Assembly (NCBI GenBank): GCA_963965975.1
Contig: OZ014418.1
Coordinates: forward strand, 3,236,775-3,300,774
DNA from: Xestospongia bergquistia
Taxonomy: Eukaryota; Porifera; Demospongiae; Haplosclerida; Petrosiidae
Length of the DNA: 64,000 bases
Direction of reading: 5' to 3'
A model generated the notes under the pieces. That model was given only the letters and a program-made list of their open reading frames with translations, was not told where the DNA came from and ran no database searches. Position numbers and translations under genes: made by a program. Position 1 is the stretch's first letter; each line of letters begins with the position of its first letter. Below, piece after piece: positions 1 through 64,000 of this stretch.

Positions 1-1
1 C

Positions 2-2870
2 GACAAAGTATTGGTGACTGAATACTGTGGGACGTTAGTGAAAATCAGGCCATTGCCAAGAGAATTTCGTCCTCCAAGATTTTTTCGAATATGCAATAAT
101 GCTGGAGGCACTTGTAGACTCTATCCTAACTGTACTTACGCTCATAGTGAAGCTGAGAAAAATATTTGGAACAGTATTTTACGAGACGAACAAAATACAC
201 CTCATGAAAGACAAAGAACAGAGCAGCTTAGTTCTTTTGTAAGTAGTATTTGTTTGGAAGCCTCTGCTAAAAGACAAAAGCCAGATATTGTTAAAGTAAG
301 TTGTTAGTATTAGTTTCATGTTCTTTAATGTTAACAATGTTTATTCATACAGTGTTATGAATGTTATTTATACGCACACTGCATGAGCAATAGTATTCTT
401 ATATTATGACAGTTCTCTGTTTTCTCTTATTGCAGCCAGCATTATCACAAGACAAAACTATCTCCAGCCCACCAGTTCATGGCACTGCTCACCATCAGCC
501 ACAGAGTGTCCCAGTTAGGGATGCATATTTGGAAAGACAGAAACACTGTCCATCCAAAGGAGATATGATGTTACCAGTTACTTTGGAAAACTATAGACAA
601 AAGTATAGAGCTTTGCTTTATTATGAAGAAGAAGAACATGTTGAAGTTCTCAAAAAAAGGTAAAACAATTACAATACGATGTCTATTATGTATACTTATT
701 TAGATGTGATGGTCAATACAAAATTGAAATTATTAAAAAAAAAGATATTCCATCGTCACACAGAAATATGGTTAAAGATTATAACTTATATGCTTACATT
801 GTGGGAATGTGTGCTAGTCAGGTAGAATATGCTTTGCAGGCCAGTAATCGGGCATTTATTGCAAGGCCTGATAAGCCTTTGATCAAATGCACAGTTATGT
901 TACTGAGCTCTAATTACAATACAGGTAATGACAAGTTATACATTGGTTTTGAAGATAGAAATGCAGATGATTTTCTTGCTGAATTGAATGGTTTAATTCT
1001 AACTGTGAAATTTGAAATTAAGCACACTTATTTTAATGATTTAAATATTATCATCAGTCAAATAGCTGATGATGTTCTAAAAAGAATTCTTCCTAATCAA
1101 GAAGACTTCAGTAAAGAGCTTGATCTCAGTCAGATGCCAAAACCAGCATACCCTCAATTTAAACTGGACAGTGATCAACTTTGTGGTCTTCAAACAATGC
1201 TCTTCAGTCCACCATCAGTTCCTGTTTTAATAACCAGTCCATTTGGTTGTGGCAAGACTCATCTCTTAGCAGTAGCCACAGAATGTATTATTCATGAGTG
1301 TAAAGATAAAAATATGGTAGGTCGTGTTCTTATATGCTGTTATCAACAAGACTCTGCTGATATCTTTATGAATAACTACTTGGTGAAAATGATTAAAGAT
1401 GAACAAAATCCAAGAGATGTTGAGGTTATTCATGTTACCAGTCAACATTGCCAAGTTAAGCTAAGGGAAGATAGGTATATTGTTAACACTTTGGACTTTA
1501 AAGAAAGTTTCAAGAATTACCAAAGCAAGCAATATATTGCTGTCACTACTACGTATGTTGATGCATTGAGAATGTCTGAAACTGTTCCTAAAGATTATTT
1601 TACACATATTCTCATTGATGAAGGAGCACAAACAAGAGAAACAGAGACTATTGCACCACTTATTATGGCAAATAAAGATACACGTATTATAATAGCTGGT
1701 GACAGTCAACAGGTATGTGGATAATAATTGAATGTTTTATTCATAATTGTGAAATTTTAATATATTAGGTGGGCCCTAAACTTGCTGTACTCGGTGATGG
1801 GCCTCAACAGTATGGTTTAGGAGTATCATTATTTGAGAGACTGCACAATCAATATGAGAGATTTGGTGGCTCAGCACTTAACTATGTTGTCTCGTTAAAA
1901 TGCAACTATCATTGTCATCCTGATCTTCTGGATTTACCTTCAACTTTGTTCTATAAATCAGCTTTAGTATCCAAAGCTGTTAACGAATGTCATCCTGCTT
2001 GCTCATATCCTCTTAAATTTATTTGTTCTAGTTTCAATAATGACATTCCTTTTAATCCAGAAAATCCATATGAAGCCTCATTAATCCTTCATGAGGTAAA
2101 TGAACTGTTAAAGTATGAAGGATGGCACATTGAAGATGTTTGTATTATGGCAGCTAGTTTAAATCAGGTAAAGGTGCCTCATAATAAATACTCAAAAATT
2201 GCATCCCTCTCTCATAGGCAAATTGTATTCAGAAAGGGATATACAAAACTAGAGACTATGAATGTTTGAGAGGAATTAGTGTTCGTACTAGCTATCAAAT
2301 GCAAGGTAAATTTAGTCCTTTCTTAATCATTTGATAACATGTCATGTAGGTCAAGAATATTCACTTTTACTCATTAGTACATCAGAGAGTCTAGAGTCAT
2401 CTGGAAGACCATTTGACTTACTAAAGAGTTTCTGTCATCCAGCTGTATTTAACACAGCAATTACAAGAGCAAGATCTCTAGTTGTAGCTGTTGGTAATCC
2501 TTTACTTCTAATGACATCTGAAGCTACACTGGATGAACCAAAATGGTGTTGGAGAGAATTTATCACAAGATGTCTGCATAATAAATCTCTTGTTTTTCCA
2601 GTTTGCCTTAAAAACAAATATTTCCAAGTGAAAGATCAACTTCAAAAAATTTACAGGAGCCAAGAATACAATGGTAAGCCATATCTGTATTTGTTCATTC
2701 TGTTATTCATTAGGCAGCACTGGCAAAATACATATAGGAAAATGAAATAAAGTTTTTTATGAACCTTTTTTTACTTTTTTTTCATTTTAGCTCAAAAGGT
2801 AGGAAATTATTTTTACATAAAAGACTGTGGTTTCTTGTGCTTTTTTAGTCCTGTTCAAGTGTTTCAATGA
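2..2870 (+). CDS. HELZ2-like short paralogue: CCCH zinc finger plus one SF1 helicase domain (5' end outside window)
   Basis: Exons read as 2-295 (5' partial), 436-659, 704-1712, 1769-2167, 2218-2305, 2350-2673 and 2791-2870; phases agree throughout and the last frame ends at TGA 2868-2870. The first exon holds a CX6CX5CX3H zinc finger (C..GGTC..NC..YAH). The helicase is UPF1/HELZ-like superfamily 1: Walker A FGCGKT, motif II DEGAQ, GDSQQVGP, and motif VI FNTAITRARS. Family members unwind or remodel RNA. It aligns exon by exon with the larger neighbour at 4643-13644, with the same intron phases and shared residues at the KKR/CDG junction, so the two are tandem duplicates. Unlike the neighbour it stops just after the first helicase domain and has no RNB or second helicase. 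The last exon (26 codons) is the least certain. Function in RNA metabolism or antiviral response is inferred from the family only. Confidence 0.82.
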
Positions 2871-4642
2871 TAGTGTTTGAATAGGACTTATTGGCATGTG
2901 GTAGCATCGCCTACATAGGGATGGCCCGGATTATCCATTGAAATATATTTGCAGGAAACAATGAATATCTCACTAAAACTGTTCAAAATGCTTGAATTCT
3001 TTGCAGTATTTCTTTCTATGACAATCATTTTATTATGACTCTGTTATAGGTTAAAGCAAGGTGCCTAACCATCACAATTGGTCAAATGTTGGGTTTATTC
3101 ATATTTGCTCTGCTACCACTTTTTAACTTGCAATAACCTGATAGCAATAAGGAGTTTGTATATATAATTCACAGAAATAACACACTTAACTACAAAGTAT
3201 GGCCTCTTGTAGGACTACTTTTGAGCTGCTTCCAAAACAAACAAGAGATTTGAACAGTTTAGTAGCAAGAGCTACTCATAGAGAAGCCATTTTTATGAAT
3301 AATTAATATTAACAGAAAGAAAAAGATGTGATCATGAAATCATATGTAATAGTAGGTCTAAAATCATAGTAATTTATTTCTGGCAGTAAGTATAGACTAT
3401 TTCTTGCTTGGTGTTTAGCTTGAAAAAGATCAAAAATCATTACTGTATGACTGATAATCTGGTGATTGTAAACCTAGCTACAATGCATTGAATTAAGTTT
3501 TATAAATTTTAAATATTTGTATACCTTGTGTAGAGAATTCATATTTTGCTATGCTATTTGTAATGTTGCACAGTTGCAGCTTAATACTCATGGGCATGAT
3601 GCTCATCATAAGGCTTCATTTTGCATGCACAAGTTTTATTACGAAAGTTAGTATAGTGGCAGAAAGGTAGTGAGTTTATCAAACACTAATGATAGATTTG
3701 AATGATACTTTTAAGAGTTAAAGAAGCATAATAATACATACCAAAGATGTCTTGGAAAGACTGATTATGGTAAATTGGAATTGATTAGAGAACACTTTAT
3801 TATCAAATTAGATGTACCATTTGTGGCCACCAGTAAGCTAAAAAAACTGAATAGCTTCTCAACTGCAATTTATGTATATAAACAGGCACAGACTATGGAT
3901 GTATGTGCTCATATGAAACAATATGTACAGCACATACTACATATCATTGGATATAATGCCTGCAACAGCACAACATACATGTACAACACCTGAAATGGTG
4001 CAGTACATTCAACAGATGGAACAGTGTAACAACATAATAAATGTAACAAATGCAATACACACAGCATATACAACAAATTCAATAGATTTAATAATTATAT
4101 TCATCAGTACTACTGTGCAACAGCTGTAATGACACAATACATGCACCACATGCCAATACCACAAATAACATATTGCAATGCAATGCAATAGATATAACAT
4201 CTGCAACCACAAAACACATGCTATAAATGTAACACGATGCAACACAAATACAACACAATGCACACAACAACAGGCTCAAGATATGCAAGAGGGAATCACA
4301 GTCATATAAATCTATGGAACAGATACAATCCATGTGCAGACAGTTTATTGTTTTTCACCAGACCAGCCTGTTCAACAGAAAACATTGCCTGAATGATACA
4401 ATAAAGCAGAATCATTGGTTAAATGGTTAACAATATTTTTTCTTCAGCTTCAAGGAAGACATTATATTCCAGACAGAGCTATGAACAATTTATTTAAATT
4501 TATTTCAGCCATCCCTACATATTATTACGTTTTTACAAAATATTTTTATTTACTTGTTATAATTATATATTTATGAAGATTTTAAATGTCATTGTTTTAC
4601 TTGTTTTGTTTAGAACTGGTGGCTTTATTTCAAAGACAGAAT
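2871..4642. other. Spacer between the two HELZ2-like genes
   Basis: No convincing gene. At 3880-4290 the plus strand is strongly enriched in ACA, CAACA and TACA runs (many copies of short CAACAC/AATGCA words), low-complexity sequence that creates spurious open frames on both strands. At 4409-4515 a short open stretch (SLVKWLTIFFLQLQ..) resembles decayed coding sequence but I cannot assign it. A usable acceptor lies at 4611-4612 just before the first exon of the next gene, so that gene may have an upstream non-coding or short coding exon in this spacer. Confidence 0.4.
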
Positions 4643-7600
4643 ATGACAAAAGCAACAAAAGTAGAAAAGGGTCAGACTAATTCTGGAGTGTTAATACCAC
4701 CACCACCACCATTATCAGTACTACTATCAAATGAAGAATATAACAATCCATGGCCTAAATTTGATAGTAATCCAAACACAGCTTGTAATCAAGAAGTACC
4801 ATGGCAACAACTGTGTAGTTCTAATAAGAAGCACATAATTCTTCAAGTAAACACACATTTGCCAAGTACAAAGTCATCACTAGACCCTGCAAAAAAACAG
4901 TCGACATCAAAAAATAATAATTCTAGTGCAATGCAAAAGAAAGCAACATGCAAGTCTGATTACAAAGTATCAGTGATTGAAAAAGATAACAAAGACTGTA
5001 TTAAGAAGAAGAAATACCACAAAAATTTCAGAAAAACCCAGTCACAATCAAATAGTGTGTTTACTTACAAAATGAGTCGGACAACACCAATGAACTATAT
5101 CCAACATACTGATGAGAAATCAGACACTACATCAGATACTACAAATGAATCAACTACTCACTATCAATCAAAGCAAAATTTACCGTACAATAGACCTAAA
5201 CAAAAAAATGCTAAAGAATCTATCACTAGTTTAAGACCTAAGATTGTAAGTTTTTAAAATCAAAACTACTTTATTTATTTATTTTCACAGACTCTTCAAG
5301 ATTTCATTCCAATCTCTTTTCATGAAGAGGCAGAAAAACTCGTTGTCGAGTGGCCTTTAATTAATGAATTAGAAAGCACTACATTTAGACATGAGCACAG
5401 ATCATCATTTGATGAAGAATTGCTGAAAGTTCCTCTTAATAGAGAAAACTATAAGATAAAGTTTCATCAACTATTATGTCAAGAAGAGGAGGAACATGAT
5501 AAAATTCTCAAAAAAAGGTTTTACAACAATTGAATTGATTGTTTTTATTGTAGTTTATTTTTTCAGATGTGATGGCTATTACAATGTGACTATTTTTGAA
5601 TCTGGTTTAAGGCCCTACAAACTAAAGGATTACTATGAAGAGGAACATGTGCGATTTGGCTCTATTTCTGGAGGCAATCTTAATTGTGATTTAATAGCTT
5701 ATGCTAAGCAAGCTAGTGCAGACAGAAAGAGCATTGTTTTGCACTTTTCCTGTGCAAAAGTATGTGCTGACATAGTGGATTCAAGCAGCTCAAGGCAGAG
5801 AGAGGCTGAAACATTGCTGATAGCTTTCACAGAAGAAGAAACGTATAAGTTAATCAACCAACATTTAGTCAAAATGTCTGAAATAGAGCTGGAAAATGTT
5901 TATGTCAGATTCACACTTAAATGGTTTTATTTTGATCGTCTTCATGAAGCACTTGACAAATTATCATTTAAAGTTCTAGAAAAGATTACACCAACATGTT
6001 TAGAAGACTTTGATGATCGTTATGTTTTTGGTAATCTTATTAAACTTCAGCACCCCCTGGATGAGTTCATGCAACTTGATCAAACTCAAATGAAAGCTTT
6101 AGCTACCATTATGAACTGTGATCCTTGTAAAGCTCCTGTTCTAGTCGTTGGTTCATTTGGTACAGGAAAAACTAGATTATTAGCTCGTGCAGCTTATGAG
6201 ATTTTACACCATTATCGCAGTTCACGTGTTCTCATTTGTGCTCATCATCAAGCTTCTGCTGATACATTTGTTAACAATTACTTTGGAAAAATGTGTATTA
6301 ATAAGCATGTTATTCGTCTTATTCCCCAACAATCATACCTCTATGATTCAAAGTATGCAATGTACTATCTCACTACAAAGCAGCTAACTAGAGATAAAAT
6401 AAAGAAAGCAGACTTGATTGTCACAACCTTTTCTACTTCTCTTAATCTTCTAAAGTATGTTCATAAAGGATTCTTCACTCACATTCTACTTGATGAAGGT
6501 GCACAATCTCGTGAGCCAGAGACTGTTGCTCCATTGTGTTTAGCCAATAGCTATACTAAGATTGTAATTGCAGGAGACCACAAACAAGTAAGCTATGTGA
6601 AGCATTCTTTTGTTAGGTTTTGTTTTTATCTATATATAGGTTGGTCCATCATTGCTTGTTTTAGGTGATAAGGCAATAGAAAATGGTTTAAGTGTATCAC
6701 TCTTAGAGAGATTGCAGAAGACATACACTAATGAAAGTTTTCTTGAATTTTCAAGTAAACATAGTGCTTCACTTATCACTAATTTTCGATGTCATCATGC
6801 CTTGTTATCACTACCATCGAATCTTTTTTATGACTCAGCATTAATATCATCAGCAAAGTCTGCAAGTCAATTGCATCCTAAAGCTAAATTCCCTCTTCAT
6901 TTCATATGCTCAAGTTTAGCAGATGATGTTCTAGAAATAGTGGAGAGCAAACATGAGTTAGAAGCCACTCTACTTTTAATGGAGGCATTAAAATATGTTT
7001 CTGAATGGCCAACACTAGAGTGGGGAGAAAAAAACCTTCAAAAGATTTGCATAATAACAGCAACAGCTTATCAGGTAATGATCATTGTCACATTAATTTT
7101 GTTAATTAGTTTATTAACTTTATATGTTACAGAGATATCATATCATCAATGAACTCTACAAAAGAGAATACAAACAACTAGCAGGAATAGAAGTGTTGAA
7201 AGTTTATGACATTCAAGGTGACAGACAATAAATGATAGAAAAGCAACACTTACCATTACATACTTTAGGTCAAGAATATGAGGCAGTATTTTTGAGTACA
7301 GCTGAGCCTACTACAGCTGAAGGAAGGTCAAAAAATCCTACCAAGACTCCATGTAGTCAATATGTCTTTAATACTGCTTTAACACGTGCTAAGTCACTTG
7401 TAGTATGTGCTGGTAATCCATTCCTATTAATGAAGATAGAGGAACACATGAACAATGAGTGTTCCTGTTGGAAGGATTACATCAGACGATGTGTGCTATC
7501 TAAAACATTTCATGTACCACCTAAAATATCTGCAGGTATACAAAATATACAGAAATATTTAGAGAGTGTTCAAATGGAAGTCTTTTCAACCAGTGATGTT

Positions 7601-10600
7601 AAGGGCAATACTGAAGAATTAGTAACCAAAGATTGTATTTTAAAATCATATCAACAGGCTATTCAGAAAATACCCACATACAAATACTCCAAACTACAAA
7701 TATCAGATGAACAGGGTGACACTATATGGGATATAGTTGAAAACTCAGTTAACCAAAACACAAGTAACGATAATGCTGGAATTGACAAAACAAATAAAGT
7801 AGTAACTTGTGAATTGTCTATTATAAATAAGCATCAAGCCAAAGCATTTCCTATTAATGATGTACAGCATTCAAATCCAATAGTAATTAATGGCTATAAT
7901 CACAGGAGGGGTGCATTTGATGGGGATATAGTTGATGTACATGTATTAGGTACACATCCAGACAATGTCAATGAGGAATATGGAAAAGTTGTATTTCTAA
8001 GAGAAGCAAGACACCCTATGAAGTATGTTTGTACAGCTGACCAATACAATATTATCAATTTCTACCCTCTCGATAAATCTGTTCCTACTATTGTCAACTT
8101 GCCAAAAATTTCACGAAACCTATTGAGCTATCAGGATCAAGATATGCATGTTAATTACATTACTGTTTTCAGAGAATCATCATTAAAATGTATACATCCC
8201 AAAGATGATCACCTCCCGCAAATTAAAGAATTAATTCCACATGACATGGCACAAAGCCTTTTGTTTGTTGTTACAGTTCTAGGTTGGGCACCTAAATACA
8301 GGAATCCACTAGGAGCTGTAGTGGAAATATTACCACGTACAACCAACCTTTTCTTTACAGAAAGGCTTTTAAGCATTGTCTATGAGTTTGAGACAAATAA
8401 TGAGATCAATGATATTGATATAACACTTCAAGAACCAGATAAAAACTGTGTTAGTCCACATTATGATCGAGCATTTACTATTGATCCTCCAAATTCTATT
8501 GATCTTGATGATGCTATCAGTTTGGTTCCTCTTCAAGATGAAGGCAAATACAAATTAGCTATACTCATTACTAATGTTGCCAAGCACATCCCCAAAGACC
8601 ATCATTTTGATAAATTAGCTAGACAAAGAGGAACTTCAATTTATGGTGGAAATAAAGTTAAGCATATGCTACCAGTTAAATTAACAACTGAAACTTTCAG
8701 TCTTAACTATAATACAACTCGTGATGCATTAGCAGTAACAGCCACTGTGGTGGTGAAGGAAGGAAAGATATCAGAGGTTTTGTGTAATGAGCCTGAAAAA
8801 GTCCAAGTTACATCTCAAGCTCAATTAACATACAAATCAGCACAGCAAATTTTAGACAACAAACCAATTGAAGATGAAGTGTCCTGTACACATGTCAGAG
8901 AATTCAATTTGAAAAATGGTGAAAGATGTATGCATACAACTATGCACTTACTGTTTCAAATTGCAATGCATTTGCGGAAAAAGCGTTTAAAGCAGACTAC
9001 ATTCTCAGGTGTGTCAGAAGCAGGTGACAATGATCACAAAAGTTTGCATTCCCATCTACTTGTTTCAGAATTAATGATCTGGGCCAATACAAATATAGCA
9101 AATTATTTGCTTGAAAACCTTAAACAAATGGTACTACTTTGTAGACAACTGCCACCCCTATCAGAAAATCTAGCAAAATTTAAGGAAACTTTCCAAGGAA
9201 CTCTCTGTTATTCTCTGGCATTAAAAATGTATTCTCAATTAGAGGAATTAGATGAAAAAAATTGCTTAATTATTACAAATTCTACAGTCGATTGTTTGAA
9301 AACAGCCTTTGAAAATGGTGACCAGGGAAAGATTCTCTGGGCCTTGTCTAATGACCATTTATATCCTCAACTTGCTAGAGCTTATTCAGCACTAAGAATG
9401 ATTAGCCAACGTGCTGAATATATTTCAGCTGAATTAGAAGAGTCCTCAAAAAGGGTTGATAATAGTAGCAGTTGTAATTTGGCACATTATGGCCTACAAG
9501 TTGATGCCTACACTCATTTCACATCTCCAATTCGACGATATTTTGACATACTTGTACAGAGGCTTGTTATAGCATTACTAGATAGTGATGATATCACGTA
9601 CAAACAAGAAGAGTTACAAAAGATATGCACTCATCTTAACATGAAAGCAAAAATGGCTAAGAGATATGAACATAGCATTAGTAAAGTTCTCTTAGCAAGA
9701 AAATGTGAAAGTGGATTAAAATGTGTTCAAGCGTTTGTGTCACAACCTTTCCCAACAGTCCAAGAGCACAAGTATCAACTCTGCATCCCTTCACCTGATT
9801 TTAATTATGTTTCTGATGTAGACACTCGATTTCAATATTCTGACCTAAACATAAACCGATACCAAAATGAAAAAGAACCAAAATGGCACATTGTTTTAGC
9901 TTCACTGGATAGTAGTCACAATGACCTACTTTGTGATCCTCGAATGAATAACTTCACAAATGACCCACCAATACCAATAGAAGAGACAAGTGACATATAT
10001 TGTTGTGTAGAAGCTAGTGTATTCAGTTATCTTCAGGCATCTGAAGAGTTGAAGGATGATCAAAAGCAAATGAAACGTGTCAAATACAGAGCTTCAGTTA
10101 TTAACAATACATTTGAAGTGTCATCAAGTGTATGGGATCTAGCTCATCAATACCTTAAATCACCTTCACAAGAAAATATTAGTAGTTTAATAGAAAATCT
10201 TCCTAAGCTGCCACTTCCAAATAGTGGAAGTAGACAACCACTATTCTCTGAATTCTCAAACAGTCCTGTTGTTATATATGATATAACAAGGTCTTTCCAA
10301 CCAGGTGAAGTTGTAAATGTGTGGTTAGGAAAGTCATTGAAACAACCCCTGCCATCTCCTGAATTACAACTAATGGAAATAGCTCCCACTTTTAGAGTTT
10401 GTGTACAACACAATCAAAATCCAGTTCTTTGCTTTTCTGATGTTCAACTACAAAAAGCATCTCTTGAACAATATCATTCTATTGATGAATATGTTCAGCT
10501 TTGGAGCAAAGTACTAGTTGCTGAAGCAGCATATGAAGGTATAAACACTCAAGTGATAACAATGATTAAAAATGCTCGTTTGGAATGGCCTAAAAAGTTG

Positions 10601-13600
10601 GTTAGTGTGGACAATTGTATTGATGACAAACACTATAAACCAGATGGTGAACTGACACTTAATATTCCATCAGAAAAAGTCAATATTTTTGAATTCATTA
10701 AAGTCAAAGTTGGTGACCTAGTGTGTGTTCGATATGACATCAAGGAGGAAGAACATGTCACAAACTACAAAAAAGAAGGTCATAATGAGGAGAAACTTGT
10801 CACTATATTTCATTTTGTCATTACTAAAAAGGATAAGTTGACAATGGAAGGTACTAGAATAGTCAAAGCAGTTCAGTTGTCAATGAAGGCCATGGGAAGT
10901 CATTGTTGGATATCGGAAAAGTTAAGGCCATATTTGGATCAGTGCCCATATTGTGAAATGCAAATTATTGCAATGCCTATTTCTTTCAAGTATGATATCA
11001 TTTAGTTATGATAACATTACATTACAATGTTTTGTTTTATAGTCGAGTGTTTAATCGTTTACAATCTGGTTTGATAAAAGATGCTCCTGATTCTCTTGAT
11101 GAAAGTGATAACAAAAACAAATGTTGGTCAGCACTTGCAAGCAAAATAGCAATTGGACTGGGGCAACATGACAACCTTTCTTTTACTGGAGGTCAGTTTT
11201 AGTAAACAGGCATAGTTGTTACAAATAATATTTTAGTGAATATTGATTCTTTAAACATTTATGGAGATATCTTTGCTTCGAGATTGTGGGAAAACAGTCG
11301 TATTCGATTGAATCAGACTCAAATGCAAGCAATAGATCTTGCACTTCAACATTCATTTCATCTGATTCAAGGACCACCAGGTAATTGTATACTGTAAACA
11401 TTTTTTGCATATAAATAATGATCCGTGTCTCATTTATAAAGGAACTGGCAAAAGTGTGGTCGGAGCACATTTGGCATATATTTTTTCAAAAATAAATGCT
11501 TGTTCAGACAAATGTATTCTTTATTGTTGTCCTTCAAACAAAGCAATTGATGTTGTTCACAGTAAGTATAGCTAGAATTAAACTCAGAGTTTTTACTTTA
11601 TCTAGAAAAACTGAGGTATTTGAATACTATTATTAAACAGCTTCGAATTATTTGTCTTTATGGTAGCACTCATGAAAGAGTGGATTATCCTGATCCTTTT
11701 GATGACTTAAGTTTACAATCAGATAGAGGCAATCACAAACAAGATGTTGAGGGTCGTTGTTTACTTGAACTCAAAGAAGACGCTTTACACTTTAAAATTA
11801 GACAAGAAAATCCTGAAATTGAAACAATGAGATTAGAATATAAGAATCTCATCGAAAATGAAAATATCATTCCTTCTTTATTGGAAAGAAATAGGTATAA
11901 TGAAAGAAATCATACTCTTTATCACTTATTATTTATATGTAGATACAAACAAGCTATTAAAAGAGCAGAGAAAAAAATATTACAAAGGCAGTATGATGTT
12001 ATTCTATGTACTTGTAATGAAACTTGCAGTGGAAGACTTCTCAAATTTGCAGAAGCTGGTAGAATAGCTCAATGTATAATAGATGAGTGTGGTATGGCCA
12101 ATGAACCTGAGACTATAGCAGCAGCCAGTCTATGTGATCATGTAGTACTTATTGGAGATCATAAACAACTTCGGCCAATTATCAAATATCACATGGCTAG
12201 AGAATGTGGAATGGGAGTGTCTCTTTTTGAAAGATATGCAGAATTAAGACCTGACTTATTAATCTCCTTAGACACACAGTATAGAATGGTGAGTTTTTAC
12301 TGAATCAATCAAATGTACATTACTAGATAACAAACTACCAATTGATATCAGTAGTAAAATTATTAGAGTCTTCTAAAATGAAACAATAACTATGGAGTTT
12401 TGAAAGGATACCTTGACCATAAACTGTATATACAGCTTGTGATACTTGACATCAACATTAACAGTTATTTACATGTTTATTTTCCAAGAAATCCTAAACA
12501 AGAAAATCAATGCAAATTCTTCTCAATGTAGAATTGTTAATAATTTGACTAGTAAGCTTTTTATTTATTTATTTAAATAACAGCACATGACTTCATCCTT
12601 CATCATTTTATTTTGTAGCACAAATCTATTTGTAATGCACCTTCAAGATTTTTTTATAAAAACAAGCTACAAACTGACATAACTGTGAAATGTCGACGTT
12701 CTCTGAGTCCCACAATTAATCAGTTTTGGCCATCAGTACATCCTATTGTTGTGTTTGATGTCATTGAAAATTACATTACCAGTGACAAAATATTTACAGG
12801 GAAATTTGATATCCATTCAAAATCTAACTGTACCGAAGCTCTAAAAGTTGTGAGTAAGTATTATTTAGTAAACATTTATTGTTGGTTTTTATTGTTATAG
12901 TTGGAAGTTATACAAGAACTATATATTAAGCACAATATACCATATCAAAATATGGCTGTGTTGACTCCTTATGCTGCTCAAAAGAATCTTATCTTTCAAA
13001 TGATAAGAGATGATTTAAAACTGAGTAAAGAATCAAGACCTAAAGTAACAACTATTGTTGAAAGTCAAGGTTAGATATAATTTTATTGTATGTTTGCTTT
13101 CATAACAGAAATAATGTTATTATTATATCATAATACAGGTGATGAATATGATATTGTCATATTAACAACAGTAAGATCATTACCAATTAATGAAATAAAA
13201 GATCCTAAATTTGTTCAAGCTGATCGCAAATGGATGACAGACAATTTAGGATTCCTTATAGACGAGCATCAAGTAAATGTGGGAATTACTCGTGCTAAAC
13301 ATGGATTAATTATTATTGGTAAGAAGACTTCATACTGATTCAAATTTAGCTTACATAATTGGTACATTTTAATAAACATACTTGATTATTTGCTATATTT
13401 TAGAATTGTACCAGCATTTTATATAGATAGATAGATAGATTAGATAGGTATGTAGGTAGGTAAGTAGATAGATATTATTGTTATTTAAAGGCAGTAAGTA
13501 GATGCTTTTCATATACCTCCTGTAGGAAATACTACCTTGCTGAAGTACAATGAAACATGGATGAAGCTACTCAAAATATATCATAGCTATGGATGTGTTA

Positions 13601-13644
13601 AATATCAAGTTGATCCTAAAAGTACAATGCCTGCATGTAATTAG
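4643..13644 (+). CDS. HELZ2-like: HELZ2-like protein: helicase - RNase II/RNB - helicase, full length
   Basis: Exons: 4643-5245, 5291-5517, 5567-6587, 6640-7074, 7133-7217, 7269-10989, 11043-11191, 11237-11380, 11442-11561, 11606-11894, 11943-12288, 12619-12849, 12901-13069, 13139-13318, 13526-13644; together 7,839 nt, 2,612 codons plus stop, close to the roughly 2,650 of human HELZ2. Order: Asn/Ser/Lys-rich N-terminus with a PPPPP tract; first SF1 helicase (Walker A SFGTGKT near residue 473, DEGAQ, GDHKQVGP, FNTALTRAKS); RNB domain about 1180-1560 with the metal-binding signature FTIDPPNSIDLDDAIS and the conserved THFTSPIRRYFD; second helicase (GPPGTGKS near 2126, split by an intron, DECGMANEPE, GDHKQLRP, TQYRM, GITRAKHG). 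The RNB acidic residues look intact, so 3'-5' exoribonuclease activity is plausible; human HELZ2 is interferon-induced and reported as an RNB exonuclease. The 48-bp intron 11895-11942 is in frame, so it could be retained. The start is chosen at the Met after the Phe/Leu-rich stretch; an upstream in-frame ATG exists at 4586. Confidence 0.9.
13422..13474. repeat. GATA/GTAG microsatellite in the last intron of the HELZ2-like gene
   Basis: Runs of TAGA followed by imperfect TAGG/TAAG tetranucleotides, lying in the intron 13319-13525. Confidence 0.9.
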
Positions 13645-15706
13645 TGGTTATAATTATAATATTGCATATTGAATGTTGTATAGTGCTCTGTTGTTTGTCG
13701 TTAGTGATTTTAGCTTTAATTATTGGATTTTCCACTGTCATTAATGTACTCATGTTTTGGATGTGAGAATTTTTAAATGAGGAAACAAAATGGATTGACA
13801 TTTTAAATTATTTTCTTACCTTACTATGCAAAGACTAAAACTGGTAAACATCTTCATTGGAATATTTGTGAAAAAACTGGAATTGTCATGGTAATTGCTT
13901 TCATGAGAGAGAAAATGCTTCCTTTTCTTCTATAATTCTCTGATAAACTATGAGAACAGTTACTAATAATGCACTTATGACTAACAACAGTATTATTACC
14001 GTAAAAACTCTAACCAATATTGTCTCAGCATATTAGTTAATTTTTTTGGCCATTGTATCAACAACTATAAGTCTGATGTTACTACTACTGTCAATGGAAG
14101 TAGTCTGTGACAAGATTTTTGCAGTACCATTAAGAATAGCTAATGATAAGTGTTTGTTGATACTACCAGTCATATATGATCATGAGGGCTTGAAATGTGA
14201 TAGATATTTATGACAATATATTTTAAGAAAAAGATAGTATAACATTGAAAGTATGTTAGTATACATCTAATAGAGAATTAAGGTGAGATGATAGCAGAAG
14301 AGTGGCAGTAACAATAAGTGAACTTGGCCATGTAAAACTCAATGGAGGGCTAATTGCTCATGTTACGATGGCTACAGAAGTTATATCACTATTTATTATG
14401 ATATAGCCATTGATGTTACAAGAATATTTCTAGACATTCTATGTATAGTAGTCTATATATTCCCTGGTATAGTAATGGTCAAGCAGTCAGTAGTTGTATA
14501 TGTTTAGGATTAATAATGATATCATAAGAACTAGTGAAAGGATTGATGCAGTACTGTCTATTACAACAGTAGCAGTCATCATATAAGGACGTGGTGACCC
14601 ATACATAGTACTTGAAATAACTATCTGTCTGGTGAAGTGGATATTGCTAGAGTCAAAACATAATCAACAATTATATAATGTTCTGATGCTATGGGTTTTG
14701 TGATATTAAGGGATAATTGTTTTATTGGGTTAATTTTTGATTATTTTAGATTGTTGTTCCAGTATTATTACCTTATTGACAATATATCATGTAGACATTG
14801 ACTACTTCATTGGTTTATACATATAAATCTCTTTGTTTTATTGATAATGACAAAGCTAAATTGTAAGTGTGTAAATTACTGCAACTTGTAGTTGTAAAAT
14901 TAATTAATTGGTGATAGGAAGATATTGTTGACTTTCTCAAAGATGTTACCACACATTTCTCTCCATATTTTAACCACTGGTAGTGCAGTCCCTGAGCTTG
15001 TTTTAGAACCAACAACAACACTAGTGATTATACCATTGAATTTAAGTGAATTAAGGTTTCTAAACAAACGATAATCTTTTATAGTAAAAGTAACTTCAGT
15101 AATACATCATGCTTTAGAAAATCAAAAACATGCATTTAGTATTTGAACCTGAAGGTTAATAAACGACGAGTCCTTTATCAGACGCTATATCTTTAGACCT
15201 TAACATGCTATTGATATAGAACCAACTGTATCTGAAAGAGAAGGCTTTTAAATCTTGTAGTTGCAAAAATGAACTCACAAGTATATCCTTGATGATAGAG
15301 GCGTGAGAAAAGGAAGTGTTTAGTAAATGTTTAATCAAACGGTGGTATATACATTGAACGGACAGCACTTAACACTCGAGACAGAGCAAACCAATTGTTG
15401 CAAATATAACAAACATAATTTGTCCACATATTGAAATACATCTGTAATAAATTTCAGCTAAAGCTGACTACGATGTGACTAACGATAGTAGATGAGAAAA
15501 TCTTTAGTATATACGGCTCATTAAACGGAGAACTATGGTAGGCCGAGTTAACAGTTAACAGGCACATGTTGGAAGTGAAAATTGCGGTTGTCAACTCTCA
15601 GTCCACTAATCTGTGTATAAAGATAGTATATCTATGGTTCAAAATGTAATAGAGAAGTAAATTTAGTCATTTTTTACTTTTGGTTTATATTTAATTTTAT
15701 AGCATC
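13645..15706. other. Gene-free stretch
   Basis: I see no gene. Open frames are short and unsupported by splice logic. Parts (about 13,980-14,660) have the texture of long-decayed Thr/Val/Ser-rich coding sequence but no frame holds and no family is recognisable. Confidence 0.4.
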
Positions 15707-16510
15707 ATGACACAGCAAAGTCATTTTAATCCACTTCAGTCTCCCCAACCTGATAAGGTTAGACTAAAAAGAGCAGTCCAGTCAGTTCATGATGGTTTAT
15801 CAATAAGAAGAGTATGAGGAGATTATGGTGTAGCCAAATCTACTCTTTATGATCATGTGTCAGGTAAAGGAACACTTAATGCTAGATGTGGTCACCACAA
15901 GCACTTAGACTCTGTTGAAGAAACAAATTTGTCATCATTTTAATAAACTGCCTGAAATTAGGCTGTGCTTGCACAAGAAAAGAATCTATTACTATTGCTC
16001 ACCAGGTGGTCAATGAAAAGACAATAAAGGCTAATATAACAACTAGCTGGTAAAAATCTTTTGTTAGTATGCATCCAAATTATCATTAAGAGTAAGTGAA
16101 TGTGTTTCTCTGCTAGAACTATTGGGACAAATAAAGTGACTCTAGAAAACTACTTTGATTTATTATGTCAAACCTTGCCTATGGAAGGATTACAAGAGTT
16201 CAATTTAGATCTCAAAAACATCTAACATCTATTACTAGGGGCAAGAAGAGCCAAGTTACAGTTTTAGCCTATGTTAGTGCTGGAGGTAACTTCATGCCTC
16301 CTCTAGTAATTTTTATCACAAACATTACAAGATGAAATGGACGTAGGGAAGTTCCAGGAACTATGCATGGTTTGTTGGAAAGTGGCTGGATCAATAACGA
16401 AATTTTCTCTGATTGGTTTACTTTTTATTTCCTAAGGTATACCACACCTGCTTGTCTGTTATTGATACTAATAGATGGTCATTCATCTCATTTCTCAATC
16501 AGGTTTGTGT
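15707..16510 (+). pseudogene. Decayed Tigger/pogo-type (DDE1, jerky-like) transposase
   Basis: From the ATG at 15707 the frame opens with a psq-type helix-turn-helix, including DYGVAKSTLYDHVSG after an in-frame TGA. Further along, in shifting frames, come LSLRVSECVSL, KSQVTVLAYVSAGGNFMPP, ESGWINNEIFSDWF and LILIDGHSSHF, which follow the order of the HTH and DDE catalytic core of Tigger-like transposases. Several stops and at least three frameshifts make it dead. I could not define terminal inverted repeats or target duplication. Confidence 0.65.
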
Positions 16511-16816
16511 GACTTGTGTATATTCATAAACAACTATAAATGGACTATTACTTCTTTCATTAACATCACTAGTAAGTTGAGTATGTGTACCTCCTCCAGT
16601 TACTCCAGTAGGAACAACATCTAATGAACTATATAATCACTTCATCTCTTGTTAAACCTTTTTTATTAGCATATTATGTTGGCATGACAAATTGACATCA
16701 AATTATTTAGAGAAGTTGTATGAGTACCAGATATAGTAGACACTATTACTGTAACTGTACTCATCATGATTTGTAAAGACAGGAGATCAATGTACCATAA
16801 CTCAACTAATATTTAT

Positions 16817-17541
16817 TGATGTTCCCACTGAAATAACAGTACAAAATAGATCTACATCCACTGAACTTACTAGCAATGTTAATGAGAGAGGTGATATAAT
16901 ATAGTTTATAGTTGATTATGAAGATAATTATACAGATGCTGTTCTATTGGAGTAACTGAACAAGGTACTAAATCTACATGCACTCTATTTACTAATGAGA
17001 GAGGTAATCGCACTTTTATGGCTAAATGGAGTTTGTTGTATTTATTAATACAGACATTGTTCCTATTGGAGCAACTGGGCAAGGTACTAGATCTACATGC
17101 ACTCAACTTACTAAAGAGAGAGTTAATAGTTCTTTTATGGATGAGTTGCTAGATCTATAAGAACTAAACTTACTAATGAGAGAGGTAATAGTACTTTTAA
17201 AATTAATAAAAGTACTATTATAGTGTATTTATTCATACAGATATTGTTCTTACTGGAGTAAGACGAGGTACTAAATCTACATGCACTCAATTTACTAATG
17301 AGAGGGGTAATAGTACTTTTATGATTAAGTGGAGTATAATGTATTTATTGATACAGATATTGTTCCTATTGGAGTAACTGGACGAGGTATTAGATTTACA
17401 AACATTTAACTTACTAATAAGAGAGGTAATAGTTTTTTTGTGGTGAACTAATATATGTTGTATTCATTGATACAGATATTGTTCCTACTGGATTTACTGG
17501 ACAAGGTACTAGATCTACATGCACTAATATTAATGAGAGAG
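16817..17541 (+). repeat. Tandem array of exon-plus-intron-like units, about 118 bp each
   Basis: Five recognisable units have exon-like parts 16936-17003, 17054-17122, 17241-17306, 17357-17425 and 17476-17541; a truncated unit ends near 17185 and a more divergent one spans about 16817-16890. Each exon-like part is preceded by TTTATTgATACAG (acceptor-like) and followed by GAGAG|GTAATA (donor-like). Intact units are 66 or 69 nt and would be phase 1-1 cassettes reading (D)IVPIGVTGQGTRSTC.. to ..TNER(G). Unit 1 has a one-base deletion and unit 4 an in-frame TAA, so the array as a whole is not a working gene. No family recognised. Confidence 0.7.
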
Positions 17542-18316
17542 GTAATTATAATTAATTTTTAGTTAATAAATATTATTTTGTTCTGGCATAAACTGAACAA
17601 GTTATTACAAATTTCAAAGATAAGAAGTGTGAGCATCCCAAAGCTTATAAGTGGGTAGAATATGAGTACTGTGGAGAACAAGTTTATGTTGGATTGAAAC
17701 TAAAGATGAAAAATACAGTCAACTTCTGTGACAAATGTCAATAGTTTTTGTATTCATGTAGTAATTTAACATACACTTTTGTTATTGAAACTAAGATGAG
17801 AAATACAGTCCTTTTGAGATATATGTCTGTAACTCTTAAAATCTACCATCTGGGATATCAACAGTTGAGTTTCTACTTTTTAGTGACATCATATGTTTTA
17901 TGATTGCTTGGATCATTTATCTTAAGTATATTCTTTGCATGCCATCATAATAACAGTATAACCTCACTCAGTTGATATCATTTCTTCACTGTTTACCTCC
18001 CAAAAATACTCGGTTCCCTTCTCTTTTTTGTTCTGTTAAAAGGCTACTTGAAAACGTGTACTCCATCACTGTCAAAATCACTAAGATCAAGATTAATTTT
18101 TTCACTCTATCTTATGAAGATGATAATGATATAAACTATTCTTTATTTGTATCATTAAACTGGGATACTTATTTCTACTACTATCTCTAGTCCTTCCATT
18201 AATACCAAGAGATAGAGTAGTGCTGCTTTTTAAGTTTTATCAGAGTATTATTATTAATAAAGGGTCAAAGTACATTTATTATCAGTAATTATAAAGTAGT
18301 TTACAGTACAATATAA
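17542..18316. other. Spacer with a small orphan reading frame
   Basis: A Cys/Lys-rich open stretch at about 17594-17744 (KKCEHPKAYKWVEYEYC to NFCDKCQ, then TAG) may be a last exon related to the preceding array. A segment of about 30 bp (AACTAAGATGAAAAATACAGTC-like) occurs near 17,697 and again near 17,790. Nothing else is supported. Confidence 0.3.
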
Positions 18317-21300
18317 TCACATATACGTTTTCTGTAAATCTATATAGAGGTTATGTCCCATATCTAGTGGACCTCCCAGTACTGGACTTACTGGACTACA
18401 GGTCTTGTCTTCGTTAGACAATGGACTACCGAGGAGTTTAGCATCAGCATCAAATAGATCTGATACCAACTTGACAAATGTAGGACGACTAGAAGTTTCT
18501 GGATGCCTGTCATTTACACATTTTATCAAGTAGTAGTACAATACAGACACTCTTACCAACATTGTATCATCATCTTATAGATAGGTCTGGGACAACCAGG
18601 AGGAGGAGGAAGACGATAACCAGAGTTCACTAACTGAAGACTCTGAAAGCACAAAAATATGACTTTATTGTAACTATTAACTACTTACCTCCTTGTTTGT
18701 ATACTCCTCAAATGGTTTGTGTCCCAGACTCCATATCTCATAGAGTACAACACCAAAACTCCACACATCACTATCTGTGGAATATCGTCGAAAGACCAAT
18801 GCCTAGAATGACTTAAAACAACTGTCAATATTGTTGGATTTAGCAACCTCAGGAGCTGTCCATTTGATTGGAATTGTTTTAGCATGTGAGATGTAGTAGT
18901 TCTCATCTGATAAGTCTCTGGACATACCAAAGTCTGCAATCTATTTATGAACCACTAAATTCACTCCAGTTTCAAGACTATGTATATCTGTTACCTTACA
19001 AATATCCTGTTCAGTGACTAGTATATTCCTAGCTGCAAGATCTCTGTGTACAAAACATTTTGCTGACAGGTAGTTCATACCCAAGGCAATCTGATGACAG
19101 AAACTGAGTAGAAGTGTAGGTAATGTTGAAGGAACTAGCTCTCTTGGTCTGTAGGAAACAAATAGACAAAATTAAATTATTATGTTTGTATACGTAAAGC
19201 TCACATAGGACGAAGCATGTTGAGATAGTTTGCCAAGTCACCATTTGAGATTATTTCCATGACAATCATAGCCTGTGCAAGCAATATTGTGAAATGGCTG
19301 CATGTTTTACAGAGAAATGTATCAACTCACTGGTTCTCCAACTGTGACCACTCCGTATAACTTGACAATGTTAGGATGATGGAACTGGCCCATAATGGCT
19401 GCCTCTTGTAGGAACTTAACCTTCTCTTCCTCTGAAGCATTATCTTTCAAGGTTTTAACAGCAACATTAAACGAACCACCATAAGAACAATTCCACATTC
19501 CTTTAGCAACAGTACCAAACTGTCCAGAGCCAAGATGTCCACTGATACTGTGTTCATATATTAAAATTAATCAACATGACATCATATATCTTACATAATA
19601 CTATGTCGGTCAATTTCACAGTAGTTCTTTTCTACAAATTGTTTGCAAATGCTAACAGTATTAACTTCAGGTTCCCAATAAACAGAGTCATTAGTTGATG
19701 GCAACAACAGGCTACCTATTGCATAGTTATACTTTTCCTAAACAGCCAGTTATAAATATAATAATATCTTTCAAAAAATGTTTGTAAACTTACACTAAAG
19801 AATTGATTCAGATAACCCTCATTCTGATTTGATTTTATCAGATCTATTCTTTCTATTTTATCAGAATCATTAAAAGTAGTCTCTTCTTTCATATTTGTAT
19901 CATTAGATCTAGCTGTGAGAAGATATGAAAAGTAAATTCATTCCCTGAGAAACATATATATTTTAATCACCTCCATACACTGGATTAACAGCAGATGATT
20001 CCAAAATTGTTTCCTCAGAATATGATCGACCTGTAATAACGGCTGGTCTTCTCTTCCTTAAATTGATTACCAAAGTAATCACAATGATTGTTATGCATAA
20101 TATAATGAACAATACACTTCCAATGGAAGCACCAATAGTTGACTGAAGAGAAACAGTAACTTTGCCGACATTGGCATCAACAGGTTTGGTGTGAAGAGAT
20201 GATATAGGAGATAACATAAATGAGGACGAGCTAATTGTGTAAAGAAATACAATTTTAGATTTAGTAATGATAATAGAAGGACTGTGAGATGGTATTAATT
20301 GTGCATTAGTAGATGACAAATTAATTTTTTTGAGAGTTTTTGATGAGGTTGATAAAGGAATGAATAACAATGATGAGCTTAAAACAGTTGATATGGTACT
20401 GGTAGTTGAGACACTTGTCCTAGTTTCCTTCAACGTAGTAACATTAAAAATATATGTGGGGTTACTAATGTTAATGGATGATTTAAATCTAATTGATGGA
20501 GATGAAGATGAAGTTATAACAGAAAGAGGTGTACTAGGTATAATTAATGACTGTGATTCTGAAATCAAAGAAACAACAGATGCTGGAGTAATGATGGATG
20601 ATTTTAATTGGAAAAAAGATGAAACAGAAAGGGGAGTAGTAGAGATAAAAGGTGTGATTGATGACTGTGATTCTAAAGATGTGATAAGTGAAGTAGTAAC
20701 AATGTGTGATTTGATTAATGTCATTGATACAACAGGAGAGGGAGTGATGATGGATGAGTTTGATAGAGGTGATGGTGTACTTAAAACTGAAAGTTGAATA
20801 CTAGTATTTATTAATGTCTCTGACATGATAAATGAAGAAATAATCATTGATGATTCTAAGAGAGATATGGAAGGTGATGAATTAGAAATAAATGTAGTAG
20901 AAATGATTAATGTCTTTGATTCCTTAATTGAAGACATGCCATATGATATTACATAAGAGGTAGAGGATACTAGAGAGGATGTGGAGGGCATAATTGTGAG
21001 TTGTTTGGAAGGAACAGATGTTGTCTGATGAGTGAGATGGCTGTCTATATCATTATAATGATCATAAAATCTGGAATATGATACTGGTATTAACATACAT
21101 GTTTCAGATGATATAACTGATGAAATTACAGTCACTTGATGTGTAGAAGATGCTTCAGCTGTTGTAGTTGGTTCTAAATAATGATGCTTGAGTCTTTTTA
21201 ACACACACAAATATGTTGTAGGAATATGATATTATATATTACTTACCAACTACAACCGATATCAAAGGATAATCATTAAAATCCCTTTTAACAAGTTCAG

Positions 21301-22396
21301 TTCCTTCTATGACAAAGTTCTCAGGTCCATTATATTCTTGAAAATATATTGCTGATTTGCTATTTCGCCATCTGAATAGCTTAACAACTAATATGTCACC
21401 ATCTTGAACTGGCATTGGAGGATTCATAATAAACTCATATACACGAGGTGCTATTTGAATTCCCTTTGACAGATTGACTTCTAACACATCAGTTAAAGAT
21501 GATTGGTGGCCTAATTTTAATATTGGACGTGAATTTCTTTTATTAATTGGTTTAGCTGCAATGATCCATTTTGTAATATTACTATCACATGTAAACCGAA
21601 TAGATGGAAAAGCATGTAGTTTACGATATTTTAACTTTACATTAGCAATTTCTTGAGCCCTCTCTACAACTGTACTGTATGAAAGAAAACCAGTATGGCA
21701 ACTTGCAGGACCTATAGGAGAACAAAATTAGACACCTTAGCAACATATTGATTTAATGTTACTTGTATTTGGGTAGATGAGTGGATAAATGTTTTTATGT
21801 TCAGTAATATACTCTTCTTCAAGTTGAATTTCCTGATTGGTTAAATTAATCAATTTGAAGGCAGCGTAAGCTGCAGGATTGTTATCATAATACATAGCCA
21901 CTGTGCTGTTTAAACTACTAGGTTGACTTATCCCTAGTATATATCCAGTCTGCACAAACAACGGTTCAATGAACTCATAATAGAATACACCATTTGTGGA
22001 GAAGTTTTCAGGAAGAAGAATGATAGGTGTTGAAGAAATAAGGGAATAGTTACTGCCTTCCTGTTCCCACAATTCCAATTGAGGGAAAGCGTTGCCAGTT
22101 GCTTTGACGAGCACACCCAAAGTTATCCCAATTAGTCTTCCAGTGCAGTTAAATTGCAAACCTGGGAATACCCAGCGCGTATTGGTGCTATCTGTATTGA
22201 GTAAAGCTGTAGTGCGAAATTTTTCATTAATCTGTGCTGCCTTTGTTACCAAAAAATTGTAGTCCATAAAGCCTTCAGTACAAGGCCGAGCTCCTAAATT
22301 ATACCACCACAATTAAATGCTATTGAAATTTTACTTTTACTTACCACAAAAGTGAATTAGAAACTGGAAAATACTAAAATAAATTAGCCACTTCAT
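18317..22396 (-). CDS. Receptor tyrosine kinase with Ser/Thr-rich stalk
   Basis: Thirteen exons, read downward: 22396-22345, 22293-21763, 21711-21247, 21173-19971, 19912-19794, 19737-19595, 19547-19331, 19272-19205, 19148-18995, 18940-18848, 18802-18689, 18642-18557, 18506-18317; 3,435 nt, exactly 1,144 codons plus stop. Exon 1 is a signal peptide ([13 protein letters not shown]..). Exons 2-3 give an ectodomain with several Asn-X-Ser/Thr sites and Cys residues, family unknown to me. Exon 4 is a mucin-like Ser/Thr/Ile/Pro stalk followed by one membrane helix ([18 protein letters not shown]) and a basic stop-transfer RKRR. The kinase has [12 protein letters not shown], the alpha-C Glu in [16 protein letters not shown], tandem tyrosines in DENYYIS, and APE, so it should be catalytically competent. 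The C-tail carries [11 protein letters not shown]. Ligand unknown; sponge genomes hold large lineage-specific families of such receptors. The S/T exon produces long antisense open frames that are artefacts. Confidence 0.9.
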
Positions 22397-24383
22397 TCTT
22401 GAGTTTTCTTAAAATATTATTCAAATCTGAGAGTAAGCTTTCTTTATATAAAGCTTGTACTAAAGGATATTGAAGTAATTTAACGATATATCAAATAACA
22501 GATAATGTGCTAATTAATATAATATTACATAATTATAAACTTGTATACGAGTTTAATGATAGTCTCGCTAGACACCAACAAAACTTTAATTTATATTCTT
22601 ATAGAGTATCTTACAATTGTTTGTGAAGTTGTAGATACCACTCTTGACACTAAAGATACCTATAAACAAACATGTTGTAAAAGCAGATATGACCAGCCAT
22701 GTTCGCTATCTCTTAAGAAATATCCCATGTAGACTCACTCTATACATAACCATCTATAAACTACTTCTTTAAATCAAAGTCCAATACATCTAACAAGTAA
22801 TGTAATATGAATGACTTGTATGTTAGTGATAAAGTGCCAGTATATAGCTCAAGTTACCAATGATTGTACCAAGACCAGCACATTAATAAACTTTCATAAT
22901 AATCATCATTGTTGGCTTGACTTCATTAAGTGAACAATAGTGCATTGATGATGTATGCTACCAACCCAAAGGAGAACTGAAAGTTGTGATCCTACATCCA
23001 AATCAAATGCCTTACATGGAGTTTATAAATCAAATTTGGAGATTTAATTTGTGTTCAATATAAATTACTAACAGATGAAGTAACTAAGTATGTCATTTAC
23101 TATTTTGCTGTGACAAAAAAATGGTAATAAAGAAAAGGAAATTGTTTGTTCATCAAATAATTTGGTATTACATCAATCTCATAATACATTAGGAGTGAAA
23201 AACAGTCAATCTGATAACATCTTAGGAATCAAAACAGGAGGATGTTACTTTTAAGTTTGCATCAAATAATGTCATGCAACTTGTTTGTCCAGTTATTGAC
23301 TAATTCAATCAATTGTTTTTACAGAGTATGTAAAATGAAGTTGTACCATCCAGCAATCTTAATGACTACTGAGTTGCTCTACATTAACAGAAGTATGTAC
23401 TATTTAGACCAAATCTTTAATTTATAATTGGAAATTGAACTAAAAAGGACCAAATCAGTAATTTATAATTGGAAATTGAACTAAAAAAGACAAACAAAAA
23501 CAAAACTCAATGTTTTCATGAGCAGATTTTTTATGTGAATATAACGTTATCATCTTGAAAGCTATCTTTTCATATACCACTACTAAAATAAATTGGTTGT
23601 TTAACCAATTCATGTACATTTTGATTGCATGCATCTCAGCATCTTACATCATAATTCTAACAATTATCTCTATAAAAATAGTTAATTCCATAGTACATTA
23701 ACTACATTAATAACAAAAACTATATATGATGTTTATTTTATTGCATCAAATAATTTGGAATATATATGCAACAAGTATAACCAGATACTAGTTCAATCAA
23801 TTTGTACAATGTACTAATTATAAGTAAAGTATTGTAAGTTTGTACAAACTGATTATAAATGGAACCTGGAGTTTTCGACTGATAAACATCAAATCAGTAT
23901 GGATTAATGATGTGCTATTTTAAAATAATTATTAGATATGCAAGTTTTTGCAATCACTTTCTTTTGATCTATTCATTGTAAGTAGCAATATAACAGAGTT
24001 TCTGTAATAGTTTTTTTGCCATGACAGAGAGAATGTTAGCCAAATGTTATGTTGTTCTATTTGAATATCACAAAACTAAATAGCTATATAATTATATAAG
24101 ATCTGGTTTATTAGTACTAATGAAGAATAGGCAAATGAAGGTAAGAAGACAAGTCTTGTCAACTTTAAATTATGACCAGTTGATGCCCATGTTGATTTGT
24201 TTTATTTGTAAATAATTTAGTAGCTAGTTGTGTACACTTATTCTAATTTATGATTATATGTATAAATAATTATGGCAGGAGCTATTTATACAGGACAGGA
24301 AGTGCATACTCCAATGCAAAACTAATGCATATGGATTTAGGTTCTAATGTTTAGGGTTTAGGGTCTAGAGTATTGTAAAAAGG
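22397..24383. other. Upstream region of the kinase gene; no gene seen
   Basis: AT-rich intergenic sequence. Apart from a 41-bp tandem duplication at 23407-23488 I see no coding or RNA gene signature. The kinase promoter must lie in the first few hundred bases, but no specific element stands out. Confidence 0.4.
23407..23488. repeat. Two-copy tandem repeat, period 41 bp
   Basis: The unit beginning GACCAAATC and ending GAACTAAAAAG occurs at 23407-23447 and 23448-23488 with only a few differences near the start of the unit. Confidence 0.8.
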
Positions 24384-25198
24384 TGTCCTCAATATAGAGG
24401 TCAAATACTAGTATGGGACTAGAACAAGTGTCCCAAATAGATGGTACAATTATAAGAGGTTCCGCACAATTATGACACAATATATTTTAGCTAATCCCAA
24501 TCAAGAAACTCACAGTATATTGTAATGAACGATGGTGTGGTTATGGGTGTGGTTTATTTGCCTGAACTATTTAGGGTAAAGGTTAAAAGTACTGGTTATC
24601 CAGGGCATGGATCATACTGTCTGTACTATTGAATGGCAACTGAAGAAAGAAATTCTCCTCTGACTAGTACTGACTCCAGTAGTCCGTAGTTGACTGTTTT
24701 TTCTTTAACATGTGACTCAATGTAAGTTTTAAAGTACATTATTTTTATTATAGTGTAATCATCTTTATTAAAGGACTACTTGTTTTACTAATGATTGTGG
24801 GGTATTCTCTTTTAAAAGGTTTATCAATACTACCTACACATGTAGTTATGAAGTGAAAACATTGCTATAGTAAAAGATGATATTGCCCTTAGTATAGTCT
24901 TATAAAGTTTGCACAAGTACAAATGTTCTAAATATAAATATAGAGGGTGTCCTTGATGTGGTCAATGAGGCAGTTTATACCTCTCCACTTTTGTCTACAC
25001 TTGTTTTGTCTACTCACCTTTCATCTACACCCAATTTGTCTGTGCTCTAATTAATAAGATCAACAATGCATGCAAATTGTTGCATGTGATCATCTTTGAG
25101 ATCTTTTTTTGTAAAGTAGAACGCCTTGCTGGGAAAAGTAACCTGAATATTTATGAGATTGTTTACCTTTTCAAGCAATAACAGGCAGCAACAGACAC

Positions 25199-26095
25199 AA
25201 GTGGCGTAGCGAGACTGGGGCATACTGGGGCACGTACTCCAGTACTGTTAAAATGTGCCCCAGCAACTTCAACTTCCATACTAATAAATAAATTAAATGT
25301 TTTTACAATCAATGTTAATTATGTTATTATAGTAAAGTGGGGATTGGTACTAGTTTACCATATATGTCAATTTAAGTGGCTGTAAGCCTGTAAATACGTG
25401 TGTGGTTTCTCAAAACCACTGGAAGGAAAGATGATAGTCTTGAAACCGCTAGTATTGGTGATAATCTGAGGATCAACCTGTATTATTCAGTCCTTGACTC
25501 TTTCATATTAGAGTTGAATCAGCGTTTTAGTGAGAAGAACAAACAGCTAATGAGATCTCTTCAAGCTTGTTCTCCTTTTTCCTCTCATTTCCTAGATATG
25601 GCTCATTTAAAACCACTGACCGACGCTTATGAGTTAGACTCAGAAATGCTTTCTCATAAAGTACCTTTAGCAAAGCATACTCTGGATGGAAAACATCTTA
25701 CTGACATTACTGATGTCCTGGTAGAACTTGTACCCTTGGGAGTAGCTTTCCCTACACTGCTAAAACTTACTTTAACAATTCCTGTTAGTACCTCTAAGTG
25801 TGAGCTTTCATTCTCCACTTTAAAAAGAACAAAAACTTACCTACGCTCTTTGATATCTGAAGCAAGGTTGAACAAAATGGCAATAATGTCCATAGAGAGA
25901 GACATTGCTGACAATCTTGTCCTTGAAGAGGTTGTTCAAAAATTTGCCAAAGATACATGTAATAGAAGGATTCTTTTAGATTAATAAAAATTGTAATGAA
26001 TGATGTAATTATGATGCATTGAAATTGAATAATAGTACTTTATGGTTGTGCCCCTACTGTGCCCCCACAGGTCTTCCCACCTGGCTACGCGACTG
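25199..26095 (+). mobile_element. Internally deleted hAT DNA transposon
   Basis: Ends AAGTGGCGTAGCGAG (left) and, inverted at the right, CAGTCGCGTAGCCAG match at 12 of 15 positions and resemble hAT termini (CAGTGGCGTA type). The element is flanked by a perfect 8-bp duplication ACAGACAC (25191-25198 and 26096-26103), the length expected of hAT insertion. At about 0.9 kb it is much shorter than an autonomous hAT and keeps only the 3' part of its transposase gene. It lies inside a larger inverted-repeat element. Confidence 0.85.
25394..25984 (+). pseudogene. hAT transposase C-terminal fragment
   Basis: An open frame of about 195 codons without a proper start (open from 25394, first Met well inside). 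It contains the hAT C-terminal dimerisation region: LTLTIPVSTSKCELSFSTLK, then RTKTYLRSLISEARLNKM, as in ZMYM/TTF-type animal hAT proteins. The N-terminal zinc finger and most of the catalytic domain are missing, so it cannot act alone; the frame is uninterrupted, which suggests recent deletion rather than long decay. Confidence 0.8.
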
Positions 26096-26575
26096 ACAGA
26101 CACTACTCTTCTGCAGATATCATTTGTATGTGCTCCTCAGCTGACAGGAGGATGCTCAGATTAAAAGAGAAACAATTATGGAGATGTGGGATAACAATGA
26201 ATATAACTTGGAAGAGTTTGTAAAGGTTTTCAGTAATTGAGTTGGATTTATCTAGATTTTGTAGACATAATATTCTTTTTTAACTTAAATAATTCTAAAG
26301 TTAACCTCTTTACTTAAACTATTTATTACATTGCACATTTTACCAGAGTAGACAAAATGAATGTAGACAAAATACTCCAAAGTGATCTCTGTGTTCATAT
26401 AGTATCACTCTACATATGAACAATGAATAGAAAAGCAATTTGACTGCATAATTAAAAATCTCTCATGAGTAACAACCTCTATATTTAGGACACTTGTTCT
26501 AGTCCCATACTAATACTTAGTGTATGATACAACTTCTATATTGAGGACACCTCTATACTAAGGACAGTCTGTTCA

Positions 26576-28619
26576 CTATAGAGATGTTCCTGTAATAATA
26601 ATACTATTATCATTTTACATATTAGTGGAATCAAATTAGAAGTTGAAGCATTCCCTGCTCGGACATATGGATACCTTCTAACTGATAATGTCCACTCATT
26701 AATTACCATATTAGAGATTGGTACACCTGTTCTGGGATTCTCCCAATAAACCACACCCCTATTCATACTGTATGACCATAATGACTTTCTTAATGAGAAG
26801 GTTTACCTCAGTGGTATTGATATTTACCAGAAACTGATACCAACATAGGCAGCTATACCACTAGTACAAACAAATTTATAATAAACAGATAATTACTTGT
26901 TCTCTGTTTAACACATCAGTAACCTCATCTGCTATTAAGGTGAAGAACTCAGTTTTCTAGAAATCTGTTGCAATATCTTGTAAAAACACTTAGTTCCAAA
27001 AATTTAATTTCTGATGAAGATGTAATCTCAGTTGACCACTTTTCATTTGTGTGTGCTATGGAAAGCACCTCACCTACATCTCTAGTAGTTGCTGGTAAAG
27101 TAACAATTACCTCTTAAAAATAATAGAGTAAGTGTTACAGCAACATTTACCTACTCTATAATATGGTGTAAATCTTAAATCACTACTGTAGTGAACTTGA
27201 TAATGTTCTATAATTGCATTAGGGTCTGAGCATTGTCGAGCTGTATGATATTTTACATTAGCATTATGTGTGTAGCACTTTATGGACTTAACACTTACTT
27301 AAATGTCATTATTGTTATTTAATAAGTGACATGCTTGCCTGTAGTGTGACTTACAAAGCATCACTGCCTGAGCGTCATCAAGCCTAATATAGTAGCTACC
27401 TCAATAGCTGTACAAATATTTGTTGTTGTAATGTTAGACATACAAGAACATTTGGAACTATACAAATATTTCCGGTAGAAACATTTTCTTTTTTCCAGCA
27501 TGGCATATATGATTGTTTGTTAACACCATTTTTGATGTCCTACTTGCAATTCCAACATATACAGCTATTTACATCAATATCCTCAAGAGTAAGGAAGGTA
27601 TATCTTAGGCTGTCACTTCCATGGATTGGATGAACATAATACTGGTACCTGGTTTGACCACACAAAACACAGGGTCCACACTTTCACCCTGGATTAACTT
27701 TCTTTTTTCTTGGTATAGAGTCTGTCATTTAAGTGTAAATATCCATAATACATAATCTTATTTAGTACTCCATTCATGCTGTATAGTCCAAATATCCTTA
27801 TACTTAATTACACTTCAGTCATGCATTCATACAGTCCCTTTCTTTAATTTTATTGTATTGTTTTTCTAAGAGATTGTATCCAGTAGTTGTAACTTTTAAA
27901 TATTGGACAGTTACTGTACTACTGCAAAAGAAAGATACATATATTTGCTACATCATGTATTTTTATTACACCTGTACTGTTGTAACATTGTAAAAAATAA
28001 GGCTAACAAATTTTATTCCTAAGATTACAATGATGGTCTTTACTCTTGAGATGAAATAACTCCCTTGGGATATGTGGAAGTTGGACAAAAAACATGACAT
28101 AGTTGAAGTACGCAGCTCTATATCTTGCTCTGCTAACAGCAAATGTGAAGGATATGACAAAAAAATGCCTTAAGCTAACACACCCACTCACGTGTTAGAT
28201 AATTAATTTTACTTGGTGTGCCTCAACAACTGTTTTGTGAACACTACACTTTTCGCGAGTAGCAAAACCACTTTTTCACCTGTTGAATCCTTCCAGTTGC
28301 TGTAACCTCGGGAAATGTAAACCAATTCATTACTCTTGAGATTCTTTATTGCACTAGATTTTACAGCATGAATTCAAGGTATAGCAAAAGGCCAAATCTC
28401 GGAGGCAGACATAATGTAGCCATAGCCACTTTCTGAACCAAACTGCTTGAAAGGAATGTCTCACAACTCCCTTACTTCCAAACTCATGTCTAGAAAATTG
28501 ATAATCAACTTTCTGATAAGGGTTATCTCCACTTTCAGGATGACTCATGTTGGTTTCAAGGGTAAGTGGGTGGGACAAAGGCAAAGAACTCGCTTTTATC
28601 CCGACCTTACTTTGTGGCG
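26576..28619. other. Gene-poor stretch
   Basis: No gene assigned. One coherent minus-strand open stretch at about 26,956-27,118 (EVIVTLPATTRDVGEVLS..) could be a relic exon, and 26,536-26,766 minus has another open frame without known similarity. Both are short, lack splice partners and are not called as genes. Confidence 0.35.
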
Positions 28620-29481
28620 AATTGTTGGATATGTATGTGGAGCTGCCAGAAGAATCTAAGGAAAGCACTGGCAGAACGGGCTGATGTAATCCAAGACCCC
28701 TTGTCTGCTTTTAACCAATAGGAACCAGCAGAGACAAGAGAAGGTGGTCGATTATACCAACAAACTGAAAAGCTATTCAGAGAAGCATATCCTTCCGAAG
28801 ATGTCAACTCAACTGTGTTCATTTAACAATTTTTAACGAACCTGCTACCAGCTATCATGCGGCAAGTATTGCTGAAGGGTAAACATCATGATACCATAGA
28901 GGAAGTTGTCACACATGTACAAAGGGATTATGAGGAAAATTAAGCTGACGAAGCATTTTGATGCCCTTGAGAACATAACCAGAGTTAACCATAGACAACA
29001 GCAGCATAGGGATGTCATCAATGTGCGGTGTTACAGATGTAATGGGAGGGACAATTATCAATATCAATGTCCTCTAACGAGCAGAAGCCATCCCCACAGG
29101 TGGGGGCAGGGACTGGCTAGACACCCAGTGACTTTCCCTCCCAATCATCAGCAAGTTATTCACACAGTGTTACATATACATGACAAGCGGAAGTATCTCC
29201 TACCACTTTTTACAATTTCAGTGATTAGACAAAATGTCATAGATGGAAGGGTTCCCATTGTCAATCATCAGTCAGCTGTCAAAACTGTTGGGCTGCCTAT
29301 TGACATAGTGGGACAAGTGGATGTCTTAGTATGTTTTAAGGGTGGGCTCTCTACAATGCACACATTTGTTGCTGTTGTGGAATTACCAGTGGAATGCCTT
29401 TTAGGATCAGATTTTCTTATTGTTGCAAATGGTCTCGTTCAATATTTCTACGGATGTACATTGCAAATCTCCTTATTTTAA
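28620..29481 (+). pseudogene. Decayed Gypsy-type retroelement: gag, zinc knuckle and protease remnant
   Basis: Frame-shifted gag similarity (LYQQTEKLFREAYPSEDV and LPAIMRQVLLKGKHHDT) runs into an open frame at 28906-29481. That frame holds a nucleocapsid knuckle CYRC..N..QC whose histidine is replaced by Asn, and a retropepsin-like C-terminal part with LPVECLLGSDFL. Several stops interrupt the gag part and no reverse transcriptase follows, so this is a 5' fragment of a dead element. LTRs not identified. Confidence 0.6.
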
Positions 29482-29724
29482 TATAAATGAACATTATTAC
29501 CATTCTCTAGCTCTTTATATTCAGTATTTTGTAGCATCAATAGCTGATTTGATGTCTCTAGAATATGACTACTTTCTTAGAGATTTTCCTTTTAACACTT
29601 TAGTAACTAGTAATTTACCTTTTATTATGAGACTATTGACCTGTCTTATTTAATAGTATGAGTAGTGTTGAAGTATAGGATTTTAGTTGTTATGATGCAG
29701 TGCTTCTCTAGCATCTTCATCTCT

Positions 29725-30222
29725 TAATGTACCTTTTATTACAATTGGGAGAGATGTAATACATGACATACAAGGTATCGTAGTTTCTAATCATGGATCT
29801 AGACAACTTGATGTAAGTGATTAAATATATTGTGTTATATCTTATAACTTGTATCTATAGATTGATATTTTATCAAAGATAGTTAGTACAAGAGGTTGGA
29901 TGAATGATAAAAATATTTATTGATGGAGGAATTAGACATGGCACAGATGTATTAAAAGTTCTGTCTTTGGGGGCTAGAGCTCAGTCAACCTATTCTCTGG
30001 GGTCTAGCTTGTAAGGTAAGAAGGAGAGTTGGTGTGTATATATATAATGACATTTCTTTAATAAAGGGAGAAAAAGGTGCTTATGAAGTTCTGAGTCTAT
30101 TAAAGGAGGGACTGAGACACGACATGATTCTATCAGGATGTGTTAATATCACTGATGTTCATACTAGTCCTAACTTAGTAGTACATAAAACATACTATAC
30201 TTATCCAAAGCCAAAATTATGA
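29725..30222 (+). pseudogene. 2-hydroxyacid oxidase (HAO/glycolate oxidase-like) C-terminal pseudogene
   Basis: Three exon-like pieces. The first (to 29812) reads GIVVSNHGSRQLD, the FMN/substrate-binding motif of the alpha-hydroxyacid oxidase family, then a GTAAGT donor. The second (29861 to about 30015) reads FIDGGIRHGTDVLKVLSLGA, then loses frame, with QPILWGLACK recoverable in another frame. The third, up to TGA 30220-30222, reads GEKGAYEVLSLLKEGLRHDM and LSGCVNITDVH, with a final peroxisome-type tripeptide-like PKL. The frameshift in piece two and the absence of all upstream exons mark a pseudogene or broken fragment; a sequencing error at the shift cannot be excluded. Confidence 0.7.
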
Positions 30223-30377
30223 ATGATTATTTATTAAATTTGACAAAAAGTTCTTTTAAAAAATCATAACTTGGATTCTAACAGTATTGGTGACCTGTTT
30301 GCAAACAACACCAAGACCTATATAAAGCAAATGAATAAACATTATATCAACTATATTATAGTAAACTAATTTGCCTG
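30223..30377. other. Left flank of the CACTG-ended transposon
   Basis: Short intergenic sequence between the oxidase fragment and the transposon; it ends in TG, matching the TG that follows the right end (possible 2-bp target duplication). Confidence 0.4.
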
Positions 30378-30655
30378 CACTGAAAAAAATAATTTCTTAT
30401 ATTAACATAAATTGTTAAAGTAGCAAACTATTATAATGACACTAATGTGTTACAGTAACCATAAGATGTTATAACAAAAGAATTATTGTTAAGTTAACAC
30501 AAAATGTTAAGTTGAAGTAATGTAATAGTAACTTCATTTTATATTAACATAGTTTGTTAATTTTACAAGCTGTTATAATAACAATAATTTGTTATGTTGA
30601 CTTTTATATGCTATAACAAAATGCATTGCTTCAAGTTAACATAAAAAATAATGTT
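30378..30655. repeat. Left subterminal palindrome array of the transposon
   Basis: At least eight variants of TGTTAtAAtAACA-like words (for example GATGTTATAACAAAAG, ATTGTTAAGTTAAC, GCTGTTATAATAAC) spaced about 20-30 bp apart beside the CACTG terminus. Candidate transposase binding sites by analogy with CACTA elements. Confidence 0.65.
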
Positions 30656-30989
30656 TCGGGCTATAAGTGTCAATTTGCATGTTTTACTTTTACAGAACAC
30701 TGTCTAAACTTGAAAGAGTTATGTCATTGAACACACCAATATCAGCAATGACTTGCATTGATGAACATTAATTTTCATTGAAAATGATGGTTGTTTAGTA
30801 CACGTCTCTCAAAGGTATGAACTGGAAGGCATATATAAAAATAATTGATCACAAAGAGAAATTAATATTTTTTAAAATAAAGAATACAAATGCAATATAA
30901 TAAATATTATATATATAAATAAATGTTATATAAAATTATCATGAAACAAAAATTATTATTAGAAAAATTATTACAAAAACATGAAATAG

Positions 30990-33900
30990 TTATGAATTAA
31001 CATTACTTCGAACAGCAATGTACAGTTGTCCATCACCAATATAGGTATGAGAACAAAACGTGTATTTATTACAAAGTGAAGACAGCATTACAAGAAAATA
31101 AGAATGTAAATGAGATATTTGATAAGCTTGTAAATGGTTGTTAATACCTACTGTTCTATACTTTTCAACTTCAAAAAAAGGACAACATTTTACTACAAGT
31201 ATATCTCTAATTTTTACAAATTCAGGTAAATCATCATCCTGCCATCCACAGTGAATAAACTCATCACGGAAAAATTTTGTTCCATAAATACCAATCCAAT
31301 TTGGCCTAAATGATGAGGAATTGCATGAGAATTACTTCTATTTAATTTAAATTGCAATCACTATTAATTGAAAACAAAGTACGAGTGACTTTTAACACTA
31401 GTTGAATAATTGAGACTAGTTGAGTATCGTCACATTATGTAGCTGAATGCAATAACAAAAAGTACATGTAAACTTACCTAGAAATAAATAAATCTGAATC
31501 TTGATTTTCCAACAAAGAGAGAATATTTTGACATAAGGGATCATCAGCTAAACGAACTGAACTCTTAGTTTTACCTGTATAAACAACATAAAGAATGCTA
31601 CATTGAAATTGTTTAGTTATAAGGAAATTGAAGTGGGCTGTTAAGGTTTGTTATCAAACAAATAACTTTATATGTTACATGGCTCAGAGTGCACTACACA
31701 TATTAAAATGTACATGCAACCAACCATAGGGGTAGGAAGGGGGGGCATCCCCCCAACTTCAAATCAGGGGGGGCTAAGCCCCCCTGATTTGCACTCAAGA
31801 CTATGTACACAATAACCTCTTGACTGAAGTGGTTATTGTGTTAATTTATGTATATTAACAATCAATCACCACATTATTGTGTGGTCATGTTACCTTCTGT
31901 AAAATTAATTGCTATAACAAAAGTATTAATGCGTCAATGCATAATCAATGCATGTGTTTGATGTTTATAACCTAATTAGACTGTATCTAACTGTACCAAT
32001 GACTTCTGCTATAGCAAAACATACTTTTTCAACCTTATTCCAACTAAAAAATTTACCTACGAAGTACTATGACCCAAGAATGACTAAACCATGTCATGCT
32101 GTTACATACACATAAGGACCGTACTAATAACATAAACTTATTAGAAATAGGTAAAGAGTTTGTTTCTTTTAACGACAGACGGATTTCATTTTTGATGTTT
32201 AATAATATAATGCAACTAAATATAAAGTCACCCCCCCCCCCTCCCCAAATTAAACTTCATTCCTACCCCAATACATGCAACAGACTAAAGACAGAACTGT
32301 TGTGATGTGTAATAAATAATATTTATATACTTACAGGGTCCACATTCTAAGTCTTCATATGAAAAGAACTTTCCCTGCAGGTACCCACACAGAAGTTTTT
32401 GATGTCTTCTTGCAACTGAATATGGTACATTTTTAAAACAATTACCAATTTGTGCAGCTCTTTTAAAGTATGAATGCTTTGCTTCCATTCGCATACACCA
32501 GCTAGAAACCAATGGTCCTACTCTGCATGCCAAAAAAATAATATAATTACAATTATAATTTGAAGTGCTTGTGTGATTAAGACTAATACAATTGTGAATA
32601 CAGCCAATATGGTCATTCACAAAAGTGTTCTTATCCTCCATTGTGGAGGTTATGGGCTCCTAATTCTGGTATATAGAGTTACCTACTGTGTAAGTAATCG
32701 AGGAAAGTGGATCATATAGTGGAATTTTGGTGTGAGAGATACTTCTGGGTAACACATTTTGAAGTCAGAATGGTGTTGATCAATTAGAACTTTCAAATAA
32801 TTAGCAGAGGCTGAAGACGTTACTCTAGATGTACATATTCTCAAGATTTCCAGGAGCAGTAGAAAACATTCCCACAAGGGGTTATCTTCTGGAACTAGGT
32901 CACCAATTAAAAAGGGTAAAAAAATAGCAAAGTTCCACATTTGACTCGCTAGTAGAGATAAACAAATGCAAATCAATTGTGCATGTACTCAACATACAAC
33001 TAATTATGGAATTATACTTACACATTTATACAATACCTGATAATGGTAGCTTGTTAGAGGAGTCAGAGAAGTGAATTGCATTGAAGTCCTTTGGTGGTCT
33101 GTTTCTTGACTCTGCTCTACCATATGTAAAGTGCTTACATCTATTATTGAGAAAGTCTAATGTAAAAAATCTTTGAGACATGAAATTCCTCAACATCAAT
33201 TTTGTTTCCACTGGGAGGACTCCTTCTAACAAAACATGCATCACATCTTGTGGCAATTGTGAGTTTACAACATGAAACTGGTCAATTTTATTGAGTGGGC
33301 TTGGGTAGTTGATCCCATATGTGACCGAGTCATTTTTTGCTGTAGGACCACTTAATAGTGAGCAGTGGTAATCGTATGCAGTAGAAGAACGAAGTTGAAA
33401 ATCTTCTTCTTTAAACTTAAAAAAATCAAAATTTAAAACATTATACCAACATAATCAAACAACATGTACTCACCTTCAACTGAATATCTATATCAGTTGC
33501 CATACAGTCTCTGCACTTCCTTAGAGAAAGACCCACACCAACTTTGAAACCACCTAACTGATGTGCTGCTACAGTATCAGCTGAAAAGAACAGAACTGTA
33601 CCATGGAATCTTCGTGTCACACTTCCAGTTGTGACTAAAATACCATCCTAAAAGCAATAATAGTAAGGAATACAGCATTAATCAATATTTTACTCTTGAC
33701 AAAGTATTAACATCTTCAATAAAAGGTTGAAGAATTCGTTCAAATCCATATTTTTGAAGAATAGGACAGGAAACACATAAAATCAGTTGAATACTTCTTT
33801 GAGTTGAACGAAGTTCAGGACGAATGTTACCCAAAGTGTAATAAAACATTCCTTTAAACAGTTCAATCAGTAACTGATAATCAAATAACACACTTGCCTA

Positions 33901-34948
33901 GTTTATGAATGCCTGAATGGGAACCTAGGGGATTACATACCTCAATTTCATCAAAGTATGCTAATAGTTGAAGGGCATCTGCATGCTCCTGGTATAAGGG
34001 ATGACTTCTGAATAGATCACCATCACACACATCACCAATCATGTCGTCAGAACGTCCATGAGCTATCACAACCTACAGAATCAACATGCATGGAGCGAGT
34101 AAGGGAATCGAATATAAAGTCTACCTCATTCAATATTTCTGGGTTTTGTAATAAAGATTTAAGGCCTTCTAAAAGTGGTATATACTGATATGTATCTGGT
34201 TTATCACAAAAACGTCTTTCTGTCCCTGTCCCAGCTGAAGATAAGGTTGTACCTAATACCTTTGTTTGGGGTTCCTGTAGTATGAAAAGACATAAAAGAT
34301 TTTAATTGTTAATGGTCAAACGATTATTATTCTATGACGTACCACAAGACCAAAATGTTCTTGATAAAACTTATACTGTAGATACTCAGTACCAAGATTA
34401 GCAAAGGGATCAGTACAGTTAAAACATTCAGTAATATCAGGTAAAGCTACTTCTCCAGGACAATTTTCAAATCTTTCTTTCAGGTTTGCTTTCATGTCCT
34501 CAACCAAATAACCTACCATCCCTTTTATCTGCTGAATAGCCAAATCTAGTGCAGTTTGGGTGACAGAGTATCGTTCTTTTAGTGTCAAAAGGAAGAGTGC
34601 AGCTGATCTTTGCACCATAATTTTGTGATCCATATCTTTACATATGTTGTTTTCTTGTTGAATGAAAGAATGATTGTATTCATAATGCTCAGTAGAACTT
34701 AAACTATCTACACCAATATCTGCAGGGTCAGTTCTTGTAAGAGAGTGAGTAAGATCCAGATCATGAGTGGGGTGCTTTCTAGAGAGATGACTGGAGATTG
34801 CTGAGAAAGTCTGAAACGTTTGATTGCAGCCATCCACAGGACAGTTGAAGGAGAAATTTGGAAGAGAAGAATGAGACTCAAAAGTGTGACGTAAAAAAAC
34901 CCTCCACTTGCCACAGCGGAATGCACAGAAGCAGCAGCAAAAGGACAT
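30990..34948 (-). CDS. Transposase-like protein with N-terminal C2H2 fingers
   Basis: Exons read downward: 34948-34343, 34274-34125, 34072-33898, 33851-33694, 33647-33474, 33415-33037, 32948-32687, 32522-32335, 31574-31478, 31305-31148, 31126-30990. The sum is 2,484 nt, 827 codons plus stop, with every phase matching. The N-terminus has a Cys/His cluster (CCCFCAFRCGKW, then a classical CPVDGCNQTF..HLSRKH finger). The middle holds YDEIEVCNPLGS-type sequence (here FDEIEVCNPLGSHSG), YYTLGNIRPELRS, a CxxC (RKCRDCM) and QDVMHVLLEGVLP, which recalls the DxMH motif of tnp2/CACTA transposases; the C-terminal part has SSWCMRMEAKHSYFKRAA. One intron (33897-33852) uses a GC-AG pair. The frame at 34960 opens with GTG; the first ATG is 34948. 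Probably the element's transposase: binds its ends in the nucleus and catalyses cut-and-paste. I cannot name catalytic residues with certainty. Confidence 0.82.
31711..32281. mobile_element. Nested non-autonomous element with 10-bp target duplication
   Basis: A perfect 10-bp repeat TACATGCAAC (31711-31720 and 32272-32281) brackets about 550 bp lying wholly within the transposase intron 31575-32334. Near its ends are TAGGGGTAGGAA (left) and the inverse of TTGGGGTAGGAA (right), followed by G-rich and C-rich tracts. It contains two hairpins: AATCAGGGGGGGCTAAGCCCCCCTGATT-type at about 31767-31794 and CACAATAACC/GGTTATTGTG at about 31808-31840. No coding capacity. Family unknown. Confidence 0.7.
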
Positions 34949-35016
34949 GTTACCAATCACGTGATCTAACTGAATCCACCTTGTTGATTAAAATAATTGG
35001 CGCAAAAGAAACAGAG
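34949..35016. promoter_or_regulatory. Compact bidirectional promoter between the two transposon genes
   Basis: Only 68 bp separate the two start codons. A perfect 10-bp palindrome ATCACGTGAT, containing the CACGTG E-box core, lies at 34956-34965 beside the transposase start. The 5' UTRs must be tiny or overlap. Both genes are probably transcribed together from this site; that is inference from spacing. Confidence 0.55.
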
Positions 35017-37357
35017 ATGGTAGAGCATACGGCACCATTGAACATGATTTCTTGGTCTACTGAAAAGGTCGGTGAATGGTTAACAGAGAGAGGTTTTGAT
35101 GACGATATAAAGCAGGTTTTTATTGGTGAGAATTTGTTATATATGTATATATAAGTAATAACTTCGAATTCTTGACAAGGTGAAGAGATGGATGGGGAGG
35201 CTCTAGTGCAATCGTTCACTACTTGCTCGGGTCCAGATTGCTTGAAGGACCTTGTCCCTACATATGGGAAAAGAATAAAAGTGTATATGGCAATTAAAAG
35301 ACAACTTGAAGTAAGCTCTTTTGTTATAGTACACTAGAGAACATATCCACTATAGGATGAGGAAAAGTGGAAGGAACCAAGTCCATGTGATATTATACCC
35401 TTAAGCCCCATTGGATCTCCAGGAAGCTTCAGTCATAAGGTAGTAATTTGATGTATGTGGTATAATCATTAATCCTTACTACATATATGCATGAGGGAAG
35501 TTGATGTGAATATTGCAATTTATTACTGTCAGTTTACACATGTGAAAATGACTAATTTTTTGATTTGTATGTTAGTCTCCTGAAAGTAATTCATCTTTAG
35601 TGACAGGGAGAAAGGTACACATACAATATTCAAAGATTGATAATTATACATTTCATAAACTTTTATTCAACAGAAAAGTATATCTAACTCGCCTTCAAAT
35701 TCAATTAGCACAGTATCTGTTGCTACACTAAACTATGAGTCCCAACATGAAAAGTCAAGACTAAGACGAAAACGACCACTACAAGATGTTAGTATATATT
35801 GATGAATGCATTATGTTATATAAAATATCTATTTACAGATACCTGATCCCTTTCCCATTCCTGTTTTCCGCGAAAGCACTGAAACTAACCTTTCTAATGG
35901 TCGATTGGCTGATGATGATAGAAAATATATGGTAAGAGTACTGGCAACAATGCTCTGCTCCTATGTACAAAGACCATCAATGTGCCATTGTAAACTTGTT
36001 GCCACTTCCCTTGTCAACAACCATAAATTTTTAAAGGAACCTGTAAGTCACAAATATATGTATATTCATATTATTTTATATGTATAGTACTCCTTCTTTC
36101 TCTATTATTTATCTACCTATAATAGGACTCGTGGACCCAGTTTATTTACACCAGATGTCAAAACACAAATCGTGGCCAGCCATCAGTCCCACCCATTCCA
36201 AAGAAACCCAAAACTGATAATAACGAAAAACATGCCTATGCTTCAATTTTTGGGGAGGGGGAAGATGAAGTATCACAAGAAAGAAACAAAGTTTTGTTGC
36301 AACAAGAACTTGTAATTCATCCCAAGTCCGACTTAACATCTTTGATTCGCCGTACTTTTCCAACCAGACGACAGTGGATTTTGAATGATACCATCCCCGT
36401 AAAGGATATAATATCAGAATATCCTCATCTTTCTAAACCTGTTCATGTGAGTAATAAAACATAATGTATGGTCTGTAGTGTGATTACATCATGAACATAG
36501 GTTGCATTTGAGTTGGACCTAATTATGGACGTAACTTCATCATATGAAGCATTTTGCTACGAGTGGCCAAAGTGGGAATGTGCCATTATCAAATATGCTA
36601 CAGCTAGTAAATCTTTACCAAAGGAGCTACGTCAATATCTTTCTGATTCTGTCGATGGAGGTATGTCAGAACTTTTATTATAGGTATAACATATCAATAT
36701 AGATGAAAAAATTTTGCTTGCACTTCGGTCCCTAACGTACTTCATGGCTACAAAACTTAGGAAGAAAAAAGAGATATTTGTGGATTATTGTGTAATACCT
36801 TGTATTCTTATGCAAGCTCCTGTAAGTAAGAAGTGCACACACTTTAGTACATGCTAAAGAGTAATGACTAACCTCATTAACACCATCTAAATGGTATTTT
36901 GTGCTTGTGTGATAATTCATACCTAATATATGTGGTTTCTACATAGAATTGATATTAGCAATTATATCAAGATTCATTAATTACAGCAATTTAACACTAA
37001 TGTAATGCCATGTATTTCTGTTGTTATGTTATACAGCGTGGTACCCCACTGACAGAAGTTGTTGACAAAACGAACAACCACCCACATATTTTGAGGTTTG
37101 TAGATAGCGATGAGGATATTCCTCCTCAATATTTTATTGTTGTTGAACAAGACGTAGTTATGGAATCTACAAACTTTACTAGTGCTCTGTATCACTTGAT
37201 ATCAACTCACTACATCTTTAACATTTCGTATAATGTGACAGTCAAGGATGTTTTGTTCTTTATACAAAGAAAAGTTGCCAATTTTGATGATAAAAGTTTT
37301 AAAAAGTCTGCTGTTTACCTGTCTGTTGAATCTGGCATTGAATGTTATTTGGACTAA
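35017..37357 (+). CDS. SAM-domain protein of the transposon (SAMD3-like)
   Basis: Exons 35017-35125, 35180-35310, 35356-35439, 35576-35614, 35674-35787, 35839-36042, 36126-36446, 36501-36660, 36703-36821, 37037-37357; 1,602 nt, 533 codons plus stop. Residues about 10-80 form a sterile alpha motif domain (WSTEKVGEWLTERGFDD.., then DGEALVQSF..LVPTYGKRIKVY), a protein-protein or oligomerisation module. A Ser-rich linker with a basic KSRLRRKRP (possible nuclear signal) follows, then a conserved region (RKYMVRVLATMLCSYVQRPS, DSWTQFIYTRCQN, FPTRRQWILND) found in the multi-copy SAMD3-like genes I recall from fish and cnidarian genomes. Transcribed divergently from the transposase. A role as an accessory DNA-binding or regulatory partner, like TnpA in plant CACTA elements, is a guess from position. 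Confidence 0.82.
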
Positions 37358-37383
37358 CAAATAACATTCAATGTCAGATTCAA
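37326..37383 (+). terminator. 26-bp hairpin spanning the stop codon of the SAM-domain gene
   Basis: Left arm 37326-37351 and right arm 37358-37383 are reverse complements with one mismatch, and the 6-nt loop GACTAA contains the TAA stop. Transcribed on the plus strand it would fold into a stable stem-loop at the end of the reading frame. Role in 3' processing or termination is inference. Confidence 0.6.
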
Positions 37384-37489
37384 ACTCCATTTTTGTTTAA
37401 TCATACCTTCTAAATATTTGCATACAAATTATTGTGTTTTCTTTCTTCAGTCATTTTTTTGTCTATTTTTCATTTTTTCTATTTTGTTT

Positions 37490-37878
37490 CATAATTATTG
37501 TTGTTGAGTTAAAGAAATTAGTTGTTATATTAACAGACTTGTTTTCATTACAATAGAACATGATCTGTTATAGCAGCAATAGTTTTTATTACTATAACAG
37601 ATTTTGCTTTTCATTACAACGGGACAGGTCTATGTCATAATGACAATATTATTTGTTAGATAGACGAATTTTTGCTTTTCAAGGCAACAGAACAGGGTTA
37701 TGTTATAACAACAATATTATGTTACACTAACACATTTAGTTTTTTAATGTAACAGAACAAGTCTCTGTTATAACAACAAAATTGTTTTTGGTTATATTAA
37801 CAAATTTTGTATTGTTATATCGAATGCATCAATATAACACATATATTTTGTTACCTTAACAAATTTCTTTTATCAGTG
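37490..37878. repeat. Right subterminal palindrome array of the transposon
   Basis: About ten variants of the same TGTTATAACA/TGTTAxxTTAACA word as at the left end (for example GTTATATTAACA, CTGTTATAGCAGC, CTGTTATAACAACA, TGTTACACTAACA), running up to the CAGTG terminus at 37874-37878. Confidence 0.65.
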
Positions 37879-37879
37879 T

Positions 37880-40034
37880 GACCAATGTCTTGAGCAAGTT
37901 TTACAAGTCCCTCCTGATCAGCCACTTTCGCAAGACAATCCTGACCTTCCAATTCCCTATAAGGTGAAGTAAAGCAAACATGACCTATATCAGTTACATG
38001 TACTATCATCTAATGTTACATGCATTCTCTTAAAATTCTGGTTCTAAATTAAGTCCAGCTACATCGAGTGATGCCATCGCATTCTTTAGAATGTCAAGGG
38101 ACAAAGGTTCATATGTTGAGATAACACCTGTTATGATAAGGTTAATACCATAATGTACTGTTTATTTCACACTACTTACTACCTTTGCACAAAAGTTTAG
38201 CAGATAATGACTGTGTATTTTTATAAATAAGTTTGACAGTTTGTACACCACCTTTCTGATACTAAATACAAGCACATAACCTGAAGACATACAATACATT
38301 TAGAGTTAAATATATAGGATTACATACCCAAACACCAACTATAAAGGTTGAACGAGTCCTGCTAAAAATATTTGTGCTTTTTCTTGTCTGAGATGACTTG
38401 CTATATTAACTCTATCCACACAGCCTCTGTCTACCAAACTTTGCAATATCTTAACGAAGAGCTGTACAGAGTAATTATACAATTGTCAAGATAAATTTAT
38501 AATGATGATATTAAATTATAACTGAAATCATAGCCACTTAGGTTGTATGCGTCCCTACTGAATACATTGAAAAGCATTAACGATATATAGTGTTTTCATT
38601 ATTAACTTTATTTTATGTACTTATATAAAGAGCATGTATGCAGTATCTAGTAGCATGCAGGAATGAACTATTATAAATTCCATAGTGACAGGCTGACGGC
38701 TTTTACACATAGCCCTGGCATCTCATGCTCTGACAATTAACTACGTGACTTGTTAATTATAAAGTATATTTTAGTAATGACAGCATGTGATGTTTAATAA
38801 TTTGCACTATCTCATCTTGTGTTATATGCAAGTATGTAAATAACCATAGATTGGTTAGATCAAATGATCCATTTTACAGTGTTAACTTATACAAGGCAGT
38901 TGTAATCAATTATGTTATACATCTAATTTGACACACCTCTTCTGGTGACATTTGGGGCAGAACAAACTCTCTGTTTATACAATGTAACAAACCTTCTCTT
39001 GCTTCAACTTAAGAAAAACTACAAATAATATCATATCTACTTAAAGTACTAATACTTACGTTTAGATCTGGAAGTCTTAGCAATAATGCGCTATTTTGAG
39101 GTGTTCAAATCCTTCAACTAACACAACTGCCATATCTGTTGAGGTAAGTGGCTGCTTTTCAGCTCCTCAATCATAAAAGCTATACAAATGGTTATTACAT
39201 GTGTAATACATGAATCATGGCTACATGTAACATCTGGATTTTCATTCTTCTGAGATATATATTTTTTATTGATATAGACTGTTGTAGCTGAATATTGTTA
39301 AGTAATTTTAATGTAGAATAGATTCTTGTCAATTATAACAAAATATATTTCATTTTATAGTAGATCATTAATGCTAGAAATGGTCAACTGGATGCTGTGG
39401 TAAACTAAATGATGCCTTTCTCTAGTCTTTTCTTTTATTTTAGAGTACAAATGTTTCCTGATGTACTGGAGATGGGTATTCTACATCTAGTAAGTTGATA
39501 GAAACAGATGACTATTAATTGTTTTTACTATTTGTTCTATCTGTGTCATAGAAACTTGTTCTATACCAAATTATGATGACCTAACACTTATTTATCTACA
39601 CTGTAAAATTATCAGAACACAATGGTGTCAAATTCTATGGTCTTATACTAGCACCTGTATGCTATTTTAGCACTTTGGTGTTATGTCAGCACCTGATAAT
39701 CTTATAAAAAGTGAAATTGTTTAATGTTAAATGTGACTACAATTATATCACATGATCAAATACACTACTGTATTATGTAGCTATGAAAGTTTTTAAAAAT
39801 AAAAACACTTATATAATTATATACAGTTATATATGAATGTAATAGAGGTGTTGTAGATCCAAGGGTTATAGCTCTATTAATTTAGCCTCCTGAACACTGC
39901 TTTGTATACCTTGTTGAATTGTTGATCCAGAATCTGTCTTTGGTCTAGAGTCATTTTTATGTGACTTAATGGATACAGTATGCCTTCTCCTGATAACAGT
40001 AGGTCAAAACTTTCATCAATAACATTAGCTGCAT
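37880..40034 (-). pseudogene. Unassigned, partly decayed multi-exon gene
   Basis: Several splice-flanked open stretches on the minus strand: 40034-39910 (AANVIDESFDLLLSGEG.., CTCTGCAG acceptor, AACAAG|GTATAC donor), about 39,140-39,060 (LVEGFEHLK.. then, after a frameshift, LLLRLPDLN), about 39,010-38,940 (VEAREGLLHCINREFVLP), about 38,460-38,360 (LFVKILQSLVDRGCVDRV..), about 38,260-38,180, about 38,140-38,035 and about 37,965-37,880 (ELEGQDCLAKVADQEGLVK). The middle ones run on in a common frame and could belong to one protein, but at least one frameshift is needed and I do not recognise the family. The last stretch abuts the transposon's right end, which may have broken the gene. Confidence 0.35.
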
Positions 40035-40094
40035 CTGCAGAGAGGGAAAATAACAGAATATAAGAACATGGCAGTTATTATAAGGAACTAATTA

Positions 40095-40340
40095 AAAACT
40101 CATGAAGGCTTTTCTCTTTGGACTTTGGTATGCAATCATTGGTATAGCTAGAATAATTTGCTATAGCCTATATCATCCTTTTTAATGTTGTTTCTATTAC
40201 TACCTATGTCAGACAATTATTCTTTCTCTTTTGTTCATTGTCCTCTTCATTTTGCTTAATCATTACAAACATGAATGAGATATAATCCAGCTGATATCCA
40301 CATAATAGCTGAGACACAAATCACAGCTTTAATAAAAACC
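40095..40340 (+). pseudogene. POT/SLC15-type transporter, C-terminal remnant
   Basis: MKAFLFGLWYAIIGIARI at about 40,100 and then, after a gap, sequence matching nucleotide by nucleotide the 3' end of the copy at 42,067-42,432 (GTTTCTATTACTACCT.., then AATCCAGCTGATATCCACAT). Frames are broken. It is the most decayed of three tandem copies. Confidence 0.6.
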
Positions 40341-40417
40341 AAAATAATTACTTTAGTAGCTGGTCATTAACACAGTCATTTTCATGTACATAACTACAAA
40401 TCATAATAATTACAATG

Positions 40418-40434
40418 CGTGTGTGTGTGTGTAA
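40418..40434. repeat. (GT)n microsatellite
   Basis: GTGTGTGTGTGTGT run. Confidence 0.8.
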
Positions 40435-40706
40435 ATTGGTATATGTAACAATCAAATTAATGGAAAGTAGTACAATTAGTAATTGTATTAATATAAACTT
40501 GACCTTTGTTCTTAATTTGTTTACATAATTCACAACCATATAACAATAAAGTTTACACCATTCTATGACATTTGTGTAACCATAGATAGTAAAGTACCAT
40601 AAACACAATAGCTGTTTATAGTGCTTATATTATGAAAATGTTATGTGACTCACAAAATAAAGTTATTCCTCCAATATAATGTATGACTGCAAATTGAAAG
40701 TGAAAT

Positions 40707-42432
40707 ATGTTAACAAACATACACAACTCTTCACAGTCCTATTATAAAGAACTACACTCTGTATCAATAACAGCAGTAAAACCGTTCAACATGAAAGGCA
40801 GAAGACTTTGTTCTTATCCAGTACAATGTATTAATTACAAAGGAGCAGTCTTGATGATTTGGGTTTGTATTTTTATTGGACTATTATACCAGGAGGTGAT
40901 ATTTTTTCTATTGTTAAAGCAATTGATGATAAATGCTCACTGGTTTCTCTCTACTTGATTTTAACCCTTTAAATCTTTTACCCACTATTTGGATGGATTG
41001 CTGATGCATGGATTGGACGATATAGAGTTATTTTATATGGACTGTATTCTGTAACAATAGGGGGTGTAGTATTAACAGTGACTACTATTATCTATTATTT
41101 TCATCAATACATCTCACATTTCTTCCTTTACACAAGCATTTGTATAACCTCACTTGGTATAGCTGCTGTAAATGCTAACATACTTCCTTTCATTAGTGAT
41201 CAAATGATTGGAGCATCTGCTAATGAGCTTTAGGCTACAGTACATTGGTGGTACTGGAGTCAGAACTTCCCTAGTATGATTGCGTACAATGTAATCTGTA
41301 TATTGCAAAAAGATACACCTCAAACAGTGACATCCATTTTCTTGTCTTTCTCTGGTCTAACTATTGCTCTATCTAGTATATTTCTTGGTCAACATTGGCT
41401 CAACAAGACACTTCAGGTCACTAACCCTATTAAACATATTGCTAAAGTACTCAACTATGCTAGAAAGAACAAGTATCCTAGGAATCGTAGTGCCCTCACC
41501 TACTGGGAACAAGATGTCCCTTCAAGATTTGATCTTGGTATGGATAAATATGGTGGTCCTTTCTCAGAGGAGGAGGTAGAGGATGTCAAGACAACATTGA
41601 GATTAATACCAGTTATTGTTATATGTGCAATGATAGGAATAGCAATACATATGAGAATATTTCAGAAAAATCACATGACAGTGAACAATGACAATATTCT
41701 TCAATGTATATTTTGTGATGAACTAAGCATACCTTTTCATATGATCACATTTGGAATTCCACTATATCATTTACTTATAAGACCTCTTCTACACAAAATG
41801 ACCAAGTATGCTCCTAGTATGTTGAAACTGATTGGGTTTGCTTTTTTGATTGAAATGACATGAAGTATTGGTATGGTAACCATAGAAACTATAGGTCACC
41901 TTCAAACTCCTAACATCACTTGTATGTTTAATGACGTCAACACTATCAACAAGGTTATGTCTTTTAATTTTTACTGGACTATGATACCACAGTTTTTAGA
42001 TCATTAGGAATTGTTGTTTTTGATCTTGTTATTAATGAGTTCATTATTGCTCAATCTCCTCAACAAATGAAAGGGTTCTTGTTTGGACTATATTATGCAT
42101 TCAATGGTATAGCTAAATTAATTGGATACAACCTTCATTATCCTTATAAGTCACTTCCTCAATCCATTCCTATAAGTTGTGGTTTCTATTACTACCTCAC
42201 TACTCTCTTTCTCTCACTTGCATTTATCATCTTCATCATTCTGTCTAAGCATTACAAACTGAGAGTGAGAGATAATCCAGTTAATATTCACATGATAGCA
42301 GACACACATATCACTGCTTATATCAACCAGGAAGAAGAGTATCATAGAGAGAAAGATGAAGAAAACTATTCCATCCACTCATCAAATCAAGACATCTTTA
42401 ACTATTACAATGCCATAAAATGCGAAACATGA
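40707..42432 (+). pseudogene. POT/SLC15-type peptide transporter, copy A, disrupted
   Basis: Reading across lesions gives a proton-dependent oligopeptide transporter-like protein: N-terminal MKGRRLCSYPVQCINYKG, PLFGWIADAWIGRYR (the POT DxxxGR signature region), transmembrane runs such as VILYGLYSVTIGGVVLTVTT, a loop with YPRNRSALTYWEQDVPSRFD, and C-terminal FIIAQSPQQMKGFLFGLYYA. Disruptions: a frameshift near 40,965, TAG after ANEL at 41231-41233, TGA after LIEMT near 41,863, and a frameshift near 42,000. Family members import di- and tripeptides at the plasma membrane. Two or more independent lesions favour pseudogene over sequencing error. Paired with copy B by a tandem duplication that includes upstream sequence (about 39,715 onward resembles about 42,680 onward). 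Confidence 0.65.
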
Positions 42433-42876
42433 TCATTTTATTATTTACTTGCATGCTATATTAAATTAATATCATTTTATAAGATGTTGTAGTATGTATT
42501 GAAGTTTTGTTATTGCTCTCCACAACAAATGAAGGGTTTTAGATTATTCACATAAATGATCATAAACTAATTTTGAACTAGTCATACATAAATTTTTGAG
42601 CCAATCAGGAAATGAACATATTTTTAAATCTTCCAAGTACCTATGTTGGTAGTGTGGAAAGTGAGACTTGATGATTGTTTAATGTTACATGTGACTATAA
42701 TTATCACATGATCAAATACACTATTGTATTATGTAGCTATGAAAGTTTTTTAAAAAAAATTATATTATATACAGTTATATACGAATGTAATTGAGGCGAG
42801 TGTTGTTATACATGTGATGATACATATAGTGTTGTAAACTGTTTTTATTGTTGTGCACACATGTGTATAGCTGAGA

Positions 42877-43935
42877 TTGAAAGTGAAAGTAAAATGTAAT
42901 ACGATAAAGTCATCAACAACAATAATACTTCTTGTGTACAAAGGATTCAAAATGAGAGATAGAAGACTATGTTCATATCAAGTACAATGTATAAAGTCAT
43001 CAACAACAATAATACTTCTTGTGTACAAAAGATTCAAAATGAGAGATAGAAGACTATGTTCATATCAAGTAGAATGTATTAATTCAAAAGGAACAATCTT
43101 AATGATTTGGATAAATACATGTATATACATCTTCTGGTCATTCGTTCCTAGTGGCAATATCTATTTAATGGTCAATGAAGCTCACTATAACTATTATCAA
43201 GTCTCTCATTTTTGGCTTTAACTCTTCAACTGTTTTACCCACTATTTGGATGGATTGCTGATGCATAGATCAGACGATATAAAGCTATTTTATATGGACT
43301 GTATTCTTTAATAATAGGATGTGTGTTATTGACAGTATCTATTATTATAAAGGAATTTGAATCATTGGTTTCAAAAATCATTCTTAACACAAGTACTACT
43401 GTCAATTCACTTGGTATAGCTATTATACATGTTAATACTCTTCCTTTCATTATTGATCAAATGATAGGAACATCTGGTGATGAACTCAGTGCTGCAGTAC
43501 ATTGGTGGTTTTGGAGTGACTTTTTTCCTATAACAATGGAATATGACATACTCTGTTTATTGCAAGACTCTACTCAAATATTGACATCCATCTTCTTATC
43601 TTTCTCTGGTCTAGCTATTGCTCTCTAGTATATTTCTTTGTAAACATTAGTTCAACAAAAGACCTCAGATCACTAACCCTATTAAATATATTGCTAAAGT
43701 ACTCAACTACGCTATATAGAAAGAACAAGTACCCAAGAAATTGTAGTGCCCTCACTTACTGGGAACAAGAGGTCCCTTCAAGACTTGATCTTGGTAATGA
43801 TAAATATGGTGGTCCTTTTTCAGAGGAGGAGGTAGAGAATGTCAAGACTACATTGAGATTAATACCAGTTATATTAATATGTGCAAGCATCTATACTAAT
43901 GCAATCATATCAGCCTGCCTTACCTCTATGTAATC
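42877..43935 (+). pseudogene. POT/SLC15-type peptide transporter, copy B, disrupted and 3'-truncated
   Basis: Matches copy A from its N-terminus to the loop YPRNCSALTYWEQEVPSR and KTTLRLIPVILICAS, then stops matching near 43,900 and runs into unrelated Pro/Tyr-rich sequence. It keeps GDELSAAVHWWFW where copy A has a stop, but has frameshifts near 43,220 and 43,630. The N-terminus carries an 87-bp in-frame tandem duplication (42904-43077). Confidence 0.6.
42904..43077 (+). repeat. 87-bp in-frame tandem duplication
   Basis: Units 42904-42990 and 42991-43077 differ at two bases. Each encodes the 29-residue stretch with KMRDRRLCSYQV. It duplicates the cytoplasmic N-terminus of transporter copy B. 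Confidence 0.9.
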
Positions 43936-44129
43936 ATTTTTTCTCTTATCCAAACTACAGTTTACCTCCTACCACAGATACAAGGCTCAAGAACCATATT
44001 AACCAGCAGTGCTGGTAAAGAAAATGTAACTCTTCCAATGACCTATGCTACCACCAAGCCAATTTATCAACCCCTTGTTTCCCATCGAAGTGTTCCCCTA
44101 ATCTTGCCTCAATCAACACCCCTCATCCA

Positions 44130-44513
44130 ATGATGACTCAATACACAAGACAACAAACATCAACATATTATTCTCAGAGATCATCTACAACAGGTTACTG
44201 TGGATACAACTCATATGTTTATCCTCCACATCAACAACAATTACATCAAACAGATCCGACAAACACGACATGGTCTTCCTCTACCAGTTATACCTACTCA
44301 GCTCCAATCACAGCCCCATCAACCACCACACCCACTCTTTGTCCTCCGTGTAGTCAATTTTTCTCTTATCCAGACTACAGTTTACCTCCTACTGCAGATA
44401 CAACCAACCCTTTGATAAATGCCCCGGAATTTACTTCACCACACCCTTGTTTCAATGATTACTTGGTATATCCACCCACCAACTATGATATGACAATGAA
44501 CCACATAATGTAA
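44130..44513 (+). CDS. Pro/Tyr/Thr/Gln-rich reading frame, unknown
   Basis: A 127-codon open frame with low-complexity composition (YPPHQQQLHQTDPTN, PITAPSTTTPT), no membrane helix and no recognised domain; it resembles the disordered C-terminus of a transcription factor, but that is only composition. A segment of about 50 bp within it (TTTCTCTTATCCAGACTACAG..) has a near copy at 43,938-43,985, so the region is itself partly duplicated and fused behind transporter copy B. It may be a last exon or a relic. Confidence 0.35.
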   Translation: MMTQYTRQQTSTYYSQRSSTTGYCGYNSYVYPPHQQQLHQTDPTNTTWSSSTSYTYSAPITAPSTTTPTLCPPCSQFFSYPDYSLPPTADTTNPLINAPEFTSPHPCFNDYLVYPPTNYDMTMNHIM

Positions 44514-44712
44514 AATTGAAATGTAGTATTTTTTTGGTATTTAACTTTATTAGTTAATTTACCTACTAAATATCTTTAAATTTAAATCATTTTTTTGACT
44601 TATTATTGTGCAATAGTGTAGTTTTTACAAAAATTAAAAGCACAACAAACTAAGGCAATGTATAAAACACAATATATTGATCTTATTAATATTATTATAT
44701 TATACTATTTTC

Positions 44713-45734
44713 TCAGATTTTCTCATATATTAACACAAAAATATCAACATTATTGATTGGTCTTCCATTTCTCAAAAGCTTCTTTTTTGCTTCTGGAATA
44801 AATTGATTCTTTACTCCACCCAATACATGTCCAGTTGTTTCTGAAGCAAAGATGATGGGACGTACTATGTTACCTGGTAAATGACGCAGGACTCCACCCA
44901 CATCTCCTGTTAAACCATACTCTTCATGATCAGTAGCAGCTGCTTGATACAAGTCTCAAGCAGTGTCACCTAAACCCTAAGAAATGTTATAATAATATTG
45001 AGAGATGGTAAGGATACAGAATAGTTAGACTATCCTAAATAGATCATTAACTTTTATGTATTTATAACTATGCCACAATAACCACATACTAAACAATATC
45101 ACAATAAGGAATGACAATTACGAAAGTCCAATGGGACACCCTGAAGTTTGGGCATGGCCCATTAGGACAGTCCTGTCTTTGATTACACACTTTAATACTT
45201 AATGTTTAATGTTTAGATGTTAGGGATCAATAGTATAATATGCTGATCTCAGACTGTACAACTGGACTTCTGTAGAGAGTGAATTTAACGTAATGGACTT
45301 AAGTAAGTAATTAACTACTACTCGTTACATTAGATCATTTAACTAATTATTACATCAATATGTTAGTAATTAGCTTTAACATAATACTAAGACAACATTG
45401 TATAACAAAACCTTACTGTAGACACAACATTGTAAGCATTTACAAAGCCTTCTCTTAAATCAGCTGGTTGGTGTGGCCCACTCTGAGGGACTTGACCATT
45501 GGTAATCTCAGTGGAGGATCGTCTCTCTTCTGGACTAATCATATCAAATGCTGTCTGAGCTAAAGACTAAAGGTGGAAGAGAGGGAAGAAAGAGATATCA
45601 CAAAGATGCATATACTTTGAAGAACATACCTGGACAGAATATAGTCCCCTGTTATTTAATTCAACTACAGCTATGCCAGTAGAACTAGCAAATGAGGTAG
45701 CTCCTCTTTGAAGTCCACAAACAATACGTACTAA
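44713..45734 (-). pseudogene. ATG2-like C-terminal fragment with one nonsense codon
   Basis: Three exons in phase 0: 45734-45630 (VCGLQRGATSFASSTGIAVV), 45566-45417 (TAFDMISPEERR, QPADLREGFVNAY) and 44976-44713 (GLTGDVGGVLRHLPGNIVRP, then SETTGHVLGGVKNQFIPEA). This order and these motifs match the conserved C-terminal region of autophagy protein ATG2, the lipid-transfer protein at the phagophore. A TGA at 44956-44958 lies between GLGDTA and DLYQAAA where a sense codon is expected. No upstream ATG2 exons exist: the next gene begins at 46166. So this is a 5'-truncated duplicate; the single lesion suggests it is young, or the stop could be an error. Confidence 0.7.
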
Positions 45735-46165
45735 CTTCAATTTGATTTAGCTTTTAAAAATCATGGAAAACAAAGTCAGATTGCAAGAAGAAAGCACTGC
45801 CCAAGTGTCTATGAAGAGAGGTATTACCTAGTTAGTTTCTGGGTGTAGCCTTAAGCTAGTCTCGCAATGGAGGGGCTGGCTACGCGAGACTTTTTTCATC
45901 ATAGTAGATACAATCGTTATCTTACATCGACGATGTTCATTTGAAATAAATATATAATATATGTATATATTTCAATGATTGCTTCCATTATGTCTGATAG
46001 CTTGTAAACGTGTTAATCAATAGTCTGCAGACGCTTCCATCCCCAAGAAAATACGGACGATGCGACATTGACATAACATGTCAGGTAGGAGTGACTAAAG
46101 ATGTAACATTTCAGTAATGCTGGTCTTAGTTCATGTTTTTTTGAATATTAATTACTGTATCTTCT
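45735..46165. other. Spacer with a foldback (MITE-like) remnant
   Basis: At about 45,858-45,891 TAGTCTCGC and GCGAGACT form the arms of a short inverted repeat around GGCTGGCTACGC. The GCTACGC/GCGTAGC core is shared with the ends of the hAT element at 25199-26095, suggesting a related miniature element. Otherwise empty. Confidence 0.4.
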
Positions 46166-49100
46166 TCATGGATGACTTAAATTAAACTGGGGAATGACAT
46201 AGCAAATGTCATCCTTCTTGTAATAGGCAACAGATAGAACACAGGTGTCCGATAGTAATTGTATCCTAAAATTAACCAGAAACATCAGAAACTAAACTTA
46301 CTAGCTTCACGTTAAAATCATAGCAATTTGTTACCAGTACCCTAGTTAGAGATTTTGAAATTAATAATTATACTGAAAGTTAATTTGATAAAACTAAAAG
46401 AACAATTAACAGGGTGAAATATGCAAGTTTTGATTAGTCTCTACTGTGACAGCTACTGGTGATATTTCAACTGAATCTAAATGTAAATAGAGATAATTTT
46501 AAAAATAAAATAAGACATACTGTCATACCTCAATTTTGACATGATTGTATCAGTTAAGTCATTTCGATTTAATTTCTCTCTTAATATAGCCACAAATTTA
46601 GTCAAAATATTAGCATCATTCTTAACAAGATCTGTTATTTCATCAAGAATATTTTCAAGGCGCTCCTTGTTTGTACTCCCACAACCTCTGTCCCTGATTT
46701 TCCTGTAAAAAGCCTCAGAAATGATCATTTCTGAATATAGTTTTCGTGCCAGATCAGAGGCGTCAATAGTTGATTCAACAATAATGTCAGTACAATGAAC
46801 TAGAGCTATCCTTGCCAAATTACAATCACTTGAGAAAGTATTATCAGAACCTGCATATGAAAAGTATTATTAATGAGTTTATCATAACTGATCAACATGA
46901 CTATCTACAATATAACACAAAATTATTTCAATTTCTAAACTATTAATTTAAGAAAAAAATAGCAACAAAATGAATAAAAGAAAAATTTTTAAATGTAAAA
47001 GCAGCCTTGGATGTAGATAAAACACCTAAATTTATCCCAATACAAGAATATTGATGTCTCTATATACGAGCCACATTGCTGCCACACTATCAAGGGCATA
47101 ATGTTACAATAGTTTACAGTAGACTTTCAGTCTGTTAGGCTTGTAACATTTGAATTATTAATTAGTTGAAATATGTTCACAACACTTGTTTTTCTTTATA
47201 ATTATAGGTTGGATAAGTGAACTGAGGATAATAATATACAACAAATACATATTGCTATATTTAATAATGATAAATAATGAATAATATAATTAGAAAGTAT
47301 GATTTTTTTAAAACTATGGATGTATAATAAAGCCAGAAATAGCTGCAATGTGCATTTTTGGTTGATCTTAAGAAACATGACAAAGATCTCTTGTTAATAA
47401 CTTCCAAAAGTATATTAAATCTTTTGTGATTGTTGTTAGTGTATGTTCTTGAGAAAAGCCAAATTGGTCAATAAAATAAGTAAGGGAGATTGTTTGCAAT
47501 GGATTGCTGCTTAACATTCTATAAACTGACCACTCTATGACAACAGGAATATTACTTGTATGCACTAGTAAACACTACATTATATTAACAATTCATAATT
47601 AGCATTTAGATAGCATATGGACCCTTTAGTTTACATTAATTAAAACAATTTAGAGACAGAAAAGTTATCATGTATCTTAATAAACGGTTGCTGTATGAAA
47701 CTGCTTAATAACTTTCATACTCACCAAGGGCAGTTATGTCATCTAAGATTTCAGTGTATACAATAGAATATATTTGATAAATAAATTATACCAGTGTTGT
47801 TTGTTAGTGTTACTTTGTTGTTAGTGGTTACATTTTACCAAATGAATTTATTGTACATTACAAAATGAGTCATGCTCAAATACTTTCTATTGCAAAGTAA
47901 TGATTCACTTTTGCTTAAAGAGTGGACAGCAGGGCCACAAATGGAACACTAACTTATTACCAAGGTATCCTTTCATAGATCCCAATTATAGTACAGAAAA
48001 AATAAAATGTAGTAAACAAGCAATCAAAAGTATTGTCATAATTTCCAAGTTGGTCACCTATCTCATATCATATAGACATTATAGCAATACTTTCTTCAGT
48101 GGTATGGAATCCATGATAATGTACAAATACACTATTGCCATTGGTAGATACATTAATTATAACAGCATTAGTGCAACTCATTAAATGTTTATTTGTTTCT
48201 GCAAACCAAACAAGAATCACATTAATATCTACCTTTAGACAAGATCCTGCTATTAGTGTAATTTAGAAAGTAGTTAAAGAGGTTCTATCCAGTATAAAGT
48301 GATTTAGGATTATTGCAATGTATTTACATGTTATCTAATTTTCTACAATGTTCTCAGTGTCAGAGATTACAATTTGCTAGGTGTGTTATCTAACCTTTCA
48401 GGCACTAAGGAGTGATTATAAAATATAATAAGGAACCATTAACACTATATTTACCTTTAAAGTGGAGTTCCTTAGATATAGTTTCTATCTCCTCTTCATT
48501 TAATGAAGGATAAGCAAGATCCTATAACAGAATATGGTATAATTATGATGCAGTACAGAATGTATGATACATGACATTACATTTATTGTATGCTCAAACT
48601 AACACATACTTACCAAAGGATTACGTCCAGCAAACACACTAAGTTGACTGCAATGCTCTTTTACTGACATGTAACTTAATGATAAAAGTGATGATGAGAA
48701 AAAAGAACATTTATTCACTATGTGTTGAAGGTCACTATGTGACAATTCAGCACTAAAAATTGCTTTTGTGACTGAAGGAGTAATGCAAAGGAAAGGGTCA
48801 TGAGCTCCAACAATCTGTTCAATACCTACCCTCTTGGTTTCGTTGTCATCTGTAATATAACCTTTTGTAAGCACTGATCGAGCAACATATTTTATATTAT
48901 AAAGTGTGCGCTTATCCATGAGAAGACTACGAGCTTTTCCTACATCACTAGGAGCAATGAGGTACTCTTCACATTCAAACGAGTGCATCTGACTTTTCAA
49001 TGTTAATATGACCCAAACAACATCATTGAAAACTTTGTGGCTTTTTTTAGTGTCATTCATTGATGTAACTACTGTAACACAACGATAGTGCTCTGTCATT

Positions 49101-52100
49101 TCAACAATAACTTCAACTTTATCATCGTCATTCTCCCAATAAATGCCATTTGTCCATACATCACATCGACGAGCTAACATTTGGACTTGTGGATCACCAG
49201 CAATTTTTCCAGCTTTGTTACGACGTGGAAGACAAAAAATGTAGGAAAGGCTAAAAAGGAGAAGATGAAGAAACCGTGTTGAGAGAAATTGGTTAGGATC
49301 AGGACACCAGAGGCACCATCCCAACCCATTTTCTATTTTAATATCTGTAGGGGGGTTAGCATTAATGAGGGATGGAAAAAATAACAGTTCATCTGATGGC
49401 AGAGGAACTGAAGCTGATATATTGGTTTTGAACATTTGTAGTGTATTAGTTTGTAAAACATGACAGAACTGAAGACTTCTAAGAAACCCAATTAACATAT
49501 GAATATCGTGCTTTGGAAATAATCTTTCCAGAACAGATGTAGGCACAATACCAGTATTACTAGCAATATCTTGATGGGCATGTTGGATTTCTTTTGGAGC
49601 AAAAAGGACACCATTGACTTCAGTGAGAAGAGCAGCTCTGTCAATAACTATCCAACTTTGAGCATCATCCTCATTTTTAAGGAATAAGATGAGACCTTTG
49701 TCACATAAAGTTGTTAGGAATTCCAATAAGACTGATCTTTCTGAAGGAAGTGAAGGGTCATCACGCTCTCTTAATGTGATACATAGCTTCTTTAAACTAA
49801 TAGCTACAATATTATCTTTGCTTCGAAGCAATTGCAAGAACGAGAATTGAACGTGACAGTAGAAACTAATTTTATTAGACTGATCAAGTACAGCTTTGCA
49901 GCTATAAGAAAGCATAGCAACAAACTCCTTGACACCTTTTCCACCAGGACGATGACATTCCATAGGTAAGAACCCACCGTATTCTTGTGAATGATCAGCT
50001 TTTTCAGCAACTTCAGCAACTACTTTTGATATTTCGTCACAACCATTGGTCATCTCATCAAGTCGACTTCCAATGACAAGTATTTGAGATGGCCTTGAGC
50101 TTGATAAACAAAGACTGACGTTCTTTATAAAATTAAACCAGTAATATAAATCACACTTAACGATGTGGAGATCGTCGGTCATCTTGGAAAGTATTGCAAA
50201 AACAGCAGGCGTGCTTAGCATGAGGTTTTCAAGAATGGCTGCATGACTACTGTAATACTCCTTATGCCCTGCAAGATCATAAAGGACAATATTTCCCACT
50301 TCATGACTTGAAAAGGTATGTGCATTAATTCCAGTAGTAAGTAAATCTACTGGAATAGGATCAGATGTGTCAAAGTCATAGTTAGGTGGCTTCTTAGCTC
50401 GTTCCATAATGACTGCTGCAAGTGAACTTTTACCTGCACCAGTGTTACCACAAAAAAAAACTTTGCTATAGGATTCTACAGGAAAGTCTTTTCGACATTG
50501 CTCAAAAGGCTCAAACATCTTTAAAATGCCAAAACGATTTATGTTGTCATGATAAACAAGCTCCATTGCTGTTTGATTGTGTAGGTTCTTAGCAATTGGA
50601 TTGACTTTTCCTGATGACAAAAGGGATTTCACAACATCACCATAACAACCCTGGCAAGCAGCATGAAGGGGTGTATCACCAATCTAAAAAAACAATATGT
50701 ATTTCCAGTCAACTGTAGTGATTAACATTCTATTTATTTTAGATTAAAACCATGACAATTAGAATTACTTTATTAATATCTAAATTTGAAAGCATTTTGT
50801 ATGTATTTTAGCTAGTTAATTATTATGTCACAAACCAACAATAAGATTTTTGTACTAATTAAAACATTGGTAGAATATTTTTGAAGAAATGAGAATTAGA
50901 CATTTTGAAAAAAGGCTCAATTCTCCATATATTAGTGATTTTTTTTCAGAAAAGCTTTAAAATGTATCTAATGAATTGTGTGCTTACTTCCTACAATAAT
51001 GTTTTGAGTAAGTTGGTTAAAATGTTTTGGGACATAGCATATGTTCTATATTAATCTTATTAATGAATAAACCATTAATGCATGTCACAACTTACATAAT
51101 CAGCAATGTCAGGGTTAGCACTGTTATTAAGAAGAAGCTGAACACATTCATTACTTCCTATCTCAGATGCAATGTACAAAGCAGTTTGGCCATTCTATGT
51201 AAATGTAAAAGCACAAATAACAAATGATTGTTAGTGTACAATTATATGTCAAAAATGTATTTCAATAAAATGCTACATCGTCCTTGTAACTAGTGACATT
51301 ATGAGGGAGAAGTTCTAATAGTATTAAAGAAATGTTAGACCAATATATTATACATTTGTTTATTTAATGAATAAACCATAAATGCATGTGACAACTTATA
51401 TAATTAGCAATGTCAGGGTTAGCACTGTTATAAAGAAGCTGAACACATTCATTATTGCCAATCTTGGATGCAATATGCAAAGCAGTTTGGTCATCGTATG
51501 TATACATAAAGGCATATAATAGAAATGATTGTTAGTGCATATATAAATGACATAAAAGTCTTTGAAAAAATGTTACATCTTTCCCTCTCACTACAGAAGT
51601 TTTGAGTTATAGTCTTCATCCTTAGGCTGCTGTGTGCTTACATAATGAACACATTTGAGTCAAACTATAACTATCACTAAGTAGCTGAATTTTTTTTCTA
51701 TAACATGTTAGAGTTGACATGATATAAAAAGGTTCAAAGTATCAACAAGCTGTTACAACTTACTAAATAACTGAATCAGATATAACATAGCACTTTATCA
51801 GATACAAGGCTGTGACATAACTTTGAAATTCTATGGTAATTATTTAAGGGACACACACATTATATATAATCCAACACAGATCATACTGTATTTCACATGT
51901 GTTTTGCTGTAACATTAACAAATCATGGGTTGTTGGCTGTTGGAATTTACATCACAACACCTGTACCTGCCATATAACCCTCATGGTTGTGTATGTATAC
52001 TTAACACTATCAATTACAAGTCAGCATACTTTGTCTCCAATGTTAACATTAGCTCCCCTGGACAGAGCATCCTTAGCACCTTCCAAATTTCCTTTTCTTA

Positions 52101-55100
52101 AAGACTCTAAAAGTAAAGTGTCCTATATAGAAAGGTAAAGTTTCTTACTTTTAATATTAAACAGATTACTCTTTCAGAATTATAAGATGTACATACACTC
52201 ACATAAAATGCTTATACTTGAGTATGTATGAACTTCTAAATGTGAAACTAATTTGATACACTAAAAAATGTTCATTCAATAAAATATTCTTACTATAACC
52301 CAAACAATGTTTACTAATTAATTGCTGTACATGTTTGATTTATAGGATGTATATATGTGCATATTTATATATATTAAATGCTACAATTACATAAAGTGTA
52401 CATCACAACAAGCACTACAAATATAGAGCAAGTTAAAGAAAGATTTGGTGCATAATACATTCAAATGTTACAAACATATGACTTACAGCCTGTACAGCTT
52501 CTAAATTGTTGGCATTAGCATTAACTAACATCTTTGCAATGACATCATTTTTAGTCCAATAAGCTGCATGAAGTGCTGTACGTCCATACTAAATGATAAT
52601 TATGACCAAGATATGTGATAAGTCAAAATAAACAAATAAGCAAAAACATGATATAAAGATCAAAGGCTAAAAAATTTTGGATACTTCTCTATTAAATGTT
52701 TTTAAGCTAAACAATTGACCAAAATTAGTCTCTCCTGAAGCTTTACCTAATACCACAGTGTCATATGAAAGTTATTATTGTGTACTACATGCTCATGGTC
52801 ACATTACAAAGATACAAGGTCCACAATTATACCACCAAAGTACTAGTCAAGCCTAATTTTGATCATTGACAGTAAAGACCATATAAAGTTAGAGAAGGTT
52901 TGCAATTTCTGTTTCTTCTGAATTTAAGTACTATTTAAGTTTAATTCCAAATTGATTATGAGACTATTATGTGGTATTAATTAGTAGACAGTGCGCATGC
53001 TCAAATGGAAAAGAAAGCACATGATCCTTGTTGACTTTTGAGTTAGTTTTTAAAAATTTATTGTTGTTTTGCTGCATACTAACATTAAACTTAAGTTAGT
53101 TAAATATCATGACAAATGGCAACAAGGATGATTATAGATCCTATAGAGAAATTCAACCTCAACGTGGAAAGCATCACAGCCTACCTTGAACAAATAGATG
53201 TCTATCTTAAGGTAAACAAAACGGAGGACAATGTGAAAGCCTTGGTGTTTATCAACACTATTGAAAAAAAGAACTATACACATTTAAGGAATCCTTTAGG
53301 TCCAGAAAACTCATGGATCAAAGGTTTGGAGAAACTGTCAGATACTTTCATTAGTTATCTTGTGTACATATACTGGTGAACTAATTCCATTACAATGAGA
53401 AATAACAGCTATTGTTTAGTATGAAGATGAAGTGAAGACTGTTACTAGTTTTCATGGAAGGAAGTGAGCCATCCTTATTAGGATGAGACTTGCTATACTC
53501 ACTCAAGTTGAATTGGGCAACAATAGTGATGACTAATTTAAAATCTACTATAGCACTGAAGCTGGAAAGTGTACTAAAAAACGAAGAAGTGTTTCTGAAG
53601 GAATTTTGAGAAATGAAGAATGTTAAAGCAAAATTGAAAGTAGAGGCTGACTCCCCTCCAAAGTTTTTCAAGCCTTACCCAGTATTATTTCCAATTAAAG
53701 AAATTATAGGACAGGAACTTGATAGATTGGAGAGTAAAGAAATATTAGAAGAAGTGATCTAGAGTGAATGGGATGAGCAGCTTACGTAGTACCTGTACCG
53801 AAACCCAATATTAAAATATGTCTATGTGTAGATTATAAGATGACTGTTAATCCTGTATTAGAACCAGACCAGCATCTTTTACCGAAGCCTGAGAATTTGT
53901 TTATAGCTCTCACAGGAGGCAATACATTCTTCAAACTAGACCTCAAGGAAGCCTATCAAAAAGTACTGTTTGAGGAAGATTCTTGTAAATTTCTTAACAT
54001 TAACACTCACCAAGGACTATATTCGTTACATAAGGATACCTTTTGGCATTTCATCAGCACCAAACATGTTTCAGAAAGTAATGGAGAGATTACCGCAAGG
54101 AACAAATGGTGCTATACGTTTCGTTGATGATGTCCTAATTACAGGTCAAGATCATAAACAACATCTGAACAATTTAGCATAAGTTTTCAGAATGTTGCAA
54201 AATCATAAAAAATCAAGTGAAGACAGGAGGAAAAGGAGTATTTCTACAGAGTTCTGTTTATCTTTTAGAGTACAAGATTGATAGGAGTGGCATTCATACT
54301 ACCAAAGAGAAAGGGGATGCCATTCGAAAGGCCCCTAGGCCATAAAACCAACAGTAATTGAAGTCTTTTCTAAGACTACTCCATTATTATGGCAAGTTCA
54401 TTTCAAAACTCTCATTGTTGCTTCATCCATTAAACAAACTGTCAAAGAACCAAAATAGGAATTGGATGTCAGAATTTGAGAGAGTTTTTGTGTTAGCTAG
54501 GAGCAGCTAGTGGAGGCACCTGTTTTAGCACACTAAGACCCACAACTACCACTTCAACTGCCATGTGACACATCTGCTGATGAAGTTGGACCAGTAATAA
54601 TACAAGTGTATCAGGATGGATCAGAACGACCAAACACTTTTGCCTCATACATGTTATTAAGTAGTGAATGGAATTATGCTCAATTAGACAAAGAAGCTTC
54701 ATCCTTAGTTTTTGGAATAAAACATTTCACTTGTATCTGTACTGCTGTAAATTTACCATTTATACTGATCTTAAATAGCTAACAACCATATTGGGACCCA
54801 AGCAAGGTATACCTATTCTTGTTTCAATGACAGGCACTTTTTCTAGCTACCTGAAACTGATATCCAGTATAAACCAAGAAATGACCATGCAAATGCAGAT
54901 GGACTATTTGGGTTACCAGTAGAGACTCAAGAAGAGCATGTTATTGGAAAAGCAGCAGTCTTTAACATTAAGAAAATGGAACTCTTACCAACTATTGCTT
55001 TTCAATTCAACAATACAACTTGTTATGATCCTGTACTATGTAAAGCACTAAAACATGTAACAAAAGGGCTGGCCAAATACCATACACATCTCAAGTTATA

Positions 55101-58100
55101 TTATGATTGAAAAAAGGAATTGCCAATTGAAGACAACTGTTGCTTTAGGGTATTTGAGTTATTGTTCCATCTAAACTATGAGATCATGTTATGGAAGACA
55201 TACATCAGTCACATGTAAAAAGTGTTTTCACATGAAGTCTATATAATAAGCAAGGAGCTTTTTCTGGTAGGCCAAATTGGATGAAGACATAGAGGTGAGG
55301 GCAAAATCATGTATTCATTATAAATCTGTATAGTCAGCTTCACTCCTAGCTCTACTGCACCTATCAGTCTTGACACTCAACCATGGGAAAGGATCCATAT
55401 TGATAATGCCAGATCTTTCCTTAATACCCATTTTTTGGTCATGGTTGATGCACACTCCAAGTGGTTTGAACTCATATAAATGTCAAATATCAGAGCAAAA
55501 AGACCATCTTTTAATTAGGAATGTTATTTGTTAGATATGGACTTCCACATCAAGTAGTTTCAGACAAAGGTAACAGTTTGCTACAGAAGAATTTTGTACT
55601 TTTCTTAGTAGCAATGGTGTTAAACATAAGAGAAGTGCACCAAGTCATCCATCATTGAACAGGATGAAGAAAAGGTTTTTACAGACATATAAATAAATCT
55701 CTACCAGCAAACTAAGGTCAAATACCTCTCTAAATTCCAGCTCAGCACATTTCTCATGTAATATTGTAATACTAATCATAGCACAACAGGTGCTACCCTT
55801 ATGTGAATTAGTCTTAAAACATCAAATATGTACAAGATTTAACCTTCTCAACCTTGCAAGAGACCTGACAAGACAACAAACTATTAACAGTTTATTAAGG
55901 CAGTAAGAATATTCCTAGCTTGTCGTGTCATGTTTCAGAGGAGACTAATGACTCGGAGAAAGTCATTCTTGGCATAATATTAATAATCATGAAATACAGA
56001 AATATAGTATTCACAATAATTTTGGTTGTTAATAATTTTTACATTTGTTTAGGAAGTGCTATTGACAGAAATTTCAGTGAATTTCTTTTTGTATTTCATT
56101 TTTTATGATTTATGATCCGTAGAAACTTGAATATCTTATAAAAAAAACAAAATATATAAGAAATTGGTAGTAACAGAGAGAGTACAGAAGAACCTCTAAA
56201 TAAACGATAAGATTGCTGTTGAAAGTTAGAAAAAATTTACACTGAGTGAAACTGGACACAAACAATTCCTATGGATCCTTCATATCTAAAGAAACATTCT
56301 AAATGATGAAGTCACATGTATACATCAACTTCACATAGAATCTTTCGAAGCAACAGTATGGAACCAAAAATGTCTTCAACTAATTACAGACAAACATTTG
56401 TACTTATCATCCGGAAACCGGAGCTCAACCTCAACTGTATCTGGAATGACACCTTTTCAAGCTTGGAGTGGATAGAAGTCAAGCGTGAATAATCTGAGCG
56501 CAGCATATTCCCACATCCCAAAGGATGAAAGGAAGAAATTGAACCCGAAAGCATGAAGGTTTATCTTCCTTGGTTATGGAGATGTCACAAAAGGATAGAG
56601 GCTCTATGAACTGATTAAAGCTTGCGTAATTCACAGCCAAGATGTAGTTTTTGATGAAATCAGTTTAGGGTTTAAGATGGAGCAAATGAAAGATTTGGAT
56701 GGCATTAATCAACCTGCAGTTGAAATTGATGTGAGCACTGAGGAACCCTATTCTGAAGCTGAAGAAGAACAGACTGTTAATGAGGACGAGACAAACCCAG
56801 ATCAGTCTGATGAAGAACCCTCAACAGTGCTTTGTCATTCAGAACGAACTCAACAACGTCCAAACTACTACAGAACATGGATCTACACAGCTAAAGAACA
56901 AAGAAAAGGAACCTGTAACAGTGAAGGAAGCAATGTCCATTCCTGAAAAAGAAAAGTAGAAAGACACAATGGAAAAGGAGATAAGATCTATTAAAGCGAA
57001 TGAGGTCTGGGAGTTAGTTTAGCTACCAAAGGGTAAGAAGATCATTGACTCCAAATGGGTCTACAAACAGAAGGTTGACATTGATGGGTCTGTGGAAAGG
57101 TACAAGGCTCATCTTGTTGCTAAAGGCTATTCTCAGCAGTATGGATTAGACCATGATGAAACTTTTAGTCCAGTGGCAAGGTTCGAATCTTTACGAACAC
57201 TGCTTGCACTAGCTGTACAAGATGGTCTCCATGTACACCAGATGGATGTAACAACTGCTTTTCTTAAAGGAAAACTAAAGGAGGAGGTGTATATAGATCA
57301 ACCCAAAGAATTTGCAATATGAGGAAAGGAAAGTCTAGTGTGTAAACTCAAGCATAGCCTCTATGGATTAAAGCAAGCCCCAAGATGTTGGAACTTCATC
57401 ATTGACAAAAAACTGAAAGAAATAGGATTTGCTTAAGCAACCAGTGATCCCTGCATATACATCACAAAAAGAGGAGAGCTGTTCATAAATGAGATCTATG
57501 TTGATGACATCTTACTAGCTGGTAAAAGTGATAAGCGAATCAAGTTAGCCCTGGTAGAGAGATTTGATGTGAAGGTCTTAGGAGAACTCAACAACTTTCT
57601 ATGTGTCAAGAGAGTACAGAATCACTGAGCTGTTACTATCTGGATTGGTCAACCGACCTATACAAAAGGAGTCCTGAAGAAGTTCGGTATGGAGAACTGT
57701 AAACCCCTGACCACCCTTGTAAAAGTTGGTTTGAAGTTGACAAAAGGAACAGAAGCTAGTGAGTATGTTGACAGGACACACTATTAGTCAGCAGTTGGAA
57801 GTCTGCTGTATCTGTCGATGAGAACACGTCCAGACATTACTTTTGCAGTAAGCCTTACTGCACATTTTTGTTTGAAACCAACCTCTCAACATCTGACAGC
57901 AGTCAAGCAAATTGTTAGATACCTAAGAGGAACCACACACTATGGATTGCTGTTCAACAGAAATGGATCCAAAGCAATCATTGGATACTCTGATGCTGAT
58001 TGGAGTGGTGACACCTCTGACTGTAAGTCTATGACTAGTTACTTGTTCCAGATTGGTGGTACAGCTATCACATGGCAGAGTACAAAGAAATCGTGTGCTG

Positions 58101-61100
58101 CTCTGTCCATAGCAGAAGCAGAATATATAGCCTTATCTGGAGCTGCACAGGAAGCAATTTGGTTGAAGCAGCTTAATCAAGATCTAACTGAAATAAGTGA
58201 GCCTGTAGCAATTTATGTGGATAACCAGTCTGCCATTGCAATTGGTAAGAATCCTCAATTTCATGGAAGAGTGAAGCATATCAACATCAAGTATCACTTC
58301 ATATGAGAGCAGGTGAACAATAACAACATTGAAATATTGTCAAACGAGTGAAATGATCGCGGACTTGTAAACGAAAAGACTCAGAAGGATCAAATTTGAG
58401 AAGTTGAGGGAGGTGGCTGGGATAGTGCCCCCGAAGAAGTAAACAATCTACAAGTGAGAAGGAGTATTGGAGCATGACACTTTCGACCATTTACATAAGA
58501 TATTAATTAACCTATTACATATTGCTTTATTAATTTTAGTGGTGTTAATTATTGTTCTAGACTCTTCAAGAAATTTCTGGTTGCTAGATAGTTCTAGACT
58601 CTTCAGTTGATATATATAATTTGACTGATCTTTGTACCTTTTGTGTCTCTCTGATTCATCATTACTAAAAGACTTTAACACAACTGTGGAATTAATAGGA
58701 ACTCTGCTATATTTTGGTTTTGTGTCCTTGATCACAGTAATGTTGAAATAATCTACAAAGCCAATCCACCAACTATAATTGATAGAGTGAGATCTCTTTT
58801 GGGATTAATAACATATCGTGCAAACTTAAATTTTAGTGAAGTGTACTAGCCACTTAGAGAACTGACCAAAAAATGCTCATTTCCAATTGACACAGCAGCA
58901 CAATAATTCTTTCAATATTAAGACACAGTCATGACCTCTTTTGACCAAAACAAAGAAAATGAACTAATGAAAGATGCGTTTCTTTGGAAACCCATAAACA
59001 GAAGAGAGATTGGATGTCAACTTGAAGAAGTTGATTGGGCAGACTACAGGCTTTTGGTAGAACCAAAGAGGAATAAAAAGTAAGTAACAACTCAAACATT
59101 ATTCTCTGGGGGAACTGTATTGTGATACCAACATATCTACATCAAACAGCCATTTCATTAGCTCATAAAGGTCATCAAGTACTAGTAAAACCAAGAGACT
59201 ATTATGAGATATATGATTTCTAAGAATTGATGAAAAAATCAAAGAAATGATTGACAAGTGAATCCTATATCAGACCAACAGACCAAGAACCACCCAGACA
59301 CATTACAGATGTGTCCTGTAGAGTGTTATGGTTCTGGTGTAAAGGTTCTACCATCCAGTCAACTCAGGAGCTAAATCTGTGTCACCAAAGCAATTGAGTT
59401 TTCAAGAAACAATAATAACAACAGTTTAAAAGAAGAAATATTAAGAGGAGGTAGCAGAGGCATGGATGGAAGGTCCATTCCATCACAGTCACAAGGCTAG
59501 TTACCATATTACCATATCAGGCCAGTAGGTATTATCCCAAATCCTATCTACCTGGAAAGTACTGTCTGATAGTGGATCTGTCATATCACAGTAATGTCAC
59601 AGACTCTAATTGGTGTAGTCTCACGTATGCTACATTAGACCATGCAGCAGCATTTGTCAAAAAACTAGGTGGAAGATATCTATCTTCTGGAAAAGCTGGA
59701 ACTCTAGTCAGCTTACAGAAGTATTCCAGTATGCAACAAGGATTAACCATTCCTCGCTAACAAGTGAAGGACTGTATACACACGTTATCCTTCCATCTCA
59801 GTTATGCTTCCATCTCAGTTAAGCAGTAGCAGACATGCTTCTATGAGCTATGCATGGCAGGGGATGATACTGACCACTTGGCTCTAATGCATGTCAGCCT
59901 TTATTGTATAGTTGCAACATGCCTGCATGAACTGTCAAGCCTGTTTGTTCTATTTGGAGACATATATTAGTTTGTCTACAATTGTAAGAGTTACACTATA
60001 ACATGTATCTCAAAATGGATTTTAGGGTAGATCTGGTGTGGTGCTCCTCTTTATAGCAAGGGGGGATGGTCTTGGCAAGTTATCATGCTGGTTTACCTCA
60101 CCCTGAATGTGAGAATGTTCAGTCTGAATTGTCAGGTAACCTAGGTTATGGAGACGTTGCTCTGGTACTAAGAAAAGTGGTCAGAAATTTGCTCAGCAGC
60201 TGTCATAGCTGTCATAGTGGCAATGCTTCTGGCAACAGCTAAATGGTGAAGTGAATGGACCAAACTAGTTGTGCTATTTCAGTGTGACAGAGACAAGCTA
60301 TAGTTGCAGTGTACTCTAGCACTAGCAAGCATGTACATATCATGCATCTGGTGAATGTTCACTTTATACTAGCATAGTTCAGATTTACCTACAGGGCTTT
60401 CCACATACAAGGCACCATCAATATTATCACAGATTCTTTCAAGTATATAAGGATCATTTGGATTTATATCCTCCTTTCAGGATGTCATAACAGCAACACA
60501 AGTCAACTACAAGTTACTTCATCTATCATCAAAGACTTGAGTGCAGAGACTAGATCAGAACTAGAAATTCTTGTTGTCCAGTTCTGTACATAAGGTCTAG
60601 TTGAATCTACTCTCTGATGATCCTCTAAGTTTTCGTAAGAGATTTAGAAGATTTGTTTCAGTAATAATCTAGTTGTCTCACATTAACTCATAATATACTA
60701 TGTTTGTAATTGTCCTATTTAGCCAAGTAGAGGGTCAAGCAATTGTCCATAAAATCAGCTTTGCACAATTTACATATATCCAGGGGCAGCCAGGACCCAT
60801 TTATAGACACATTGACTTAGCTAGAACAAGTCCTAAGAGGCATAAAGCAAATACATGGCGGCAATGCACTGTCCCCTAGATTATCCAGCAACTCCTCACA
60901 CTCAAAGTATAAAAAGTGGGCAGTATGTTGCATTGGGTTCTTGAGAAGTAGGAGTTCAAATTGAACTCCACAGCTTTTGATTCTTTGTCCTACCTTTGTC
61001 TCACAGGCTTTAGCAATTGACAGTAATTTAAGACATTCTATGTTCAGATTATGGTTGAAGGCATCTAAAACAGATCCTTTTAGGTTTGAGCAGATATATT

Positions 61101-63522
61101 CACTGGAAACACACCTTGGCTCTTCTTTCTTGTTGATGCTCTCAGCAACTATGTTGTAGGGTGGGATTAAAAAAAGGTTTGCTCTTTGTTTTCTAGGATG
61201 GAAGACTAAACAATGGTGGCTATTGTAGAGGTTAGATCAGCTCTTCTAATGGTAGGAGCACCACCAGTTAAATATGCTGGACACAGTTTCTTATTGGAGC
61301 AGCATCAACAGCCTCACTCTGTGAAGTTAAGGACTATACAATAAAAACATTGGGTTGGTGGATAGTGAGGCATATATGTGTAGTGTACTATAGACTTATT
61401 ATGTGAATGTTTATTTATCATGTCTATAGCCCTTGTTAATTATTGTAAACTCTCATTTTATCTGTACTAGGGCTGCACCACATGTTCTTAAATTAGTTAC
61501 TAGAACATTCTAGAGCCCTTCTCATCTTTTGATTTTGTATAAATACTCATTGCCATATGTGTCTAGTAGATTGAGTGTTGTTATAGTTCTTATTGTTGTT
61601 TTCCTCATGGTTGTTCTGATATACTCTTAATACTAATCCCAAGTGTCTACTCTACATCACAATATGCATTACTTTAAACTCCCTGGAGCAGCATTGGCTC
61701 ATTACTCCCAAGTTCTTGTGTCAGCTTCTGAAGATCAGGGTTAATAGGTAGTTGGCCTTGTTCAGACAATAAGTATACACATGGTATTACAGGTTATACT
61801 TCATTTTATTAATTGTCTATTTTGTATTTTTTTCATATTTTTATTATATAATCATATCCATACATATTTACATAACAAAAGACAACTAGCCATTTGATTA
61901 GTGTTAAACCTGTTGTTTTGTATAGTGTATCCTTTTTGCTTCTGCAGTCTGTATTTATTTGCTAGCACTTGTTTGTATTGGTATGCATGCATATTTATTC
62001 TGTGTCCTTTTTCAAGTGGGTGTTAAGAATTTAATAGTATTCAAAGGGCAATTTTTGGTGCTACATTCTACACTCAAGCTTGAAATTTGGTATATTCTAA
62101 GAATATGATAAAAGATGTATTTTTTGCATTATTAGTTCTAGATAAAGGAAAGATATAGATATTTGTCATAATGTACAGTTAGGGTAGAGTGTGGACAGTG
62201 ATTACTACTGAATATTTGGCTTATTATAAAAATTATCAGTGCCAATGTGTTTTGTTATGTATAATGAGTTGTATGTACACTCTATATTTTGTGAAATCAT
62301 ATTTACTCCATTATTGTATTAACAAACATTTAGATAGTAGTTTCAAAGCCATCCCAGTGGGAGGATTAAACACTTATAAAAAGTTTAGATGAACATAAAC
62401 AGATAAAACTATACTGCAACCAAGCAGACGTCAGATATGGCAAACGATTATGCAATTAGAAACATGCAATTTGGGAAAAGACAAGTTTCTCAGCCTGTAC
62501 TTACATATGCTGAATAACAATGCTAACTACAGTGGGCTAATGATATGTCTAAAATAGGGTATGATAAAAAAGACAACAATACATTAATCTGTGATGAAAC
62601 GTTTAGTGAAGAGTAATTCTCATTGTAGAAAACAGACCCGGAAAAGATTGATGATATGACTTTTAACAAGCAACAACTTATTGTGAGCTTTCTATCAAGC
62701 TTTGACATGTAAAGAAAAAAGGCTACATTGACTTTGTACAATTATACTATTTCAAGGTCTTGATGATGACCTCAGACATATTTGGAATTGCAATGAGAGT
62801 TCTTTTCACCTTTGGACAAAGTCTGGCAAAGTCCAAGCTCTTATAGGTGTCAAGATTACGTTCTTGTTCACTTTAGAAGCAGCAGATAGTAACACTTGTG
62901 ATTCCATCTATACATACTTTTCCAGGTGAGATATTGGTATACTTTCCATTAGGAGGATCAGTTAAAGATGCATACTTAAGATGTTCATCAAATGGTTAGA
63001 TGAACACTCAACTATTCTTTGGGTGGTTAAAACTTTCTAGTAAACACATGAAAACAGCTACTTCAATGATCTACTCAACCTTTCCACTTCTCACATGTTT
63101 AACTAGAATATATACAGCAGCCAACTGAAATTACCAAGTCCACACATTTCCCTTTGCATTTACACAAGAAGCTAAGAATATATCTAAGTTCCTTAAATCA
63201 ACAGATACAAGTATCTTTAAAATATCTTGAAAAAACAAGGACTTGGATTGTAGAACCAAAACTCTTATATTTATTAAAAACATTGAATAAATGTGTGACT
63301 GCATCATTAATTTGCATCCATGAACATACAATGTTAATAACATATTTTAATATGTTAAGGATATATAGTAAGTATGTAGTAGACAGATAATGATTACTTT
63401 ACATATACTAACATGCCACTGACCTTGTCTTGAACATTCACTTTCACACAAGCATCTAGAAGGACTTGAACAACCTTATCATTGCCTTTATAACATGATA
63501 TATAGAGAACAGTTTCACCAAC
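46166..63522 (-). CDS. Ankyrin - ROC - COR - death-fold (CARD-like) protein, 5' end beyond window
   Basis: Exons read downward: 63522-63424, 52588-52487, 52122-52030, 51194-51096, 50683-48614, 48521-48455, 46850-46529, 46265-46166. All phases agree to the stop at 46166-46168. The first four are phase-0 ankyrin-repeat cassettes of 33, 34, 31 and 33 codons ([11 protein letters not shown].., [13 protein letters not shown]..). The large exon starts with another ankyrin repeat ([12 protein letters not shown]) and then a ROC-type GTPase: P-loop [16 protein letters not shown], and GSRLDE at the NKxD position, followed by a COR-like winged-helix region. The last exons give an all-helical segment ([18 protein letters not shown].., [10 protein letters not shown]) resembling a CARD or death domain. 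The order ankyrin-ROC-COR-death recalls DAPK1 without its kinase, so a cytosolic cell-death or immune scaffold is likely. The 63,424 exon is joined by phase and strand across a 10.8-kb intron, which is the least certain link. Confidence 0.78.
46851..48454. other. Intron of the ankyrin-ROC gene, no further gene seen
   Basis: AT-rich sequence with short unsupported open frames on both strands; no repeat or mobile element recognised. Confidence 0.4.
51400..51495 (-). pseudogene. Decayed duplicate of an ankyrin exon
   Basis: It copies the exon 51194-51096 together with flanking intron sequence (CATGTGACAACTTA.. and CAATGTCAGGGTTAGCACTG). It still reads [20 protein letters not shown] but has a 3-bp deletion, its acceptor AG has become AC, and its donor GT has become AT (ATAAGTTG). 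Both splice sites are lost while the frame stays open, so the exon is probably skipped. Confidence 0.75.
53116..55700 (+). pseudogene. Decayed Gypsy retrotransposon (gag-pol)
   Basis: Starts with a short gag-like frame (53116-53379). Reverse transcriptase follows in broken frames: [36 protein letters not shown], and the active-site box FVDDVLITG (Phe for the usual Tyr). Then an RNase H part ([27 protein letters not shown]) and integrase core ([21 protein letters not shown]). Many stops and frameshifts. It lies in the large intron of the ankyrin-ROC gene, antisense to it. LTRs not located. Confidence 0.8.
56400..58443 (+). pseudogene. Decayed Copia retrotransposon (pol)
   Basis: Integrase C-terminal part ([31 protein letters not shown]), linker, then reverse transcriptase ([53 protein letters not shown]) and RNase H ([28 protein letters not shown]), ending near 58,443 after [12 protein letters not shown]. 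Premature stops occur at several places, but long open pieces remain (57,092-57,322 and 57,818-58,306), making it younger than the neighbouring Gypsy copies. A purine-rich GTGAGAAGGAG near 58,455 may be the polypurine tract with the 3' LTR after it; the 5' end is truncated. Confidence 0.8.
58745..59340 (+). pseudogene. Gypsy retrotransposon fragment (RT connection to integrase N-terminus)
   Basis: [19 protein letters not shown] with PLRELTKK is the Gypsy RT-RNase H connection; after a gap [20 protein letters not shown] matches the integrase zinc-binding H2C2 region. Distinct from the Gypsy copy at 53,116-55,700. Confidence 0.6.
59520..61400 (+). pseudogene. Decayed DIRS-like retrotransposon with tyrosine recombinase remnant
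   Basis: [14 protein letters not shown] and [19 protein letters not shown] (from about 59,558) correspond to the RT of DIRS elements. Downstream, [14 protein letters not shown] (about 61,040) and [20 protein letters not shown] (about 61,300) match the tyrosine recombinase of DIRS elements around its conserved Lys-Thr-Asp and His/Arg..Tyr segments. The middle of the RT is lost and frames are broken. No split or inverted terminal repeats recognised. Confidence 0.6.
61401..63423. other. Remainder of the large ankyrin-gene intron
   Basis: AT-rich; no gene or clear element. Short open frames on either strand have no family resemblance. Confidence 0.4.
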
Positions 63523-64000
63523 CTACATAAACAAAAAATCAAAATACATTATGATAATGAAACTTACTTATAAAGTCATTTATTACTTTAAGTCAGTTGA
63601 TAAATAGTATGAAAGAGACATTAGAGGCAAGGACATAACTATACTAGAGTATATGTCAAAGTATATAGGTGATTATTAATTCTTCATAACAAAAATTAAC
63701 AATAAATTTGTTCTGTTTATTGTCATTTAAGTCTTCAGTACATATAAAAATTGATATGATATAAATGATGTGATAGTAAATACAATTCATAATAAATTAA
63801 AAGGCTATTATCTATCAGTAATGATCTCATTTATTTATATCTTATTGATAATTTCAATAGCTATTGTAGTAAACCATTTCTTTGTTTGTAGGACAATGAC
63901 ACTCATCTCAGATACTTGTTATTTATTGGTGATCGTAATTCTATAAGTACACAAAAATGTCTAGAATACTTTACAATGTAAGATAGGGATATAAACATTG
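63523..64000. other. Further intron of the ankyrin-ROC gene at the window edge
   Basis: AT-rich, no additional ankyrin cassette recognised before the right edge. Confidence 0.4.

Follow-up and report, generated by a model that had tools for sequence, protein, structure and literature searches.

Putative CMC-like transposase gene paired head to head with a SAM-domain gene in a recently mobile DNA transposon of the sponge Xestospongia bergquistia

The 7,501-bp element located at positions 30378–37878 of the window, the whole 64,000-nucleotide stretch of Xestospongia bergquistia DNA that was analysed, is a DNA transposon with CACTG...CAGTG ends that carries two genes and is recently mobile. The element probably moves by cut and paste and probably belongs to a lineage of two-gene elements with kinship to the CMC/CMCT transposases, with the SAM protein as a presumed helper. 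The transposase-SAM pair recurs in divergent lineages, which is a new observation; a search of published work gave, among the matches listed, no SAM protein in a CACTA-like element.

In the 146-Mb genome, an end-probe DNA search with alignment recovers five insertions in which both ends, CACTGAAA...TATCAGTG, are complete (the window copy, C1:13.79M, C3:6.84M, C6:2.19M and C1:4.69M); the other four are 98.5–99.6% identical to the window copy when gaps are left out. At ungapped positions the window copy differs from C1:13.79M by 29 mismatches in 7498, from C3:6.84M by 36 in 7499, from C6:2.19M, which holds a 2,743-bp insert, by 46 in 7473, and from C1:4.69M, which has an internal 3,819-bp deletion, by 55 in 3661. 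Both genes are present in four of the five insertions and the SAM gene in the fifth. A 2-bp target-site duplication flanks all five, comprising TG in the window (30376–30377 and 37879–37880), CA at C1:13.79M, TG at C3:6.84M and TA at both C6:2.19M and C1:4.69M, so that the target dinucleotides are pyrimidine-purine; a 3-bp duplication fits none of the five. Unfilled paralogous sites exist for all five insertion junctions, and six unfilled junctions were read. The sites are clean, with no gap and a single dinucleotide, for C1:13.79M, C3:6.84M and the window, the last of which has two unfilled sites, one with a 7-bp indel 7 bp from the junction. The unfilled sites of the two TA targets, C6:2.19M and C1:4.69M, display a 4-bp and a 2-bp indel, respectively, at or one base off the junction. 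Thus the shared ends, the duplications and the unfilled sites establish as real the two-gene CACTG-ended transposon proposed in the initial annotation, which had looked to further copies with the same ends and to empty sites with a 2–3 bp duplication for its proof. Its description of the element as apparently intact holds for the window, where both frames are open, but not across the copies, in which the SAM frame is open in three of five and the transposase frame in one of five.

The terminal inverted repeats (left, 30378–30407, plus strand; right, 37849–37878, minus strand) match at 23 of 30 positions and at 15 of the outermost 18, and the ends earlier described as matched over 18 bp are therefore inverted repeats that do not agree at every position. 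Adjoining subterminal arrays of TGTTA/TAACA half-sites, with three full palindromes on the left (30378–30660) and five on the right (37523–37878), are as palindrome-rich as first reported: eight of the ten TGTTA-N0-6-TAACA sites of the 64-kb window lie at most 360 bp from an end of the element. The outer 250 bp contain 14 and 13 half-sites, in contrast to 0–5 per 250 bp inside the element.

The transposase gene occupies positions 30990–34948 of the minus strand and, from splice sites and motifs read in the sequence, is predicted to comprise 10 exons and 834 codons (34948–34343, 34274–34125, 34072–33898, 33851–33694, 33647–33474, 33415–33037, 32948–32687, 32522–32335, 31574–31478 and 31305–30990). 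The model includes one GC-AG intron, and its last exon, taken as read-through, is the least sure. These counts replace the 11 exons and 827 codons of the initial annotation, while the 10 exons and 533 codons given there for the SAM gene stand. A C2H2-type finger lies at the N-terminus of the protein. The motif residues predicted from the window protein are D293, D387, C408/C411, H624/H628 and E648, with C408 located 21 residues after D387 and E648 located 20 residues after H628. The corresponding spacings in RAG1 are 19 and 20. The motif order of the putative transposase, D, D, C(2)C, H(3)H, E, is thus the one reported for the CMCT clade. Old, broken copies on C2 have lost the D and C(2)C part or have it in unreadable form, and retain the H(3)H-E part only in portions.

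No Pfam transposase model, Transposase_21 (PF02992) included, matches the window protein, so that the HMM search proposed in the initial annotation gives no EnSpm/CACTA match for this protein. A PDB search with the transposase gave no DDE match, all hits being weak (E of 0.8 or more) and belonging to two zinc-finger proteins and an RNA polymerase, and an NCBIfam search with a 227-residue piece gave nothing. In the genome profile search, five of the 12 sub-cut-off Transposase_21 matches (E 0.003–0.085) fall inside five transposase relatives; this possible remote kinship, which would also link the element to plant CACTA/En-Spm, counts in favour of the CMC/CMCT-related reading. The motif WxMR(N/I/Y/F)ExKH, resembling the surroundings of E648, occurs at 39 places in the genome as against none for the reversed pattern; the equivalent WCMRMEAKH of the window protein departs from it, and none of the 39 places overlaps the 34 transposase loci. 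Judging by the motif and by adjacent SAM relatives, these places are probably transposases. Pattern searches of viral contigs revealed no relative of the transposase or of the SAM protein, the five matches all being unrelated.

The second gene lies at 35017–37357 of the plus strand (exons 35017–35125, 35180–35310, 35356–35439, 35576–35614, 35674–35787, 35839–36042, 36126–36446, 36501–36660, 36703–36821 and 37037–37357). Its domain is taken here as a SAM domain from several weak but agreeing signs, all under cut-off. PF07647 reaches 20.3 bits (E 6e-4), under its cut-off of 20.5; three further SAM models score lower, and NCBIfam yields nothing. A PDB search with the domain gave eight weak matches (E 0.05–0.83), seven of which are L3MBTL3, SAMD1/Atherin or Polyhomeotic chains and one a hypothetical protein; the best two, chains of L3MBTL3 and SAMD1, have E values of 0.05 and 0.08. 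L3MBTL3, SAMD1/Atherin and Polyhomeotic have a role in chromatin. Vertebrate SAMD3 and SAMD3-like genes, usually annotated as host genes, encode proteins that begin with a SAM domain and continue in a long conserved region, a plan that the window protein would resemble. Genome-wide, none of the 98 PF07647 matches falls at a paired partner locus, and the profile therefore does not show the SAM domain in divergent partners. At C3:5219891 a weak match (E 0.94) is found upstream, by about 0.9 kb and on the same strand, of a SAM-gene match without a transposase partner (C3:5220955). Protein search matches the second half of the SAM domain at C2:14264290 (51%) and C4:7596366 (38%). Between the window and L023 the SAM gene has 16 third-position and 5 first/second-position changes (Fisher p 6.5e-5), which shows purifying selection between two subfamilies. 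The two genes are arranged head to head, and the 68-bp gap between their start codons (34949–35016), a probable shared promoter, has one sequence in four of the five insertions, the window copy included, while the fifth shows two differences over 118 bases.

The same arrangement recurs genome-wide. A SAM relative lies within 8 kb at 22 of 34 transposase loci and was not found near the other 12 (11 with the 91-locus SAM set), and 22 of 23 transposase-SAM pairings are head to head. This count draws on 87 of 118 SAM rows and 70 of 98 transposase rows, the omitted rows lying in loci already counted. Random controls give fewer than 0.4 pairings by chance, 0.21 with the known total length and 0.37 with partly guessed lengths of C5, C7, C9 and C11–C14. 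A crowded stretch of C2 has 10 of its 12 SAM loci in such pairs, where random placement gives a mean of 1.2 and a maximum of 6 in 5000 trials. All 39 motif places (WxMRxExKH) were compared with 61 merged SAM loci, comprising newly found loci, previously unpaired ones and, for two loci already paired, a second exon. A SAM relative occurs within 8 kb of 13 places, every time head to head, for a random mean of 0.27 with the lengths of the same contigs guessed where needed, and none was found near the other 26. Among 91 SAM-like loci merged by hand from two genome searches, 37 have a transposase relative or motif place no more than 8 kb away, in head-to-head orientation in 36 cases. SAM relatives are thus not always alone at host loci, the outcome that would have spoken against the initial annotation, though 54 of the 91 have no partner found and solo or host SAM copies are therefore possible. 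At Transposase_21-positive loci a SAM neighbour was found at 2 of 34 and none at 32; this set takes 34 of 51 rows, 39 being over the cut-off, five of these lying beside a counted one, and 12 under the cut-off being excluded. Because relatives of both genes pair likewise at many loci, the SAM gene seems to have belonged to the transposon for a long time and not to be a gene of the host, and its physical membership of the element, as originally claimed, is upheld by a pairing that is nearly always head to head.

In the mechanism considered most probable, the minus-strand protein would cleave the CA/TG ends through a D-D-E site, its C(2)C and H(3)H residues binding zinc as in RAG1/Transib/EnSpm. 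The TGTTA-N0/3-TAACA palindromes may be bound by a dimer of either the transposase or its SAM partner. The SAM protein, presumably expressed from the same promoter as the transposase, could self-assemble through its SAM domain and help to bring the ends together or regulate the element, in the manner of the second protein of some plant CACTA families. It would then act as a transposition co-factor, and a division of labour like that of TnpA/TnpD is plausible.

The best surviving alternative, which we regard as possible but somewhat doubtful, makes the SAM gene a long-kept passenger that aids persistence of the transposon, by anti-silencing or transcriptional control through chromatin contacts of the SAM type, and has no role in cut-and-paste, like the TET/JBP genes of fungal transposons. 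The appearance of L3MBTL3, SAMD1/Atherin and Polyhomeotic among the weak PDB matches agrees with such a function, and passenger genes of this kind are kept by diverse DNA transposons (PMC12730594). TET/JBP genes, by contrast, are spread over many superfamilies, whereas the SAM gene stays with this transposase clade in one orientation and is rare (2 of 34) at the Transposase_21-positive loci, the one other group compared.

A helper role within a CMC/CMCT-related lineage must also be weighed against an ordinary EnSpm/CACTA element of the known two-ORF plan whose second ORF happens to hold a SAM domain, a reading that is unlikely. Plant CACTA elements carry subterminal repeat arrays, as does the present element, and in maize TnpA and TnpD are products of one spliced transcript. 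Here the two proteins are encoded by separate head-to-head genes, one for a SAM-domain partner. The two-ORF reading is favoured by the CACT ends and arrays and by the transposase plus ORF2 organization of plant CACTA elements (PMC4158355). In contrast, the duplication of 2 rather than 3 bp, the CACTG rather than CACTA end and the want of a Transposase_21 match over the cut-off for the window protein reject direct membership of CACTA/EnSpm proper, and 32 of the 34 Transposase_21-positive loci have no SAM neighbour found. The animal TRC elements SmTRC1 (PMC1636069) and Spongebob (PMC4298943), assigned to the CACTA superfamily by their authors, also have a 2-bp duplication. However, TRC ends start with CCC, SmTRC1 has a recognisable Transposase_21 domain (PMC1636069), and the available text of both papers mentions no SAM gene; the CCC ends of TRC/Mirage-like elements are absent here. 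Plavaka ends (TGT..ACA or CATCA..TGATG; PMC12730594) are likewise absent, and the TA target duplication of ESTA (PMC12730594) is not constant here.

For the CMCT clade, CA..TG termini, duplications of 2–5 bp and a D-D-E triad whose E is preceded by C(2)C and H(3-4)H are described (PMC12730594). The element agrees in its 5'-CA..TG-3' termini and in its 2-bp duplication, both found in five of five insertions, and in the predicted D-D-E, C(2)C and H(3)H of the window protein. In contrast, the available text of PMC12730594 describes a SAM-domain second gene for no member lineage, and the ends and duplication exactly match none of the lineages described there. That two unrelated genes were trapped by chance between the ends of one composite copy is scarcely credible: nothing beyond the two-gene layout itself favours it, while the same pair occurs in divergent lineages, four of five insertions hold both genes and the remaining one the SAM gene, and head-to-head pairing far exceeds the random controls.

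To our knowledge, two-protein CACTA systems have been worked out mainly in plants. Tentatively, an ancient animal CMC-type lineage may be a true two-component system with a dedicated SAM-domain partner, and many animal SAMD3-like genes, perhaps SAMD3 itself, may be live transposon genes or domesticated copies of that partner. The element is young, its ends are exact, both frames are open in one copy, and its partner gene has persisted across deep divergence, so that a role of a SAM-domain polymer as an end-bridging or regulatory factor is open to direct test. If the reading is true, some animal genes that pass for host genes could be re-labelled as transposon genes.

The element under study (window 30378-37878, 7,501 bp) opens with CACTG and closes with CAGTG. 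The initial annotation had treated it as a mobile element whose ends should recur in the genome, and when each end was searched against the host genome (146.5 Mb in 21 contigs, designated C1, C2 and so on) and the fetched copies were aligned, five insertions with both ends complete were recovered, the window included. At ungapped aligned positions the copies at C1:13.79M, C3:6.84M, C6:2.19M and C1:4.69M are 99.6, 99.5, 99.4 and 98.5% identical to the window copy, with 29/7498, 36/7499, 46/7473 and 55/3661 mismatches, respectively. The C1:4.69M copy is missing 3,819 bp, nearly the whole transposase gene among them, and the C6:2.19M copy carries a 2,743-bp insert. This insert, at ~680-3406 of the stretch C6:2188700-2198600, lies within the right subterminal array; it has TGT...ACA ends, is apparently flanked by a GTTAC duplication, and is probably a nested mobile element. 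Farther relatives on C2, at ~75% nucleotide identity, are decayed and retain parts of both genes, and the right end is common to several further loci where the SAM gene is at most partial. At C10:3667k and C3:6814k lie two related fragments in which the head-to-head arrangement is preserved together with the 5' portion of each gene and, farther on, another portion of the SAM gene; they have an inner deletion in common, and no element end was found in the stretches examined at either locus.

Comparison of the flanking bases revealed a 2-bp duplication around all five copies (TG, CA, TG, TA and TA), in every case a pyrimidine-purine dinucleotide. For the unfilled sites, queries made by fusing the left and right flanks of each insertion (200 bases apiece) across a single dinucleotide were searched against the host genome, and a paralogous stretch spanning the junction was obtained for all five insertions, so that both the short duplication and the empty sites anticipated initially are present. 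The unfilled site of C1:13.79M lies at C1:13741139 (98%, 400/400 bases), that of C1:4.69M at C1:4666976 (97%), that of C6:2.19M at C6:2225969 (95%) and that of C3:6.84M at C3:6876064 (91%), and the window insertion has two, at C8:6886211 and C1:7948876 (84% each). Among the six junctions read, those for C1:13.79M, C3:6.84M and both window sites hold exactly one dinucleotide without a gap, one of the window sites having a 7-bp indel 7 bp off the junction. The unfilled sites of the two TA insertions (C6:2.19M and C1:4.69M) show differences of 4 and 2 bases, located at the junction or one base away, which could reflect drift between paralogues. For four of the five insertions (unfilled sites at C1:13.74M, C1:4.67M, C6:2.23M and C3:6.88M) the best unfilled paralogue is 23-47 kb distant on the same contig and strand, reflecting either landing of the element in local tandem duplications or local duplicates in the assembly.

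The plus-strand SAM gene (35017-37357) was modelled with 533 codons in 10 exons. In profile searches its residues 12-46 scored 20.3 bits against SAM_2 (PF07647; cut-off 20.5), with weaker matches to SAM_1, SAM_3 and SAM_PNT, and a PDB search with E up to 10 gave 8 matches (best 0.049), 7 of them to chains of L3MBTL3, SAMD1/Atherin or Polyhomeotic. The minus-strand transposase gene (30990-34948) was modelled with 834 codons in 10 exons, one intron being GC-AG, and an N-terminal C2H2-type finger was read from the sequence (15.1 bits against PF24757, cut-off 25). The two start codons are 68 bp apart; over this gap plus 25 bases on each side (118 bases), three copies show no difference from the window and the remaining one shows two. 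Of the five insertions, three, the window copy among them, have an open SAM frame, and the window copy alone has an open transposase frame. Elsewhere in the window, profile searches placed HELZ2-like genes at 645-12300 on the plus strand, with AAA_11 helicase pieces, an RNB exoribonuclease domain (E 1.7e-56) and a HELZ2 OB-fold barely above cut-off; a hAT transposase remnant (Dimer_Tnp_hAT) lies at 25394-25981 on the plus strand, and at 48602-50683 on the minus strand a reading frame of 694 codons matches an ankyrin repeat and, weakly, Roc/GTPase profiles.

Profile searches with the minus-strand protein returned no transposase match. Residues D293, D387, C408-C411, H624-H628 and E648 can be read in the protein, in the D, D, C(2)C, H(3)H, E order that Kojima (PMC12730594) reports for the CMCT clade. 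The H628-E648 spacing of 20 equals that in RAG1 (H942-E962). Across the whole genome, Transposase_21 (PF02992) gave 51 matches, 39 over the cut-off and 12 under, and 5 of these 12 fall within five transposase relatives, at C7:3900588 (E 0.003), C1:3257787 (E 0.03), C3:5351186 (E 0.06), C1:4367444 (E 0.08) and C1:22233609 (E 0.085). The matches at C7:3900588 and C1:3.26M cover the part corresponding to both D residues. These sub-threshold matches in its relatives are the reason for regarding the window transposase as a probable remote relation of Transposase_21 that lies outside EnSpm.

The subterminal regions are rich in TGTTA/TAACA half-sites, with 14 and 13 in the outer 250 bp compared to 0-5 per 250 bp in the interior. 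The 64-kb window contains 10 TGTTA-N0-6-TAACA palindromes, of which 8, each with N = 0 or 3, are found no more than 360 bp from the element ends. Ten-base repeat pairs number 20 in the last 400 bp (shuffle mean 1.7, maximum 10) and 9 in the first 400 bp (shuffle mean 2.3, maximum 11), the latter value thus being reached by some shuffles. The natural interpretation is that either the transposase or the SAM protein would bind these palindromes as a dimer.

Between the SAM exons of the window and of the internally deleted C1:4.69M copy, 16/534 third positions differ against 5/1068 first and second positions (Fisher p 6.5e-5), a bias indicating purifying selection on this gene. Transposase differences in the young copies number 6, 3 and 6 at third positions against 4, 6 and 7 at first and second positions (the C6:2.19M copy, L021, and L022 being pooled), and weakly show the same codon-position lean as the SAM gene. 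When the window is compared with the decayed C2 copies, the contrast between codon positions is modest, which fits copies that are dead.

Among the matches listed in a search of open papers, none was seen to describe a CACTA-like transposase with a SAM-domain partner; such families may also be filed in Repbase. In the most likely mechanism, both genes would be co-expressed from the 68-bp gap, the palindromes would be recognised, the ends would be paired with the help of SAM-mediated assembly, D-D-E cleavage would occur at CA/TG, and strand transfer would proceed into a pyrimidine-purine step with a 2-bp stagger. The demonstrated part of this scheme is its outcome (ends, target-site duplication and unfilled sites), together with linkage and selection.

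The linkage extends across the genome. Protein searches returned 118 exon matches for the SAM protein and 98 for the transposase, merging by place into 52 SAM and 34 transposase loci. A transposase lies within 8 kb at 23 SAM loci, head to head in 22 of them, and a SAM neighbour is present at 22/34 transposase loci. Random placement of SAM loci per contig, with the sizes of some contigs guessed, gave a mean of 0.37 pairings (maximum 3 in 2000 trials), and with the known total length the mean is 0.21. C2:13.0-14.8 Mb contains a dense cluster in which relatives of the two genes are often decayed and 10/12 SAM loci are paired (random mean 1.2, maximum 6 in 5000 trials); beyond it 13/40 are. The 22 paired transposase loci comprise 4 of the young family, 7 decayed C2 copies and 11 others, mostly at 35-67% amino-acid identity to the window protein, three of which (C7:3.90M, C1:22.23M and C1:3.26M) have a single uninterrupted frame. 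As a control, a SAM neighbour occurs at 2 of 34 places over the Transposase_21 cut-off, one of the two head to head.

A second SAM query gave 135 matches, twelve of equal score, and a motif search located the WxMRxExKH pattern at 39 places genome-wide, 15 with an identical 27-mer. A SAM relative lies within 8 kb at 13 of the 39, always head to head (random mean 0.27). The shared 27-mer carries WTMRFEAKH; 10 of its 15 places have a head-to-head SAM relative, six at the identical distance of 3,332 bp, and the 15 probably belong to another young family built in the same way. None of the 39 places coincides with any of the 34 transposase loci, so they are putative transposases. Counting against conserved pairing, a transposase or motif partner was not found at 54/91 SAM loci of the merged set. 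Partners may have been missed, since many of these loci consist of one weak exon match and the searches score best candidates only, but some of the loci may also be host genes or solo copies. The SAM partner gene is conserved with the transposase.
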